Below are positions 1-64,000 of a stretch of 64,000 nt of DNA, in pieces. Under the pieces are notes generated by a model. That model searched no databases. It had not been told where the DNA came from and saw only the letters and a program-made list of their open reading frames with translations. Position 1 is the first letter of the stretch. Every line of letters starts with the position of its first letter. The position numbers and the translations under genes were made by a program. This stretch comes from Stutzerimonas nosocomialis (lineage in GTDB: Bacteria > Pseudomonadota > Gammaproteobacteria > Pseudomonadales > Pseudomonadaceae): contig NZ_QLAE01000024.1 in assembly GCF_005876855.1 (NCBI RefSeq), positions 1 through 64,000 on the forward strand. The letters are read 5' to 3'.

Positions 1-713
1 TGGGCGGCCGGGCTGAAATTGCCCATCGAGCTGTCGGAGGTGGAATAGCCGCCGGTGGCGATGGTGGTCATCGCGTGGTTGACCGCCTCGAAGGGCGTCA
101 TGCCGCTCAGCCAGTAGGCCAGGCCGCAGAGGAAGGTCAGCGCGACGTAAATCAGCAGGATCGACTGGGCCATCATGTGCGAACGCGGCATGGCTTTCTG
201 AGACCAGTCCGAGGACTCGGTCTGGAACAGCCGCATGCCGCCGACACGTAGCAACGGCAGAATCGCGACCGCCATGCCGATGAAGCCGATACCGCCGAGC
301 CACTGCAGCATCGAGCGCCACATCAGCAGCCCGGGCGAGGCGCTGTCCAGGCCGGACAGCACGGTGGAACCGGTGGTGGTGATCCCTGACATGGTCTCGA
401 AGAAGGCATCGGTGTAGCTGATGTGCTGGATCAGCATCATCGGCAGCGCCGCGAAGCAGCACACCACCAGCCAGCTCATGGTCGTCAGGAAGTACATGTC
501 CCGCGGCCGCAGCTGCGTCAGCGCCGGGCGCCCCGGCATCACCAGCGCCACGCCGCAGCTGACGGTGATCAGACTGGCCCAGACGAATGCCTGGAGATCG
601 TCGGTTTGTTCGAACACCAGCAGCGTGAACATCGGGATGAGCATGCTGGCTGCGAGCGTGACCAGGAATATGCCGAGGATGAAACCGATGATGCGCAGTG
701 TCGGCAGGGCCAT
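1..713 (-). CDS. trkH: TrkH-family potassium uptake channel, N-terminal half (partial)
   Basis: This is the pore subunit of a Trk-type K+ uptake system in the inner membrane. The gene starts at 713 on the minus strand and runs off the left edge, so only 237 residues are visible. The first P-loop selectivity sequence (TTTGST, residues 112-117) and the second (ATGGYST, residues 219-225) are both present, surrounded by hydrophobic membrane segments. Family members are about 480 residues, so roughly half is missing because of the window edge. A good sigma-70 promoter lies just upstream. The NAD-binding TrkA partner is not in view. TrkH and TrkG paralogues cannot be told apart from this half. Confidence 0.93.
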   Translation of the reverse strand, partial: MALPTLRIIGFILGIFLVTLAASMLIPMFTLLVFEQTDDLQAFVWASLITVSCGVALVMPGRPALTQLRPRDMYFLTTMSWLVVCCFAALPMMLIQHISYTDAFFETMSGITTTGSTVLSGLDSASPGLLMWRSMLQWLGGIGFIGMAVAILPLLRVGGMRLFQTESSDWSQKAMPRSHMMAQSILLIYVALTFLCGLAYWLSGMTPFEAVNHAMTTIATGGYSTSDSSMGNFSPAA

Positions 714-748
714 GTGGTGCTCGGCTCGAGGGTCGAAAAGAGGGCGTC

Positions 749-776
749 ATTCTACGCTCGCCGTCGCGGCTGTAAA
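749..776 (-). promoter_or_regulatory. Candidate sigma-70 promoter of trkH
   Basis: On the minus strand, TTTACA (771-776) is followed after 16 bases by TAGAAT (749-754), about 35 bases upstream of the trkH start codon. Both boxes are close to consensus. This is pattern-based only. Confidence 0.5.
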
Positions 777-837
777 CCGCGCCAGTGCGAGGCTACAGCC
801 GTTTGGCAGGGGGCCTGCCTATTTGTCGTGGCGCCCC

Positions 838-865
838 TTCACAAGCGATGGGCGATGCATAGAAT
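838..865 (+). promoter_or_regulatory. Candidate sigma-70 promoter of the YkgJ-type gene
   Basis: TTCACA (838-843) is followed by TAGAAT (860-865) with a 16-base spacer, about 47 bases upstream of the start codon at 913. It is back-to-back with the trkH promoter. Confidence 0.4.
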
Positions 866-912
866 AGCCGCCTGGGCGCCGGCCTATTCCGGTTCTTGAG
901 TGTGTCCTGTCC

Positions 913-1284
913 ATGTCCATCGACAATCCCTGCCTGACGTGCGGCGCCTGCTGCGCATACTTCCGAGTGTCCTTCTTCTGGGGCGAGTGCGCATCGTCCG
1001 GCGGCCTGGTGCCGGATGAGCTGACCGTGCAGGTCAGCCCGTTCCACGTTGCCATGAAAGGCACTGAAGCCAAGCCGGCCCGTTGTGTCGGTCTGCTCGG
1101 CGATGTGGGGTGCGGCGTGCGCTGCACCCTGTATGAGCAGCGCTCGAGCACCTGCCGGGAATTCGAGGCGTCCTGGGCCAATGGCGAACACAACATCCAT
1201 TGCGACACCGCGCGTGCGGCCCATGGCCTGCCTCCGCTCACGCCGCCTCTGCAGCCCGAGGTCTCGCCGGTTCGCGTCGCCTGA
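913..1284 (+). CDS. YkgJ-family cysteine cluster protein
   Basis: A 123-residue cytoplasmic protein of the YkgJ (CxxCxxCC) family. The N-terminus carries the characteristic cluster CLTCGACC (residues 7-14), and further cysteines at mid-protein (CVGLLG, GCGVRC) and near the C-terminus complete a likely metal or Fe-S site. Family members are proposed zinc- or iron-chelating proteins of unknown role; no enzymatic function can be assigned. It is transcribed alone, divergently from trkH, with the nitroreductase gene starting about 70 bases downstream on the same strand. Confidence 0.85.
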
Positions 1285-1352
1285 CGCTCGGGCATTAGGC
1301 GCCAGGGCAGGCTGCCCCTAGAATGGGTGGTCCGGCCACTGGAGATCACCGA

Positions 1353-1913
1353 ATGCAAGCTATCGATCTGCTGCTCAACCGCGTTTCCGTCGCGCGTCTC
1401 TGCGAACCCGCCCCCAGCGCCGAGCAGCGAGAGCTGATCTTTCGCGCGGCGCTACGGGTTCCGGATCACGGTCAGCTACAGCCCTGGCGTTTTCTGACGG
1501 TGGAGGGACAGGGCCGCGAGCGGCTGGGTCAGCTGTTCGTCGAAGCGCTGGAGCGCCGCGCGTCCGCCGCCGCCCCCGAGGCGCTGGAGAAGGCCGCGCG
1601 GATGCCGTTGCGCGCGCCGTTGCTGATCGTCGTCGTCGCCCGGTTGCAGGATCATCCCAAGGTGCCGCACAGCGAGCAGCTGCTGGCAGCCGGCTGCGCC
1701 GCCCACGCCATGTTGCTCGCGGCCCATGCGCAGAGCATCGGTGCGGTATGGCGAACCGGCGATTTCTCCTATGACCCCCATGTGGCTGAGGGCCTCGGGC
1801 TGGGGCCGGGCGAGCAGATCATCGGCTTTCTCTACATGGGCACGCCCGAGGGGCGGGTGCGGGCCGCACCCGAGCCTGCAACGGAGCCGTTCGTCCAGCG
1901 CTGGGGCGACTAG
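1353..1913 (+). CDS. Nitroreductase family protein (YdjA-like)
   Basis: A small FMN-dependent nitroreductase-fold oxidoreductase of 186 residues, close to the length of E. coli YdjA (183). The start at 1353 (MQAIDLLLNR) is chosen because GGAG lies at 1341-1344 and because homologues begin there; an upstream in-frame ATG at 1323 would add ten unsupported residues. The N-terminal region with RVSVARL and DHGQLQPWRF matches the FMN phosphate-contacting segment of the family. The substrate is not predictable. The gene converges with the CpxA-like kinase gene, with the two stops only 11 bases apart. Confidence 0.85.
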   Translation: MQAIDLLLNRVSVARLCEPAPSAEQRELIFRAALRVPDHGQLQPWRFLTVEGQGRERLGQLFVEALERRASAAAPEALEKAARMPLRAPLLIVVVARLQDHPKVPHSEQLLAAGCAAHAMLLAAHAQSIGAVWRTGDFSYDPHVAEGLGLGPGEQIIGFLYMGTPEGRVRAAPEPATEPFVQRWGD

Positions 1914-1924
1914 CCCGAGTCGCC

Positions 1925-3259
1925 TCAGCCGCGCTCTGCCGGAGTCAGCGGCAGCTCGAGGGTGGCGACGAAGCCGCCTTCCGGGTGATTGGCCAGGATC
2001 AGACGCCCGGCATGGCGCTCGATGGCGCGGCGCGCGATGGCCAGGCCCAGACCGTGGCCGTTCGCACTTTGTCCTGGCGCGCGGAAGAAGGGTTCTCCCA
2101 GTTGCGCCAGATGCGCCTGGTCGACACCGGGACCATGGTCGCGAATGCTCAGCGACAGCCAGCCGTCGTTCTCCCTGGCACGAATCTCGATCGGCTGGCC
2201 CGCCGGGTTGAAACGCAGGGCGTTGCGCAGCAGATTGTCCACCGCGCGCTCGAACATATCCGGCCAGCCCTGCAATTCGAGACGCTCCGGCGCGTCGAGC
2301 TGGATGCTCTGTTCCGGCGCCAGGAGCGTTGCGTTGTCGCGCAGTTGTTCGAGCATCGGCAACAGGGCGATGGGGCGTGAGGCGCCGGGTTCCGCGTCCA
2401 GTCGGGCGAGCTCGAGGATCTCGGCGATCAGGGCTTCGAGTCGATCGCATTCCTGTGCCAGCCTCGGCCAGATCGCTTCGCGTTCCCGTGGCCCGGCGCG
2501 CTCGGCGAGCGCCAGGGCCACACGCAGGCGAGCAAGGGGCGAGCGCAGTTCGTGGGAGACGTCGCGCAGCAGCTGGCGCTGGCTGCCGATCAAGGTCTGC
2601 AGGCGCGCGCCCATCCTGTTGAAGTCGTTGGCCAGCACGCCGAGTTCGTCGCGGCGCTTGGCCAGCCGTGCCAGCGAGTTCTGCTGGTAGGCGGTCTGGC
2701 CCAGGTCGTGAACGGCGCTGCGCAGGCGGTCCAGGGGGCGGGTGATGGAAATGGTCAGCAACAGGCTGAAACCGGTCAGCACCACCAGCGCGATCGCCAG
2801 CGCGCTGATCGGGAAGATCAGGTTCTCCCGCTGCCAGTCGCGAAGATCCTGATGGGGAATCCGGTAGATGAACAGGTAGGTTTCGCCCGTGAGCGGGCTG
2901 GTGTAGTCGGTACTCAGGCGGCGCCAGGGCAGGCGGCGTTCGTCGTTCTGCTGGCGGGCCTCGAACGCGGCCGAGCGGGCGGGGAAGGTACCGCGTACGA
3001 CGGGATGGCCGGTCTCGCCGAGTACCTGGACGTCGATGCGAAAGCGCCGGCGGTATTCCTCCAGCGCCAGCTGGGCGGCGATCGGTCCCTGGCGTTCATA
3101 GACGCGGGTCCAGTTCTCGGCCAGCCGATTGACCGCCGGGTGGCGGCTGAGAATCCAGGCGTCCTGGTTGAGCACCTGGCCGAGCAGTACGGCAAGCCCT
3201 GCCGCCAGGGCGATGGCCAGCCAGAAGGTGGCGAGGATGCGCCAGAACAATGACCGCAC
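1925..3259 (-). CDS. cpxA: CpxA-like sensor histidine kinase
   Basis: An inner-membrane sensor kinase of 444 residues. It has an N-terminal membrane helix, a periplasmic sensor region, a second membrane helix near residues 155-175, a HAMP linker, a HisKA domain with the phospho-acceptor in VSHELRSPLARLR, and an HATPase domain ending with the G-boxes DHGPGVD and GHGLGLAIA. The start is placed at GTG 3259 because GGAG (3267-3270) stands 7 bases upstream; a TTG six codons earlier has no ribosome-binding site. It is last in the order cpxR-cpxP-cpxA, the same arrangement as in P. aeruginosa. By family it would sense envelope stress and phosphorylate the adjacent OmpR-type regulator. Confidence 0.88.
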   Translation of the reverse strand: MRSLFWRILATFWLAIALAAGLAVLLGQVLNQDAWILSRHPAVNRLAENWTRVYERQGPIAAQLALEEYRRRFRIDVQVLGETGHPVVRGTFPARSAAFEARQQNDERRLPWRRLSTDYTSPLTGETYLFIYRIPHQDLRDWQRENLIFPISALAIALVVLTGFSLLLTISITRPLDRLRSAVHDLGQTAYQQNSLARLAKRRDELGVLANDFNRMGARLQTLIGSQRQLLRDVSHELRSPLARLRVALALAERAGPREREAIWPRLAQECDRLEALIAEILELARLDAEPGASRPIALLPMLEQLRDNATLLAPEQSIQLDAPERLELQGWPDMFERAVDNLLRNALRFNPAGQPIEIRARENDGWLSLSIRDHGPGVDQAHLAQLGEPFFRAPGQSANGHGLGLAIARRAIERHAGRLILANHPEGGFVATLELPLTPAERG

Positions 3260-3345
3260 CGGAAATCTCCATGGCAAAGCCCGGCAGGCTTCGCGAAGGG
3301 CGGTTCGCGAACGCTGCCGGGCAGGTTAAGGGTGGGCGTCGGCGA

Positions 3346-3768
3346 TCAGCTCTTCTTGCTGTCGCGCTCGGCTTTCCACTGCTTGAATTCAGCGCGCTCG
3401 GCGCGCTTTGCTTCCATCTTCTTCTGCATTTCGTCGAACTGCTTCTGCTGCTCGGGGTTGAGCAGGGCGCGGATGTCGTTGCGGCGTTTTTCCGCGGCGG
3501 CCTTGAGTTCGTCCTGCATCGCCTTCTGCTCGGCTTCGGGCAGCTTGGCGAGGTAGCGCTGGGTGATCTCGTGGCGGTTCTTCATCTGCTCGCCCATCAG
3601 GGTGCGCATCTGGCGCTGCTGGTCCTTGGTCAGGTCCAGTTCTTTCATCATCATGTGCGGCGCGTGGTGCTTGCCACGCGGGCCTTCGTGCTTGCCGTCA
3701 GCGGGCATGGCCAGTGCGAGGGCCGGGAGGGTGCTGGCGAACATCACTGCGATCAGAGTCTTGCGCAT
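3346..3768 (-). CDS. CpxP/Spy-like periplasmic protein
   Basis: A 140-residue exported, highly charged helical protein. A Sec signal peptide (MRKTLIAVMF, cleavage near ALA-MP) is followed by a His-rich segment and two LTxxQ-type repeats (LDLTKDQQRQMR and LLNPEQQKQFDEM), the hallmark of the CpxP/Spy family of periplasmic chaperones and Cpx modulators. The start at 3768 has AGGAGAGA upstream; a longer frame reaching 3867 lacks a signal at its own N-terminus. It sits between the CpxR- and CpxA-like genes, so it probably acts as the negative modulator of the kinase. Confidence 0.85.
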   Translation of the reverse strand: MRKTLIAVMFASTLPALALAMPADGKHEGPRGKHHAPHMMMKELDLTKDQQRQMRTLMGEQMKNRHEITQRYLAKLPEAEQKAMQDELKAAAEKRRNDIRALLNPEQQKQFDEMQKKMEAKRAERAEFKQWKAERDSKKS

Positions 3769-3906
3769 GGTAGGTCTCTCCTGGTTCCTGGGGACCGGCT
3801 GGCTATCGAACCGTTCGAAGCCCTCTGTGGTTGCCGGATGTGCCCAGTCTAGGGCGCGCAAGGTCAAGGGCGGTCAGCCGAGCGTAAAGCATCGGTAAAC
3901 CTGGTT

Positions 3907-4584
3907 TCAGGAGGCGTACAGGTAGCCCCGGCTGCGCAGCGCGACGATGCGGGGCCTGCCGTCGGCGTGGGGGCCGAGTTTGCGCCGGAGGTTGCTCACG
4001 TGCATGTCCAGGCTGCGGTCGTAGAGCGTCAGCTTCCGGCCCAGGGCCAGCTGAGCCAGGGATTGCTTGTCGATGGGCTCTCCCGGATTGCTCAGGAGCG
4101 CTTCGAGGATGCGACCTTCGGACAGGGTCAGGCTGACCTCGACATTGCCCAGCGTGGCGATGCCGCGGGCGGGGCTGTAGCTGAGGTCGCCCAGCCCGAG
4201 CTGGCTGGGCGTGGTGGGGTTGAGGCTGCGACGCAGCACGGCCCGCAGGCGTGCGGTCAGTTCGCGCGGGTCGCAGGGTTTGGCCAGGTAGTCGTCGGCG
4301 CCGAGTTCCAGGCCGAGGATCCGGTCGAGGGGCTCGCCCCGGGCCGAGAGCATCAGCACCGGCAGCTCCGGGTGTTCGCTGCGCAATTGCTTGAGCAGTT
4401 CCAGGCCGCTGCCGTCGGGCAGCATCACGTCGAGGATCACGGCCGCGGGCTGGCTGCTGGCCAGGGCGCTGCGGGCGCTTTGCCCGTCGTGGCAGGCCTT
4501 GGTGTCGAAGCCCTCCTGGCCGAGCCAGCTGACCAGCAACTCGCACAGTTCCTGGTCGTCGTCGATCAACAGCAGTTCACTCAT
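3907..4584 (-). CDS. cpxR: CpxR-like OmpR-family response regulator
   Basis: A DNA-binding response regulator of 225 residues. The receiver domain (residues 1-115) has the acidic pair DDD near residue 8, phospho-acceptor Asp in [10 protein letters not shown] (about residue 51) and the conserved Lys in YLAKPCDP. The C-terminal winged helix (about 130-225) ends with the typical NLRRKLGP...RGYLYAS. It is first in the cpxR-cpxP-cpxA group, about 140 bases ahead of cpxP, so it can be expressed with its cognate kinase. By homology it would regulate envelope-stress genes including its own cluster. Confidence 0.88.
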   Translation of the reverse strand: MSELLLIDDDQELCELLVSWLGQEGFDTKACHDGQSARSALASSQPAAVILDVMLPDGSGLELLKQLRSEHPELPVLMLSARGEPLDRILGLELGADDYLAKPCDPRELTARLRAVLRRSLNPTTPSQLGLGDLSYSPARGIATLGNVEVSLTLSEGRILEALLSNPGEPIDKQSLAQLALGRKLTLYDRSLDMHVSNLRRKLGPHADGRPRIVALRSRGYLYAS

Positions 4585-4632
4585 GATTCGTCCGTTGCGG
4601 CTCGGTTGGTTCAGGATGAGAAGCGGGGCCGG

Positions 4633-4932
4633 TCAGGGCAGGACTTTCTTGAACGGCTTGACCGTCACCGACGCGTAGACGCCGGCATCATTGTACGGAT
4701 CGGCCTTGGCCCATTGCTCGGCGGCCTGGAGCGACTCGAACTCGGCCACGACCAGGCTGCCGGTGAAGCCGGCTTCGCCCGGGTCGTTGCTGTCGATCGC
4801 CGGGTGCGGGCCGGCCAGCACGAGTCGACCTTCCTGCTTGAGCTGCTCCAGGCGCGCCAGGTGGGACGGACGGGTGGCAAGGCGCTTTTCGAGGGAGGCG
4901 GGGGCGTCGGTGGCAATGATGGCGTAGAGCAC
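4633..4932 (-). CDS. yciI: YciI-like protein
   Basis: A 99-residue dimeric ferredoxin-like-fold protein of the YCII family. The N-terminus MLYAIIATD, the central HLARLEQLK with the conserved His, and the [10 protein letters not shown] and [11 protein letters not shown] segments match YciI, in which a His-Asp pair forms a putative active site. Its physiological function is unknown. It starts with GTG at 4932; the AAGGAG ribosome-binding site is embedded in the last codons of the upstream yciB remnant, so translation is likely coupled. The yciB-yciI linkage is ancient and conserved. Confidence 0.88.
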
Positions 4933-4938
4933 GGGCGT

Positions 4939-5082
4939 TTACTCCTTGAGATCTTTCGTTTGGGGTTCTTGAACGTAGCGATACAGAGACAGACCCTGGC
5001 CGAGCATGAACAGCAGCGTCATGCCGAGGCTGCCGAATACCTTGAAGTCGACCCAGATGGCGCGGTAGGCGAATTGTTTCAC
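4939..5082 (-). pseudogene. yciB: yciB (septation/inner membrane protein) with large internal in-frame deletion
   Basis: The frame from GTG 5082 begins with M-K-Q-F, the conserved start of YciB (E. coli begins MKQFLDF), and then passes directly into a segment ending with IWVDFKVFG and a hydrophobic helix that matches the YciB C-terminus (E. coli IWVNFKVFG). Only 47 codons remain, whereas YciB proteins are about 180-200 residues with five membrane helices; about 140-150 codons between the first four and the last helix are missing. The intervening sequence is not found in another frame nearby. Reading frame and the downstream yciI ribosome-binding site are intact. The product is unlikely to function as YciB. 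An assembly error is an alternative explanation. Confidence 0.75.
4942..4947 (-). promoter_or_regulatory. yciI ribosome-binding site inside the yciB 3' end
   Basis: AAGGAG lies within the last two sense codons (AAG GAG) of the yciB frame and 9 bases upstream of the GTG start of yciI. Loss of yciB's tail would remove this site, which may explain why the tail survives in the deleted allele. Confidence 0.7.
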
Positions 5083-5251
5083 TGCGGACGCCACGGGAAC
5101 GGGAGTGGCCGGCATAATAGCAAACCGCGTCCGGGGCGAAACGGGCGTGGCGGCACCGTCGCCGCATGCCGGTCGAGCGCCGTGCCGGGGCACGAGCCGC
5201 TGCCGCGGTTGTCTGAACCTTGACCGTCGTCCACCCTCGCTGGAGCTCGTA

Positions 5252-6133
5252 TTGACCACCGTTGACCTGCATTGCCACAGCACCGCTTCCGATGGCGCCC
5301 TCGCGCCTGCCGTACTGGTGGAACGCGCCCATTCGCGAGGCGTGCAGCTGCTGGCGCTGACCGACCATGACACCCTCGACGGCCTCGACGAGGCGGAGCG
5401 GGCGACCCGGGAGCGCGGTATGCGACTGGTCAATGGCATCGAGCTGTCGTGCCTGTGGGGCGGTGCGACCATTCACGTGCTGGGCTACGGCTTTTCCCGC
5501 GAGGCGCCGGCGCTGCGGGCGTCCATCGAAGCCCTGCGCCAGGGGCGCTGGCAACGTGCGCAGCTGATCTCCGAGCGGCTGGCGGCCAAGGGAATGCCGG
5601 GCGCGCTCGAGGGTGCCCGGGCCTATCAGCAGGAGCTGGGCGACAGCGAGAACGCGCCGGCTCGCCCTCATTTCGCCGAGTTCCTGGTGCGCGCCGGGCA
5701 TGTGCGCGACCGTGCCGAAGCGTTCCGCAAGTGGCTGGGGTCGGGCAAGCTCGGCGACGTGAAGCAGCACTGGCCGTCGCTCGAAGAGGTGGTGAACACG
5801 CTGCGCGAGGCCGACGCCTGGGTGAGCCTGGCGCATCCCTGGCAGTACCCCTTCACCCGCAGCAAGCGGCGCAAGCTGGTGATCGACTTCGCGCGGGCCG
5901 GAGGCCATGCACTGGAGGTGGTCAACGGCATGCAGCCGCTCGAGCAGGTCGGTGGCCTGTCGACCCTGGCACGCGAGTTCGGGCTGATGGCCAGTGTCGG
6001 CAGCGACTTCCATGCGCCGGGCGAATGGTCTGAACTGGGTCTGTATCGCACCCTGCCGGAGGACCTGCCCCGGTTGTGGGAACGTTTCAACCAGAGCCCT
6101 GCCGGCGTGCCGGCAACGAGCGAGGCGACATGA
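5252..6133 (+). CDS. rnm: PHP-domain 5'-3' exoribonuclease, RNase AM-like (YciV/TrpH)
   Basis: A PHP-family phosphoesterase of 293 residues, the same length as E. coli RNase AM (YciV). All metal-binding motifs are visible: [11 protein letters not shown] at the N-terminus, LTDHDT, NGIELSC, SLAHPW and GSDFHAP. E. coli RNase AM matures 5' ends of rRNAs and degrades short RNA with a 5' phosphate. A TTG start at 5252 is chosen because GGAG lies just upstream and the PHP motif begins three residues later; the open frame extends further 5' without family similarity. It is divergent from yciB and overlaps the next gene by ATGA, forming an operon with yciO. Confidence 0.88.
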
Positions 6134-6759
6134 GCCAATTTTTTCAGATCCACCCCGAGAACCCGCAGGCGCGCCTGATCAAGCAGGCCGTGGAAATCCT
6201 GCGCAATGGCGGAGTGGTGATCTATCCCACCGACTCCTCCTACGCGCTGGGCTGCTCGATCGGCAACAAGACGGGCATCGAGCGTATCCGCCGGCTGCGC
6301 CAGCTCGACGACAAGCACAATTTCACGCTCGCCTGCCGCGATCTCTCCCAGCTGGGGCTGTTCGCCAAGGTCGACACCCAGTCGTTCCGCCTGCTCAAGA
6401 CCCACGTGCCGGGCCCCTACACCTTCATCCTCAATGCGACGCGGGAAGTGCCGCGCATGCTGCTGCATCCCAAGCGCCGCACCATCGGGCTGCGCGTGCC
6501 GGCATTGCCGATCGCCCAGGCGCTGCTCGCCGAGCTGGGCGAGCCCCTGATGAGCGTCAGCCTGATCATGCCGGGCGAAAGCCTGCCGATGAGCGATCCG
6601 TACGAGATGCGCCAGCTGCTCGAGCATCAGGTGGACCTGATCATCGATGGCGGTTACGGTGGGCTGGAAGCGTCCACGGTGATCAACCTGGCCGACGGCG
6701 AGCCGGAGGTGGTGCGCGTCGGTTGTGGCGATCCCCAGGCGTTCGTCGAGTCGGCGTGA
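6130..6759 (+). CDS. yciO: YciO/Sua5-family threonylcarbamoyl-AMP synthase-like protein
   Basis: A 209-residue YrdC-domain protein. The N-terminus has GGVVIYPTDSSYALGC, the nucleotide-binding signature, followed by KRRTIGLRVP and a C-terminal STVINLADG. Length and sequence suit YciO (E. coli 206 residues) rather than the shorter TsaC/YrdC. The family makes threonylcarbamoyl-AMP for tRNA t6A, but YciO itself is considered a paralogue with weak or no essential role in t6A synthesis. Its start overlaps the stop of the RNase AM gene (ATGA), which indicates translational coupling. It is followed by the TrpRS-like gene after 46 bases. Confidence 0.85.
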   Translation: MSQFFQIHPENPQARLIKQAVEILRNGGVVIYPTDSSYALGCSIGNKTGIERIRRLRQLDDKHNFTLACRDLSQLGLFAKVDTQSFRLLKTHVPGPYTFILNATREVPRMLLHPKRRTIGLRVPALPIAQALLAELGEPLMSVSLIMPGESLPMSDPYEMRQLLEHQVDLIIDGGYGGLEASTVINLADGEPEVVRVGCGDPQAFVESA

Positions 6760-6805
6760 TTGGCGCCGTGACGCACGTTCTCTCATCTTTGCAAAGGAAT
6801 CTGCC

Positions 6806-8020
6806 TTGAGCGCCATGGATTCTCAGCGTCGGGTCGTTTCCGGCATGCGCCCGGTGGGACGGCTCCATCTTGGCCAGTACCTGGGGGTGCTCAAGAGCTG
6901 GGTGCGGCTGCAGCACGAGTACGACTGCTACTTCTGCATCGCCGACTGGCATGCACTGATCGGCTACCCCGAGCAAGCCGCGACCGTCGCGGACGATGCG
7001 CTGGAAATGGCCATCGACTGGCTCGCTGCCGGCGTCAGCCCGAGTTCGGCGGTGCTGTTCATCCAGTCCCAGGTGCCCGAGCACGCCGAACTCCACCTGC
7101 TGTTGTCGGCGCTCTGCCCGGCGCCCTGGCTCGAGCGCATGCCGGTTTACCGCGAGACCCATGCCGAGCGCCATGAGCAGGGCGCCGACAGCTATGGCTT
7201 CCTGGGTTATCCGCTGCTGCAGGCGGCCGATATCCTGCTGTATCGCGCCGGGGTGGTTCCGGTCGGTGCCGATCAGCTGCCCAACCTGGAGTTGGCGCGG
7301 GATGTCGCGCGACGCTTCAATCACCTGTTCGGACGCGAAGCGGATTTCGAGGCCAGGGCCGAGGCGGCCATCCTCAAGCTCGGCAAGAAAACCTCGCGGC
7401 TCTACAACTCCCTGCGCAAGGCCTACCAGGAACAAGGCGATCTCGAGGCGCTGAACACGGCGAGGGCGCTGCTCATGGAGCAGTCGACCATCACCCTGGG
7501 TGACCAGGAGCGCCTGTGGGGATACCTCGAAGGGGGAGGCCGGGTAATACTGCCCGAGCCCCGGCCGCTACTCGGCGAGACGCCGCGTATCACCGGCCTG
7601 GACGGTGGCAGGATGGCCGAGGCGGCCGGCAATGCGATCTACCTGCGCGACACGCCGCAACAGATCGAAGACAAGATCATCCACATGCCCACCGATCCCA
7701 CGCGGGTGCGCCGCGAGGACCCGGGCGAGCCGACGCGCTGCCCGGTCTGGTCGCTGCACCAGGTCAACAGCGACGAGGCGGTGTGCCGCTGGGCCGAGCA
7801 GGGCTGTCGCAGCGCGGGCATCGGCTGCCTGGAATGCAAGGGCGCGCTGGTCGATGCGATCAGGACCGAGCTCGCACCCTTGCAGGAGCGCGCCGAGGAC
7901 TACGAGCAGAACCCCGATCTGGTCCGTAGTATCCTTGGCGAAGGCGCCGAGCGCGCCCGCGACGAAGCCCGGGAAACCCTGGCCGAGGTTCGTCGCGCCA
8001 TGGGCCTGCACTATCGCTAG
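6806..8020 (+). CDS. trpS: Tryptophanyl-tRNA synthetase-like protein with degenerate signature motifs
   Basis: Overall this is a class Ic TrpRS of the longer proteobacterial type (404 residues): N-terminal Rossmann segment with SGMRPVGRLHLGQ, CYFCIADWHAL, GFLGYPLLQAADILLY and VPVGADQ, and the C-terminal insert CPVWSLHQV and GIGCLECK. Two active-site signatures deviate. HIGH is HLGQ (from residue 21) instead of HLGH, and KMSKS is RMAEA (residues 269-273), losing both lysines in the context GLDG-G-RMAEA-AGNAI. Start TTG 6806 fits the AAGGA at 6794-6798; the ATG at 6815 is too far away. Whether it charges tRNA-Trp is doubtful; P. aeruginosa-like genomes carry another trpS elsewhere. Confidence 0.8.
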   Translation: MSAMDSQRRVVSGMRPVGRLHLGQYLGVLKSWVRLQHEYDCYFCIADWHALIGYPEQAATVADDALEMAIDWLAAGVSPSSAVLFIQSQVPEHAELHLLLSALCPAPWLERMPVYRETHAERHEQGADSYGFLGYPLLQAADILLYRAGVVPVGADQLPNLELARDVARRFNHLFGREADFEARAEAAILKLGKKTSRLYNSLRKAYQEQGDLEALNTARALLMEQSTITLGDQERLWGYLEGGGRVILPEPRPLLGETPRITGLDGGRMAEAAGNAIYLRDTPQQIEDKIIHMPTDPTRVRREDPGEPTRCPVWSLHQVNSDEAVCRWAEQGCRSAGIGCLECKGALVDAIRTELAPLQERAEDYEQNPDLVRSILGEGAERARDEARETLAEVRRAMGLHYR

Positions 8021-8054
8021 TCGCCCGCCGTTCCCCGCTTCGCCGAGAGCTTCC

Positions 8055-8864
8055 ATGCAGCAGGACCCCAACACCCAGACGCCCCCCGAGCAGCTGCCGC
8101 TGGCGCTGGTTTACGGCGAAGCCTTCACCGAGGTGCCGCTGGACCTCTACATCCCGCCGGACGCGCTCGAAGTCATCCTCGAGGCGTTCGAAGGGCCGCT
8201 CGACCTGCTGCTCTATCTGATCCGCAAGCAGAACATCGACATTCTTGACATCCCGGTGGCCGAGATCACCCGGCAATACATGGGCTACGTCGAGCTGATG
8301 AAGACGGTGCGTCTCGAACTCGCCGCCGAGTACCTGGTGATGGCCGCCATGCTCGCGGAGATCAAGTCGCGGATGTTGCTGCCGCGGTCGGCCGAAGCCG
8401 AGCAGGAGGAAGAGGACCCGCGCGCCGAGCTGATCCGCCGCCTGCAGGAGTACGAGCGCTTCAAGACGGCGGCCGAAGACCTCGATGGCCTGCCCCGGCT
8501 GGGCCGCGAGCTGCACGTCCCGCAGATCGAGGCACCGGAGGCGAGGGCGCGCAAGCTGCTGCCCCAGGTCAGCCTCGAAGAGCTGCTGTTGTCGATGGCC
8601 GAGGTGTTGCGCCGTGCCGACATGTTCGAAAGCCACCAGGTCACCCGGGAGGCGCTGTCCACCCGCGAGCGCATGAGCGAGGTGCTCGAGCGCCTCAAGG
8701 GCGGCGGCTTCGTCGCCTTCGTCGCCCTGTTTCGCGCCGAGGAGGGCCGGCTCGGCGTGGTGGTCACCTTCATGGCGGTGCTGGAGCTGATCAAGGAATC
8801 GCTGGTGGAACTGGTGCAGAATGAGCCCTTCGCCCCGATCCATGTCAGAGCCCGAGCCGAGTAG
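8055..8864 (+). CDS. scpA: Segregation and condensation protein A
   Basis: The kleisin subunit of the SMC-ScpAB condensin, 269 residues. It shows the hallmark EAFEGPLDLLLYLIRKQNIDILDIPVAEIT (residues about 47-76), AAEYLVMAAMLAEIKSRMLLP for SMC-neck contact, an acidic linker, and a C-terminal winged-helix region ending in FAPIHVR. It would bridge the SMC heads and bind ScpB to organise and segregate the nucleoid. It follows the TrpRS-like gene by 34 bases and its stop codon directly abuts the ATG of scpB, so the pair is co-translated. Confidence 0.94.
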   Translation: MQQDPNTQTPPEQLPLALVYGEAFTEVPLDLYIPPDALEVILEAFEGPLDLLLYLIRKQNIDILDIPVAEITRQYMGYVELMKTVRLELAAEYLVMAAMLAEIKSRMLLPRSAEAEQEEEDPRAELIRRLQEYERFKTAAEDLDGLPRLGRELHVPQIEAPEARARKLLPQVSLEELLLSMAEVLRRADMFESHQVTREALSTRERMSEVLERLKGGGFVAFVALFRAEEGRLGVVVTFMAVLELIKESLVELVQNEPFAPIHVRARAE

Positions 8865-9668
8865 ATGAACCTCTCCGACCCCAAAGACCTTGCCTCCCTG
8901 CTCGAAGCCTACCTGCTGGCCTCGGGCAAGCCGTTGTCGCTCGAGCGTCTCGGCGAGCTGTTCGAAGAGGTGGAGCGGCCGGAGCCGGCGCTGCTGCGCA
9001 AGGCGCTGGAGGTGCTCGACAAGTCCTGCAAGGGGCGCGCCTTCGAACTCAAGGAAGTCGCCTCCGGTTATCGCCTGCAAGTGCGTGAGCGCTATGCGCC
9101 CTGGGTCGGCCGGCTGTGGGAGGAGCGCCCGCAACGCTATTCGCGGGCACTGCTCGAAACGCTGGCCCTGATCGCCTACCGGCAGCCGATCACTCGCGGC
9201 GAGATCGAGGATATCCGCGGCGTCGCGGTGAACAGCCAGATCGTCAAGACGCTGCTCGAGCGCGAGTGGGTCCGGGTCGTTGGCCATCGCGACGTACCCG
9301 GGCGCCCGGCGATGTTCGCCACCACCAAGGCCTTTCTCGATCATTTCAACCTCAAGAGTCTCGACCAGCTGCCGCCGCTCGCGGTGCTGCGTGAGATGGA
9401 GCCCGAGCCGACGGGCGTGCTCGAAGACGACGCGCCGGTGCCCGAGTCCCTGCAGGCGCGCGCCGACCTGGCCACCGATGAGGAGGCGCCGGCGCCACGG
9501 GGCGAGCAGACCAGTTTCCGCACCCTGCTGGCCGAGCTCGACTCCATGGAACAGGGCCTGAAGATCGACTTCGAGGACCTGGCTCGCGACGAGCCCGAAG
9601 CCGACGAGGCCGATCAGGATCGCGACGCCTCCGTCTCTCTGGACGAGGACGACTCGTCGCATCGCTAA
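8865..9668 (+). CDS. scpB: Segregation and condensation protein B
   Basis: A 267-residue ScpB with two winged-helix domains. Recognisable segments are LEAYLLASGKPLSLERLGELF at the N-terminus, YSRALLETLALIAYRQPITRGEIEDIRGVAVNSQIVKTLLE and the GRPAMFATTKAFLDHFNLKSLDQLP signature at about 145-170. ScpB dimers bind ScpA and stabilise the SMC complex. The last 90 residues form an acidic, low-complexity extension (for example ARDEPEADEADQD) that is typical of Pseudomonas ScpB. The start codon touches the scpA stop codon. Confidence 0.94.
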   Translation: MNLSDPKDLASLLEAYLLASGKPLSLERLGELFEEVERPEPALLRKALEVLDKSCKGRAFELKEVASGYRLQVRERYAPWVGRLWEERPQRYSRALLETLALIAYRQPITRGEIEDIRGVAVNSQIVKTLLEREWVRVVGHRDVPGRPAMFATTKAFLDHFNLKSLDQLPPLAVLREMEPEPTGVLEDDAPVPESLQARADLATDEEAPAPRGEQTSFRTLLAELDSMEQGLKIDFEDLARDEPEADEADQDRDASVSLDEDDSSHR

Positions 9669-9683
9669 CCCGGGAGGTCGACG

Positions 9684-9869
9684 GTGAAGAGCCCCTGCAT
9701 CAAGGTCTGCGAGTTCGATCAGGACGTTTGCCGCGGTTGCGGCCGTACCCGCCAGGAAATCAAGGGCTGGAAGAAGCTCGACAAGAGCGAGGCGCGCCGG
9801 GTGCTGGCCGAGGCGGACATGCGCCTGTTGGTGCTCGAGGCCTCGGGGCGACGCAAGCGCAAGCGGTAG
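9684..9869 (+). CDS. DUF1289-family small cysteine protein
   Basis: A 61-residue protein with the four-cysteine signature SPCIKVCEFD...CRGCGRT, a probable small metal-binding (Zn or Fe-S) domain, and a basic tail (GRRKRKR). It starts with GTG at 9684 after a strong GGGAGGT and lies 15 bases behind scpB in the same operon. The family is widespread in proteobacteria with no established function; a C-terminal Lys/Arg-rich tail might bind nucleic acid, but this is speculation. It converges on mgsA with a 9-base gap. Confidence 0.85.
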   Translation: MKSPCIKVCEFDQDVCRGCGRTRQEIKGWKKLDKSEARRVLAEADMRLLVLEASGRRKRKR

Positions 9870-9878
9870 GCGGGCGGG

Positions 9879-10343
9879 TCAGTGCCTTCCGCTCAGGTAG
9901 CTGGCGTAATCGGGTATCCGATACTCGTGGGCCTGTTCGAAGAGCGGGCTGCTGAGCAGGTAGTCGGCGCTGCTCTCGTTGCTGGCCACCGGAATGTTCC
10001 ATACCGCGGCTATGCGCAGCAGGGCCTTCACGTCCGGGTCGTGCGGTTGAGGCTCGAAGGGGTCCCAGAAGAAGATCAGGATGTCGATGCGCTGCTCGGC
10101 GATGCGCGCGCCGATCTGCTGGTCGCCGCCCAGCGGGCCGCTGAGCATGCTTTCCACCGGCAGCCCCAGCGCCTCGCTCACCAGCATGCCGGTGGTGCCG
10201 GTGGCGATCAGTTCGTGGCGCAGCAGCTGCTCGCGCTGGCGTTGTGCCCAGGCGAGCAGGAACGACTTGCAGTGATCGTGGGCGACCAGGGCGATGCGTT
10301 TGCGCGCCGGAAGCTCGGCATGGGTGAAGGCGATGCGGTTCAT
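9879..10343 (-). CDS. mgsA: Methylglyoxal synthase
   Basis: A 154-residue enzyme that converts dihydroxyacetone phosphate to methylglyoxal and phosphate in the cytoplasm, a bypass of lower glycolysis when phosphorylated trioses build up. Visible motifs are [10 protein letters not shown] (residues 17-26), the phosphate-binding ATGTTG, the catalytic [16 protein letters not shown] with its Asp, and FFWDP. Length is as in E. coli MgsA (152). GGAGGGAC precedes the start. It lies directly downstream of gapA on the same strand, separated by a probable terminator, so it is positioned next to the enzyme that competes for the same triose phosphate pool. Confidence 0.93.
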
Positions 10344-10359
10344 GGTGTCCCTCCCCGGG

Positions 10360-10390
10360 AAAAACGGGGTGGCCTGGTCGGTCGCCCCGT
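10360..10390 (-). terminator. Probable terminator after gapA
   Basis: On the minus strand, ACGGGG (10385-10390) can pair with CCCCGT (10364-10369), followed by a run of T. The loop is long and can fold further. It lies between gapA and mgsA and may only partly terminate. Confidence 0.5.
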
Positions 10391-10400
10391 CTTGCCCGCT

Positions 10401-11402
10401 TCATGCAGCCTCGTACAGGGCCTTGCAGCTGTCCAGCATGCGGTTGGAGAAGCCCCATTCGTTGTCGTACCAGGCCATGATCTTGAGCATGCGGCCGCTG
10501 GCCTTGGTGTGGTTGGCGTCGAAGATCGACGACAGCGGGTTGTGGTTGAAGTCGCAGGAGACCAGCGGCAGGCTGTTGTAGCCCAGTACCGGCGATCGCT
10601 CGCTGGCGGCCTTGAGCATGGCGTTGACTTCGTCGGCACTGGCCTCGCGGGTGGTCATCAGGGTCAGGTCGACCAGCGACACGTTGATCACCGGGACGCG
10701 CACCGCCATGCCGGTGAACTTGCCGGCGAGCTCCGGCAGCACCAGGCCGACGGCTTCGGCCGCGCCGGTCTTGGTCGGGATCATCGACTGGGTGGCCGAG
10801 CGGGCGCGGAACGGGTCGCTGTGATAGACGTCGGAAAGGTTCTGGTCGTTGGTATAGGCGTGGATGGTGGTCATCAGGCCTTGCTCGATGCCCAGTTCCC
10901 GCTGCAGCACCTGGGCGACCGGGGCCAGGCAGTTGGTGGTGCAGGAGGCGTTGGAAATGATCTGGTGCGACTGGCGCAGGCTCTGGTGGTTGACGCCGTA
11001 GACGATGGTGGCGTCGACGTCCTTGCCGGGTGCGGAAATGATCACCTTGGAGGCGCCGGCTTCCAGATGCGCGGCCGCCTTGTCGCGCGAAGTGAACAGG
11101 CCGGTGCATTCGAACACCACGTCCACCCGGTGCTCGCGCCAGGGCAGTTCGGCCGGGTTGCGCAGCGCGGTCACCGCGATGCGGTCGCCATTGACCACCA
11201 GGTGTTGCTCTTCGACCCCGATGGTTGCGTCGAAATGGCCATGGACGCTGTCGAACTCCAGGAGATGGGCATTCATGGCCGGGCTGCCCAGGTCATTGAT
11301 GGCCACGACCTGCATATCCTGGCGGTAGCTCTGGGTGTACAGGGCGCGAAGAACGTTGCGTCCGATACGGCCGAAGCCGTTGATGGCGATTCGAATGGTC
11401 AT
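10401..11402 (-). CDS. gapA: Glyceraldehyde-3-phosphate dehydrogenase, type I
   Basis: A classical phosphorylating GAPDH of 333 residues. The NAD Rossmann motif [10 protein letters not shown] is at the N-terminus, the catalytic Cys lies in [14 protein letters not shown], and NPSD-like downstream elements end with [12 protein letters not shown]. The start at 11402 ([10 protein letters not shown]) matches Pseudomonas GapA; an ATG two codons earlier (11408) is possible. The gene is divergent from edd with a shared regulatory region holding two HexR-type operator sequences. In Pseudomonas this isozyme oxidises the triose phosphate released by the Entner-Doudoroff pathway and is repressed by HexR. 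Confidence 0.95.
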
Positions 11403-11423
11403 AGGCATCCGGGACGAGATTTG

Positions 11424-11438
11424 TTGTGGGAATTACAA
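11424..11438. promoter_or_regulatory. HexR operator-like site at gapA
   Basis: TTGT-GGGAATT-ACAA is an exact match to the TTGT-N7-ACAA HexR consensus reported for Pseudomonas. It lies 22 bases upstream of the gapA start codon, where a bound repressor would block transcription. Confidence 0.7.
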
Positions 11439-11483
11439 GATTATTCCTGTCAAAATAGAAATCAAGGCTGAGGTTATGCGATT

Positions 11484-11498
11484 TTGTTGTTAAAACCA
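11484..11498. promoter_or_regulatory. HexR operator-like site at edd
   Basis: TTGT-TGTTAAA-ACCA differs from TTGT-N7-ACAA at one base and closely resembles the inverse of the site in front of zwf (TTGT-TATTAAA-ACTA). It ends 20 bases upstream of the edd start. Confidence 0.6.
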
Positions 11499-11518
11499 TG
11501 ATTAGCAGGAGTGATGAC

Positions 11519-13348
11519 ATGCACCCGCGAGTTATAGAGGTCACCGAGCGGCTCATCGAGCGCAGCCGCCCGACCCGGCAGCGCTACCTGGCGATGATGG
11601 CCGCCGCGGCCAGCGACGGGCCGCAGCGCGGCGCGCTGCAATGCGCCAATTTCGCCCATGGCGTGGCCGGTTGCGGTTCGGCCACCGACAAACAGCGCCT
11701 GCGGCTGATGGACGAGGCCAACGTGGCGATCGTGTCGGCCTATAACGACATGCTTTCGGCCCATCAGCCGTACCAGTACTTTCCGGACGTGATCAAGGAA
11801 GCGCTGCGCGAGATGGGCTCGGTCGGCCAGTTCGCCGGTGGCGTTCCGGCGATGTGCGACGGGGTGACCCAGGGCGAGGCCGGCATGGAGCTGAGCCTGG
11901 CCAGTCGCGAAGTCATTGCGCTGTCCACCGCGGTGGCGCTGTCGCACAACATGTTCGATGCCGCGCTGATGCTGGGCATCTGCGACAAGATCGTGCCGGG
12001 GCTGATGATCGGTGCGCTGCGCTTCGGCCATCTGCCCACCGTGTTCGTCCCGGGCGGCCCGATGACATCCGGCATCCCGAACAAGGAGAAGGCCGAGGTT
12101 CGCCAGCGTTACGCCGAAGGCAAGGCCAGCCGCGAAGAGCTGCTCGAATCGGAGATGAAGTCCTACCACGGGCCGGGTACCTGCACCTTCTACGGCACGG
12201 CCAATACCAACCAGGTGGTGATGGAGATCATGGGGCTGCACCTGCCCGGGTCGTCCTTCGTCAATCCGTACACGCCCCTGCGCGACGAACTCACCCGCGA
12301 GGCGGCACGCCAGGTCACGCGGATGACCAAGCAGAGCGGCAACTACCTGCCGCTGTGCCAGGTGGTCGATGAAAAATCGATCATCAACTCGGTGGTGGCC
12401 CTGTGCGCCACCGGCGGCTCGACCAATCACACCCTGCACATCCCGGCTTTCGCGCAGGCGGCCGGCATCCAGCTGACCTGGCAGGACATGGCCGACATCT
12501 CGGCGGTGGTGCCGACCCTGGCCAAGGTCTATCCCAACGGCCAGGCGGACGTGAACCACTTCCATGCGGTCGGTGGCGTGCCTTTCATGGTGCGCACCCT
12601 GCTCGAAGCCGGCCTGCTGCACGAGGATGTCTACACGGTTCTCGGCAAAGGGCTGTCGCGCTACACCCGGGAGCCCTTTCTCGAAGACGGCAGGCTGGTC
12701 TGGCGCGAAGGGCCGCTGCAAAGCCTGGACGAGGCGATCCTGCGGCCTGTGGAGCGGGCCTTTTCGCCGGAGGGCGGCTTGCGCGTGCTCGAAGGCAATC
12801 TGGGACGCGGCGTGACGAAAATTTCCGCCGTGGCGCCCGAGCACCGTGTCGTCGAGGCGCCATGCCGGGTCTTTTCCGATCAGACCGAACTGGCCCAGGC
12901 GTTCAAGGCCGGCGAGCTGGAGCGCGACTTCATCGCGGTGGTCCGCTTCCAGGGCCCCAAGGCCAACGGGATGCCGGAACTGCACAAGCTGACGCCGTTC
13001 CTCGGCGTGCTGCAGGACCGCGGCTACAAGGTCGCGCTGGTGACCGACGGACGCATGTCGGGCGCTTCGGGCAAGGTTCCGGCGGCGATCCATGTGAGCC
13101 CCGAGGCCATCGATGGCGGACCGCTCGCACGGCTTCGCGACGGCGACGTCATACGCGTCGATGCCGCGACGGGCGAATTGCGCGTGCTGGTCGACCAGGC
13201 CGAGTGGGAAGGTCGCGAAAACGCGGCGGCGCCGAGCGATCTGGGCCTGGGATGCGGACGTGAACTGTTCGGCTTCATGCGCGCGGCGTTCAGTCCGGCG
13301 GAGCGGGGCGCCAGCGCATTCACCGAGGGCTTGGAGGCACTCAAGTGA
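11519..13348 (+). CDS. edd: 6-Phosphogluconate dehydratase
   Basis: A 609-residue IlvD/Edd-family Fe-S dehydratase that makes 2-keto-3-deoxy-6-phosphogluconate, the first committed Entner-Doudoroff step. Characteristic segments are [26 protein letters not shown] (cluster Cys), [27 protein letters not shown] and [14 protein letters not shown]. Start ATG 11519 (MHPRVIEVT) has AGGAG seven bases upstream; an in-frame ATG at 11498 overlaps the HexR-like site and is not preferred. The stop overlaps the GTG start of glk (GTGA). The operon continues edd-glk-gltR-gtrS. Confidence 0.95.
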
Positions 13349-14307
13349 GCATTGCTCTGGTAGGAGATATCGGCGGGACCAATGCCCGCTTCGCGTTGTG
13401 GCGGGATCAGAGACTGGAGTCGATCCGCGTGCTGTCGACTGCCGCCCATGCCAACCCGGAAGCGGCGATCCGGGCCTACCTCGACGAGGTCGGGCAGTCG
13501 GTCGACTCGCTGCGGGCGGTTTGCCTGGCCTGTGCCGGGCCGGTGGAGGGCGAGGAGTTTCGCTTTACCAACAACCATTGGCGCCTGAGCCGGCGTGCGT
13601 TCTGCGAAGACCTCGGCCTGGCGGAGCTGCTGCTGGTTAACGACTTCAGCGCCATGGCGCTGGGCATGACCCGTCTGCACGAGGGTGAGCGTGTCACCGT
13701 GTGCGAGGGGGAACCGGAGGCCGGGCGCGCCCGGCTGGTGATCGGGCCAGGCACCGGGCTCGGCGTGGCCACGCTGCTGCCGCTTGAGGGTGTCGGCTGG
13801 CGGGCGCTTCCGGGCGAGGGTGGGCACGTCTGCCTGCCGATCGGCTCGCCACGCGAAGCGGCGCTGTGGGGGCTGCTGCACGAGGAGCTGGGACACGTCA
13901 ACGCCGAGGCGATCCTCAGTGGAAGCGGGCTGCAGCGCCTGTACCGGACCAGCTGCCGCCTCGATGGCCGCAAGGCCGAGCTGGAATCGGCGGCGCAGAT
14001 CACCGAGGCCGCGCTTGCCGGCGAGCCTTATGCGGCGCAGGTGCTGCAGCAGTTCTGCATTTGGCTGGGGCGTATCGCCGGCGACAACGTGTTGACCACC
14101 GGTGCCCGTGGCGGCGTGTACATCGTCGGCGGTATCGTGCCGCGTTTCGTCGATTTCTTCCTGGGCAGCGGCTTCCGGGAAAGTTTTTGCGACAAGGGCT
14201 TCATGACGCCTTACTTCGAGGGGATTCCGGTGTGGCTGGTCACGGCCGAGTATCCGGGGCTCGAAGGCGCCGGGGTCGCACTGCAGCAGCGGCTGGAGGG
14301 CGCCTGA
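13345..14307 (+). CDS. glk: Glucokinase
   Basis: A 320-residue ROK-unrelated bacterial glucokinase (Glk family) that phosphorylates cytoplasmic glucose with ATP. The ATP-binding [15 protein letters not shown] is at residues 3-17, and [20 protein letters not shown] and GEGGHVCLP follow in the right order. It starts with GTG overlapping the edd stop codon, which couples translation. In Pseudomonas this kinase serves the direct intracellular route by which glucose imported through the gts ABC transporter is converted to 6-phosphogluconate. Confidence 0.94.
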
Positions 14308-14439
14308 GTTCGGACCCGCGACACGGAAATTCGGTCGCGCAGGGAATACCGCGCGATCTTCGTGGTCTGAGCCGTCCGGCCTGCAGATTTGCCGGTCGGA
14401 CGCTACTGTTCTAGTGACAAGAACAAGAAGGGATTCATC

Positions 14440-15171
14440 GTGACCCATGCTGGAAAATCGATCCTGCTCGTCGACGACGATCAGGAAATCCGCGAGTTGC
14501 TGCAGGCCTACCTCAGTCGTTCCGGGTTTCAGGTGAGGGCCGTCGCCGACGGCGCGGGCTTTCGCCAGGCACTGCTGGACGAGCCGGCAAGCCTGGTGAT
14601 CCTCGATGTCATGCTGCCCGACGAGGACGGCTTCAGCCTGTGCCGCTGGGTGCGCGAGCACCAGCGGTTCGCCCGCGTGCCGGTGATCATGCTCACGGCC
14701 AGTTCCGACGAGGCCGATCGCATCATCGGTCTGGAGCTGGGCGCGGACGACTATCTGGGCAAGCCCTTCAGTCCGCGCGAGCTCCTGGCGCGGATCAAGG
14801 CGCTGCTGCGCCGGGCCCAGTACGTCGAACAGCCGGCCAGCGACGTGCTGGCCTTCGACGACTGGCGCCTGGATCTGATCAGCCATCGGCTGTTCCATGT
14901 CGACGGCGAAGAGGTGTTCCTCTCCGGCGCCGACTTCGCCCTGCTCAGGCTGTTCCTCGATCATCCCCAGCACATCCTCGACCGCGACACCATCGCCAAC
15001 GCGACCCGTGGGCGCGAGGTGATGCCGCTCGAGCGCATCGTCGACATGGCGGTCAGCCGGCTCCGGCAGCGCCTGCGCGATACCGGCAAGCCGCCCCGGC
15101 TGATCCGAACCGTGCGCGGCGCGGGTTATCTGCTCGCCGCCAGCGTGGTGCCCTGCAACGATGCGCACTGA
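14440..15171 (+). CDS. gltR: Glucose-transport response regulator GltR
   Basis: An OmpR-family response regulator of 243 residues. The receiver has LVDDDQEI near residue 10, the phospho-acceptor in [13 protein letters not shown] and [10 protein letters not shown]; the C-terminal winged helix ends with [12 protein letters not shown]. The GTG start at 14440 follows AAGGGA; no similarity exists 5' of it. It overlaps the downstream sensor gene by 11 bases. Its place between glk and gtrS and upstream of the sugar ABC transporter matches GltR of P. aeruginosa and P. putida, which controls glucose uptake genes. Confidence 0.92.
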
Positions 15172-16627
15172 GGCGGTACGCCGCGGCCTGCGCCGGCTGG
15201 TGCCGCGCTCGTTGCTCGGCAGGATGCTGCTGCTGACGTTGCTGGCGGTGTTGTTGGCCCAGACGTTGTCCAGCCTGATCTGGGTCTCGCAGCTGCGCGC
15301 CAGCCAGATGGAAGGGGTGCTCACCAGTTCGCGCAGCCTGGCCCACTCGATGGCCGCCAGCGTCAGCTACTTCCGTTCGCTGCCGCTCGGGTACCGCCCG
15401 CTGGTGCTCGACCAGTTGCGCAGCATGGGCGGCACCCGATTCTTCGTGTCGCTCAACGCCCAGCCGCTGGACATGCAGGTACTGCCGGCCACGCCGCGCA
15501 AGCGTGCCGTGCTCGAGGCGGTCGAGCAGGTTCTCCATGAGCGTCTGGGCAAGGGCATCGATCTCTCGGTGAGCTTCGTCAGCCCCGACGACCTGCGTAT
15601 CTTCAACAGCGGCCTGAAGCTCGACGAGCTGCCACGCTCCTGGGCGCACTACGCCTTGAGCCTCGAGCCGCTGAACCCGCCGGTGCTGGTGACGCAGATC
15701 GAGATCGCGCCGCACGAGTGGCTCTACCTGGCCTCGCTGATGCCGGCGCCCTATGTCAGCCTCGAGGATGACGGCCTGCCGGCGCAGCAGTTGTGGTTCA
15801 TCGTCTTCACCAGTCTCTTCCTGCTGCTGTTCATCGGCGTGCTGGTGCACTGGCAGAGCCGGCCCCTCAAGCGCCTGGCGCGGGCGGCGCGGGAGATGTC
15901 CCTGGGAAGCGAGATCGAGCCGCTGGCCGAGGCGGGCGGCAGCGAGGTGGTCGAGGTCAGCCGGGCGTTCAACGCCATGCGCGAGCGCATCGGCCGCTAC
16001 CTGACCGAGCGCAGCCAGCTGTTCAGCGCCATCTCCCATGACCTGCGCACGCCCATCACCCGCTTGCGCCTGCGCGTCGAGCTGCTCGAGGACGAGGCGC
16101 TGCAGGCCAAGTTCACCCGCGACCTGGACGAACTCGAACTGCTGGTCAAAGGCGCGCTGCAATGCGTGAAGGACACCGATATCCACGAGAACATCGAGCC
16201 GCTGGACCTGAACCTGCTCATCGACTGCGTGACCGAGCCCTACCTCGCGCCGTCCGGGACCGGCCAGGTCACGCTGAGCGGACGCGCGGTGGCGCCTTAC
16301 CCCGGCAAACCGCTGGCCCTCAAGCGTTGCCTGGGCAACCTCCTGGACAATGCCCTGAAGTACGGCGAGAAGGCGCACCTGACCATCGAGGACGATGGTC
16401 AGCTGTTCGTCCTGCATGTCGACGACGAAGGGCCCGGCGTGCCGGAGCCGCGTCTGCAACAGGTGTTCGAGCCGCATTTCAGGCTCTCGGGGCAGCAGCC
16501 GGGCTACGGGCTGGGGCTGGGTATCGCGCGCAACATCGCCCATGCCCATGGCGGGGAAATCAGCCTGCGCAACCTGCCCGAACGGGGGTTGCGGGTGACC
16601 CTGAGCCTGCCGCGAAACGGCGACTGA
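15161..16627 (+). CDS. gtrS: Sensor histidine kinase GtrS
   Basis: A 488-residue inner-membrane kinase: N-terminal helix around residues 18-45, a periplasmic domain to about residue 205, a second helix ([19 protein letters not shown]), HAMP, HisKA with [17 protein letters not shown], and HATPase with [10 protein letters not shown] and [11 protein letters not shown]. The cognate regulator gene overlaps its start. In P. aeruginosa GtrS detects 2-ketogluconate and 6-phosphogluconate in relation to glucose metabolism, and the gene neighbourhood here supports the same role. Confidence 0.9.
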
Positions 16628-16779
16628 GCGGCGCTCGGCCGACATCCTTGGCCGTGCCGCTTTGTAACCATCCTGTGACCTTCCACCATCCATTCGTTAC
16701 CCGGTCACCTCCGGGCGATGCTTACAATCGAGCAACGCAAGCGATGACTTGCCTCGATAAAAAGAAGAAAGGAACCCTC

Positions 16780-18033
16780 ATGAACGCGATCCATCGTTTG
16801 GCCGCTGCCGTTTCTCTCGTCTCCATCCTCCCGTTTGCTGCCCACGCCGGCGAAGTCGAAGTCCTCCACTGGTGGACCTCCGGTGGCGAGAAGCGCGCCG
16901 CCGATACGCTGCAGAAACTGGTCGAAGCCCAGGGCCACACCTGGAAGGACTTCGCGGTCGCCGGTGGCGGTGGCGAAGCGGCGATGACCGTTCTCAAGAC
17001 CCGCGCCGTTTCCGGCAACCCGCCTGCCGCCGCCCAGATCAAGGGGCCGGACATTCAGGAGTGGGGCGAGCTGGGTCTGCTCACCGATCTCAACGATGTC
17101 GCCGAAAAGGCCAACTGGGACGAGCTGTTGCCCGAGCAGGTCGCCGAGGTGATGAAGTACGACGGCGATTACGTGGCCGTTCCGGTCAACGTCCACCGCG
17201 TCAACTGGCTGTGGATCAACCCCGAGGTGTTCGAGAAGGCCGGCGCCACGCCGCCCAAGACCCTCGACGAATTCTTCGCCGCGGCCGACAAGCTCAAGGC
17301 CGCGGGCTTCATGCCGCTGGCCCATGGCGGCCAGCCCTGGCAGGACGGCACCGTGTTCGAGGACCTGGTCCTCTCGGTGCTCGGCCCCGATGACTACCAC
17401 AAGGCGTTCGTCGACCTCGATCGCGACACCCTGACCGGCGACAAGATGGTGCAGGCCTTCACGGCGCTGAAGAAGCTGCGCGGCTACGTCGACCCCGACG
17501 CCGCTGGCCGCGACTGGAACAGCGCCACCGCGCTGGTGATCAACGGCAAGGCCGGCATGCAGATCATGGGCGACTGGGCCAAGAGCGAGTGGAGCGCCGC
17601 CAACAAGGTCGCCGGCAAGGACTACCAGTGCCTGCCGTTCCCCGGCACCCAGGGCAGCTTCGCCTACAACATCGATTCGCTGGCGATGTTCAAGCTGAGC
17701 AACGCGGACAACCGCAAGGCCCAGGAAGACCTGGCGCGCACTGTCCTGGAGCCCGAATTCCAGCAGTTCTTCAACCAGAACAAGGGCTCCATCCCGGTCC
17801 GCCTGGACCAGGACATGAGCGAGTTCGACGCCTGCGCCCAGCAGTCGATGAAGGACTTCAAGGCCGCCGCCCAGGGCGCCGGTCTGCAACCGAGCCTGGC
17901 CCACGGCATGGCCGCTTCCAGCTACGTGCAGGGCGCGGTGTTCGATGTGGTCACCAACTTCTTCAACGATCCCAACGGCGATCCCAACAAGGCTGCTCAG
18001 CAGCTCGCCGCGGCGATCGAAGCGGTTCAGTAG
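16780..18033 (+). CDS. gtsA: Glucose/mannose ABC transporter, periplasmic binding protein
   Basis: A 417-residue solute-binding protein of the carbohydrate (CUT1) family. A Sec signal peptide ([19 protein letters not shown], cleavage after HA) is followed by [17 protein letters not shown], typical of Pseudomonas glucose-binding proteins. AAGAAAGGAA precedes the start. It leads the gts operon (binding protein, two permeases, ATPase) and is followed by a strong hairpin with a T-run, which would let the binding protein be made in excess over the membrane parts. It captures glucose delivered by the outer-membrane porin encoded at the end of the cluster. Confidence 0.92.
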
Positions 18034-18040
18034 GGCGTTC

Positions 18041-18070
18041 GGGCCGCGGTCTCCGCGGTCCGCTTTTTAT
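18041..18070 (+). terminator. Intra-operon attenuating terminator between gtsA and gtsB
   Basis: A nine-pair stem (18041-18049 with 18053-18061, one G-T pair, loop TCT) is followed by GCTTTTTATT. It sits just behind the gtsA stop within the sugar-transport operon, a common way to raise binding-protein mRNA over permease mRNA. Confidence 0.65.
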
Positions 18071-18206
18071 TCGTGAACCCACGGCGCCGCCCGGCGCCGT
18101 GTCCTGTCGCCTGCGAAAAGGGCGGGTCGCAGCGCCGCGATCAGCCAGTGCAGGCGGGCAGCAAGGCGGATAGGCGTCTTTTTCGGGTCAATCGATGGAG
18201 CTGTAC

Positions 18207-19115
18207 ATGAGCTCGACGGCTGTATTCACCAAAGCATCGCCCCTGGATGCGTTGCAGCGCTGGCTGCCCAAGCTGGTACTGGCGCCCAGCATGCTCATCG
18301 TTCTGGTCGGTTTCTACGGCTACATCTTCTGGACGTTCCTGCTGTCCTTCACCAACTCGCGCTTCATGCCGAGCTACAAATGGGTCGGGCTGCTGCAGTA
18401 CGAGCGGCTCTGGAACAACGACCGCTGGTGGGTGGCGAGCAAGAACCTGTTGGTGTTCGGCGGGCTGTTCATCGCCATCAGCCTGGTCATCGGCGTGCTG
18501 CTGGCGGTGTTGCTCGATCAGCGGATTCGCCGCGAAGGCTTCATCCGCACGGTGTACCTGTACCCCATGGCGCTGTCGATGATCGTCACCGGCACGGCCT
18601 GGAAGTGGCTGCTCAACCCGGGGCTCGGCATCGACAAGATGTTGCGCGACTGGGGCTGGGAAGGGTTTCGCTTCGACTGGCTGGTCGATCCGGACCGGGT
18701 CGTCTATTGCCTGGTCATCGCCGCGGTGTGGCAGGCGTCGGGCTTCGTCATGGCGCTGTTCCTCGCAGGCCTGCGGGGCGTGGACCAGTCGATCATCCGC
18801 GCCGCGCAGGTCGATGGCGCCAGCCTGCCGAGCATCTACCTGCGCATCGTGCTGCCGAGCCTGCGGCCGGTGTTCTTCAGCGCCCTGATGATCCTCGCGC
18901 ACATCGCGATCAAGAGCTTCGACCTGGTCGCGGCAATGACCGCCGGCGGCCCGGGCTATGCCTCCGACCTGCCGGCCGTGTTCATGTACGCCCACACCTT
19001 CACCCGCGGGCAGATGGGCCTCGGCGCCGCGAGCGCCATGCTGATGCTCGGCGCGGTGATGGCGATCGTGGTGCCTTACCTGTATTCGGAACTGAGGAAC
19101 AAGCGCCATGACTAG
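18207..19115 (+). CDS. gtsB: Glucose ABC transporter permease (MalF-like)
   Basis: A 302-residue inner-membrane permease with about six helices, beginning LVLAPSMLIVLVGFYGYI. The EAA-loop with its conserved Gly is visible as AAQVDGASLPSIYLRIVLPSLRP (around residues 205-227), which docks onto the ATPase. The ATG at 18207 is preferred to 18195 because GGAG lies six bases before it. It overlaps gtsC by eight bases. Length matches P. aeruginosa GltF. Confidence 0.92.
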   Translation: MSSTAVFTKASPLDALQRWLPKLVLAPSMLIVLVGFYGYIFWTFLLSFTNSRFMPSYKWVGLLQYERLWNNDRWWVASKNLLVFGGLFIAISLVIGVLLAVLLDQRIRREGFIRTVYLYPMALSMIVTGTAWKWLLNPGLGIDKMLRDWGWEGFRFDWLVDPDRVVYCLVIAAVWQASGFVMALFLAGLRGVDQSIIRAAQVDGASLPSIYLRIVLPSLRPVFFSALMILAHIAIKSFDLVAAMTAGGPGYASDLPAVFMYAHTFTRGQMGLGAASAMLMLGAVMAIVVPYLYSELRNKRHD

Positions 19116-19953
19116 TCCGGTAGGCCTGAAGCGCCTGACGTTCAGCCGGATCGCCATCTACGCGGTGCTGATCGGCGCCGCCGCCATGTACCTGGTGCCG
19201 CTGGTGGTGATGCTGCTGACCAGTTTCAAGACGCCCGAGGACATTCGTACCGGCAACCTGCTGTCGTGGCCAGACGTGCTGACGGTGATCGGCTGGGTCA
19301 AGGCCTGGGATGCGGTCGGCGGCTATTTCTGGAACTCGGTGAAGATCACCATCCCGGCGGTGATCATTTCGACGCTGCTGGGCGCCCTGAATGGCTATGT
19401 CCTGTCCATGTGGCGTTTTCGCGGGTCGCAGCTGTTCTTCGGGCTGCTGCTGTTCGGCTGCTTCCTGCCGTTCCAGGTGATCCTGCTGCCGGCCTCGTTC
19501 ACGCTGGGCCAGCTTGGCCTGGCCAACACCACCCCGGGTCTGGTGCTGGTGCACCTGGTCTATGGCCTTGCCTTCACGACGCTGTTCTTTCGCAACTTCT
19601 ACGTCAGCGTGCCCGATGCGCTGGTGCGGGCGGCGCGGCTCGACGGGGCGGGGTTCTTCACCATCTTCGCGAAGATCCTTCTGCCGATGTCGGTGCCGAC
19701 CATCATGGTCTGCCTGATCTGGCAGTTCACCCAGATCTGGAACGACTTCCTCTTCGGTGTGGTGTTCGCCAGCGGCGACAGCCAGCCGATCACGGTGGCG
19801 CTGAACAACCTGGTCAACACCAGTACCGGCGTCAAGGAATACAACGTCGACATGGCTGCGGCGATGATCGCCGGGCTGCCTACGCTGGTGGTGTACGTCC
19901 TCGCCGGCAAGTATTTCCTGCGCGGGCTGACCGCCGGCGCCGTCAAGGGTTAG
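19108..19953 (+). CDS. gtsC: Glucose ABC transporter permease (MalG-like)
   Basis: The second permease subunit, 281 residues with six predicted membrane helices (first: IYAVLIGAAAMYLVPLVVML). The EAA motif reads AARLDGAGFFTIFAKILLPMS, and the MalG-type ending GLTAGAVKG is present. It is coupled to gtsB by an eight-base overlap and is followed nine bases later by the ATPase gene. Together the two permeases form the translocation path for glucose. Confidence 0.92.
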   Translation: MTSPVGLKRLTFSRIAIYAVLIGAAAMYLVPLVVMLLTSFKTPEDIRTGNLLSWPDVLTVIGWVKAWDAVGGYFWNSVKITIPAVIISTLLGALNGYVLSMWRFRGSQLFFGLLLFGCFLPFQVILLPASFTLGQLGLANTTPGLVLVHLVYGLAFTTLFFRNFYVSVPDALVRAARLDGAGFFTIFAKILLPMSVPTIMVCLIWQFTQIWNDFLFGVVFASGDSQPITVALNNLVNTSTGVKEYNVDMAAAMIAGLPTLVVYVLAGKYFLRGLTAGAVKG

Positions 19954-19961
19954 GAGCAGAC

Positions 19962-21122
19962 ATGGCATCCCTCGAACTACGCAACGTGCACAAGAGCTAT
20001 GGCAGTGGTCTGGCCGACACGCTGAAGGACATCGACCTGTCGATCGGCTCGGGCGAATTCCTGATTCTCGTCGGGCCGTCGGGCTGCGGAAAATCCACCC
20101 TGATGAACTGCATCGCCGGGCTCGAGGCCATCACCGGCGGCGAGATCCTGGTCGACGGGACCGACATCAGCGGCGCCAGCCCCAAGGATCGCGACATCGC
20201 CATGGTGTTCCAGTCCTACGCGCTCTACCCGACGATGAGCGTGCGCGACAACATCGCCTTCGGCCTGAAGATGCGCAAGATGGCGCCCGCCGCCATCGAG
20301 CAGGAAGTGGCGCGGGTGGCCAAGCTGTTGCAGATCGAGCACCTGCTGTCGCGCAAGCCGTCGCAGCTGTCGGGCGGGCAGCAGCAGCGCGTGGCGATGG
20401 GGCGTGCGCTGGCGCGGCGGCCGAAGATCTACCTGTTCGACGAGCCGCTGTCGAACCTCGACGCCAAGCTGCGGGTGGAGATGCGCACCGAAATCAAGCT
20501 GATGCACCAGCGCCTGAAGACCACCACCGTCTACGTCACCCATGACCAGATCGAGGCGATGACCCTCGGCGACAAGGTGGCGGTGATGAAGGACGGCGTC
20601 ATCCAGCAGTTCGGTACGCCGCAGCAGATCTACAACGACCCGGCCAACCTGTTCGTCGCCAGTTTCATCGGCTCGCCGCCGATGAACTTCATCCCATTGC
20701 GCCTGCAGCGACGTGACGGGCGGCTGGTGGCTCTGCTGGACAGCGGTCAGGCGCGCTGCGAGCTGCCGCTCGGCCTGGCCGAGGGCGAATCGCTCGACGG
20801 TCGCGACGTGATCCTGGGCATTCGTCCCGAGCAGATCGGCGTGGCCAGCGGGCAGGGCGCACTGGCCAGCATCCGCGCCGAAGTGGAAGTCACCGAGCCG
20901 ACGGGGCCGGACACGCTGATCTTCGTCAAGCTCAACGACACCAAGGTCTGCTGCCGCCTGGCTCCGGATGCCGCGCCGCAGGTCGGTGAAAGCCTGCAGC
21001 TGCAGTTCGATGCGGACAAGGTGCTGCTGTTCGATGCCCAGAGCGGAGAGCGCCTGGGGCTGCTGGGAAAGCAACAGCCGGTTGAGCGGGCCGGCAAGGT
21101 CGCGCAGTTCAAGAGCCGCTGA
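19962..21122 (+). CDS. gtsD: Sugar ABC transporter ATP-binding protein (MalK/MsmK-like)
   Basis: A 386-residue ABC ATPase. Walker A is GPSGCGKST, the signature is LSGGQQQRVAMGRA, Walker B is YLFDEPLSNLDA, and the switch His is in VTHDQIEAM. Residues after about 240 form the MalK-type regulatory OB domain (FIGSPPMNFI, ILGIRPEQIGV). It completes the importer encoded by gtsABC. GGAGCAGAC precedes the ATG at 19962. The following 196 bases before the porin gene contain no convincing terminator, so the porin may be co-transcribed. Confidence 0.93.
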   Translation: MASLELRNVHKSYGSGLADTLKDIDLSIGSGEFLILVGPSGCGKSTLMNCIAGLEAITGGEILVDGTDISGASPKDRDIAMVFQSYALYPTMSVRDNIAFGLKMRKMAPAAIEQEVARVAKLLQIEHLLSRKPSQLSGGQQQRVAMGRALARRPKIYLFDEPLSNLDAKLRVEMRTEIKLMHQRLKTTTVYVTHDQIEAMTLGDKVAVMKDGVIQQFGTPQQIYNDPANLFVASFIGSPPMNFIPLRLQRRDGRLVALLDSGQARCELPLGLAEGESLDGRDVILGIRPEQIGVASGQGALASIRAEVEVTEPTGPDTLIFVKLNDTKVCCRLAPDAAPQVGESLQLQFDADKVLLFDAQSGERLGLLGKQQPVERAGKVAQFKSR

Positions 21123-21291
21123 ACGGAACTAAGATCAAGCCAGGCCTCGGTAGCACTCCCGCAGGCCTCGAAGGTCGAACCGGTTCGCAGCCGCGGCGTC
21201 GGCGGCGAACCGGGGTAGACGAGCCTCCTGGGGCTCGATACGCGCGCAGTACGGGCCCATTGGCAAGGCAGCAAGCGGTACGGCCCGGTAG

Positions 21292-22548
<1,257 letters not shown>

Positions 22549-22593
22549 GCAGGGGCGAGGGAGAGCGGTAGCCTCCCGCTGAAGCCTTCCGGG

Positions 22594-22616
22594 TCGGGCC
22601 GCATCATGCGGCCCGA
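22594..22616. terminator. Probable bidirectional terminator between the porin gene and hexR
   Basis: A perfect ten-pair stem (22594-22603 with 22607-22616, loop TCA) lies between the convergent stops of the porin gene and hexR. The T-runs are short, so efficiency is uncertain. Confidence 0.5.
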
Positions 22617-22619
22617 TTG

Positions 22620-23480
22620 CTATTCCTCGTTGGGGTAACGGGTGGCCAGCAGGCTTTCCTTGATCCTGCGCAGGTGGGGCTGGAAGTCGATGCCCCGACG
22701 CAGGGTCACGCCCGTCGCCAGCACGTCGAGCACGGTGAGCTGGATGATCCGCGAGGTCATCGGCATGTAGATGTCGGTGTCCTCGGGCAGGGGAATGTCC
22801 AGGCTCAGGGTGCTCACCTTGGCCAGCGGCGAGCCCGCCGCCGTCAGGCCCAGCACCGAGGCTCCCTGGTCGCGCGCCATGCTGGCCACGTCGACCAGCT
22901 CGCGGGTGCGGCCGGTGTAGGAAATGATCACGAACAGGTCCCCGGTGTGTGCCACCGACGCGAGCATGCGCTGCATCAGCACGTCGGCGTGGGCCGTCAC
23001 CGGAAGGTTGAAGCGAAAGAACTTGTGCTGCGCGTCCAGCGCCACGGGCGCGGAGGCGCCGAGGCCGAAGAAATGGATCTGCCGCGCCTGGATCATCAGG
23101 TCAACTGCGCGGCTGACCATGTCGGGGTCCAGGCTCTGGCCGGCGGCGTCGAGCGAGGCGATGGCGCTGCCGAAGATCTTCTGGGTGTAGGCGAGGGGGC
23201 CGTCGTCGGCTTCCACCGCGCGGCTGACGTACGCCGCTCCGCTGGCCAGGCTTTGCGCCAGCTGGATCTTCAGCTCCGGGTAGCCGCTGACACCGAACGA
23301 GCGGCAGAACCGGTTGACCGTCGGCTCGCTGACCTTCGCCGCCTGCGCCAGGGCCGCAATGCTGTAGCGTGTGGCTTGCTGCGGATCGCGCAGGATGATC
23401 TCGGCGACTTTTCGTTCGGCCTTGTTAAGCTCTTCGAGGCGATTTTTGATCTGCTCCAAGAGATTTTTCACGCGATCCAT
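22620..23480 (-). CDS. hexR: Transcriptional repressor HexR
   Basis: An RpiR-family regulator of 286 residues. The N-terminal helix-turn-helix (about residues 20-75; [24 protein letters not shown]) is followed by a SIS sugar-phosphate binding domain with [13 protein letters not shown] and [14 protein letters not shown]. In Pseudomonas HexR binds TTGT-N7/8-ACAA and releases DNA when it binds 2-keto-3-deoxy-6-phosphogluconate, controlling zwf, edd and gapA. It is divergent from zwf and a matching operator lies between the two genes. Confidence 0.94.
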
Positions 23481-23589
23481 GTCTTTTCCTTTATACGGGA
23501 GACTGCAAGGGCATAGGCGGCGGGGACGCTGCGACGTTGGCGCGAATGATGATACCGAAAGCCATCTTAGGCAAAAAATCCCGACAATG

Positions 23590-23604
23590 TAGTTTTAATA
23601 ACAA
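23590..23604. promoter_or_regulatory. HexR operator-like site between hexR and zwf
   Basis: TAGT-TTTAATA-ACAA matches TTGT-N7-ACAA with one mismatch; read on the other strand it is nearly identical to the site in front of edd. Position fits autoregulation of hexR and repression of zwf. Confidence 0.65.
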
Positions 23605-23668
23605 CATTTTCTGCATAAACTGCCCGGGCAAGCTCGTCTAACAGTGTTAATTGCTTAGAATAGATATC

Positions 23669-25138
23669 ATGCCTGCTATCAGTGTCGATGCTACAACCTT
23701 CGCTCTGTTCGGCGCCCTTGGCGATCTGGCGCTGCGCAAGCTGTTCCCAGCGCTGTATCAGCTCGACCGTGCCGGGCTGCTGCACGGTGGCACCAAGCTC
23801 CTCGCCCTGTCGCGCGACGCGGGCGATCCGCAGACCCACATGGCGACCATCGAGCAGGCGATCAGGCGCTACGTGCCCGACGCGGACATCGACGAATCGG
23901 TCATGGCCCGTTTTCTCGCGCGGATGCAGTACCTGACCATCGATTTTCGCCGGCGCGAGGATTTCGCCCCCCTGGTGCAGATGGTCGCGCCGGAGATGCC
24001 GCTGATTGCCTATTTCGCGACGCCGGCGTCGGTGTACGGTGCGATCTGCGAGAACCTCGCCCATGCCGGGCTCGCCGAGCAGACACGGGTGGTGCTGGAA
24101 AAGCCCATCGGCCACGACCTGGCGTCGTCGCGGGTGGTCAACGATGCGGTTGCCGAGTTCTTTCCCGAGAGCCGGATCTACCGGATCGACCATTACCTGG
24201 GCAAGGAAACGGTGCAGAACCTGATCGCCTTGCGGTTCGCCAACAGTCTGTTCGAAACCCAGTGGAACCAGCACCACATCTCCCACGTGGAGATCACCGT
24301 GGCCGAAACGGTCGGCATCGAAGGGCGCTGGGGTTATTTCGACCAGGCCGGGCAGCTGCGCGACATGATCCAGAACCACCTGCTGCAGCTGCTCTGCCTG
24401 ATCGCCATGGACCCGCCGAGCGACCTGACCGCCGACAGCATCCGCGACGAGAAGGTCAAGGTGCTCAAGGCGCTGGCGCCGATCACGCCGGAGATGCTCA
24501 GCCAGCGCGTGGTGCGCGGGCAATACGCCTCCGGCAGCGTGAATGGCAAGACGGTGCCCGGCTACCTCGAAGAAGAGAATTCCAACGCCGAAAGCAGCAC
24601 CGAAACCTTCGTCGCGCTGCGCGCCGACATCTGCAACTGGCGCTGGTCCGGCGTGCCGTTCTACCTGCGCACCGGCAAGCGCATGGCGCAGAAGGTTTCC
24701 CAGATCGTCATCCATTTCAAGGAGCCGCCGTTCTACATCTTCGCGCCGGAGCAGCGTTCGCTGATCAGCAACCGCCTGATCATTCGCCTGCAGCCGGACG
24801 AGGGCATCGCGCTGCAGGTGATGACCAAGGAGCAGGGGCTCGACAAGGGCATGCACCTTCGCAGCGGTCCGTTGCAGCTCAACTTCTCCGAAACCTACAA
24901 GCGTTCGCGGATACCCGACGCGTACGAGCGGCTGCTGCTCGAAGTCATGCAGGGCAACCAGAACCTGTTCGTGCGCAAGGACGAAATCGAATATGCCTGG
25001 AAGTGGTGCGACCAGCTGATCGACGGCTGGAGCCGGCTGGGCGATACCCCCAAGCTCTATCCGGCCGGCTCCTGGGGGCCGGTGGCGTCGATAGCGCTGA
25101 TCACGCGTGATGGGAGGTCCTGGTATGGCGATCTTTGA
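23669..25138 (+). CDS. zwf: Glucose-6-phosphate 1-dehydrogenase
   Basis: A 489-residue enzyme oxidising glucose-6-phosphate to 6-phosphogluconolactone, the same length as P. aeruginosa Zwf. Visible are the dinucleotide-binding [16 protein letters not shown] near residue 13, [12 protein letters not shown], and the active-site RIDHYLGKE. Start ATG 23669 fits homologues; an upstream TTG is unlikely. Its 3' end overlaps pgl by 14 bases. The zwf-pgl-eda operon supplies the upper Entner-Doudoroff enzymes and is expected to respond to HexR. Confidence 0.95.
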
Positions 25139-25838
25139 ACTCGAACTGCCTTCGGGCGTGGTAGCCCATAGCCTGGCCAATGCCGACAAGCAGGCCGAGG
25201 CCCTGGCCCGCACCGTGGCCGACGCCTTGAGCTTCGCCCTCGAGACCGATGGCTGCGCCAGCCTGGCGGTGTCCGGCGGGCGCAGCCCGATCCGCTTCCT
25301 CGAGGCGCTGTCGACCCGGCCGCTGGACTGGTCCAAGGTGCAGGTCAGCCTGGCGGACGAGCGGTGGGTGCCACCAACCCATCCCGACAGCAATGAGGCG
25401 CTGGTGCGTCGCCATCTGTTGCAGAACGAGGCCGCGAAGGCCAGTTTCATAGGGCTCTATCAGGCGGCGCCGAGCCTGGCCGAAGCCGTCGCGGCTGCCG
25501 AGCAGAGCCTGACCGCCCTCAAGCGTCCCCTCGACGTGCTGGTGCTCGGCATGGGTGACGACGGTCATACCGCCTCGCTGTTTCCCGGCAATCCGGGCCT
25601 TGGCGAGGCGCTGGAGCCGACCTGCGAGGCGGCCTGCGTGCCGATGCAGGCGCCCGCGGCTCCGCATCAGCGCATCAGCCTGACCTATCCGCTGCTGGCG
25701 GGCGCGCGCGTGCAGTGCCTGGCTATCCAGGGCGAGGCCAAGCTCGATGCGCTGCGCCGGGCGCTGACGGTCGATCCGGTACGGATGCCGATCCGCGCCT
25801 TCCTGCATTCCCCTCTCGAGATCTACTGGTGCCCGTGA
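25125..25838 (+). CDS. pgl: 6-Phosphogluconolactonase
   Basis: A 237-residue DevB/SOL-family lactonase that hydrolyses the product of Zwf. Diagnostic segments are [35 protein letters not shown] and [22 protein letters not shown] lies nine bases before the ATG at 25125, inside the end of zwf, so translation of the two is linked. The gene is followed by eda after 17 bases. Confidence 0.95.
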
Positions 25839-25855
25839 GGCCCGAGGAACTTTCC

Positions 25856-26500
25856 ATGAACATGGAACAAAAGAACGAGCTGATCGAGCGCCTCTGCGAG
25901 CGCGCCAGAATCCTCCCCGTGATCACCATCGACAGCGAGGATCAGATCCTGCCGATGGCCGATGCGCTCGCCGCCGGCGGGCTGACGACCCTGGAAGTCA
26001 CCCTGCGCTCGGCCCATGGCCTGGGCGCGATCCGCCGTCTGCGCAACGAGCGACCCGACCTCTGCATCGGTGCCGGCACTGTGCTCGACCGGCGCATGCT
26101 CGACGAGGCCGAGGCGGCTGGCGCGCAGTTCATCGTCACCCCCGGTTCGACCTCCGAATTGCTCGAGGCCGGCGTCAATTGCTCGGTGCCGATGCTGCCG
26201 GGGATCAGCGATGCATCCGGCATCATGCTCGGGTATGCGCTCGGGTATCGGCGCTTCAAGCTCTTTCCGGCCGAGGTCTGCGGTGGCGTGGCGGCGCTCA
26301 AGGCGTTCGCCGGTCCGTTCGCCAACGTCAGGTTCTGCCCGACTGGCGGGGTCAATGCCGCCAATGCCCGCGACTACCTGCAGCTGCCCAACGTGATGTG
26401 CGTCGGTGGAACCTGGATGCTTAACAGCAGCTGGCTCAAGAGCGGTGACTGGGAGCAGGTCCGCCGCAGCAGCGCCGAGGCGCTGGCCGCGCTCGCCTGA
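25856..26500 (+). CDS. eda: 2-Keto-3-deoxy-6-phosphogluconate aldolase
   Basis: A 214-residue class I aldolase splitting KDPG to pyruvate and glyceraldehyde-3-phosphate. The catalytic Glu lies in TTLEVTLRS, the Schiff-base Lys in YRRFKLFPAEVCGG, and GAGTVLDRR, VTPGSTSE and CPTGGVN are in place. The start is ATG 25856 after GAGGAAC. It is last in zwf-pgl-eda and is followed by a strong terminator. Confidence 0.95.
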   Translation: MNMEQKNELIERLCERARILPVITIDSEDQILPMADALAAGGLTTLEVTLRSAHGLGAIRRLRNERPDLCIGAGTVLDRRMLDEAEAAGAQFIVTPGSTSELLEAGVNCSVPMLPGISDASGIMLGYALGYRRFKLFPAEVCGGVAALKAFAGPFANVRFCPTGGVNAANARDYLQLPNVMCVGGTWMLNSSWLKSGDWEQVRRSSAEALAALA

Positions 26501-26535
26501 CCGTCCGGGCGGGCCTCGGCTCGCCCGTTGTTTGG

Positions 26536-26568
26536 CCAGGCGGCCGCCTCGGTTGCCTGGTTTTTTTT
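26536..26568 (+). terminator. Terminator after eda
   Basis: CCAGGC (26536-26541) pairs with GCCTGG (26555-26560) and is followed by eight T. A second GC-rich hairpin precedes it directly after the eda stop. Confidence 0.75.
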
Positions 26569-26688
26569 GCGTGTGGCGTCAGCGGCGGCCTGCCGTCGCG
26601 CGAGCGCCTACACTAGGTGATGCGAAGCCGGGTTGCGCGTATGATGCGCGGCCTTTCAATCGGAACTGCCACACCGGGAGGTGCCCAG

Positions 26689-27849
26689 ATGACCGAACAC
26701 GAACACGACGATACAACCCCCCACGTTGCCCACGGCGAAAAGCTGCAGAAGGTGCTGGCCCGCATGGGCCTGGCGTCGCGCCGCGAAGTCGAAAGCTGGA
26801 TCGCCGAAGGCCGGATCAAGGTCAATGGCGCGGTCGCGGCGCTCGGGCAGCGTGTCGACCTGCATGACGCCATCGCCCTCGATGGCCGTGTGCTCAGGCG
26901 CGAGGAGGCCACCGAGGCCGTTCGTCGCGTGCTGATCTACAACAAGCCCGATGGCGAGATATGCACCCGCGACGATCCCGAAGGCCGGCCCACGGTCTTC
27001 GACCGCCTGCCGCGTCCGAAGGACGGTCGCTGGATCAACATCGGCCGGCTGGACATCAACACCACCGGACTGCTGCTGTTCACCACCGACGGTGAGTTGG
27101 CCAACCGCCTGATGCACCCGTCCTACGAGATGGATCGCGAGTACGCGGTGCGGGTGCGTGGCGAGGTGACCGAGGAGATCCTCGAGAACCTGAAGAAGGG
27201 CGTCATGCTCGAGGATGGTCCGGCCAAGTTCACCGATATCCAGGAAGCGCCCGGCGGGGAAGGCTTCAACCACTGGTATCACTGCGTGGTGATGGAAGGG
27301 CGCAACCGCGAGGTCCGCCGCCTGTGGGAATCGCAGGGGCTGGTGGTGAGCCGCCTCAAGCGCGTGCGCTTCGGTCCGGTGTTCATGACCTCCGACCTGC
27401 CCATGGGGCGCTGGCGTGAAATGAACCAGGCCGAGGTCAACATCCTCAGCGAAGAGGTGGGGCTGGCACCCATCGCGCTGCCGGAGATGAAGACCAAGAT
27501 GCGCGAAAAGCTCGATCGCCTGCAGCGCAAGGCGGCCAAGCCGCTCGGCCGTGGCGAGCGCCGCTCCCGCGTGCTGCGGCCGGCGCTCGATGGTGCGTCG
27601 CCGCGTGGCGAGGAGTCGCGTGGTCGTGGCGAGAAGCCTGCGCGCAAGCCTCGGGCAGGTGGTGAGCCGGTACGTGGAACGCCGGTGGCCGAGCGTCCCG
27701 GCGACGACCGCAAGCGCGGTCCGCGTCACGAGGCCGGTACTGGCCGGCCCGCGGCGAAGAAGCCCGCACCGGCTAAGCGCCGCGGCCCGCCTGCTGCGGA
27801 GGGGCAGCGCCCGGGTTTCGGTCGTCAGGATCGGCCCAAGCGCCCCTGA
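26689..27849 (+). CDS. rluB: 23S rRNA pseudouridine(2605) synthase RluB
   Basis: A 386-residue RsuA/RluB-family pseudouridine synthase. An S4 RNA-binding domain (KLQKVLARMGLASRREVE, about residues 20-80) precedes the catalytic domain with the essential Asp in GRLDINTTGLLLFT and the RNR segment MEGRNREVRRLWES. From about residue 290 the protein becomes a long Arg/Lys/Pro/Gly-rich tail, typical of RluB and probably RNA-contacting. Start ATG 26689 has GGGAGGT upstream. It is transcribed as a single gene ending at a strong terminator. Confidence 0.92.
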   Translation: MTEHEHDDTTPHVAHGEKLQKVLARMGLASRREVESWIAEGRIKVNGAVAALGQRVDLHDAIALDGRVLRREEATEAVRRVLIYNKPDGEICTRDDPEGRPTVFDRLPRPKDGRWINIGRLDINTTGLLLFTTDGELANRLMHPSYEMDREYAVRVRGEVTEEILENLKKGVMLEDGPAKFTDIQEAPGGEGFNHWYHCVVMEGRNREVRRLWESQGLVVSRLKRVRFGPVFMTSDLPMGRWREMNQAEVNILSEEVGLAPIALPEMKTKMREKLDRLQRKAAKPLGRGERRSRVLRPALDGASPRGEESRGRGEKPARKPRAGGEPVRGTPVAERPGDDRKRGPRHEAGTGRPAAKKPAPAKRRGPPAAEGQRPGFGRQDRPKRP

Positions 27850-27873
27850 GTCGATGCGCAGGCGCTGAAAAAG

Positions 27874-27907
27874 ACGCCCCCGAGGTTCGTGCCTCGGGGG
27901 CGTTTTC
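27874..27907 (+). terminator. Terminator after rluB
   Basis: A 12-pair GC-rich stem (27874-27885 with 27892-27903) followed by TTTTCG, located between the convergent rluB and diguanylate cyclase genes. It may also serve the opposite strand. Confidence 0.75.
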
Positions 27908-27928
27908 GTCTGTGACCGGTCTTGCGGT

Positions 27929-28843
27929 TCAGCGCGCGATGCTCAACCGGTTACGGCCGCTGCGCTTGGCGCTGTAGAGCGCGGCGTCGGCGCGCTGCAG
28001 CAGCTGTTCCAGGCTCTCGGGGGGCCGATAGGTCGCACTGCCGAGGCTGATCGACAGGTGTACCGGCTGGCCGTCGACCTCGAAGGGATGCTGATCCACC
28101 GTCGCCCGCAGCCGTTCGCCGACCAGCGCCGCATCCTGGGCGTCGGTGCTCGAAAGCAATACGAGAAACTCTTCGCCACCGTAGCGGAACAGCATGTCGA
28201 CGTTGCGCAGATGATGCTTGAGGCGGCTGACCACCCGCTGCAGCGCCTCGTCGCCGCCGCGGTGGCCGTGGCGGTCGTTCAGGCCCTTGAAATGATCCAG
28301 GTCGAGCATGATCAGGCTGAGCGGGTGGCCGTGCCGGCGGGCCAGTTCGATCTCCCGGGTCAGGGCCAGGTTCATCGCGGCGCGGTTGCCGGCGCCGGTC
28401 AGCTGGTCGCGCAGCGAGGCCTGGACGGCACGGCGGTAGGTCAGGGCGTTGCGCAGCGGGAACAACAGGCAGCCGAGCAGGGCCTCGAGCTGGTTGAGGC
28501 GGTGGTCATCAATGCGCTGCGTATCCTGCAGGATGAGTTCGCCCAGTTCTTCGGTCTCGTAGCGCAGCCGGTAACTGGTGGTGTGGGCGGCGGGCGAGCC
28601 CAGCGTCAGCTGGAGATCGGTCTCCTCGTGACGGTAGAGCAGCGCCGCGAAGGGAAGCAGGCCCTGGATATCGCTGAAGAACATCTCCAGCAGCCGGTCG
28701 ATCTCAAGGCTGGTCTGCAGGCGCAGGCTCAGCTGGCGGTAGAGGTCGGCCAGGGTCGGTGGGTGCTTGGGTTGTCTTGCCGCCTGGCTTGCCGCCAGTA
28801 ATTGCTTGCGCGCGGCTTCGAAGTCGATGGTGTTGGACAGCAT
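27929..28843 (-). CDS. GGDEF-domain diguanylate cyclase
   Basis: A 304-residue cytoplasmic protein making cyclic di-GMP. No membrane helix is seen. Residues 1-135 form an uncharacterised, GAF-like or helical sensory region; the GGDEF domain follows with the active site RYGGEEF and, five residues before it, an RNVD inhibitory I-site, so product feedback is likely. The neighbourhood (rluB and the SDR/mupP/ubiG operon) gives no clue to the signal. It is transcribed alone from an AT-rich upstream region around 28850-28930. Confidence 0.92.
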   Translation of the reverse strand: MLSNTIDFEAARKQLLAASQAARQPKHPPTLADLYRQLSLRLQTSLEIDRLLEMFFSDIQGLLPFAALLYRHEETDLQLTLGSPAAHTTSYRLRYETEELGELILQDTQRIDDHRLNQLEALLGCLLFPLRNALTYRRAVQASLRDQLTGAGNRAAMNLALTREIELARRHGHPLSLIMLDLDHFKGLNDRHGHRGGDEALQRVVSRLKHHLRNVDMLFRYGGEEFLVLLSSTDAQDAALVGERLRATVDQHPFEVDGQPVHLSISLGSATYRPPESLEQLLQRADAALYSAKRSGRNRLSIAR

Positions 28844-29040
28844 GGGGTGGCCTCAGCGCAAAATGCGCGCTTGATGCCACTATTAATGCGAATTTGGTGC
28901 CAGCTTGATAATTCCTTTTAAATCAACAGGATAGACTGAGTGGCCGGGCAGAGAGCGGCAAAACATTGCCGGCTTGCCGGTGCGGTTGATGTCCTTTTGA
29001 CATCCCTCTTCGGGGTCGCGCCAGAAAACCGGCTTTGCAC

Positions 29041-29781
29041 TTACTGGGCGTCCAGCGCCTGGCCGTTCACCGCCTGGCTGTCCGGCCCCATCAGGTACAG
29101 GTACACCGGCATGATCGCCTCGGGTGTCGGGTTGACCGCGGGGTTCTCGCCCGGATAGGCGTGGGCGCGCATGTCGGTGCGCGTGGCGCCGGGGTTCACG
29201 CTGTTGGCGCGGACCGAACTGATGCCATCGACTTCTTCGGCGAGCACCTGCATCAGCCCTTCGGTGGCGAACTTGGACACCGCATAGGCGCCCCAGTAGG
29301 CGCGACCCTTGCGGCCGACGCTGCTGGACGTGAACACCACCGAGGCGTCGCTGGACAGCTTGAGCAGCGGCAGCAGGGTGCTGGTCAGCATGAACATCGC
29401 ATTGACGTTGACCTGCATCACGCGCATGAAGTTGTCGCCGGAGAGCTGCTCCAGGGGCGTGCGCGGCCCGAGGATGGAGGCGTTGTGCAGGAGGCCGTCG
29501 AGGCGCCCGAACTCGGCTTCGACCATCGCCGCGAGTTCGTCGTACTGGTGGGACAGTGCCGTTTCCAGGTTGAACGGGATCACCACCGGTTGCGGGTGGC
29601 CGGCCGCTTCGATCTCGTCGTAGACGCGGTTGAGGTTTTCTTCGGTCTTGCCCAGCAGCAGGACGGTCGCGCCGTGAGCCGCGAAGGCCTTGGCGGCAGC
29701 TGCGCCGATGCCGCGTCCGGCACCGGTGACCATGATGATCCGGCCGTCGAGCAGGTTGGCTGGGGCGTTGTAGTCGAACAT
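29041..29781 (-). CDS. Short-chain dehydrogenase/reductase (YciK-like)
   Basis: A 246-residue Rossmann-fold SDR. The cofactor motif is TGAGRGIG (around residues 18-25), the structural NAS motif appears as HNASILG, and the catalytic Ser-Tyr-Lys lies in SSSVGRKGRAYWGAYAVSK. ATG 29781 is preferred over 29787 because GAGAG is six bases upstream of the former. The gene is last in the ubiG-mupP-SDR operon, a layout conserved in Pseudomonas. The substrate is unknown. Confidence 0.88.
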   Translation of the reverse strand: MFDYNAPANLLDGRIIMVTGAGRGIGAAAAKAFAAHGATVLLLGKTEENLNRVYDEIEAAGHPQPVVIPFNLETALSHQYDELAAMVEAEFGRLDGLLHNASILGPRTPLEQLSGDNFMRVMQVNVNAMFMLTSTLLPLLKLSSDASVVFTSSSVGRKGRAYWGAYAVSKFATEGLMQVLAEEVDGISSVRANSVNPGATRTDMRAHAYPGENPAVNPTPEAIMPVYLYLMGPDSQAVNGQALDAQ

Positions 29782-29830
29782 CGTCATCTCTCGTTCAAGG
29801 CAGGCGGCCGCGCGAGGGCGCGGCTGGCGT

Positions 29831-30502
29831 TCAGCAGCTGCACAGCGCTCGGTCGAGCACCGCGCGCAATTCCAGGGGGTGGTCGACGACCACGTCGGCG
29901 CCCCAGGAGCGTGGGTTGTCCTCGGGATGAATGTAGCCGTACGTGACTGCCGCGGTTCGGCTGCCGGCCGCGCGGCCGGACTCGATGTCGCGCAGGTCGT
30001 CGCCGACGAAGAGCACGCTGGAGGGGTCCAGGTCGAGTTGCTTGCAGGCGAGCAGCATCGGCTCGGGATCGGGCTTGCTGCGGGTGACGTGGTCGGGGCA
30101 GACCAGTACCGCCGAGCGCTCGGCAAGGCCGAGTCGCTGCATGATCGGCTCGGCGAAGCGCACCGGTTTGTTGGTCACAACGCCCCAGAGCAGGTTGGCC
30201 TTCTCGATGTCCTGCAGCAGGGTTTCCATGCCGTCGAACAGGCGGCTGTGCTCGGCGCAGCCGACCTGGTAGCGCTCCAGGAACTCCAGCCTGAGGGCTT
30301 CGAACTCATCGGCGAAGGGGTCGACGTCGAAGGCGTTGATCACCATCGCGCGGGCACCGCCGGAGACCACGTCGCGAACCTGGCTTTCGGCTACCCGGGG
30401 CAGGCCGCGCGCCTCGCGCATCGCCTGGATGACCGCGACGAAGTCCGGCGCGGTGTCGAGCAGCGTGCCATCCATGTCGAACAAAACAGCGCGCAGGCGC
30501 AT
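29831..30502 (-). CDS. mupP: N-acetylmuramic acid 6-phosphate phosphatase MupP (HAD family)
   Basis: A 223-residue HAD phosphatase with DxD motif in [16 protein letters not shown], motif II TNKP, and [15 protein letters not shown]. It was long annotated as phosphoglycolate phosphatase. In P. putida the gene between ubiG and an SDR is MupP, which dephosphorylates MurNAc-6-phosphate in the anhydro-MurNAc recycling route to UDP-MurNAc, and the identical neighbourhood here supports that assignment. Its ATG shares one base with the ubiG stop codon (TGATG). Confidence 0.85.
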
Positions 30503-31200
30503 CAGGCCTCCTTCAGGGTCTGGATCATGTAATTGACGTCGACGTCCGGGCTCAGCTTGTAGTGCTTGGTGAGCGGGTTGTAGGTGAGGCCGATGATGTC
30601 CTTGACCGCGAGGCCCGCGTCGCGGCACCAGGCGCCCAGTTCGGACGGGCGGATGAATTTCTTGAAGTCATGGGTGCCGCGCGGCAGCAGCTGCAGCACG
30701 TATTCGGCACCGACGATCGCCAGCAGGTAGGCCTTGGGGTTGCGGTTGATCGTCGAGAAGAAGACCTGGCCGCCCGGTTTCACCAGGGCATGGCAGGCGC
30801 GTATCACCGAAGCCGGGTCGGGAACGTGCTCGAGCATTTCCAGGCAGGTGACCACGTCGTACTGCCCCGGCTCCTGTTCGGCCATCGCTTCGGCGGTGAT
30901 CTGCCGGTAGTCGACCTCCAGGCCCGATTCGAGCAGGTGCAGGCGGGCGACCGACAGGGGCGCCTCGCCCATGTCGATGCCGGTCACCCTGGCGCCGCGC
31001 TGAGCCATGGATTCGCTGAGGATGCCGCCACCGCAGCCGACGTCGAGCACCTTCTTTCCGGCGAGGCTGATGTGCTCCTCGATCCAGTTGACCCGCAGCG
31101 GGTTGATCTCGTGCAGGGGCTTGAACTCGCTTTCCCGGTCCCACCAGCGGTGGGCGAGGGCCTCGAATTTGGCGATTTCGGCGTGGTCGACGTTGCTCAT
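30502..31200 (-). CDS. ubiG: Ubiquinone biosynthesis O-methyltransferase UbiG
   Basis: A 232-residue SAM-dependent methyltransferase performing both O-methylations of the ubiquinone ring. The N-terminus has [19 protein letters not shown] and LHEINPLR, both typical of UbiG, and the SAM-binding [13 protein letters not shown] follows. HVPDPASVI and [13 protein letters not shown] are further family signatures. It leads the ubiG-mupP-SDR operon and is divergent in arrangement from nothing nearby: the MTA deaminase gene lies 118 bases upstream on the same strand. Confidence 0.95.
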
Positions 31201-31318
31201 TATCCGTTCCGTTTGAAAGCTCGAAGAGAAAGCGTTGCGTTGCGGTCGCCCATGTTGCCAGCTTACGGCTGGCGAAGGGGTGCTGGTGCCCGCGTCCGTG
31301 TATGTCAGTTTGTCACAC

Positions 31319-32647
31319 TCATGGCCGGTCGCCGGCGCCGATCTTGCGTCCCCACTGCTGGGCGGTGGCGATCAGTTTCGCTTCGTCCATGCGGGTCAGG
31401 CGGCCGTCGTCGAGCAACTGCTTGCCGCCTACCCAGACATGGCGGACGCAGCTGCGTCCGCTGGCATAGACGAGCTGCGAGACGGGGTCGTAGATCGGCT
31501 GCTGGGCGAGGCCGGAGAGGTCGAACGCCACCAGGTCGGCGAACTTGCCCATTTCCAGCGAGCCGGTGCAGTCGTCGATGCCCAGGGCGCGTGCGCCGTT
31601 CAGTGTCGCCATGCGCAGCGCGCGATGGGCGTCCAGCGCAGTGGCCGAGCCGGCGACCGCCTTGGCCAGCAGGGCGGCGGTACGGGTTTCGCCGAGCAGG
31701 TCCAGGTCGTTGTTGCTGGCCGCGCCGTCGGTGCCGATGGCCACGTTCACGCCCGCCGTCCAGAGTCGCTCGACCGGGCAGAAGCCGCTGGCGAGCTTGA
31801 GGTTGGACTCCGGGCAATGGATCACGCTGCAGTTGTTTTCCACCAGCAGGCGCAGGTCCTCGTCGTCGACCTGGGTCATGTGCACGGCCTGGAAGCGCGG
31901 GCCGAGCAGCTGCATCCGCGCCAGGCGGGCCAGCGGGCGTTCCCCGTGATCGGCCAGCGCCTGCTGTACTTCATGGGCGGTTTCGTGGACGTGCATGTGA
32001 ATGGCGACGTCCATTTCGGCGACCAGCACGCGAATGGTCTCGAACTTCTCGTCGCTGACCGAGTAGGGTGCATGAGGCCCGAGCGCGATATTGATGCGGG
32101 GGTGGTGCTTGAGGTCGTCGAACAGCGCCACGCCCTTGCGCAGGGCCTCGTCGGCGGTGCGCGCGCCGGGAATCGGGAAGTCCAGGATGGGCACGCAGAT
32201 CTGGGCGCGGATGCCGCTCTCGTGGACCTGCTCGCTGATGATTTCCGGAAAGAAGTACATGTCGGAGAAACAGGTCACCCCGCCTTGCAGCTGTTCGGCG
32301 ATGGCGAGTTCGGTGCCGTCCCGGGCGAAGCTTTCGTCGACCCATTTCGCCTCGGCCGGCCAGATGTGTTCCTGCAGCCAGGTCATCAGTGGCAGGTCGT
32401 CGGCCAGCCCGCGAAACAGCGTCATCGCGCCATGGCCGTGGGCGTTCACCAGGCCGGGCGCGAGCAGCATGCCGGGCAGCTCCCGGCGCTCGTGCGCCTG
32501 ATGCCTGAGCGCCTGCTCGCGAGGGGCGATCAGGGCGATGCGCCCGTCGCGGATGCACAGCGCATGGTTTTCGAGCACCACGCCCGCCGGCTCCACGGGT
32601 ACCAGCCAGGTCGGTAGGAGGATCAGGTCGAACGGGGCGTCGGGCAT
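31319..32647 (-). CDS. mtaD: 5'-Methylthioadenosine / S-adenosylhomocysteine deaminase (amidohydrolase)
   Basis: A 442-residue metallo-dependent hydrolase of the TRZ/ATZ family. Metal ligands are visible in [19 protein letters not shown] and [10 protein letters not shown]. In P. aeruginosa the equivalent gene beside mtnA (PA3170) encodes an MTA deaminase that makes methylthioinosine, the first step of an alternative methionine salvage pathway; the same adjacency is seen here with mtnA divergent. A broader TRZ/ATZ substrate range cannot be excluded. Confidence 0.87.
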
Positions 32648-32801
32648 CGGTGGAGTTCCAGGAGGGCGGGCGATCAAGTGTATTAAAGCAGTTGGGGGCT
32701 GGAAACCGTGGATCGGCTGCCTCGGAGCGATGCCCCATCCGAGGGCGTTCGTTTTTGGCGTATAATGGCCGGCTTTTTGTTTCCGTATGGCGAGGAAGAT
32801 G

Positions 32802-33878
32802 ATGCGCGAGCGACTGCTGGCAGCGGAGAAGGTCAAGGCGATCGAGTGGCGGGAAGGTGCCCTGCAACTGCTCGATCAGCGCGTGCTGCCCTTGCAGAGC
32901 GTCTGGCGCCGCTACGGCGATGCGCCTGCCGTGGCCGATGCGATCCGCGAGATGGTGGTTCGCGGCGCGCCTGCGATCGGTATCGCCGCCGCCTATGGGG
33001 TCGTCCTGAGTGCCCGGGTTCGCCTGGCCGAGGGCGGCGACTGGCGCGCCGCGCTGGAAGCCGACTTCCAGGTGCTGGCCGACTCGCGGCCCACGGCGGT
33101 CAACCTGTTCTGGGCGCTCAACCGCATGCGCGACCGGCTCGGCAGGCTCAAGCCCGAAGACGACGTGGTGGCGGCGCTCGAGGCGGTGGCCGTCAGCATT
33201 CACCAGAGCGATCGCGAAGCCAACCTCACCATGGCCCAGCTGGGCGCCGAGCTGATTCGCAAGAACCAGGGCAATCCGCAGAACCTGTTGACCCACTGCA
33301 ACACCGGCGCGCTGGCCACCGGCGGCTTCGGAACGGCCCTGGGCGTGATCCGGGCGGCGCACCTGGAGGGCATGGTCGAGCGGGTCTATGCCGACGAAAC
33401 GCGCCCCTGGCTGCAGGGCTCGCGTCTCACGGCCTGGGAACTGGCGGGCGAGGGGATTCCGGTGAGCCTCAATGCCGACTCGGCCGCCGCGCACCTGATG
33501 AAGACCCGCGGGATCACCTGGGTGATCGTCGGCGCCGACCGGATCACCGCCAACGGCGACGTCGCCAACAAGATCGGTACCTATCAGCTGGCGGTGACGG
33601 CCATGCACCATGGCGTGCGTTTCATGGTCGTGGCGCCCAGCTCCACCATCGACATGAGCCTCGAAAGCGGCGAGGACATCCCGATCGAGGAGCGGCCGGG
33701 CCACGAGCTGCTCGAGGTCAACGGCCAGCGCTTCGCCGCCGACGTCGAGGCGGTCAATCCGGTGTTCGACGTCACCCCCGCCGACCTGATCGATGTGATC
33801 GTCACCGAGAAGGGCATCGTCGAGCGCCCGGATGCGGCGAAGATGGCGGCGCTGATGAGCCGCAGCCGGCTGCACTGA
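32802..33878 (+). CDS. mtnA: S-methyl-5-thioribose-1-phosphate isomerase
   Basis: A 358-residue isomerase of the eIF2B-like family converting methylthioribose-1-phosphate to methylthioribulose-1-phosphate in methionine salvage. Signatures are [35 protein letters not shown] and [19 protein letters not shown] with the catalytic Asp. The third of three clustered ATGs (32802, [11 protein letters not shown]) is chosen because AGGA lies five bases upstream and because homologues begin there. A TATAAT box is at 32761-32766. It is divergent from the MTA deaminase gene, which supplies the same pathway. Confidence 0.93.
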
Positions 33879-34020
33879 TCGCGCACGCCGGGCGCCTTGC
33901 CCGTCGAAGGGTGCCGTGCGACGCCGCAAAGCGTGCCGCGCGGCAGCCTCCCGCGGCTCCCTTGTGTTACCATCCCGCGCTTAATGTAGGACCCTGCAGA
34001 CTATAAGGAACCAGGCTTCC

Positions 34021-36840
34021 ATGGGCGAACTGGCCAAAGAAATCCTCCCGGTCAATATCGAAGACGAGCTCAAGCAGTCCTACCTCGATTACGCCATGAG
34101 CGTAATCGTCGGGCGGGCGCTGCCGGATGCGCGCGATGGCTTGAAGCCGGTGCATCGCCGCGTGCTCTTTGCCATGAGCGAGCTGGGCAACGACTGGAAC
34201 AAGCCGTACAAGAAGTCCGCGCGCGTCGTCGGTGACGTGATCGGTAAGTACCACCCCCACGGCGACTCGGCGGTGTACGACACCATCGTGCGCATGGCCC
34301 AGCCGTTCTCGCTGCGCTACCTGCTGGTCGACGGCCAGGGCAACTTCGGTTCGGTGGACGGCGACAACGCCGCGGCCATGCGATACACCGAAGTGCGCAT
34401 GGCCAAGCTCGCCCACGAGCTGCTGGCCGACCTGGAAAAGGAAACGGTCGACTGGGTGCCCAACTACGACGGCACCGAGCAGATCCCCGCGGTGATGCCG
34501 ACCAAGATCCCCAACCTGCTGGTCAACGGCTCGTCGGGTATCGCGGTGGGCATGGCGACCAACATTCCGCCGCACAACCTCGGCGAAGTCATCGACGGCT
34601 GCCTGGCGCTGATCGAGAACCCGGACATCAGCATTGACGAACTGATGGGCTTCATTCCCGGTCCCGACTTCCCGACCGCCGGCATCATCAACGGCCGCGC
34701 CGGGATCATCGAAGCCTACCGCACCGGTCGTGGCCGCATCTATATCCGCGCCCGGGCCGACATCGAGGACATCGACAAGGTCGGTGGCCGCCAGCAGATC
34801 GTCATCACCGAGCTGCCTTACCAGCTGAACAAGGCGCGTCTGATCGAGAAGATCGCCGAGCTGGTCAAGGAGAAGAAGCTCGAGGGCATCACCGAGCTGC
34901 GCGACGAGTCCGACAAGGACGGCATGCGCGTGGTCATCGAGCTGCGTCGCGGCGAAGTGCCCGAGGTGATCCTCAACAACCTCTACGCCCAGACCCAGCT
35001 GCAGAGCGTATTCGGTATCAACGTCGTGGCCCTGGTCGATGGCCAGCCGCGCACGCTGAACCTCAAGGAACTGCTCGAAGCCTTCGTGCGCCACCGCCGC
35101 GAAGTGGTCACCCGCCGGACCGTCTACGAACTGCGCAAGGCGCGTGAGCGTGGCCACATCCTCGAAGGCCAGGCGGTCGCGCTGTCGAACATCGACCCGG
35201 TGATCGAGCTGATCAAGAGTTCGCCGACCCCGGCCGAAGCGAAGGAGAAGCTGATCGCCGAGGCCTGGGAGTCCAGCGCCGTGGAAGCGATGGTCGAGCG
35301 TGCGGGCGCCGACTCCTGCCGTCCGGAAGGGCTCGATCCGCAGTACGGGCTGCGCGACGGCAAGTATTTCCTGTCGCCGGAACAGGCCCAGGCGATCCTC
35401 GATTTGCGCCTGCACCGCCTGACCGGTCTCGAGCACGAGAAGCTGCTCACCGAGTACCAGGAAATCCTCACCCAGATCGGCGAGCTGATCCGCATCCTGA
35501 CCAACCCCGTGCGCCTGATGGAAGTCATCCGCGAGGAGCTCGAAGGCGTCAGGAAGGAATTCGGCGACGCGCGTCGTACCGAGATCCTGGAATCCCGCCT
35601 GGACCTGACCCTGGCCGACCTGATCACCGAAGAGGAGCGGGTCGTCACCATCTCCCACGGTGGCTACGCCAAGTCCCAGCCGCTGACCGCCTACCAGGCA
35701 CAGCGTCGCGGCGGCCGCGGTCGCAGCGCCACGGGGGTCAAGGAAGAGGATTACGTCGAGCACCTGCTGGTCGCCAACAGCCACGCCACCCTGTTGCTGT
35801 TCTCCAGCAAGGGCAAGGTCTACTGGCTCAAGACCTACGAGATTCCCGAAGCGTCCCGCGCCGCCCGCGGCCGTCCGCTGGTCAACCTGCTGCCGCTGAG
35901 CGAGGGCGAGCACATCACCGCCATGCTGCAGGTGGACCTTGAAGCCGTGCGTCGGCAGGCTCCTGCCGGGGACGACGAGGCCGAGGATGCCGACATCGTT
36001 TCGGCCGAGGGTGAAGAACTCGAAGAGCTGGGCGAAGGCGACGATTCGGAGACCCTCTCGGTCGAAGATGCCATGTCCACTGGCGCCTACATCTTCATGG
36101 CCACCGCCAACGGCACCGTGAAGAAGACCCCGCTGGTGCAGTTCAGCCGTCCGCGCAGCGTCGGCCTGATCGCCCTGACCCTCGAAGAGGGCGATACGCT
36201 GATCGCGGCGGCGGTAACCGATGGCGCCCGTGAAGTGATGCTGTTCTCCGATGGCGGCAAGGTCATCCGCTTCAAGGAAAGCCATGTCCGCACCATGGGC
36301 CGCAACGCTCGCGGCGTGCGTGGCATGCGCCTGGGCGAAGGGCAGAAGCTGATCTCCATGCTGATTCCCGAGCCCCATGCGCAGATCCTCACCGCGTCGG
36401 AACGCGGCTACGGCAAGCGCACGGCCATCGAGGAGTTCCCGCGCCGCGGTCGCGGCGGTCAGGGCGTCATCGCCATGGTCAGCAACGAGCGCAACGGGCA
36501 ACTGGTCGGCGCCATCCAGGTCCAGGACGGCGAAGAGATCATGCTCATCTCCGACCAGGGCACCCTGGTGCGCACGCGGGTCGCCGAAGTCTCGTCGCTG
36601 GGCCGCAACACCCAGGGCGTGACCCTGATCAAGCTGGCCAAGGACGAGAAGCTGGTCGGCCTGGAGCGCGTCCAGGAACCTTCCATGGAGGAAGAGCTGG
36701 AAGAGATCGAAGGCTCGCTGGACGAGGCGCTGCTGGAGAAGGAAATGCCGGTCGTCAGCACCGAGCCGAGCGAAGACGAGCTGCTCGGTGGTGGCGGGGA
36801 CGTCCCGCCGGACGTGGTGCCGACCGACGACGAGGACTGA
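34021..36840 (+). CDS. gyrA: DNA gyrase subunit A
   Basis: A 939-residue type II topoisomerase subunit. The N-terminal winged-helix/tower region includes the catalytic Tyr in [10 protein letters not shown] and the quinolone-resistance region [11 protein letters not shown], with Ser83 and Asp87 as in quinolone-sensitive E. coli. The GyrA-box QRRGGRGR (around residue 560) and six beta-pinwheel blades follow. An acidic insertion within the pinwheel region (about residues 650-690) and an acidic C-terminal tail are usual for Pseudomonas. AAGGAA lies upstream. It leads a long run of same-strand housekeeping genes. Confidence 0.97.
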
Positions 36841-36937
36841 GCCTGCGGGCGCTCCCTGTTCGCCAGGGCGCGCCGGGCCTGCGGTAAGGCAGCCGGGATC
36901 ACTCCCGGCGATCTAAGACGAGTTGAGAGAACACGAC

Positions 36938-38023
36938 GTGAGCAAACGCGCCTTCAATTTCTGCGCCGGCCCAGCGGCCCTTCCCGAAGCCGTGCTGCAG
37001 CGCGCACAGGCCGAACTTCTCGACTGGCAGGGCCGCGGCCTGTCGGTGATGGAAATGAGTCATCGCAGCGATGACTACATGGCCATCGCCAGCAAGGCCG
37101 AGCAGGACCTGCGCGACCTGCTGTCGATTCCGTCGAACTACAAGGTGTTGTTCCTGCAGGGCGGGGCCAGCCAGCAGTTCGCCGAGATCCCGCTGAACCT
37201 GCTGCCCGAGGATGGCGTCGCCGACTACGTCGACACCGGCATCTGGTCGCGCAAGGGCATCGACGAGGCGCGCCGTTTCGGCACCGTCAACGTCGCGGCC
37301 AGCGCCAAGGGCTACGACTATTTCGCGATCCCGGGCCAGAACGAATGGCAGCTCAGCGACAACGCCGCCTATCTGCACTACGCCTCCAACGAAACCATCG
37401 GCGGGCTGCAGTTCGACTGGGTGCCCGAGCTTGGCGACACGCCGCTGGTGGTCGACATGTCTTCCGACATCCTGTCCCGTTCGATAGACGTCTCGAAGTT
37501 CGGCCTGATCTACGCCGGCGCGCAGAAGAACATCGGCCCCAGTGGCCTGGTGGTGGTCATCGTCCGTGAAGACCTCCTCGGCCGGGCCCGCTCCAGCTGC
37601 CCGACCATGCTCGACTACAAGATCGCCGCCGACAACGGCTCGATGTACAACACCCCGGCGACCTTCTCCTGGTACCTCTCCGGCCTGGTCTTCGAATGGC
37701 TGAAGGAGCAGGGCGGTGTCGCCGCGATGGAGCAGCGCAACCGGGCCAAGAAGGACCTGCTGTATGGGTTCATCGATTCCAGCGCCTTCTATACCAACCC
37801 CATCTCCAGCAACGCCCGCTCCTGGATGAACGTGCCGTTCCGCCTTGCCGACGAGCGTCTGGACAAGACCTTCCTCGCCGGCGCCGACGCGCGCGGCCTG
37901 CTCAACCTCAAGGGGCATCGTTCGGTCGGCGGCATGCGCGCCTCGATCTACAACGCGGTGGGCCTCGACGCGGTTGAAGCGCTGGTGGGCTACATGACCG
38001 AGTTCGAGAAGGAGCACGGCTGA
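36938..38023 (+). CDS. serC: Phosphoserine aminotransferase
   Basis: A 361-residue class V PLP aminotransferase for serine and pyridoxine synthesis, the same length as P. aeruginosa SerC. The N-terminal FNFCAGPAALPE and the PLP lysine in YAGAQKNIGPSG are diagnostic. The GTG at 36938 (MSKRAFNF) is preferred to an in-frame TTG five codons earlier. The stop codon overlaps the ATG of pheA (TGATG), so the supercluster serC-pheA-hisC-tyrA/aroA-cmk-rpsA begins here. Confidence 0.95.
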   Translation: MSKRAFNFCAGPAALPEAVLQRAQAELLDWQGRGLSVMEMSHRSDDYMAIASKAEQDLRDLLSIPSNYKVLFLQGGASQQFAEIPLNLLPEDGVADYVDTGIWSRKGIDEARRFGTVNVAASAKGYDYFAIPGQNEWQLSDNAAYLHYASNETIGGLQFDWVPELGDTPLVVDMSSDILSRSIDVSKFGLIYAGAQKNIGPSGLVVVIVREDLLGRARSSCPTMLDYKIAADNGSMYNTPATFSWYLSGLVFEWLKEQGGVAAMEQRNRAKKDLLYGFIDSSAFYTNPISSNARSWMNVPFRLADERLDKTFLAGADARGLLNLKGHRSVGGMRASIYNAVGLDAVEALVGYMTEFEKEHG

Positions 38024-39120
38024 TGAGCGACGCCGATCAGCTCAAGGCGCTGCGTGTCCGGATCGACAGCCTCGACGAGAAGATCCTCGGGCTGATCAGC
38101 GAACGCGCGCGCTGCGCCCAGGAAGTCGCCCGGGTCAAGACCGCGTCGCTGGCCGAAGGCGAGTCGCCGGTGTTCTACCGTCCGGAGCGCGAGGCCTGGG
38201 TGCTCAAGCACATCATGGAACTCAACCGCGGCCCGCTCGATAACGAAGAGATCGCCCGGCTGTTCCGTGAAATCATGTCTTCGTGCCTCGCCCTCGAGCA
38301 ACCGCTGCAGGTCGCCTACCTCGGCCCCGAGGGCACCTTCACCCAGGCGGCCGCGCTCAAGCACTTTGGCCATGCGGTGGTGAGCAAGCCGATGGCGGCA
38401 ATCGACGAGGTGTTCCGCGAGGTGGCTGCCGGGGCGGTCAACTTCGGCGTGGTACCGGTGGAGAACTCCACCGAGGGTGCCGTCAACCACACCCTCGACA
38501 GCTTCCTCGAGCACGACATGGTCATCTGTGGCGAAGTCGAGCTGCGTATCCATCATCATCTGCTGGTCGGCGAGACCACGCAGACCGAGCGGATCACCCG
38601 CATCTATTCCCACGCGCAGTCACTGGCCCAGTGCCGCAAGTGGCTCGATGCGCACTATCCGAACGTCGAGCGCGTCGCCGTGTCCAGCAATGCGGACGCC
38701 GCCAAGCGGGTCAAGAGCGAGTGGAATTCGGCCGCCATCGCCGGCGACATGGCCGCGCAGCTCTACGGCCTGACGCGTCTGGCCGAGAAGATCGAGGACC
38801 GCCCGGACAACTCCACCCGCTTCTTCATCATCGGGAACCAGGAAGTGCCGCCGACCGGCGACGACAAGACGTCGATCATCGTCTCGATGAGCAACAAGCC
38901 GGGCGCGCTGCACGAGCTGCTGGTGCCGTTCCACGCCAACGGCATCGACCTGACGCGTATCGAGACGCGGCCTTCGCGCAGCGGCAAATGGACCTACGTG
39001 TTCTTCATCGATTTCCAGGGTCACCACCAGGACCCGCTGATCAAGGATGTGCTCGAGCGCATCGGCCAGGAAGCGGTCGCCCTGAAGGTGCTGGGGTCCT
39101 ATCCCAAAGCCGTGCTTTGA
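38023..39120 (+). CDS. pheA: Bifunctional chorismate mutase/prephenate dehydratase (P-protein)
   Basis: A 365-residue fusion enzyme. Residues 1-95 are an AroQ chorismate mutase (LRVRIDSLDEKILGLISER). Prephenate dehydratase follows from about 96, with YLGPEGTFTQAA, VPVENSTEGAVNHT and the catalytic NSTRFFIIG. A C-terminal ACT domain with PGALHELL and IETRPSRSGKW is the phenylalanine-binding regulatory unit (the usual ESRP is ETRP here). It makes phenylpyruvate for phenylalanine. It is coupled to serC and separated from hisC by 118 bases holding an inverted repeat. Confidence 0.95.
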   Translation: MSDADQLKALRVRIDSLDEKILGLISERARCAQEVARVKTASLAEGESPVFYRPEREAWVLKHIMELNRGPLDNEEIARLFREIMSSCLALEQPLQVAYLGPEGTFTQAAALKHFGHAVVSKPMAAIDEVFREVAAGAVNFGVVPVENSTEGAVNHTLDSFLEHDMVICGEVELRIHHHLLVGETTQTERITRIYSHAQSLAQCRKWLDAHYPNVERVAVSSNADAAKRVKSEWNSAAIAGDMAAQLYGLTRLAEKIEDRPDNSTRFFIIGNQEVPPTGDDKTSIIVSMSNKPGALHELLVPFHANGIDLTRIETRPSRSGKWTYVFFIDFQGHHQDPLIKDVLERIGQEAVALKVLGSYPKAVL

Positions 39121-39132
39121 ACCCAGCCACAG

Positions 39133-39180
39133 GCTTCAAGCCGAAGAGCGCGCAGCATCGTTCTGCACGCGGCTTGAAGC
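39133..39180. repeat. Imperfect inverted repeat between pheA and hisC
   Basis: GCTTCAAGCCG (39133-39143) is the exact reverse complement of CGGCTTGAAGC (39170-39180), and the inner arms also pair imperfectly. CTTGAAGC recurs at 39206 onward with a variant copy next to it. There is no T-run, so a REP-like element or an mRNA-stabilising hairpin is more likely than a terminator. Confidence 0.55.
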
Positions 39181-39238
39181 TCGATGCTGACGGCCCGTTG
39201 TGAGTTGGCTCTTTTCTTGAAGCTTGAGGCTTGTAGCT

Positions 39239-40348
39239 ATGCCCTGTGATTTTCTCGCCCTGGCCCAGCCGGGCGTACAGCAGCTGTCTCCCTATGTTCC
39301 TGGCAAGCCGGTCGACGAGCTGGCCCGCGAGCTGGACCTGGACCCGGCCGGCATCGTCAAGCTGGCCAGCAACGAGAACCCGCTCGGCCCCAGCCCCAAG
39401 GCCCTGCTGGCCATTCAGGCGGCGCTGCCGGAGCTCGCCCGCTATCCCGACGGCAATGGCTTCGAGCTCAAGCGGCGCCTGGCCGAGCGCTATGGCGTCG
39501 AGCTGGCGCAGGTAACCCTGGGCAACGGCTCCAACGACATCCTCGAGCTGGTGGCGCGCGCCTATCTGGCGCCCGGGCTCAACGCGGTGTTCAGCGCTCA
39601 TGCCTTCGCCGTCTATCCCATCGCGACCCAGGCCGTCGGTGCCCAGAGCAAGGTGGTGCCCGCGAAGGACTGGGGGCACGATCTGGATGCCATGCTGGCC
39701 GCCATCGACGAGCACACCCGCGTGGTGTTCATTGCCAACCCGAACAACCCGACCGGCACCTGGTTCGATACGGCGGCGCTTGAACGCTTCCTGGCGAGGG
39801 TTCCGGAGCGGGTGCTGGTGGTGCTGGACGAGGCCTACATCGAATACGCCACCGGTGGCGAGCTGCCGGACGGCGTGCGTTACCTGGCGCAGTATTCCAA
39901 CCTGCTGGTGTCGCGCACCTTTTCCAAGGCCTACGGGCTGGCTGCGCTGCGGGTGGGCTATGCGCTCAGCTCGGCGACCATCGCCGATGTGCTCAACCGG
40001 GTGCGTCAGCCGTTCAACGTCAACTCGCTCGCCCAGGCGGCCGCCTGCGCTGCGCTCGATGATCTCGACTATCTGCAGCGCAGTCGCGCGCTCAACGATG
40101 CCGGCATGGCCCAGCTGGAAGCCGGTTTCGCCGAGCTCGGGCTCGGCTGGATTCCCTCGAAGGGCAACTTCATCGCGGTCGACTGCGGCCGTGATGCCGG
40201 ACCGATCAACCAGGCGCTGCTGCGCGCCGGGGTGATCGTGCGTCCGGTGGCCGGATACGGCATGCCGACCTTCCTGCGCGTGACCATCGGCACCGAGGCG
40301 GAGAATCGTCGCTTCCTCCAGGCCTTGCGCGAGGCGCTCGGCCAGTGA
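39239..40348 (+). CDS. hisC: Histidinol-phosphate aminotransferase (HisC2-type)
   Basis: A 369-residue class I/II PLP aminotransferase. KLASNENPLGPSP, VFIANPNNPTGTW, VLDEAYIEY and the PLP-binding RTFSKAYGLAALRVGY are typical of HisC. In this supercluster position Pseudomonas carries HisC2, a paralogue of the his-operon HisC that may also serve aromatic amino acids. The start ATG 39239 follows a poor ribosome-binding site; an alternative TTG lies five codons upstream. The stop overlaps the GTG of tyrA-aroA. Confidence 0.92.
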   Translation: MPCDFLALAQPGVQQLSPYVPGKPVDELARELDLDPAGIVKLASNENPLGPSPKALLAIQAALPELARYPDGNGFELKRRLAERYGVELAQVTLGNGSNDILELVARAYLAPGLNAVFSAHAFAVYPIATQAVGAQSKVVPAKDWGHDLDAMLAAIDEHTRVVFIANPNNPTGTWFDTAALERFLARVPERVLVVLDEAYIEYATGGELPDGVRYLAQYSNLLVSRTFSKAYGLAALRVGYALSSATIADVLNRVRQPFNVNSLAQAAACAALDDLDYLQRSRALNDAGMAQLEAGFAELGLGWIPSKGNFIAVDCGRDAGPINQALLRAGVIVRPVAGYGMPTFLRVTIGTEAENRRFLQALREALGQ

Positions 40349-42588
40349 GCGATGTCATGTCGGTGCAACGCGCCGAGCCCATCATCGGTCGCCTGGTGGT
40401 GATCGGACTGGGGCTGATCGGTGGCTCCTTCGCCAAGGGGCTGCGCGAGAGTGGCGCCTGCGCCGAGGTGGTGGGGTTCGACATGGATGCGCCGTCGCGT
40501 GCCCTGGCGGTCGAACTCGGCGTGGTGGACCGCTGTGCGGAGTCATTGCAGGACGCCTGCCGCGGCGCTGACGTGATCCAGCTGGCGGTGCCGATCCTGG
40601 CGATGGAAAAGCTGCTCGCGCAACTGGCGACGCTGGACCTCGGCCAGGCGGTGCTCACCGATGTGGGCAGCGCCAAGGGCAACGTGGTCGCCTGCGCGGC
40701 GAAGGTCTTCGGCGCGATGCCGCGGCGCTTCGTTCCGGGGCATCCCATTGCGGGCTCGGAGCAGAGCGGGGTGCAGGCGGCCAAGTCGACGCTGTTTCGC
40801 CGGCACAAGGTCATCCTCACCCCGCTGGCCGACACCGACCCGGCGGCGCTTGGAGTGGTCGACGCGCTGTGGCGGCAGCTCGGCGCGGACGTGGAGCACA
40901 TGGAGGTCCGGCATCATGACGAGGTTCTGGCTGCGACCAGCCACCTGCCTCATTTGCTGGCCTTCGGCCTGGTGGACTCGTTGGCCAAGCGCAACGAGAA
41001 CCTGGAGATATTCCGCTACGCCGCCGGGGGCTTTCGTGACTTCACTCGGATCGCCGGCAGCGACCCGGTGATGTGGCATGACATCTTTCTCGCCAACCGC
41101 GAGGCGGTGCTGCACACGCTGGACGATTTTCGCCATGACCTCGATGCGTTGCGCGCGGCCGTGGACGAAGGAGATGGGCATCAGTTGCTGGGTGTCTTCA
41201 CCCGCGCCCGTGCCGCCCGGGAGCACTTCAGCAAGATTCTGGCGCGCAGGGCCTATGTGGACGTGATGGATTCGAACGACCTGATCTTCGTCGCCAAGCC
41301 GGGCGGGAAACTCGACGGCTCGCTGCGGGTGCCCGGCGACAAGTCGATCTCGCACCGCTCGATCATGCTCGGTTCGCTGGCCGAAGGTACGACCGAGGTC
41401 GAGGGGTTTCTCGAAGGTGAGGATGCCCTGGCGACCATCCAGGCGTTTCGCGACATGGGCGTGGTGATCGAAGGGCCGCAGCAGGGCAAGGTCACCGTCC
41501 ACGGTGTCGGCCTGCGTGGTTTGCAGGCGCCGCCCGGGCCGCTCTATCTCGGCAATTCCGGAACCTCCATGCGCCTGCTGGCCGGGCTGCTGGCGGCGCA
41601 GCCCTTCGACAGCGTCCTGACCGGTGACGCGTCGTTGTCCAGGCGGCCGATGAACCGCATCGCCAAGCCGCTGCGCGCGATGGGGGCGGTCATCGAGACG
41701 GCGCCGGAAGGGCGTCCTCCGCTGACGATCCGGGGCGGCCAGCGGCTGTCCGGCATGCATTACGCCATGCCGATGGCCAGCGCCCAGGTCAAATCCTGCC
41801 TGTTGCTGGCCGGGCTCTACGCGGCCGGGGAAACCGCGGTCACCGAGCCGGCACCGACCCGCGACCATACCGAGCGGATGCTGCGCGGCTTCGGCTACCC
41901 GGTCAGGATCGAGGGCGCGACGGCCTCGGTCGAGCCCGGGCATCGCCTGAGCGCGACCCGGATCGAAGTGCCGGGCGATATCTCGTCGGCGGCGTTCTTC
42001 CTGGTCGCGGCGAGCATCGCCGAGGGCTCCGACCTGCTGCTCGAGCACGTCGGCGTCAACCCGACCCGCACCGGCGTGATCAGCATCCTCAAGCTGATGG
42101 GCGCCAGCATCGAACTGCAGAATCTGCGCGAGGTCGGTGGAGAGCCGGTCGCCGACATTCGGGTACGCTCGGCGCGGCTGCGGGGCATCGACATTCCCGA
42201 AGACCTGGTGCCGCTGGCGATCGACGAGTTCCCGGTGCTGTTCGTCGCCGCCAGCTGTGCCGAGGGGCGCACCGTGCTGCGCGGCGCCGAGGAATTGCGC
42301 GTCAAGGAGTCGGATCGCATCCAGGTGATGGCCGATGGGCTGCAGGCGCTCGGCGTCGATGCCAGGCCCACGCCTGACGGTATAGTGATCCAGGGCGGGC
42401 CGATCGGCGGTGGCGAGGTGTGGTCCCATGGCGATCATCGTGTCGCCATGTCGTTCAGCGTCGCGGCGCTTCGTGCCAGGGCGCCGATCCGTATTCACGA
42501 TTGCGCCGCCGTGGCGACGTCGTTTCCGAATTTTCTGGCCTTGGCCAAGCAAGCCGGCATGACTGTCGGTGAAGAGGACAACTCATGA
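40345..42588 (+). CDS. tyrA-aroA: Fused prephenate dehydrogenase / EPSP synthase
   Basis: A 747-residue fusion usual in Pseudomonas. Residues about 15-300 are TyrA/cyclohexadienyl dehydrogenase, with NAD motif [15 protein letters not shown] and [10 protein letters not shown]. From about 310 to the end is AroA, with [32 protein letters not shown] and the late catalytic RVKESDRI and [10 protein letters not shown]. The first half makes (hydroxyphenyl)pyruvate or tyrosine, the second makes 5-enolpyruvylshikimate-3-phosphate. The GTG start overlaps the hisC stop (GTGA) and the stop overlaps cmk (ATGA). Confidence 0.95.
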
Positions 42589-43271
42589 ACAATCCGCCGG
42601 TCATCACCATCGACGGTCCCAGCGGTTCGGGCAAGGGCACCATCGCCGCGCTGCTGGCCAAGAAGCTTGGCTGGAATCTGCTCGATTCCGGCGCGCTCTA
42701 TCGCTTGCTGGCGTTCGCCGCGCGCAACCACGGCGTCGACCTGACCAACGAGGAAGCGCTCAAGGTTCTGGCCGCCCACCTGGACGTGCAGTTCGGCTCG
42801 GGCAAGGACGGGCATGGCCTGAGCATCACGCTCGAGGGCGAGGACGTCACCCATGCGATCCGCAACGAGCAGGTCGGTGCCGGCGCGTCCCAGGTGGCCT
42901 CCCTGCCGGCAGTGCGCGAAGCGCTGCTGCAGCGTCAGCGTGTTTTCCTCGAAGCCCCGGGTCTGGTGGCCGACGGACGCGACATGGGGACCGTGGTGTT
43001 TCCCGCCGCCGAACTCAAGGTCTTTCTCACCGCAAGCGCCGAGGAGCGTGCCCGTCGGCGCTATCTGCAGTTGAAGGGGAGTGGGGATGATGTTAATCTC
43101 GCGAGTCTTCTCGATGAGATCGAGGCTCGCGACGAGCGAGACAGGGCGCGCGAAGTGGCGCCGCTGAAGCCAGCCGACGATGCGATCATGCTGGATTCGA
43201 CCTCACTTTCCATCGAGCAGGTACTGGACAGCATTCTGAGCGAGGTCGCCAAACGCGACATCGCCGGGTGA
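42585..43271 (+). CDS. cmk: Cytidylate kinase
   Basis: A 228-residue NMP kinase phosphorylating CMP and dCMP. The P-loop is [12 protein letters not shown], and [23 protein letters not shown] and ARRRYLQLK are family signatures. The ATG overlaps the tyrA-aroA stop. It is followed by 172 bases containing a probable terminator or attenuator before rpsA, the usual cmk-rpsA pairing of gammaproteobacteria. Confidence 0.95.
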
Positions 43272-43334
43272 AAGGAACCCCGAAAGGTGTTCCGTCAGGC
43301 CGCGGCAAGAGCCCTGCCTGGTAACAAGGAGGCA

Positions 43335-43371
43335 TGCGGGAGACCAGATAGCGTCCCGCAGGCCTTTTTTT
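43335..43371 (+). terminator. Terminator/attenuator in the cmk-rpsA intergenic region
   Basis: TGCGGGA (43335-43341) pairs with TCCCGCA (43354-43360), followed by GGCC and seven T. It could end cmk transcripts or attenuate read-through into rpsA. An AT-rich stretch right after it (TATATAAAC, from 43370) may belong to an rpsA promoter or leader. Confidence 0.55.
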
Positions 43372-43443
43372 ATATAAACGAACCCATGCCATCTGGGGTG
43401 TGGAAGTTGGGCGGATCCTCGCCCGAAAACAGCAGGAATCAAC

Positions 43444-45126
43444 ATGAGCGAAAGCTTCGCAGAACTTTTTGAAGAAAGCCTGAAATCCCTCGACATGCAG
43501 CCGGGCGCCATCATCACCGGCATCGTGGTCGACATCGATGGTGACTGGGTCACCGTCCATGCTGGCTTGAAATCCGAGGGCGTCATCCCGGTCGAGCAGT
43601 TCTACAACGAACAAGGCGAGCTGACCATCAAGGTGGGTGACGAGGTCCACGTTGCTCTGGACGCGGTTGAAGATGGCTTCGGTGAAACCAAGCTGTCCCG
43701 CGAAAAAGCCAAGCGCGCGGAATCCTGGATTGTTCTGGAAGCGGCTTTCGCTGCAGAAGAAGTGGTCAAGGGCGTCATCAACGGCAAGGTCAAGGGCGGT
43801 TTCACCGTCGACGTCAACGGCATCCGCGCGTTCCTGCCGGGTTCGCTGGTCGATGTCCGTCCGGTGCGCGACACCACCCACCTGGAAGGCAAAGAGCTCG
43901 AGTTCAAGGTCATCAAGCTCGACCAGAAGCGCAACAACGTTGTCGTTTCCCGTCGCAGCGTGCTGGAAGCCGAGAACAGCGCCGAGCGTGAAGCTCTGCT
44001 CGAATCCCTGCAGGAAGGCCAGCAGGTCAAGGGCGTGGTCAAGAACCTCACCGACTACGGCGCATTCGTCGACCTGGGCGGCGTGGACGGCCTGCTGCAC
44101 ATCACCGACATGGCCTGGAAGCGCATCAAGCATCCGTCGGAAATCGTCAACGTCGGCGACGAGATCGACGTCAAGGTCCTCAAGTACGATCGCGAGCGTA
44201 ACCGCGTATCGCTGGGCCTGAAGCAGCTGGGCGAAGACCCATGGGTCGCCATCAAGGCTCGCTACCCGGAAAACACCCGCGTCATGGCCCGCGTCACCAA
44301 CCTCACCGACTACGGCTGCTTCGCCGAGCTGGAAGAGGGCGTGGAAGGCCTGGTACACGTCTCCGAAATGGACTGGACCAACAAGAACATCCACCCGTCG
44401 AAGGTCGTTCAGGTCGGCGACGAAGTGGAAGTCATGGTTCTGGACATCGACGAAGAGCGTCGTCGTATCTCCCTGGGCATCAAGCAGTGCAAGTCCAACC
44501 CGTGGGAAGACTTCTCCAGCCAGTTCAACAAGGGCGACAAGATCTCCGGCACCATCAAGTCGATCACCGATTTCGGTATCTTCATCGGCCTGGACGGCGG
44601 CATCGACGGTCTGGTTCACCTGTCGGACATCTCCTGGAACGAAGTGGGCGAAGAAGCCGTTCGCCGCTTCAAGAAGGGCGACGAGCTGGAAACCGTCATC
44701 CTGTCGGTCGACCCGGAGCGTGAGCGCATCTCCCTGGGCATCAAGCAGCTGGAAGACGATCCGTTCTCCAACTACGTGTCCCTGAACGACAAGGGCACCA
44801 TCGTCCGCGGTACCGTCAAGGAAGTGGACGCCAAGGGTGCTGTGATCGACCTGGGCAATGACATCGAAGCGACCCTGAAGGCTTCCGAAATCAGCCGCGA
44901 CCGCGTTGAAGACGCCCGCAACGTGCTGAAGGAAGGCGAAGAAGTCGAAGCGAAGATCATCAACATCGATCGCAAGAGCCGCGTGATCAATCTCTCCATC
45001 AAGTCGAAAGACGTCGAGGACGAGAAGGACGCGATGAAGGAACTGCGTACCAAGCAGGAAGTTGAAAGCACCGGCCCGACCACCATTGGTGATCTGATCC
45101 GTGCTCAGATGGAAAACCAGAACTAA
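43444..45126 (+). CDS. rpsA: 30S ribosomal protein S1
   Basis: A 560-residue RNA-binding protein with six S1 (OB-fold) repeats, for example [63 protein letters not shown] and [25 protein letters not shown]. The first two repeats bind the ribosome and the rest bind mRNA. Codon use becomes markedly more biased to translationally favoured codons than in neighbouring genes, as expected for a ribosomal protein. Downstream is a terminator and then cobA on the other strand; ihfB, the normal next gene, is not there. Confidence 0.97.
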
Positions 45127-45142
45127 GTTCGGGTAATCCATG

Positions 45143-45171
45143 AAAAAGGGCGACTTCGGTCGCCCTTTTTT
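45143..45171. terminator. Bidirectional terminator between rpsA and cobA
   Basis: AAAAAGGGCGAC (45143-45154) pairs with its complement at 45160-45171 around a TTCGG-type tetraloop, with T-runs on both strands. It serves rpsA on the plus strand and cobA on the minus strand. Confidence 0.85.
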
Positions 45172-45244
45172 GTGCCTGCTGAAAAGTCCATTTTGCTGCT
45201 TCATCCCGCCGGCCGGCGCCGGCTGGCTCGGCAGTCGTTGGGGT

Positions 45245-45982
45245 TCAGGCGCTCCGCTGCAGCGCGGCCAGGGCCGCCTGTGCGGCGACCTCGCCGATGA
45301 CCAGGATCGCCGGGCTCTTCAGCGCGAAGGTACGCGCATCGACCAGCATGTCGCCGAGGCGCGACCGGCATTCACGTTGCTCGGGCAACGAGGCGTTCTC
45401 GATCATCGCCACCGGTGTCTCGCTCGCCATGCCGCCGGCCAGCAGCCCGCTCCGTACCTCGTCCAGCTTGCTGACGCCCATGTAGACCACCAGCGTGGTA
45501 CCGCTCTGCGCCAATGCCGGCCATTGGGGGCCACCGTCATCCAGGGTGTGGGCGGTCACCAGGGTCACGCCCCGGGCGACGCCACGATGGGTCAGCGGGA
45601 TACCGCAGCGGGTGGCACCAGCCAGTCCGGCGGTGATGCCGTTGACCAGCTCCGTCTCGATGCCGCGGGCGGCGAGCCATTGGGCTTCCTCACCGCCGCG
45701 ACCGAAGATGCAGGGGTCGCCGCCCTTCAGGCGCACCACGCATTTGCCCTGACGGGCGTAACGCAGCATCAGCCGATGGATGAACGCCTGGGGCGTCGAA
45801 CGACAGCCTCCGCGCTTGCCGACACGGATCACCCGGGCGCCAGGACAGTGCTCCAGCACGGCGGGGTTGACCAGGTCGTCGATCATCACCACCTGCGCTT
45901 CGCCCAGGGCGCGCACGGCCTTGAGCGTCAACAGCTCCGGATCGCCCGGGCCCGCACCGACCAGCCAGACTTTTGCACTCAT
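45245..45982 (-). CDS. cobA: Uroporphyrinogen-III C-methyltransferase (siroheme branch)
   Basis: A 245-residue SUMT that methylates uroporphyrinogen III twice to give precorrin-2, precursor of siroheme and cobalamin. VWLVGAGPGDPELLTLKA, VMIDDLVN, VRLKGGDPCIFGRGGEE and GIPLTHRG are the standard motifs. It is last in nasC-nasA-cobA, 48 bases behind nasA, so it would be induced with nitrate assimilation, presumably to supply siroheme for nitrite reductase. It lacks the CysG oxidase/chelatase domain. Confidence 0.94.
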   Translation of the reverse strand: MSAKVWLVGAGPGDPELLTLKAVRALGEAQVVMIDDLVNPAVLEHCPGARVIRVGKRGGCRSTPQAFIHRLMLRYARQGKCVVRLKGGDPCIFGRGGEEAQWLAARGIETELVNGITAGLAGATRCGIPLTHRGVARGVTLVTAHTLDDGGPQWPALAQSGTTLVVYMGVSKLDEVRSGLLAGGMASETPVAMIENASLPEQRECRSRLGDMLVDARTFALKSPAILVIGEVAAQAALAALQRSA

Positions 45983-46030
45983 TGCTTCACCTCACTCGAT
46001 GCGACTGCCGCAAGGATGTCGAAAAAGGAT

Positions 46031-48730
46031 TCAGGCCGGCTCCGGTTGGCGGGCCAGCATTCGCTTGATTTCCGGGACGCAAGAACCGCAACTGGTGCCG
46101 CAGCCCAACTCACGCTTGAGTCCGTCCAGGTCCATTCCGGCTGCGATGCCTCGGGCCACCGCCTGTTGGCTGACGTTCATGCAGTTGCACAGCGTTCGCT
46201 CCACGGCCGCGATCGTCTCACCCGGAGGGGCGCTGAGGGGCGCCAGGAGCCAGCGCCGGGTTTCGGCATCGACCTGGCCGCTTTGCCACAGACCCTTGAG
46301 CCAGTCGCGCGCCGCCGTTTCGCCCGCCAGGCGAAGGGAGACGATACGGCCAGCTTCGATACGCACCCGTTTGCCGATGGCGCGTCGGGGGTCGTCGTAG
46401 CTCAGTACCGCTCCTTCGTCGAGGCCGAGCAGCTGGTCCATGCGCTCCAGCTGCGCGGCATCAGGCGCCTGGCTGACAGCGGCATGGATGATCAGCGCCG
46501 GGCGATCGCGACCGGCCAGACTGAAGCTTGCGTAGTCGAATGCTTCGAACAGGGGACGCAGCGCGCTGAATCGGCTCTGCACGTCCTGCTCGACGAGGGC
46601 GAAGAACTGCCAGGGCAAGTCGACCCGTTCGACCTCGACCGCAGCGTGCTTGAGCTCGGGCTGTTTCGAAAGCGGGTCGTGCTCGGGCAGCGTCAGGACG
46701 TTGCAGCCCAGGCCCTTGAGAAAGCGGTCGCCCCAGTGCATCGGCAGGAAGGCCTGGCCAGCCTGCAGCCTGTCGTCCGCGGTCACTGGCAGGACGAGAC
46801 TGCCGCGGCGGCTGCGCAGCCGGACCAGCTGGCCTTCGAGCAGACGCCTATGCGTCATGTCGTCCGGATGCAGCCCGAGCAGTGCTTGCTCGACGTGGCC
46901 GAAGAGCTGCGCGGCGGTACCGGTTCGGCTCATGCCATGCCACTGGTCGCGCAGGCGCCCGGTATTGAGTATCAGGGGGTAGTGCGCCTCGCGCAGTTCC
47001 CGGGGCGGCTGGTACGGCTCGGCGATGAAGCGGGCGCGTCCAGTGGCGGTGGGAAATATCCGGTTCGTGTAGAGGCGTGGCGTGCCGGCTTCGCTGCCAG
47101 CCGGGAACGGCCACTGTTGCGGGCCGATCCGCTCGATCAGGGCGTAGCTCAGCCCGGAGAGATCCAGGTCCCGGCCGCGCGTCAGCGCCTTGTATTCGTC
47201 GAACAGCTGATCGGGCCGCTCGTAATCGAAGCGGCTCGGCTGCCCGGGCCGCAGGCGCTTTTCCAGACGCCGGGCAAAATCGCAGGTGATCGCCCAGTCG
47301 GCGCGCGCCTCGCCCGGTGCCGGTACCGCGCGGCGTACCCGGCTGACGCGGCGTTCGGAGTTAGTCACCGAGCCCTCTTTCTCGCCCCAGCTGGCCGCCG
47401 GCAGCAGCAGGTCGGCATGGCGGCATGTCTCGGTGGTGAAGAAGGCTTCCTGCACGACGACGAAGGGGCAGGTGGCGAGCGCCTCCTGTACGCCGCGCTG
47501 ATCCGGTAGCGACTGGGCCGGGTTGGTGCAGGCGATCCACAAGGCCTTGATCTTGCCGGCACGAACCTTTTCGAAGAGTTCGATGGCGGGTAGCCCGGGC
47601 GTTTCCGGAAGCTGCTCGACGCCCCAGTAGGCGGCCACTTCCTGGCGATGCTCGGGGTTGCCCGCGTCACGATGACCGGGCAGCAGATTGCTCAGGCTTC
47701 CGGTTTCCCGGCCGCCCATGGCGTTGGGCTGTCCGGTCAGGGAAAAAGGCCCGGCGCCTGGCCGTCCGATCTGGCCGGTGGCCAGGTGCAGGTTGATCAG
47801 CGCGCTGTTCTTCGCGCTGCCGGCGGTGGATTGGTTCAGCCCCATGCACCAGAGCGAGAGAAAGCTCGGGGCGTCGCCGATCAGGCGGGCACACCGCTGC
47901 AGCGCCTCGGCCGGGATGGCGCAGCGCTCGGCGACCACCGACGGGCTGTAGTCGCGCACCAGTGCGTCGAGGGCCTCGAACCCTTCGGTATGAGCGTCGA
48001 TGAAGTCCCGGTCGACCTGGCCCTCGCGCAGCAGGATGTGCATCAACCCGTGGAACAGCGCCACGTCGCTGCCGGGCTGGATCGCCAGGTGCAGGTCGGC
48101 CAGGTCGCAGGTGTCGGTGCGCCGTGGATCGACGACGATGATGCGCATCTGCGGGCGTCTCGCCTTGGCTTCCTCCAGCCGCCGGAAGAGCACCGGGTGG
48201 GCATAGGCCATGTTGCTGCCGACGATCAGCAGGCAGTCGCTCAGCTCGATGTCTTCGTAGGAGCAGGGCGGGGCGTCGGCGCCCAGGCTGCGCTTGTAGC
48301 CGACCACGGCCGAGGACATGCACAGGCGCGAGTTGCTGTCGATGTTGTTGGTTCCGACCAGGGCGCGTGCCAGCTTGTTGAAGGCGTAGTAGTCCTCGGT
48401 CAGCAGCTGGCCGGAAATGTAGAACGCGACGCTGTCCGGACCGTGCTCGCGGATGGCGTCGGCGAAGCGCTCGGCGGCGTGTTCCAGCGCGCTGTCCCAG
48501 TCGGTTCGGGCACGCGCCAGCGCTTTGCCCAGGCGCAGTTCCGGATGGAGGCCACGTGCGGCGATGTCACCGGTCAGGTGCAGGGTCGAGCCCTTGCTGC
48601 AGAGTTTGCCGAAATTGGCCGGATGGTCCGGGTCACCCGCGACATCGTGGATGCGCGTTCCGTCGTGCTCGATCAGAACGCCACAGCCGACGCCGCAATA
48701 GCAGCAGGTGGACGCGGTTGTCTGATGCAT
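46031..48730 (-). CDS. nasA: Assimilatory nitrate reductase, molybdenum-containing catalytic subunit
   Basis: An 899-residue cytoplasmic molybdopterin oxidoreductase reducing nitrate to nitrite. The N-terminal [4Fe-4S] site is CCYCGVGC plus CSKGS about 28 residues later. The molybdopterin domains contain SSAVVGYKRSLGADAPPCSYEDIE and GMSRTGTAAQLFGHV. At the C-terminus is a BFD-like [2Fe-2S] domain (CNCMNV and CGTSCGSC), as in Klebsiella NasA, which accepts electrons from the flavoprotein partner. No Tat signal is present. ATG 48730 is chosen for its AGGAG; two upstream in-frame starts (48757, 48847) lack one. It is 29 bases behind nasC. Confidence 0.93.
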   Translation of the reverse strand: MHQTTASTCCYCGVGCGVLIEHDGTRIHDVAGDPDHPANFGKLCSKGSTLHLTGDIAARGLHPELRLGKALARARTDWDSALEHAAERFADAIREHGPDSVAFYISGQLLTEDYYAFNKLARALVGTNNIDSNSRLCMSSAVVGYKRSLGADAPPCSYEDIELSDCLLIVGSNMAYAHPVLFRRLEEAKARRPQMRIIVVDPRRTDTCDLADLHLAIQPGSDVALFHGLMHILLREGQVDRDFIDAHTEGFEALDALVRDYSPSVVAERCAIPAEALQRCARLIGDAPSFLSLWCMGLNQSTAGSAKNSALINLHLATGQIGRPGAGPFSLTGQPNAMGGRETGSLSNLLPGHRDAGNPEHRQEVAAYWGVEQLPETPGLPAIELFEKVRAGKIKALWIACTNPAQSLPDQRGVQEALATCPFVVVQEAFFTTETCRHADLLLPAASWGEKEGSVTNSERRVSRVRRAVPAPGEARADWAITCDFARRLEKRLRPGQPSRFDYERPDQLFDEYKALTRGRDLDLSGLSYALIERIGPQQWPFPAGSEAGTPRLYTNRIFPTATGRARFIAEPYQPPRELREAHYPLILNTGRLRDQWHGMSRTGTAAQLFGHVEQALLGLHPDDMTHRRLLEGQLVRLRSRRGSLVLPVTADDRLQAGQAFLPMHWGDRFLKGLGCNVLTLPEHDPLSKQPELKHAAVEVERVDLPWQFFALVEQDVQSRFSALRPLFEAFDYASFSLAGRDRPALIIHAAVSQAPDAAQLERMDQLLGLDEGAVLSYDDPRRAIGKRVRIEAGRIVSLRLAGETAARDWLKGLWQSGQVDAETRRWLLAPLSAPPGETIAAVERTLCNCMNVSQQAVARGIAAGMDLDGLKRELGCGTSCGSCVPEIKRMLARQPEPA

Positions 48731-48759
48731 GGCGGCATCTCCTGGCAGGTCAGTCATGG

Positions 48760-50124
48760 CTAAAGAGGCGAAAGCGCGGTGCGTGACGCGCCATGGTTGC
48801 GCGGCGGCAGGATCGAGGGCTCGATCTCTTCGGTACGGGGAGGGCATGGGGTCTTGGTGCCGGCCGTCAGCGGCAGGGGCGCACTCGGTCCCTTGCCCAG
48901 GGTGGCGCCCTGGCCCAGCGCGGCGGCCCCGAACATGAGTTGATCACGGACCCCGGCAATCTCGCGGCGCTCGCGGATCTGACGCAGGTACCAGCCGCCG
49001 TCGGCGGTGTCGCCGTACAGGCAGGCGCCCACCAGTACGTCGTCCTTGATCACCAGCTTCTTGTAGATGCCGCCGACAGGGTCCTTCAGGGTGATGGTTT
49101 CGGTGCCTTCGGCGCCCAGGAAGTCGCCGGCCGAGAACAGATCGATGCCGGTGACCTTGAGCTTGGTCGAGGTCACCGAACCCGGGTAGCGCGAGAAGCC
49201 CAGCATCGCCAGGTGGTTGGCGCAGACCCTGGCCTGCTCGTACAGCGGCGCCACCAGCCCGTAAGCGGTGCCGCGGTGGCTGGCGCATTCGCCGACGGCA
49301 TAGATGCGCGGATCGTAGGTCTGCAGGGTATCGCTGACCAGAATCCCCCGGTTGCAGGGGATGCCCGCCTGTTCGGCGAGCTCGCAGTTGGGGCGGATGC
49401 CCGCGGCCATGACGACCAGGTCCGCCGGGACCTCTTCACCGTCGGTGAACCTGACCGCCCGGACGCGCCCTTCGCCGTCATCGACCAGCTCGGCGGTGTG
49501 CCTGGAGAGTAGGAACCTGAGCCCGCGCGCCTCAAGCGCATCCTGCAGCAGGCGGCCGGCGGTACGGTCGAGCTGGCGCTCCATCAGGGATTCGCCGATG
49601 TGCACCACGCTGACGTCCATGCCGCGCAGCTGCAACCCGTTGGCGGCCTCCAGGCCGAGCAGGCCGCCGCCGATGACCACGGCGTGACGGTGGGTGGCGG
49701 CGGTTTCCATCATCGTGCGGGTGTCGGCGATGTCGCGATAGCCGATCACGCCCCGCAGGGTATTGCCGGGCACCGGCAGCATGAAGGGCGTGGAGCCGGT
49801 GGCGATCAGCAACCGGTCGTATTCGGCCTCGCTGCCGTCCTGGGCGATGACGCGCCGCCCGGCGCGGTCGATCCGGACGACCTTGCTGTTCATGCGCAGC
49901 GCGATGCCGTGATCGCAGTACCACTGCAGGTCGTTGAGGACGATGTCTTCGAAATTCTGCTCCCCGGCCAGCACCGGCGACAGCAGGATGCGGTTGTAAT
50001 TGGGGTGCGGCTCGGCACCGAAGACGGTGATGTCGTACAGGTCCGGGGCGAGCTTGAGCAGCTCTTCCAGGGTCCGTACACCGGCCATGCCGTTGCCGAT
50101 CATCACCAGCTTGAGTTTCTTCAT
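48760..50124 (-). CDS. nasC: NAD(P)H-dependent FAD oxidoreductase, nitrate reductase electron-transfer subunit (NasC/NirB N-terminal-like)
   Basis: A 454-residue pyridine-nucleotide disulphide oxidoreductase-like flavoprotein. FAD motif VMIGNGMAGVRTLEE, the NAD motif VVIGGGLLGLEAANGL and ECASHRGTAYGLVAPLYEQARV match the first domain of NirB and Klebsiella NasC (457 residues). The BFD and siroheme domains of NirB are absent, so this is a reductase partner that feeds NADH electrons to NasA. The last 40 residues (proline-rich) match nothing recognised. Start 50124 (MKKLKLVMIGNG) is chosen because the longer frame reads through the regulatory leader. It leads nasC-nasA-cobA under a sigma-54 promoter and a terminator-containing leader. 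Confidence 0.88.
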   Translation of the reverse strand: MKKLKLVMIGNGMAGVRTLEELLKLAPDLYDITVFGAEPHPNYNRILLSPVLAGEQNFEDIVLNDLQWYCDHGIALRMNSKVVRIDRAGRRVIAQDGSEAEYDRLLIATGSTPFMLPVPGNTLRGVIGYRDIADTRTMMETAATHRHAVVIGGGLLGLEAANGLQLRGMDVSVVHIGESLMERQLDRTAGRLLQDALEARGLRFLLSRHTAELVDDGEGRVRAVRFTDGEEVPADLVVMAAGIRPNCELAEQAGIPCNRGILVSDTLQTYDPRIYAVGECASHRGTAYGLVAPLYEQARVCANHLAMLGFSRYPGSVTSTKLKVTGIDLFSAGDFLGAEGTETITLKDPVGGIYKKLVIKDDVLVGACLYGDTADGGWYLRQIRERREIAGVRDQLMFGAAALGQGATLGKGPSAPLPLTAGTKTPCPPRTEEIEPSILPPRNHGASRTALSPL

Positions 50125-50177
50125 GCCGATCTCCACCGCGTGCCGGCCATCGCGCCGGCGTACTGAAAAGCAAAAAC

Positions 50178-50216
50178 AAAAAGGCGTCCCACTGGTTACC
50201 CAGTGAGGACGCCTTT
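50178..50216 (-). terminator. Leader terminator of nasC-nasA-cobA
   Basis: On the minus strand GGCGTCC pairs with GGACGCC and CACTGG with CCAGTG around GTAA, with one bulged T and a five-T run. It lies inside the 5' leader, about 55 bases before the nasC start, and its 5' arm overlaps antiterminator hairpin P2. It should stop transcription unless NasT binds. Confidence 0.85.
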
Positions 50217-50261
50217 GTCCGGTCCCGTTCTCGGGAAGCACGGCCCTCGTCGTTGAAGGCC
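50207..50261 (-). promoter_or_regulatory. ANTAR (NasT) dual-hairpin RNA target, nasC leader
   Basis: P1 (50242-50261) is a seven-pair stem with hexaloop AACGAC. P2 (50207-50220) is a GGAC/GUCC stem with hexaloop AAAGGC. Both loops have A at position 1 and G at position 4, the reported ANTAR recognition pattern. P2 uses the same bases as the 5' arm of the terminator, so the two structures exclude each other. The linker is 21 bases and contains its own small hairpin, longer than in the other two leaders. Confidence 0.82.
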
Positions 50262-50290
50262 TGGCTTTATGTCGATTGCGTCGAGAGCGA

Positions 50291-50306
50291 TGCAGGGGGT
50301 GTGCCA
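50291..50306 (-). promoter_or_regulatory. Sigma-54 promoter of nasC-nasA-cobA
   Basis: TGGCACACCCCCTGCA on the minus strand has the -24 GG and -12 GC separated by exactly ten bases and a full TGGCAC box. Transcription would begin near 50280, giving a leader of about 155 bases. Confidence 0.85.
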
Positions 50307-50370
50307 GTTGATGCTTTTCCGCTAAATCAGTGGGTTAGGCGGTTATCCTCGAAAGTAACTAAGTTCGCGA

Positions 50371-50407
50371 TGCACCTTGCTGAGGCGTCATGCGCAGCGA
50401 TGGTGCA
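50371..50407. promoter_or_regulatory. Two NtrC-like enhancer sites upstream of nasC
   Basis: TGCACC-TTGCT-GAGGCG (50371-50387) and TGCGCA-GCGAT-GGTGCA (50391-50407) each keep one perfect half of the NtrC consensus TGCACC-N5-GGTGCA, three to four bases apart, about 65-100 bases upstream of the sigma-54 promoter. The rest of the 50308-50604 gap shows no gene. Confidence 0.55.
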
Positions 50408-50604
50408 GCCTCGGCGGCCCTCGCATCGCCCGAGTCAGGGCGTTGACAGCCTTCGCCGAGTTTCAATAGAGTTGGGTCTTGCGCCGATTTAGTCAGCTAC
50501 TTGCGGGGCGCCAGGATCGAGAGATCCCGAAATACCGCTAAAGCGCTGGTTCGGTGTCGCCTCTCACCGCTGCCCAGCGGAACCCTCGAGGCGGGACCCC
50601 ATCG

Positions 50605-50907
50605 ATGAATGCAAAACTTCCTTCCTTCTGCCTGGCCCCGGCCGCACAGAACCCTTCCAGCCGCAAAATCCTGCTGATCGGCAGCCATCAGCCGGCGCTG
50701 CTCCGTTGCCTGGACGGATGGCCGAGACACCGCGGCAAGCCGCGCGCGTTGCTCATCCAGTTCAATGCCGATACCCGTTCGCTGGCCGACTACCCGACCG
50801 ATGCCTTTGATCTGGCCGTGGTGCAGGCGCCGGCCGCCGAGGCCCTCGATCACTGCATTCGCGAGCTGACCCGCGTGGCACGGCAGGGGCTGATCACCCG
50901 GCGCTGA
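50605..50907 (+). CDS. Small hypothetical protein, possibly a truncated methyltransferase-like domain
   Basis: A 100-residue open frame of normal codon use. The sequence has KILLIGSH near residue 22 and FDLAVVQAPAAEALDHCIRELTRVARQGLITRR at the end, which looks like the first half of a Rossmann-type SAM methyltransferase fold that stops early. No catalytic motif can be assigned. The ATG at 50605 is preceded by a weak ribosome-binding site (GGCGGGA). It lies divergently from nasC and shares the intergenic region with the NtrC-like sites, and it converges with the phosphatase-kinase gene with stops two bases apart. Confidence 0.6.
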   Translation: MNAKLPSFCLAPAAQNPSSRKILLIGSHQPALLRCLDGWPRHRGKPRALLIQFNADTRSLADYPTDAFDLAVVQAPAAEALDHCIRELTRVARQGLITRR

Positions 50908-50909
50908 TC

Positions 50910-52583
50910 TCAGCCGCGGCCGATCAGCCAGATCAACCCTGCGAGGTTGAGGAACAACGAGGCGAGGGCGATCGCGCGCCAGGTTTTCAGCGGTTCGCGT
51001 TCGAGCAGCGGGTGGGTGCCGTCGGAGGAGATGCTTTGTTCTCCCTGTTCGAAGCCCAGCAGCCACTCCTCGGCGGTTTCGAATCGCTGTGCCGGATCGG
51101 CCGCCAGGCTTCGCAACAGCAGCCTGTCCAGCCAGTCGGGCAGGTCCGGGCGGTAGCGCGACGGCGGCACGGCCGTGCTGAAGCGCGGGCGCTGGAAGGC
51201 TTCGACCTCCCCGTAGGGGTAATGCCCGGTGAGCAGGTAGTAGAGGGTCACTCCGGCGGCATAGAGGTCCTGCTGCGCGCTTGGCGGCTCGCCCCTGAAG
51301 GCCTCCGGCGCGATGAAGCTCGGCGTGCCGGGCAGGCTGTTGGGCTCGTCACGCGACAGGCCGGGGCAGTACGCCAGGCCGAAGTCGAGCAGGCGCAGCT
51401 CGCCGTCGTCCCCCAGGTGCAGGTTCTCCGGTTTGACGTCGCGGTGCAGGATGTTGCGCCGGTGCAGCATGCCGAGGGCGCGGATTATCCGTGGCGCGGT
51501 GTCCAGCCACTGCGGCAGGGGCATCGGACCCTGCTGCCGGAACAGTTGCGCCAGGCTTTGCCCCGCGTATTCGCGCTGCACGTAGTACAGATGCTGGCGC
51601 TGCGCGAGGCTGTGCAATTCCGGAAAGCAGCGCCCGGCCACACGGCGCAGGAACCATTCCTCCTGCAGCAGCGCAGGGCCGGCCGATGGATCGTCGGCGC
51701 GGCTCGGGGGCAGCGTTTTCAGCAGCCACGGACGCGTTTGTGCGTCGGTGACACGATAGATCAGCGACTGCCGCGACTCGGCCAGCAGCCCCTCGACCGT
51801 CCAGCCTTCGAACCCCTGTCCGGCGCGCAGCTTCGGCGGCAGGGGCCATTGCTCCAGCTGGGCGAGGTTGTCGGCCAGGCCCGCCTCGGGCAGCGCCTGT
51901 ACCCGTACCAGGACGGCGCTGGCGTTATCGCCGCTGCCGGCCAGGTGCGCGGCCTTCACCAGGGTGCTGGCGGCGCGGGAAAGGTCGGTCTCGGTCTGCA
52001 GCACTTCGGCGATGTCGCGTTCGGGCAGCACCGCCCAGACGCCGTCGCTGAGGATCACGAAGCAGTCGCCTTCGCGCAGCGCGCCTTCGAGAAAATCCAC
52101 CACCAGGTGCTGGTCCAGCCCCAGGGCCCGCTTGAGCACATGCTGCATGCCCGGTTGCTGCCAGACGTGGTCTTCGCTGAGGCGTTCGAGCGTGGCGTCG
52201 GCCCAGAGATACGCCCGGCAGTCGCCCACATGGGCCAGGGTGAAGCGGGTGCCGCGCAGCACCAGGGCGGTGAGCGTGGTCAGCAGCGGTTGGCCATTGC
52301 CGTTGGCCTGCAGCCAGCGGTTCTGCGCCGTGAGCAGCCGCTCGAGCGCATGGGTGACGGCCCAGGTTTCGGGTGTCGAGTAATAGTCGAGCGCCAGCGC
52401 CTGCAAGGTGGCGCGGGCGGCCAGGGCACCGTCGGCGCAATGGCTGACGCCGTCGGCCAGCGCCAATAGGAAGCCCTTGCTCAGGGCGAGCGAGGGTGCC
52501 GGCGTGACGACGCGGATGGCGTCCTGGTTTTCGTTGCGCGGGCCGGTGGCGCTGGCTTCGCCGAAGGTCAGTTGCAGGGGCAT
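50910..52583 (-). CDS. Bifunctional PP2C phosphatase / Ser-Thr protein kinase, membrane-anchored
   Basis: A 557-residue fusion. Residues 1-235 are a PP2C phosphatase with metal motifs RNENQDAI, ADGVSHC, HVGDCRAY, LSDGVW and GSGDNASAV. Residues about 250-520 are a Hanks-type kinase with the catalytic Lys in WLLKTLPP, HRDVKPEN, LLDFGLA and IAPEAF; the glycine loop is poor (LLAESRQS). A single C-terminal membrane helix (LASLFLNLAGLIWLIG) puts both domains in the cytoplasm. It lies 51 bases behind the nitrate transporter and is probably in its operon. P. aeruginosa has a homologue in its nas region (PA1782). Targets are unknown. Confidence 0.9.
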   Translation of the reverse strand: MPLQLTFGEASATGPRNENQDAIRVVTPAPSLALSKGFLLALADGVSHCADGALAARATLQALALDYYSTPETWAVTHALERLLTAQNRWLQANGNGQPLLTTLTALVLRGTRFTLAHVGDCRAYLWADATLERLSEDHVWQQPGMQHVLKRALGLDQHLVVDFLEGALREGDCFVILSDGVWAVLPERDIAEVLQTETDLSRAASTLVKAAHLAGSGDNASAVLVRVQALPEAGLADNLAQLEQWPLPPKLRAGQGFEGWTVEGLLAESRQSLIYRVTDAQTRPWLLKTLPPSRADDPSAGPALLQEEWFLRRVAGRCFPELHSLAQRQHLYYVQREYAGQSLAQLFRQQGPMPLPQWLDTAPRIIRALGMLHRRNILHRDVKPENLHLGDDGELRLLDFGLAYCPGLSRDEPNSLPGTPSFIAPEAFRGEPPSAQQDLYAAGVTLYYLLTGHYPYGEVEAFQRPRFSTAVPPSRYRPDLPDWLDRLLLRSLAADPAQRFETAEEWLLGFEQGEQSISSDGTHPLLEREPLKTWRAIALASLFLNLAGLIWLIGRG

Positions 52584-52634
52584 GGGGCGTTCCGCAGAGG
52601 GCGGCAGCCACCGGTCGCGGCGGCTGCGTCAGGT

Positions 52635-53846
52635 TCAGACCCGGGCGGCGGTCACCGCGGCCGAACCCCAGGTGGTCCTCCAGCGCTGCTTGACGCTGTA
52701 CAGGCCGATCCAGGCTAGCACGCCGAGGCTGGCGAACAGCCAGAGGCCGAGCTGATAGTCGCCGGTGGCCTGCTTGACGGCGCCGAGGCCGGCGGTCAGC
52801 AGGAAGCCACCGATGCCGCCGGCCATCCCCACCAGGCCGGTCATCACGCCGATTTCCCGGTGGAAGCGCTGCGGTACCAGCTGGAACACCGCACCGTTGC
52901 CGGCGCCCAGGCTGAGCATCGCGACCACGAACAGCGCCAGGGCGGCGGTCGAGCTGGACAGGTTGATGCCGACCGCGGCGATGCACAGGGCCGCCACGGT
53001 GTACATCACCAGCAGCGAGCGGATGCCTCCGATGCGGTCGGCCAGGGCGCCGCCGAGCGGGCGCATCATGCTGCCGGCGAAGACGCAGGCCGCGGTGTAG
53101 TAGCCGGCCTTGACCGGATCGAAGCCGTACTGGTCGTAGAAGTAGCCGGGCAGGGTGCTGGCCAGACCGAGGAAGCCGCCGAAGGTCACGCTGTAGAAGA
53201 ACATGAACCACCAGCTGTCCGGGTCGCCCAGTGCCTTCATGTAGTCGGCCATCGACTTGGGTTTCGGGCGGTTGGGCGCGTTGCGTGCCATCCCGGCGAA
53301 CAGCACCAGGACCAGCACCAGCGGCACCAGTGCCAGGCCGAACACGTTGTTCCAGCCGAACAGGGCGGCGAGCCCCGGGGCGAAGAGCGCGGCCAGCACC
53401 GTGCCCGAGTTGCCCGCGCCGGCGATGCCCATGGCCTTGCCCTGATGCTCGGCCGGGTACCACTGGGAGGCCAGCGGCAGCGCGACGGCGAAGGAGGCGC
53501 CGGCGAAACCGAGGAACAGGCCGAGCAGCAGCGCCTGCTCGTAGCTGCGAATGCCGAACGACCAGGCCAGCGCCAGCGCGACGATGACCATCACCTGGCC
53601 GAACAATCCCGCCGTCTTGGGCGAGGTGCGGTCGGCCAGCATGCCGAGCGCGAGGCGCAGGACGGCACCGGAGAGAATCGGGGTCGCCACCATGAAGGCG
53701 CGCTGCTGAGTGGTCAGGCCGAGGTCGGCGGCGATCTGCACCCCGAGCGGCCCGAGCACGTACCAGACCATGAAGCTCAGGTCGAAGTAGAGAAAGGCGA
53801 CGAACAGGGTAGGCGCATGGCCCGCTTTCCAGAAACTCGTATTCAT
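52635..53846 (-). CDS. nasA/narK-like: Nitrate/nitrite MFS transporter (NNP family)
   Basis: A 403-residue inner-membrane transporter with twelve predicted helices. The two nitrate-nitrite-porter signatures are present: GIAGAGNSGTVLAALFAP in TM5 and LSLGAGNGAVFQLVP in TM11, along with the MFS loop GMLADRTSPK. By context it imports nitrate for assimilation, in parallel with the ABC transporter. GAGGTG precedes the start at 53846. Its own sigma-54 promoter and a NasT-type leader lie upstream. The downstream phosphatase-kinase gene is probably co-transcribed. Confidence 0.9.
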   Translation of the reverse strand: MNTSFWKAGHAPTLFVAFLYFDLSFMVWYVLGPLGVQIAADLGLTTQQRAFMVATPILSGAVLRLALGMLADRTSPKTAGLFGQVMVIVALALAWSFGIRSYEQALLLGLFLGFAGASFAVALPLASQWYPAEHQGKAMGIAGAGNSGTVLAALFAPGLAALFGWNNVFGLALVPLVLVLVLFAGMARNAPNRPKPKSMADYMKALGDPDSWWFMFFYSVTFGGFLGLASTLPGYFYDQYGFDPVKAGYYTAACVFAGSMMRPLGGALADRIGGIRSLLVMYTVAALCIAAVGINLSSSTAALALFVVAMLSLGAGNGAVFQLVPQRFHREIGVMTGLVGMAGGIGGFLLTAGLGAVKQATGDYQLGLWLFASLGVLAWIGLYSVKQRWRTTWGSAAVTAARV

Positions 53847-53930
53847 CTTGCACACCTCACCGTCATGGGCCGACCTGCGCTGTGATGGGGCGCTGGCCGG
53901 ATGTACCGCTTGCTGCCCAGGCGTAGAACG

Positions 53931-53982
53931 AAAAAGGCGCCGCGCACTTGCCGGAAATTCCGGCAAGCGACGCGACGCCTTT
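53931..53982 (-). terminator. Leader terminator of the nitrate MFS transporter gene
   Basis: A long GC-rich hairpin on the minus strand whose outer arms pair AAAGGCG with CGCCTTT and whose inner arms pair CTTGCCGG with CCGGCAAG, followed by five T. It is about 85 bases upstream of the start codon and shares its 5' arm with hairpin P2. Confidence 0.85.
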
Positions 53983-54016
53983 GTCTGCATAGGGTGCAAC
54001 CCTCGTTGGTTGCACC
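53972..54016 (-). promoter_or_regulatory. ANTAR (NasT) dual-hairpin RNA target, nitrate MFS transporter leader
   Basis: P1 (53993-54016) is a perfect nine-pair stem with hexaloop AACGAG. P2 (53972-53988) is a stem with one bulged A and hexaloop AAAGGC, identical to the P2 loop in the nasC leader. A at position 1 and G at position 4 are kept in both. The linker is four bases. P2 and the terminator are mutually exclusive. Confidence 0.83.
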
Positions 54017-54024
54017 TTGGCCGG

Positions 54025-54040
54025 AGCAAGATCCCTGCCA
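54025..54040 (-). promoter_or_regulatory. Sigma-54 promoter of the nitrate MFS transporter operon
   Basis: TGGCAGGGATCTTGCT on the minus strand has GG and GC ten bases apart and a full TTGC -12 box. The start would fall near 54014, at the base of hairpin P1. The 307-base gap between 53846 and 54154 holds only this promoter and its leader. Confidence 0.85.
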
Positions 54041-54153
54041 GATGCGCAGGTTGCCTTCAGCTGGCACTTGCGGCCAATGGTGGAGGGGCAGCTCCAGGCG
54101 AATCGTGCACGAAAGCGGGGCGCATCCTGCGGCTCATGCCTCCCGATGGCGCA

Positions 54154-54597
54154 TCAGTCGAGGCGGTTGACCCGGGGGAAGTGGCTGGAGAAGTCATCCG
54201 GCATCGGTGCGACCCGTGCCGCCGAATAGTCGTAGAAGACGAACCCGGACTTGGCCATGGCGATCAGGCGCTGGTCGGCCGGGCGGGTGACGCGAAACGT
54301 GATGTCGCCGCCGTAGCGGTTGAAATCCATGACGCCGACCTCGAACAGCAGGGCGTCGCGGGCATGGGCCTCTGCCCGGTACATGGTCGCCAGGTCGGTG
54401 ACGATGATGCCGACGCCCCGGCCGTTGGTCTCGCGGATGCCATAGGCGAAGAGAAACCGGGCGCGGGCTTCGGAAATCATCGAGATCATCGAGTCGTTGC
54501 CCAGGTGATTGGCGCCGTTGATGTCGGTGACCCGTACCGTCATCTGGGTGGAAAAGTAGTACTGGTCGTCGGGGAACTGCAGTTGTAGACGGGCCAT
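54154..54597 (-). CDS. Hotdog-fold thioesterase family protein
   Basis: A 147-residue acyl-CoA thioesterase-like protein. TVRVTDINGANHLGNDSMISMISEARARFL is typical of the 4-hydroxybenzoyl-CoA thioesterase family, although the usual catalytic Asp-x-x-Gly/His arrangement is modified (DINGANHLGN). FEVGVMDFNRYGGDITFRV forms the later beta strand. Substrate unknown. It lies 120 bases downstream of nrtD on the same strand and may be read with the nrt operon; no link to nitrate metabolism is evident. Confidence 0.78.
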   Translation of the reverse strand: MARLQLQFPDDQYYFSTQMTVRVTDINGANHLGNDSMISMISEARARFLFAYGIRETNGRGVGIIVTDLATMYRAEAHARDALLFEVGVMDFNRYGGDITFRVTRPADQRLIAMAKSGFVFYDYSAARVAPMPDDFSSHFPRVNRLD

Positions 54598-54717
54598 GGT
54601 GCGCTCATGCCGGAATCGGGGTGGCCATTGTAGGGCCCTGCCGGACGATCGTTGTCCATTCGGCGCGCAAATGGTGCCGGGCGCCGACCAGCCGCTGCGA
54701 GGCTGGCCGGCGGGCAA

Positions 54718-55509
54718 TCAGGCGGCGGGTCGTTGCTGGCGCTGGTAGAGGAATTCCAGCACGGCGGCGCGGTACTCGTGGTAGCGCCCGTCATGGGCCA
54801 GCGCCATGCGATCGCGCGGGCGATCCAGTTCCACGTCGAGGATCTCGCCGATGGTCGCCGCCGGGCCGTTGGTCATCATCACGATGCGGTCGGACAGCAG
54901 CACGGCTTCGTCGACGTCGTGGGTGACCATCACCACCGTGCTCTGCGTCTGGCCGACGATGCGCAGCAGTTCGTCCTGCAGGTGGGCGCGGGTCAGGGCG
55001 TCGAGCGCGCCGAAGGGCTCGTCCATCAGCAGCACCTTGGGTTCCATCGCCAGCGCCCGGGCGATACCCACGCGCTGCTTCATCCCGCCGGATATCTCGC
55101 TGGGATGCTTGTGGATGGCGTGGCCGAGGCCGACCATGTTCAGCGCAGCCTCCGTGCGTGCCTTGAGTTGGGCCTTGTTTTCGCGCTTGCCGAAAACCTT
55201 CTCGACGGCCAGATGGACGTTGCCATAGCAGGTCATCCAGGGCAGCAGGCTGTGGTTCTGGAACACCACCGCGCGCTCTGGGCCCGGGCCGTCGATTTCG
55301 CGGCCGTTGCAGATCAGGCCGCCTTCGCTGGCTTCGAGCAGGCCGGCAATGAGGTTGAGCACGGTGGACTTGCCGCAACCGGAGTGGCCGATCAGCGACA
55401 CGAATTCGCCGCGGCGGATGGCGAGGTTGATGTTGGTCAGCGCCTGGAAGCGGCCCTTCTTGGTATCGAAATGCTTGCTGACCTGGGTCAGTTCGACGAA
55501 TTTTTCCAT
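54718..55509 (-). CDS. nrtD: Nitrate ABC transporter ATP-binding protein
   Basis: A 263-residue ABC ATPase of the nitrate/sulfonate/taurine type. Walker A is [12 protein letters not shown], the signature [17 protein letters not shown], Walker [17 protein letters not shown], and the switch [14 protein letters not shown]. It lacks the extra NrtA-like domain of cyanobacterial NrtC. It is third in nrtA-nrtB-nrtD, 52 bases after nrtB, with AGGAG before its start. Confidence 0.92.
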
Positions 55510-55561
55510 CTCGGTTCTCCTGCCTGCGGCGCCTCGGACGCCGCAGGAATGGTTGGCGACG

Positions 55562-56413
55562 TTAGCTGGCGTAGTCGAAGCGTCGGGCGAGCAGCAGCAG
55601 GCTCTGTTCGAGCAGCAGGCCGATCAGCCCGACGACGATGATGGCGATGAGGATGTGTTCGACGTTGAGGTTGTTCCATTCGTCCCACACCCAGAAGCCG
55701 AGGCCCGTGCCGCCTGTGAGCATTTCGGCGGCGACGATCACCAGCCAGGCGACGCCGATGGCCAGGCGGATGCCGGTCATCAGGTGCGGCAGTACCGACG
55801 GGAAGAGGATCCGGGTGAGCACCTTCCACTCGCTCAGCTTGAGCACCTTCGCCACGTTCAGGTAGTCCTGCGGGACGCTGGCCACCCCGGCGGCGGTGTT
55901 GAGGATGATCGGCCAGATCGAACTGATGAAGATCACCCAGATCGACGCGGGGCCAGCGGCCTCGAAGACCAGCAGGCCGATCGGCAGCCAGGCCAGGGGC
56001 GAGACCGGCCGCAGCAGGCTGATGATCGGCGAGAGCATGCCGGACAGGAAGGCGAAACGGCCGATGGCGAAGCCCAGCGGTATGCCGATCAGCGCCGCGA
56101 GGCCGAAGCCCACGCCGACCCGGGCCAGCGAATGGAGGATGTTCCAGCCGATGCCCATGTCGTTCGGTCCGTTGTCATAGAACGGATCGGAGAACAGCGC
56201 CACCGCCGCCGTCCAGGTTGGCCCGGGGCCCGGCAGGCCGTCGCTGCGCGCGGCGATCAGCGCCCAGACGCCGAGAAACAGCAGGATGCCCAGCAGCGGT
56301 GGCAGCACGGCCCTGACGGCCGTCGCGCCGCGCTGGCCGATGAGGCTCGTGAGGCGGTTCTTGCTGCGCGGCTCGGCTTTTTCCAGCAGGGGTAATTTCA
56401 CGGGTGCGTTCAT
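55562..56413 (-). CDS. nrtB: Nitrate ABC transporter permease
   Basis: A 283-residue inner-membrane permease (SsuC/NrtB family) with about six helices. The cytoplasmic EAA-type loop reads [31 protein letters not shown], the contact to the ATPase, and [15 protein letters not shown] near the C-terminus is common in nitrate permeases. GGAGGG precedes the start. It follows nrtA by 15 bases. Confidence 0.92.
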
Positions 56414-56428
56414 CGTATGGCCCTCCGG

Positions 56429-57712
56429 TCAGGCCTTGACGGCGAAGGAAGCCGCATAGGCGGCTGGGTTGGAACCATCCCAGACGACGCCGTCGAGCAG
56501 GGTGCTCGAGCGCATCGGGCTGCTCGGCACGGCCAGCTTGAGCTGGCTGGCGGCTTCGCCGTAGAGGGCGGTCTGGTTGATCGAGCGGGCGATGGCCTGG
56601 TAGTCGGGGTCTTCCTTGATCAGGCCCCAGCGGCGGAACTGGGTCAGGAACCACATGCCGTCCGACAGGTAGGGGTAGTTCACTTCGCCGCCGCGGCAGA
56701 AGGCCATGGCGTGGTCGTCCTTCCAGGTGTTGCCCAGGCCGTCGTCGTACTGGCTGAGGAAGCGCGGTTCGATGACGTCCACCGGCGCATTGACGTAGGC
56801 CTTGCCGGAGATCAGCTTGGCCGTGCTGCGCTTGTTCTCTTCGCTGGCTTCGATGAACTGGCTGGCGTCGAGCAGCGACATGACCAGCGCGCGGGCCGCG
56901 TTGGGGTATTTTTCGATGAAGGCGCGGGTGGTGCCGAGTACCTTCTCGGGATGATCGGGCCAGATCTGCTGGGTGGTCACGGCGGTGAAGCCGATCTTGT
57001 CGTAGATCGCCCGGGCGCCCCAGGGCTCGCCGACACAGAAGCCGTCCATGTTGCCGACACGCATGTTGGCGACCATCTGCGGCGGCGGCACGGTGATGGT
57101 CTTGACGTCGCTCATCGGGTTGATCCCATGGCTGCCGAGCCAGTAGTAGAGCCACATGGCATGGGTGCTGGTGGGGAAGGTCTGGGCGAAGGTCATCGGC
57201 TTGCCGCCTTCCTTGACCTTGGCCGCCAGTTGCTCGCCCGTGGTCACCCCGGCTTCGCGCAGCTGCCTGGAAAGGGTGATCGCCTGGCCGTTCTGGTTCA
57301 GGCCCATCAGGTTGGCCATCTCGGTGCGCGGGCCGCCGACGCCCAGCTGCAGGCCGTAGAGCATGCCGTAGAGGACGTGGGCGGCGTCCAGCTCGCCGTT
57401 GATCAGCTTGTCGCGCACGCCCGCCCAGGAGGCTTCCTTGCTCGGCGTGATGGTCAGGCCGTACTTGCCGGCGAAGCCCTGGGTCGCGGCGACGATCAGC
57501 GAGGCGCAGTCGGTCAGCGGGATGAAGCCGACGGTCAGCGCGGCCTTTTCAGGTGCGTCGGAGCCTGCCGCCCAGGCGGCGCTGCGCAGGCTGGCCGGTG
57601 CGGACAGGCCCAGGGCGGCGACGCCTGCGAGAGTCCCGGCGGTGGCGATGGAATACTTGAGGAAATTGCGACGACTGCTATCAACCGGTTTCGACGGGTC
57701 ACGATCGGTCAT
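56429..57712 (-). CDS. nrtA: Nitrate ABC transporter substrate-binding protein, Tat-exported
   Basis: A 427-residue periplasmic nitrate-binding protein of the NrtA/CmpA family. The N-terminus carries a twin-arginine signal (SRRNFLK, residues 13-19, then a hydrophobic stretch), so it is exported folded. LTVGFIPLTDCASLIVAA, TFPTSTHAMWLYYWLGSHGINP and FCVGEPWGARAI are typical ligand-binding segments. AAGGAA precedes the start at 57712. It is strikingly similar to the nasS product encoded next door, differing by the export signal. It heads nrtABD under sigma-54 and NasT-type control. Confidence 0.93.
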   Translation of the reverse strand: MTDRDPSKPVDSSRRNFLKYSIATAGTLAGVAALGLSAPASLRSAAWAAGSDAPEKAALTVGFIPLTDCASLIVAATQGFAGKYGLTITPSKEASWAGVRDKLINGELDAAHVLYGMLYGLQLGVGGPRTEMANLMGLNQNGQAITLSRQLREAGVTTGEQLAAKVKEGGKPMTFAQTFPTSTHAMWLYYWLGSHGINPMSDVKTITVPPPQMVANMRVGNMDGFCVGEPWGARAIYDKIGFTAVTTQQIWPDHPEKVLGTTRAFIEKYPNAARALVMSLLDASQFIEASEENKRSTAKLISGKAYVNAPVDVIEPRFLSQYDDGLGNTWKDDHAMAFCRGGEVNYPYLSDGMWFLTQFRRWGLIKEDPDYQAIARSINQTALYGEAASQLKLAVPSSPMRSSTLLDGVVWDGSNPAAYAASFAVKA

Positions 57713-57735
57713 GGTGAATTCCTTGTGCGAAGCAT

Positions 57736-57793
57736 AAAAAAACGGCGTACGCCAAGCGACCCGATGGGGGTGGGTCACCTGACGGACGCCGTT
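57736..57793 (-). terminator. Leader terminator of nrtABD
   Basis: On the minus strand AACGGCGT pairs with ACGCCGTT, an inner GACCC/GGGTC hairpin closes the loop, and a seven-T run follows. The hairpin ends about 24 bases before the nrtA start and shares its 5' arm with P2. Confidence 0.83.
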
Positions 57794-57826
57794 GTCCGTA
57801 ATCCGCGGCCACCGCCGTTGGTGTGC
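57782..57826 (-). promoter_or_regulatory. ANTAR (NasT) dual-hairpin RNA target, nrtA leader
   Basis: P1 (57808-57826) has a CACC/GGUG stem extended past a bulged A, with hexaloop AACGGC. P2 (57782-57799) is a perfect six-pair stem with the same hexaloop AACGGC. Loop positions 1 (A) and 4 (G) are kept. The linker is about eight bases. P2 competes with the terminator for AACGGCGT. Confidence 0.83.
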
Positions 57827-57850
57827 TGCGCGAGATTCTGAAAGGGTCAT

Positions 57851-57866
57851 TGCAAGCGGCTTGCCA
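57851..57866 (-). promoter_or_regulatory. Sigma-54 promoter of nrtABD
   Basis: TGGCAAGCCGCTTGCA on the minus strand has GG and GC ten bases apart. The start is expected near 57839, giving a leader of about 125 bases. Confidence 0.83.
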
Positions 57867-57907
57867 TAGTGCCTTTTCAGTCGGTGCCGGATGCCTGCGA
57901 GGCGCCG

Positions 57908-57925
57908 GCGCACCTGGCGGTGCGC
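57908..57925. promoter_or_regulatory. NtrC-like palindrome upstream of the nrt promoter
   Basis: GCGCACC-TGGC-GGTGCGC resembles the NtrC site TGCACC-N5-GGTGCA but with a four-base spacer, about 45 bases upstream of the promoter. It could instead be an inverted repeat of other use. The remainder of 57926-58101 shows no gene or terminator that I can support. Confidence 0.35.
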
Positions 57926-58101
57926 TTGGCAATCAAGGACTTAGCGCGTGCCGCTGCGTGAGCGGGGCAAGAATCGGCGGACCGGCAGAATGCTGGGCGT
58001 GCCGCCAAAGCGTGCAGGCTAGGCATCGCCGGGGCGGGCGATGCTCAGGTTCGGGGCATGCTGTCGGAACGGGGTTACCTGCCCGAAGGCAGGTGCGGGG
58101 C

Positions 58102-58680
58102 TCACTGACCGAGCAGGTCGTTCATGGCGATGATCTGTTCGGCGACCTGGATCAGTTTCTGCTGACGGCTCATGGCCTGCCGGCGCATCAGGGTGTAGGC
58201 CTCTTCTTCGTTGCAGTGCTTCATCTTCATGAGCATGCCCTTGGCCAGCTCGATGCGCTTGCGCTCGGCCAGTTGCTGGTCGCGGGCGTGCAGCTGGGCG
58301 CGGATCGCCTGGTCGCTTTCGAAGCGCGCCATCGCCACGTCCAGGATGGGCTTCAAGCGCTGCGCCTGGATGCCTTCGACGATATAGGCGCTGACGCCGG
58401 CGCGGATCGCCTGGCGCATGGCGTCCGGGTTGTCGTCGTCGGTGAACATGACGATCGGCCGCGGCTGGTCACGGCTGACCACCACGACCTGCTCCATGAC
58501 GTCGCGGCCGGGCGAGTCGGTGTCGATCAGGATGACGTCCGGTCGGGTGGCTTCGACCCGTTCGGGCAGGTCGATGGTCAGGCCGGATTCATCGATCACC
58601 TCGAAGCCGGCCTCGATCAGCGCGCTTCTCAGGCGGCCGACCTTGCGGGGGGTGTCGTCGATCAGGAGGACGCGAAGCAT
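58102..58680 (-). CDS. nasT: Nitrate-responsive antiterminator NasT (ANTAR domain)
   Basis: A 192-residue RNA-binding response-regulator-like protein. The receiver-like domain starts MLRVLLIDDTPRKVG, and contains VILIDTDSPGRDV. The C-terminal ANTAR domain (about residues 130-190) has the conserved LAERKRIELAKGMLMKMKHCNEEEAYTLMRRQAM. NasT binds dual hexaloop hairpins in nas leaders and prevents termination; without nitrate it is held by NasS. It is 15 bases behind nasS. Three matching RNA targets occur in this window. Confidence 0.94.
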   Translation of the reverse strand: MLRVLLIDDTPRKVGRLRSALIEAGFEVIDESGLTIDLPERVEATRPDVILIDTDSPGRDVMEQVVVVSRDQPRPIVMFTDDDNPDAMRQAIRAGVSAYIVEGIQAQRLKPILDVAMARFESDQAIRAQLHARDQQLAERKRIELAKGMLMKMKHCNEEEAYTLMRRQAMSRQQKLIQVAEQIIAMNDLLGQ

Positions 58681-58695
58681 GGGCAGTCTCCCGGG

Positions 58696-59913
58696 TCAGA
58701 GGGCAGGGGTTGGGGTTGGGTCGGTGAGCGCGTGCAGCGCGAAGCTGCGGGCGTATGCACCGGGGTCGGAGCCGTCCCAGACGCTGCCGTCCATCAGGGT
58801 CGAGCGGCGCATGACCGAGGCGGGCACCTCGATGCCCAGTGCCGTGGCGGCCTCGCGGTAGAGCGCGCTCTGCTGGATGCGGCTGGCGACGGCCAGGTAG
58901 TCGGGGTCGTCGCGCAGCAGGCCCCAGCGGCGGAGTTGGGTCATGAACCAGAGGCCGTCGGAGTGATAGGGCATATTCACCTGGCCGTCGGCGAAGAAGC
59001 GAAGCGCGTGGGCGTCGCGCCAGGCGTTGCCCAGGCCGTCTTCGTAGTTGCCGAGAAAGCGCGCCTCGACGGCTGCCAGCGGCGCGCCGACGTAGTCGTG
59101 GCCACTGATCAGCTGCGCCGTGCTGCGGCGGTTTTCCTCGCTGGCGGCGATGAAGCGGCTCGCTTCGAGAATCGCCATGACCAGCGCCCGGGCGGCGTTC
59201 GGGTACTGCTCGACGAACGCGCGGGTGCAGCCGAGGACCTTCTCCGGATGGTCCGGCCAGATCGACTGGGTGGTCGCCAGGGTGAAGCCGGTGCCTTCGG
59301 CGATGGCCTGCGCGCCCCAGGGCTCGCCGGCGCAGAACCCGTCGATCCGGCCGGCGCGCAGATGGTCGACCATCTGCGCAGGCGGGACCACGACCGTGCG
59401 GACGTCCTGCAGCGGATGGATGCCATGGGCGGCAAGCCAGTAGTAGAGCCACAGCGCATGGGTGCCGGTGGGGAACGTCTGCGCCAGGGTCAGCGGCTCG
59501 CCGCTGGCGACACGGGCGCGCAGCGTCGCGGCATCGACGACTCCGGATCGCCTGAGTTCGGTCGAGAGGTTGAGACTCTGGCCGTTCTGCGCCAGCCCCA
59601 TCAGTACCGCCATGTCCGTCGGTGCCCGCCCGCCGATCCCCAGGTGGGTCGCGTAGATCAGGCCGTACAGCGCGTGGGCCGCGTCCAGCTGCCCGTCGAC
59701 GAGCTTGTCGCGCAGGCCGGACCAGGAGGATTGCCGTTGCAGGTTGAGGGTCAGGCCGTAGGGACGGGCGAAGTCCTGGGTGGCTGCGACGATGACCGAC
59801 GCAGCATCGGTCAGCGCCATGAAGCCCAGGTTGACGACGGGTTTTTCCGGCGCATCGCTGCCGGCTACCCAGGCCAGCGCTTCACTCCGGGTATTGTCTT
59901 GCGAGTCGGTCAT
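58696..59913 (-). CDS. nasS: Nitrate sensor NasS (cytoplasmic NrtA-like protein)
   Basis: A 405-residue protein homologous to the nitrate-binding protein NrtA along its whole length (for example NLGFMALTDAASVIVAA, TFPTGTHALWLYYWLAAHGIHP and GRIDGFCAGEPWGAQAI), but starting without any signal peptide. In the NasS-NasT system the apo form binds and inhibits NasT, and nitrate releases NasT. The start is ATG 59913. It is first in nasS-nasT, under its own sigma-54 promoter and without a hairpin leader, so the sensor pair is subject to nitrogen but not nitrate control. Confidence 0.93.
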   Translation of the reverse strand: MTDSQDNTRSEALAWVAGSDAPEKPVVNLGFMALTDAASVIVAATQDFARPYGLTLNLQRQSSWSGLRDKLVDGQLDAAHALYGLIYATHLGIGGRAPTDMAVLMGLAQNGQSLNLSTELRRSGVVDAATLRARVASGEPLTLAQTFPTGTHALWLYYWLAAHGIHPLQDVRTVVVPPAQMVDHLRAGRIDGFCAGEPWGAQAIAEGTGFTLATTQSIWPDHPEKVLGCTRAFVEQYPNAARALVMAILEASRFIAASEENRRSTAQLISGHDYVGAPLAAVEARFLGNYEDGLGNAWRDAHALRFFADGQVNMPYHSDGLWFMTQLRRWGLLRDDPDYLAVASRIQQSALYREAATALGIEVPASVMRRSTLMDGSVWDGSDPGAYARSFALHALTDPTPTPAL

Positions 59914-59962
59914 GCTGTCGGATCTGCCTTTTCGATTGCCTGCCACGGTGTTGCCAGCTGCC

Positions 59963-59978
59963 AGCAAGGGACGTGCCA
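59963..59978 (-). promoter_or_regulatory. Sigma-54 promoter of nasS-nasT
   Basis: TGGCACGTCCCTTGCT on the minus strand is a full-consensus sigma-54 promoter (TGGCACG-N4-TTGCT). Transcription would start near 59950, leaving a leader of under 40 bases with no hairpin or terminator. Confidence 0.87.
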
Positions 59979-60061
59979 GCACCTCAGGCTACAGGGTTGC
60001 GCCGCCGCGTTGTAGGTGGCTTTGCTAAGCTCGGTCGATTATCAAACACAGGGGATCAATC

Positions 60062-60715
60062 GTGCAGGCAGATTTCTGGCTGGAGCGCTGGGCGCAGCAA
60101 CAGATCGGTTTTCACCTGGATCGCGTCAATCCCTACCTGCTGGCCCACTGGCCTGGCATGCAGGTTCCCCGGGGCAGCCGGGTGCTGGTGCCGTTGTGTG
60201 GCAAGAGCCTGGATCTCGCCTGGCTGGCCGGGCAGGGGTTTGTCGTCATGGGGGTGGAGCTCGCGCGGGAGGCGGTCGATGCGTTTTTCGAAGAGCACCG
60301 GTTGACCCCCTCGATGCGGCGACAGGGCGCTTTCGAGGTCTTCCAGGCCGGCGCGATCGAGCTCTGGTGTGGCGATTTCTTCGACCTGGGCGCCGAAGAC
60401 CTGGCCGGCTGCCGTGCCTGCTACGACCGCGCCGCGCTGATCGCCTTGCCGGCCGGGATGCGTCGCCGTTATGCCGACTGCCTGACGCAGCGCTTGCCGA
60501 GCGGCACTCAAGGGTTGCTGGTGACGCTCGATTACGACCAGTCGCAGATGGACGGCCCGCCGTTCGCGGTGCCTGATGCGGAAGTCCAGACGCTGCTGGG
60601 GCAGTGGCAACCCGAGCGGCTGGCTGAGGCCGACGTTCTGGGCGAGAACCGCAAGTTCCATCAGCGCGGGGTGCCCTGGCTGCGGGAAAGTGTCTATCGC
60701 CTGCTCAGGCGCTAG
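60062..60715 (+). CDS. tpm: Thiopurine S-methyltransferase
   Basis: A 217-residue bacterial TPMT, a SAM-dependent methyltransferase that methylates thiopurines and, in Pseudomonas, selenium and tellurium compounds. [29 protein letters not shown] and GVELAREAV are diagnostic. GTG start at 60062. The last codon's stop overlaps the stop of the opposite-strand lipoprotein gene at the CTAG palindrome 60712-60715. It is divergent from nasS. Confidence 0.93.
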
Positions 60716-61359
60716 TCGTTGGCGGCCTGCAGGCGGCGGATGAAGACGTCCGCTTCGTCGATGGCCCGCTGCATGTAGGCCAGCAACTGGTCTACGTTGG
60801 TCTGCAGCGTCTGGTACTCGCCGTGGAGCGAGCTGATCGCCCGGGCGTTGAGGTTGTGCTTGAGAAACAGCACCTGGTCGCGAAGCACGTCCAGTACAGG
60901 ATCGATGCGCTTCTCCGCGGCCTTCATGCGTTGCAGCAGGGTGCGGTACTCGGCGCGGGTGCGTGACAGCTCCTTGGCACTGGCGTCGCGCAGGCTCTTG
61001 TTGCTGTATTGCTTGAGTTCCTGATCCCACTCCTTGAACAGGGCATCGGCGACGTCTTCGACCGCCTGGATGCGTGCGCGCACGGTGCGTGCGCTGGTCT
61101 CGCTGGCCCGATATTCGCGGTCGAGCGCCTCGTAGCGCTTTTCCAGCTCGCCGCCCTGGACCTGTACGACGCTGCGGTAGTGCTCCAGCGCGTCCTTGAA
61201 CTGCTCCTTGGCCTGCTGCTGAGAATCGCGCGCATCGCCCACCCGGTCGACGAGGATGTCGCGCTTGTGGACGCCGGCCTTTTCCATGGCCGAGTAGTAG
61301 GCGCTCTGGCAGCCCGAAAGCATCAGGAGGCTCAGGGCGATGACGGCGAATGGGCGCAT
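60712..61359 (-). CDS. DUF2959-type coiled-coil lipoprotein
   Basis: A 215-residue lipoprotein: signal peptide ending in the lipobox LLMLSGCQS (Cys about residue 17) followed by a long helical, Gln/Lys/Glu-rich region ([19 protein letters not shown] and later heptads) suitable for coiled coil. Start ATG 61359 is preferred since the signal peptide begins there. The residue after the Cys is Gln, so outer-membrane sorting is expected. Function unknown. It lies between tpm and htpX as in P. aeruginosa. Confidence 0.85.
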
Positions 61360-61402
61360 GGGGGCTTCCTTGTGAGGATCTGGATGACGAACGATAGACA
61401 AA

Positions 61403-61430
61403 CAAAAAGGGCGACTTGCGTCGCCCTTTT
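61403..61430 (-). terminator. Terminator after htpX
   Basis: On the minus strand AAAAGGGCGAC pairs with GTCGCCCTTTT around GCAA, with a T-run. It lies between htpX and the lipoprotein gene. Confidence 0.8.
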
Positions 61431-61444
61431 GCCGTTTCGCTCGC

Positions 61445-62332
61445 TTAGCCGCGGCGGCGCAGCGCCTCGATGCGATCTTCCAGCGGCGGGTGGCTCATGA
61501 ACAGGCCGGCCAGACCCGACTTCTTGGCGGCATTGATGCCGAAGGCGGTCAGGCTGTCGGGCATGTTCACCGGCAAGCCCTGCTCGGCGCGCAGACGCTG
61601 CAGCGCACCGATCATCGCGCCGGTGCCGGCCAGGCGGGCGCCGGCGTCGTCGGCACGGAACTCGCGCTTGCGCGAGAACCACATGACGATGATGGTCGCC
61701 AGCAGGCCGAGCATCATTTCCGCCACGAAGGTCGCGACGTAGAAGCCGATGCCGTGGCCTTCCTCGTTCTTCAGCAGGATGCGGTCGACGAAGTGGCCGA
61801 CGATGCGGGCGAAGAACATCACGAAGGTGTTCACCACGCCCTGGATCAGCGCCAGGGTGACCATGTCGCCGTTGGCGACGTGGCCGATCTCGTGCGCCAG
61901 GACCGCCTTCACTTCATCCGGGGAGAAGCGCTCCAGCAGACCCTGGCTGACCGCGACGAGGGCGTCGTTCTTGTTCCAGCCGGTCGCGAAGGCGTTGGCC
62001 TCGTGGGCTGGGAAGATCCCGACTTCGGGCATCTTGATGCCCGCTTCGCGGGACAGTTGCTCGACGGTCTGCAGCAGCCACTGTTCGTGACGGGTGCGCG
62101 GTTGGCTGATGATCTCCGTCCGGGTGCTCATCTTCGCCATCCACTTGGACAGGAACAGCGAGATGAACGAGCCCGCGAAGCCGAACACGGCGCAGAAGAT
62201 CAGCAGCTGCTGAAGATCCAGCCCCGTGCGGTCCGGCGTCATGTAACCGCCGAAGCCCAGCAGGCTCAGGGTAATGCTGGCGATCAGCAGGATGGCCAGG
62301 TTGGTCGCCAGGAACAGCACAATGCGCATCAT
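61445..62332 (-). CDS. htpX: Membrane zinc metalloprotease HtpX
   Basis: A 295-residue M48-family inner-membrane protease for quality control of membrane proteins. Two N-terminal helices, the zinc motif [14 protein letters not shown], two more helices and the third ligand in [16 protein letters not shown] are visible. Homologues in Pseudomonas start at the same double Met. In E. coli htpX is in the Cpx regulon, and a CpxRA system is present near the left end of this window, so such control is possible but not shown. Confidence 0.95.
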
Positions 62333-62431
62333 GGGTAAAACGGTCTCCTAAACGCGGGGCGGTTTGCTCTGCCGCGTATATAAGGGGAGCCCCGGGGGTA
62401 TTCAACCCGGCGACTATTTCAAGCTGTGTCG

Positions 62432-62887
62432 CTAGTGCGCAACGGGGCTGCCGGCGGTGTTGGAGGCACTCTCGAAAAGGTGCCGGGTGAGTCGGGCAAG
62501 GCGTTCGCCATGTCCGCTCTTGAGCGCGTCGCGCAATTGATAGGCGAGGGTGCCCTGCACGCGCCTGACGCTCGCAGGCAGGTCGCCTTCGGCCGACAGA
62601 TGGGGAACGCTACGGGTCAGGCGCATGAAGCCCTTTTCCGTCAGCACGGCCTGGTCGAGCGCCAGGAACTGGATGGTCGTCTCGTAACGCAGATAGCCTT
62701 CGTCGGCGAGCCAGAGCAGGGCGCCAAGACAGCTTTGGTGGCGCTTGCTCGGCAGGCCGAACTCGTCGGGCTCTTCCCGTCCGATCAGGTCCTCGACATA
62801 GAGCGCCACCTTGCGCGGAAACGCCTGGTAAAGCATCAGCAGGCCAGACGCCGCATCCTTGTAGAAGTCATCGATCTGCAGATCCAT
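62432..62887 (-). CDS. Conserved hypothetical protein between htpX and the aminotransferase gene
   Basis: A 151-residue soluble protein with no signal peptide or membrane helix. The central part (SCLGALLWLADEGYLRYETTIQFLALDQAVLTEKGFMRL) has the look of a winged-helix or similar small domain. No function can be named. It follows the aminotransferase gene by 7 bases and is probably co-transcribed; the same neighbour set (PA2828-PA2830) occurs in P. aeruginosa. Confidence 0.8.
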   Translation of the reverse strand: MDLQIDDFYKDAASGLLMLYQAFPRKVALYVEDLIGREEPDEFGLPSKRHQSCLGALLWLADEGYLRYETTIQFLALDQAVLTEKGFMRLTRSVPHLSAEGDLPASVRRVQGTLAYQLRDALKSGHGERLARLTRHLFESASNTAGSPVAH

Positions 62888-62894
62888 CGCGAGG

Positions 62895-64000
62895 TTACTG
62901 CTGGTAGGTCTTGAGGAAGCTGCCGATGCGGCCGATCGCCTGCTCGAGGTCGTCGACCCGCGGCAGCGTGACCACGCGGAAGTGGTCCGGCCACGGCCAG
63001 TTGAAGGCGGTGCCCTGAACGATCAGCAGCTTTTCGGACAGCAACAGGTCGAGGACGAACTTCTCGTCGTTGTGGATCGGGCAGACCTTCATGTCGATCT
63101 TCGGGAAGGCGTACAGCGCGCCCATCGGCTTGACGCAGCTGACCCCGGGGATGTCGTTGAGCAGTTCCCAGGTGCGGTTGCGCTGCTCCAGCAGGCGGCC
63201 CTGCGGCAGCACCAGGTCGTTGATGCTCTGGTATCCGCCCAGCGCCGTCTGGATCGCATGCTGGCTCGGCACGTTGGCGCACAGGCGCATGTTGGCCAGG
63301 ATGTCGATGCCTTCGATGTAGCTCTGCGCGCGCTGCTTGGGGCCGGAGATCGCGACCCAGCCGGAGCGGAAGCCCGCCACGCGATAGGATTTGGACAGCC
63401 CGTTGAAGGTCAGGCACAGCACATCGGGTGCGAGCGAGGCGGTGGAGATGTGGACGGCTTCGTCGTAGAGGATCTTGTCGTAGATCTCGTCGGAGAACAG
63501 CACCAGGTTGTGCTGGCGTGCCAGCTCGACCATGCCTTCGAGGACTTCCTTCGAATACACCGCACCGGTCGGGTTGTTCGGGTTGATGATGACCATCGCC
63601 TTGGTGTTGGGCGTGATCTTGGCCTTGATGTCGTCCAGGTCGGGCCACCAGTTGGCCTGCTCGTCGCACAGGTAGTGCACCGGCTTGCCGCCGGCGAGGC
63701 TGACGGCCGCCGTCCACAGCGGATAGTCGGGCGCCGGGATCAGCACCTCGTCGCCGTTGTTGAGCAGCGCCTGCATGCTCATCACGATCAGTTCGGAGAC
63801 GCCGTTGCCGAGGTAGATGTCCTCGATGCCGATGCCCTCGACCTGCTTCTGCTGGTAGTACTGCATGACCGCCTTGCGGGCGCTGAACAGACCCTTGGAG
63901 TCGCTGTAGCCCTGGGCGGTGGGGAGGTTGCGGATCACGTCCTGGAGGATTTCCTCCGGGGCTTCGAAACCGAACGGCGCCGGGTTGCCGATGTTCAGCT
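62895..64000 (-). CDS. alaA: Alanine-type aminotransferase, AlaA-like (partial)
   Basis: The C-terminal 368 codons of a class I PLP aminotransferase; the start lies beyond the right edge. LNIGNPAPFGFEAPEEIL and NLPTAQGYSDSKGL correspond to the N-terminal part of E. coli AlaA (405 residues), so about 35 residues are missing. The PLP Lys lies in NGLSKSYRVAGFRSGW, with NPNNPTGAVYS before it. The probable reaction is glutamate-pyruvate transamination. Confidence 0.9.
   Translation of the reverse strand, partial: LNIGNPAPFGFEAPEEILQDVIRNLPTAQGYSDSKGLFSARKAVMQYYQQKQVEGIGIEDIYLGNGVSELIVMSMQALLNNGDEVLIPAPDYPLWTAAVSLAGGKPVHYLCDEQANWWPDLDDIKAKITPNTKAMVIINPNNPTGAVYSKEVLEGMVELARQHNLVLFSDEIYDKILYDEAVHISTASLAPDVLCLTFNGLSKSYRVAGFRSGWVAISGPKQRAQSYIEGIDILANMRLCANVPSQHAIQTALGGYQSINDLVLPQGRLLEQRNRTWELLNDIPGVSCVKPMGALYAFPKIDMKVCPIHNDEKFVLDLLLSEKLLIVQGTAFNWPWPDHFRVVTLPRVDDLEQAIGRIGSFLKTYQQ

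Follow-up and report, generated by a model that had tools for sequence, protein, structure and literature searches.

Relationship to described antitermination systems

In the EutV/eutP, NasR/nasF, and AmiR/amiE systems, the reports describe a pair of hexaloop hairpins (P1 and P2) with A at loop position 1 and G at position 4, a C:G pair closing the loop, and a P2 that overlaps the terminator (PMC3369931, PMC7496416, PMC8934654), and the C:G closing pair is also reported from SELEX with NasR (PMC7496416). The leaders analyzed here share these features but lie behind sigma54-type promoters at narrow spacing, and in one of them, the nasC leader, the 21-nt linker between P1 and P2 contains another hairpin. 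The sensor also differs, as it is the binding protein NasS here, the histidine kinase EutW in the EutV system, and an in-protein NIT domain in NasR.

NasT antitermination would be a feature in common with the NasS-NasT systems of Paracoccus, Azotobacter, and Bradyrhizobium, whose target genes differ; in this cluster a single module recurs in three leaders. NasT is reported to bind a nasA leader RNA in Paracoccus, where nitrate dissociates NasS-NasT (PMC3795266), and the nosR leader in Bradyrhizobium (PMC6759348). Within the pseudomonads, the literature places the P. aeruginosa nirBD-nasC-cobA operon under RpoN, NtrC, and NasT control (PMC8092218, citing Romeo 2012); in P. stutzeri A1501, loss of ntrC lowers nasS, nasT, nasA, and nasB, and a nasT mutant, cited as unpublished, does not grow on nitrate (both PMC8443478), nor does P. 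putida without nasT (PMC7261876). The mechanism is already known. NasT antitermination of the corresponding P. aeruginosa operon is published, and Rfam already has families for two of the three leaders, which leaves less novelty than the initial annotation implied.

One of these families, P11 (RF00625), we take to be the leader of the P. aeruginosa nirBD-PA1779-cobA operon. Against the entire P11 model the nasC leader scores 115.7 bits, and it contains the sigma54-type site, both P1 and P2, the middle hairpin, and the terminator; cobA is again the last gene of the operon. The P. aeruginosa operon, however, starts with nirBD, whereas nasC-nasA come first here; the middle loop of P11 is a hexaloop but here the tetraloop AGAA; and Rfam types P11 as an sRNA gene. 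The other family is RF03032 (narK RNA), whose Rfam structure pairs P1 only and does not model P2 and the terminator as pairs, and whose first positions are the sigma54-type site; the narK leader exceeds its curated cut-off (46.4 vs 43.2 bits). In the literature searched, we found no mention of "narK RNA," "narK motif," or "RF03032." For the nrtA leader, Rfam gave no match, even at E ≤ 1.

Three dual-hairpin leaders in the nitrate cluster

The window, the whole stretch analyzed, comprises 64,000 nucleotides of Stutzerimonas nosocomialis (GCF_005876855.1, NZ_QLAE01000024.1, positions 1–64,000). The initial annotation had placed dual-hairpin leaders before nasC-nasA-cobA, a nitrate MFS operon, and nrtABD, with six hexaloops of the ANTAR type and each second hairpin built from the 5′ arm of a terminator. 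A mechanical scan of both strands for paired A..G.. hexaloop hairpins in which the second shares sequence with a terminator returned precisely these three leaders, all on the minus strand, and no other site, compared with two sites in total over 20 dinucleotide-shuffled windows (0.1 per window). All six loops have A at position 1, G at position 4, and a closing C:G pair, and P2 overlaps the intrinsic terminator in all three leaders, so that the two are mutually exclusive. The dual-hexaloop observation is thereby confirmed in the window. The terminator condition matters for specificity: hexaloop hairpin pairs taken without it number 21 in the window versus 23.45 per shuffle, and single hexaloop hairpins are not enriched in the window over shuffles, so lone hexaloop hairpins are no evidence. 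The P2 core GACAANGGCGTC, a pattern picked post hoc from the leaders, matches three times in the window (0.05 expected).

The nasC leader and its operon comprise the following features.

50291..50306, minus strand: putative sigma54-type (−24/−12) promoter of nasC-nasA-cobA, TGGCACACCCCCTGCA (strict pattern TGGCWN6YTGCW)
50242..50261, minus strand: P1 hairpin, 7 bp, hexaloop AACGAC at 50254-50249 (scan and fold)
50223..50236, minus strand: middle hairpin with tetraloop AGAA, within the P1–P2 linker (motif-guided search and fold)
50207..50220, minus strand: P2 hairpin, stem GGAC/GTCC, hexaloop AAAGGC at 50216-50211 (scan and fold)
50178..50216, minus strand: intrinsic terminator, its 5′ arm containing the loop and 3′ arm of P2 (scan and fold)
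50183..50318, minus strand: whole leader as Rfam RF00625 (P11), 115.7 bits vs cut-off 70
48760..50124, minus strand: nasC, NirB-like FAD/NAD(P)H reductase subunit, first operon gene (family matches)
46031..48847, minus strand: nasA, probable assimilatory molybdopterin nitrate reductase (family similarity and context; below NCBIfam cut-offs)
45245..45982, minus strand: cobA, uroporphyrinogen methyltransferase of the tetrapyrrole methylase family (PF00590)

The P1–P2 linker measures 7 nt in narK, 10 nt in nrtA, and 21 nt in nasC (7 nt without the middle hairpin). In EutV, lengthening the linker by 20 nt is reported to abolish antitermination (PMC8934654), and the nasC linker, which spans 16 to 29 nt across the nasC set and holds the extra hairpin within its 21 nt in the window, would conflict with this tolerance unless the middle hairpin shortens the distance. 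Although 38 of 44 nasC leaders carry an A..G.. hexaloop on the middle hairpin, a role as a third binding hexaloop is unlikely, as the closing pair is G:C in the inspected sequences, in contrast to the C:G pair from SELEX with NasR, and the window's loop is a tetraloop.

The narK-like leader and its operon lie between nasC and the nrt genes.

54025..54040, minus strand: putative sigma54-type promoter of the nitrate MFS (narK-like) operon, TGGCAGGGATCTTGCT (strict pattern)
53993..54016, minus strand: P1 hairpin, 9 bp, hexaloop AACGAG at 54007-54002 (scan and fold)
53974..53985, minus strand: weak P2 hairpin, 3 bp (GAC/GTC), hexaloop AAAGGC at 53982-53977 (scan and fold)
53931..53982, minus strand: intrinsic terminator overlapping P2 (scan and fold)
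53972..54039, minus strand: leader as Rfam RF03032 (narK RNA), 46.4 bits vs cut-off 43.2
52635..53846, minus strand: NarK-family nitrate/nitrite MFS transporter (TIGR00886, over cut-off)
50910..52583, minus strand: PP2C phosphatase–protein kinase fusion downstream of the transporter (family matches)

The outermost 2 bp of narK P1 may lie ahead of the predicted transcript start.

The nrtA leader precedes the ABC-transporter genes.

57851..57866, minus strand: putative sigma54-type promoter of nrtABD, TGGCAAGCCGCTTGCA (strict pattern)
57810..57823, minus strand: P1 hairpin, 4 bp, hexaloop AACGGC at 57819-57814 (scan and fold)
57782..57799, minus strand: P2 hairpin, 6 bp, hexaloop AACGGC at 57793-57788 (scan and fold)
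57736..57793, minus strand: intrinsic terminator overlapping P2 (scan and fold)
56429..57712, minus strand: nrtA, probable nitrate ABC-transporter binding protein (named by context and relatives)
55562..56413, minus strand: nrtB, nitrate ABC permease (TIGR01183, over cut-off)
54718..55509, minus strand: nrtD, nitrate ABC ATPase (TIGR01184, over cut-off)

The full-length RNA folds with the terminator present in all three cases. When the RNA is cut after P2, the minimum-energy folds of nasC and nrtA are P1 plus P2, whereas in narK a competing hairpin is favored over the 3-bp P2.

As the annotation had stated, nasS-nasT belongs to the same cluster, where the two genes form an adjacent pair (PF03861 + PF00072 and PF13379) at 58102..59982.

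58102..58680, minus strand: nasT, receiver and ANTAR protein (PF00072 + PF03861), the sole ANTAR protein found in the genome
58696..59982, minus strand: nasS, NMT1-like nitrate-binding sensor (PF13379; coordinates of the listed ORF, with ATG 59913 as the likely start)
59963..59978, minus strand: putative sigma54-type promoter of nasS-nasT, TGGCACGTCCCTTGCT (strict pattern)

Neither the scan of both strands nor inspection of the upstream region found a dual hairpin before the window's nasS.

The strict pattern occurs four times in the window, once each before nasC, narK, nrtA, and nasS. This count is not significant in itself (1.54 expected; 8 of 100 shuffles reach four), and the loose pattern TGGC-N9-GC is common, at about one per kb. 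The case for putative sigma54 promoters is made by their placement, their narrow spacing to P1, and the presence of TGGC-N9-GC upstream of 44/44 nasC, 70/70 narK, and 31/31 nrtA leaders (145/145). Both Rfam models (RF00625 and RF03032) take in this site, an indication that promoter DNA makes up the conserved block at the 5′ end of the P11 and narK RNA models.

Conservation and covariation in relatives

Had the loops varied in orthologous leaders, the annotation's proposal would have been undermined, but both hairpins were recovered by a motif-guided search in 44/44 nasC, 70/70 narK, and 31/31 nrtA leaders, the window's own included (145/145). Motif-free picking, in which loop letters were not demanded and which is less complete, agrees in the large majority: it recovered P1 in 26 of 31 nrtA leaders and P2 in 58 of the 64 assessable narK leaders (6 of 70 were not assessable), missed the window's narK P2, and took the middle hairpin for "P1" in 23 of 44 nasC leaders. 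A terminator was detected in 145/145 nasC, narK, and nrtA leaders and in 8 of 9 nrtA-like leaders. A C:G pair closes the P1 loop in all 77 distinct leaders with no such condition imposed; it also closes P2 in 77/77, where the leading C was a search condition.

The annotation had further held that loops are conserved while stems are not and that this amounts to covariation-type evidence. The first part is correct for the P1 stems but fails for P2, where the three leaders have the same GAC/GTC core, which recurs in the consensus of both RF00625 and RF03032. Stem differences among three leaders are not covariation per se; that evidence comes from the relatives, where 27 chosen leaders gave a covariation score of 0.519 (0.166 when shuffled) with changes on both sides in six of seven P1 pairs, indicating compensatory changes in the P1 stems. 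In 11 of 41 nasC leaders, P1 pairs without interruption over just 3 bp.

Genome-wide specificity and co-occurrence with ANTAR proteins

A covariance model (R2) trained only on the nasC and narK leaders of relatives ranked the window's nasC (E = 1.5e-11), narK (1.1e-6), and nrtA (5.7e-5) leaders as the top 3 of the 13 matches listed for the window, and the same three as the top 3 of the 6 listed for the whole genome; the genome-wide covariance search that the annotation had suggested therefore puts its three leaders first at both scales. Model R1 listed 12 genome matches, nine of them besides the window's leaders. A wider regulon in this genome was rejected, as none of these nine showed a dual hairpin with a terminator in the strict scan; two (L161 and L165) have the loose, common TGGC-N9-GC pattern upstream, and at the two of the nine loci where ORFs were checked, one match lies inside an ORF.

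Among 248 genomes of the family, 199 have both an ANTAR protein and a leader, 3 an ANTAR protein only, 1 a leader only, in an assembly that is 71% complete, and 45 neither; a Fisher value for this co-occurrence overstates the evidence because the genomes counted are related. Another ANTAR protein was present in 13 of 14 tested NasT-less genomes with leaders, and it was a NIT-ANTAR (NasR-like) protein in all three checked. Of 60 loci whose titles do not name Stutzerimonas, 47 have such a leader before nasS, which predicts autoregulation of nasS-nasT there.

Proposed mechanism and alternative explanations

We consider it highly probable (roughly 0.9) that the three leaders act as ANTAR-type antiterminators of transcription that depend on NasT and follow sigma54 promoters. 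When nitrogen is limiting, NtrC and sigma54 RNA polymerase would start transcription about 12 nt past the −12 GC, which puts the predicted starts near 50280, 54014, and 57840. Without nitrate, NasS would keep NasT, and the nascent RNA would form the terminator and stop transcription ahead of the gene. With nitrate or nitrite, NasS would release NasT, which would bind the P1 hexaloop and then P2; because P2 takes the 5′ arm of the terminator, the latter could not form, and polymerase would read through into nasC-nasA-cobA, the nitrate MFS operon, and nrtABD. With both low nitrogen and nitrate required, each operon would behave as an AND gate. NasS-NasT release, NasT–RNA binding, and NtrC/sigma54 activation are inferred from published homologues, and the successive binding of P1 and P2 applies the EutV model. 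The local NasT regulon that the annotation proposed is supported by the sole ANTAR protein found in the genome, the adjacent nasS-nasT, conservation of the leaders in relatives with compensatory P1 changes, genome-wide specificity, and co-occurrence. A hairpin pair is nevertheless not proof of activation by NasT, because hairpins are predicted at Bradyrhizobium narK and expression there is reported to have risen without NasT (PMC6759348).

The terminators might instead be constitutive attenuators, or the nasC leader a stand-alone sRNA, with the hexaloop hairpins incidental. Rfam's typing of RF00625 as a gene rather than a cis-regulatory element fits this, as does the finding that dual hexaloop pairs without a terminator are about as frequent in the window as in shuffles. 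We nonetheless regard it as very improbable, given the full module at three sites where 0.1 is expected, the conserved loops and P1 closing pairs with compensatory P1 changes, and the tracking of leaders with ANTAR proteins over 248 genomes; the 2012 work of Romeo on the P. aeruginosa nirBD-PA1779-cobA operon, moreover, reportedly concerns antitermination, as its title has it. Use of the hairpins by an RNA-binding regulator other than NasT is less credible still, since a search of this genome recovered no ANTAR protein besides NasT, even though the NasT-less genomes with leaders show that another ANTAR protein, NasR-like where checked, can accompany them.

A narrower reading, in which only the nasC and nrtA leaders are functional ANTAR targets and the window's narK leader has decayed, seems unlikely but deserves more weight than the two preceding ones. 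Its basis is the 3-bp P2 with the competing hairpin in the truncated RNA, an RF03032 score near the cut-off with just three same-genus matches scoring lower among those tabulated (34.8, 33.8, and 33.6), and a P1 loop, AACGAG, that occurs in 1 of 70 narK leaders (the window's), the usual loop being AACGGC. Set against these are a 9-bp P1 whose loop keeps A1, G4, and the closing C:G, and an intact P2 GAC/GTC core, terminator, and sigma54-type site; a bound protein could also stabilize a weak P2.

Implications for the Pseudomonadaceae

P11 and narK RNA probably represent one portable module (sigma54 promoter, P1, P2, and terminator) readable by two nitrate sensors, such that Pseudomonadaceae apparently swapped NasS-NasT and NasR while the leaders stayed; the module also stands before nasS-nasT in many Pseudomonas, where it would provide positive feedback, and is absent from this position in Stutzerimonas-titled records. 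The antitermination reading itself would explain how two Rfam families work, P11 (an sRNA gene by Rfam type) and narK RNA (cis-regulatory by type). It would also delimit a small regulon, with three leaders and one ANTAR protein as its full extent at the sensitivity of these searches, and the insert of the nasC leader and the leaders of nasS would be natural variants bearing on the linker rule and on NasT autoregulation.

Three leaders in the nitrate assimilation cluster

The initial annotation had proposed that the leaders of nasC-nasA-cobA, the narK-like nitrate transporter operon, and nrtABD (hereafter nasC, narK, and nrtA leaders) are ANTAR-type leaders forming a local regulon of NasT, a receiver and ANTAR protein. 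This proposal was well supported by the dual-hairpin module, its covariation, the specificity of a covariance model built from relatives, NasT as the single ANTAR protein found in the genome, and the co-occurrence of leaders and ANTAR proteins; the leaders and their mechanism are mostly known already. As also annotated, nasS-nasT lies in the same cluster as the three operons in the window:

minus strand: nasS-nasT
54718-57712, minus strand: nrtABD
minus strand: thioesterase gene
minus strand: NarK-family nitrate transporter gene, then a phosphatase-kinase fusion gene
53972-54039, minus strand: narK leader, match to RF03032 (narK RNA)
50183-50318, minus strand: nasC leader, match to RF00625 (P11)
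minus strand: nasC-nasA-cobA
50605-50907, plus strand: 100-aa ORF divergent from nasC, without Pfam or NCBIfam matches (E ≤ 0.001)
50443-50472: sigma70-like site near this ORF

Among the matches listed for 55 same-genus genomes, an NrtA orthologue (at least 77% identity) was present only in the organism's own genome, and such orthologues were listed in other genomes of the family outside the genus; nrtABD may have been acquired horizontally with its own leader.

Both strands of the 64 kb were scanned for two A..G.. hexaloop hairpins, P1 and P2 (stems of at least 4 and at least 3 bp, 3-45 nt apart), with P2 overlapping the 5' arm of an intrinsic terminator. The scan returned exactly the three leaders, compared with 2 matches in total over 20 dinucleotide shuffles of the window; P2 is built on the terminator arm in each leader, and all six hexaloops were as annotated. 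Without the terminator condition, no excess of A..G.. hexaloop pairs was found (21 in the window versus 23.45 per shuffle). A pattern picked post hoc, the P2 core GACAANGGCGTC, occurred 3 times versus 0.05 expected. The full-length leaders fold with the terminator (z of -5.7, -9.1, and -4.6). When cut after P2, the nasC and nrtA leaders fold as P1 and P2; the narK leader folds as P1 and another small hairpin, not P2. Of all the evidence, the narK P2 is the weakest element.

Conservation and covariation in relatives

The module scan of 80 loci around nasT homologues, kept from at least 503 candidates, gave 144 rows, including alternative readings of single leaders: 66 narK, 51 nasC, 15 nasS-type, 8 nrtA-type, 1 cobA, and 3 not before any query gene. 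The upstream regions of 43 nasC and 69 narK starts of relatives were cut, and 29 further nrtA leaders came from additional genomes. A motif-guided search, which required GAC or AAC before P2 and gauges presence rather than freedom to vary, found P1 and P2 in 44/44 nasC, 70/70 narK, and 31/31 nrtA leaders, window included; a lack of loop conservation in orthologous leaders, named at the outset as evidence against the regulon, was thus not observed. When no loop letters were demanded, P1 and P2 were found in 44/44 nasC leaders, but the middle hairpin was taken as P1 in 23. Of the 70 narK leaders, 64 were assessed, with P1 in 63 and P2 in 58, the window narK P2 being among the misses. For nrtA, P1 was found in 26/31 and P2 in 31/31; in the five P1 misses another hairpin scored higher, and the AACGGC hairpin is still present. 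A leader of this kind also precedes a second nitrate-type binding protein gene near nasT ("nrtA-like"; relatives' loci L032, L034, L035, L036, L055, L058, L059, L067, and L103), whose product has about 32% identity to NrtA/NasS; P1 and P2 were present in 8/9 by the motif-guided search and in 4 of the 5/9 assessed by the motif-free search. No such gene was noticed among the ORFs of the window.

Pairing was analyzed in 77 distinct leaders (28 nasC, 25 narK, 19 nrtA, and 5 nrtA-like). In P1, the inner four positions were 98.7% paired versus 69.8% in shuffles, and the outer pairs were looser, with pair 5 formed in 55/77. In 27 diverse leaders, the covariation score of P1 and P2 was 0.519 versus 0.166 in 500 shuffles, none of which reached 0.519, although the structure was derived from the very sequences scored, which favours it; slid structures scored at most 0.127. 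Two-sided changes occurred in 6/7 P1 pairs and 2/4 P2 pairs. The P2 loop position 5 covaries with its terminator partner (G-C 62, A-T 14, and G-T 1 in the 77 leaders), which fits the idea that these nucleotides take part in both structures. The description of stems as not conserved while loops are holds for P1, where six different pair types, each a standard one, occur at pair 3, but not for P2: its loop-proximal stem is nearly invariant in the three window leaders, both Rfam consensus lines, and the relatives' leaders, where this is partly imposed by the search condition.

The P1-P2 linker of nasC leaders is 16-29 nt. For EutV, adding 20 nt between the hairpins is described as abolishing antitermination (PMC8934654). 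In 43/44 nasC leaders, part of the linker can fold into a middle hairpin that leaves 3-13 nt unpaired (16 nt in the remaining one); its loop is an A..G.. hexaloop in 38/44 and a tetraloop in the window (50223-50236). The middle hairpin may be a folded-out spacer.

Specificity of the covariance models

The covariance-model search of the genome and relatives suggested by the initial annotation placed the three leaders first in both window and genome. Model R2, built from 16 relatives' nasC and narK leaders without window or nrtA sequences, gave the three leaders as best matches in the window (E of 1.5e-11, 1.1e-6, and 5.7e-5; next 0.017) and in the genome (1.0e-9, 8.0e-5, and 0.0043; next 0.19). 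Model R1, which includes the window leaders, gave the same three in the genome and nine weaker matches, in which the strict scan found no dual-hairpin module. Both genome searches scored 150 candidates from a loose first pass, and their E-values are rough; within that sensitivity, the regulon is confined to this cluster.

Sigma54-type promoters and Rfam families

The strict sigma54 pattern matched four times in the window, upstream of nasC, narK, nrtA, and nasS, a count that is not rare (1.54 expected; 8/100 shuffles reach four), but every one of the four is placed at these operons. The looser TGGC-N9-GC, with a background of about 1 per kb, was found within 420 nt upstream in 44/44 nasC, 70/70 narK, 31/31 nrtA, 9/9 nrtA-like, and 80/80 nasS cases. 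The -12 GC and the P1 loop are separated by a narrow range of distances: 30-39 nt for nasC, 18-31 nt for narK (22 in 49/70), and 30-33 nt for nrtA. RpoN and NtrC control is reported for P. aeruginosa nirBD-nasC-cobA (PMC8092218) and NtrC dependence for the P. stutzeri A1501 nas genes (PMC8443478), and sigma54 promoters were predicted for nasT-type genes in a survey from 2025 (PMC12316311).

The nasC leader is a full-length P11 match (115.7 bits, cut-off 70), and the narK leader matches narK RNA (46.4 bits, cut-off 43.2); the nrtA leader matched no Rfam family at E up to 1. P11 is classed as a gene in Rfam, yet here it is a leader, and the narK RNA model pairs P1 only and leaves out P2. The sigma54-type sites of the window lie inside the P11 match and, all but one base, inside the narK RNA match, and each of the two models starts with such a site. 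The conserved 5' block of either family is therefore probably promoter DNA that precedes the predicted start of transcription.

A leader upstream of nasS

Over the 80 relatives' loci, R1 had 172 matches with E ≤ 0.1, every one in the same orientation as nasT, and 47 loci had a match directly upstream of nasS. These 47 have a sigma54-type site (47/47), the P2 core (47/47), the P1 core (46/47), and a terminator stem of at least 9 bp (42/47). The nasS leader occurred in 47/60 loci not titled Stutzerimonas versus 0/20 Stutzerimonas-titled loci; at nasS-nasT in the window (59913-59978), a sigma54-type promoter is present and no dual-hairpin leader was found. Judged from these sequences, NasT is predicted to regulate its own operon where the leader occurs. 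A literature search that reached few subscription papers found no published report of such a leader.

Leaders and ANTAR proteins in the family

Among 248 family genomes, which are related so that co-occurrence counts are not independent, NasT was found in 187, narK RNA in 190, P11 in 183, and any ANTAR protein in 202. A leader (P11 or narK RNA) and any ANTAR protein occurred together in 199 genomes, ANTAR only in 3, a leader only in 1 (71% complete), and neither in 45. For NasT alone, the corresponding counts were 186, 1, 14, and 47.

Fourteen genomes carry a leader and lack NasT; a different ANTAR protein is present in 13 of them (genomes G009, G064, G070, G094, G101, G156, G173, G202, G203, G225, G232, G236, and G238). 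The open frames are 424-454 aa in 12 of these and 298 aa in the other, and a second one, of 225 aa, is present in one genome; in the three genomes checked, the protein was NIT+ANTAR, that is, NasR-like. R1 matched at E ≤ 1 in 13/13, but since the best E was below 0.001 in only four, the weak matches are expected by chance. Seven NasT-less loci were read: the strict module and a sigma54-type site were present in three and not in four, and NasR lay within the nas cluster in three. These genomes point to an apparent exchange of sensors between NasS-NasT and NasR, with the leaders retained.

What this analysis adds is that P11 and narK RNA are unified as sigma54-ANTAR leaders, together with the apparent NasR sensor exchange and the predicted autoregulation of NasT.
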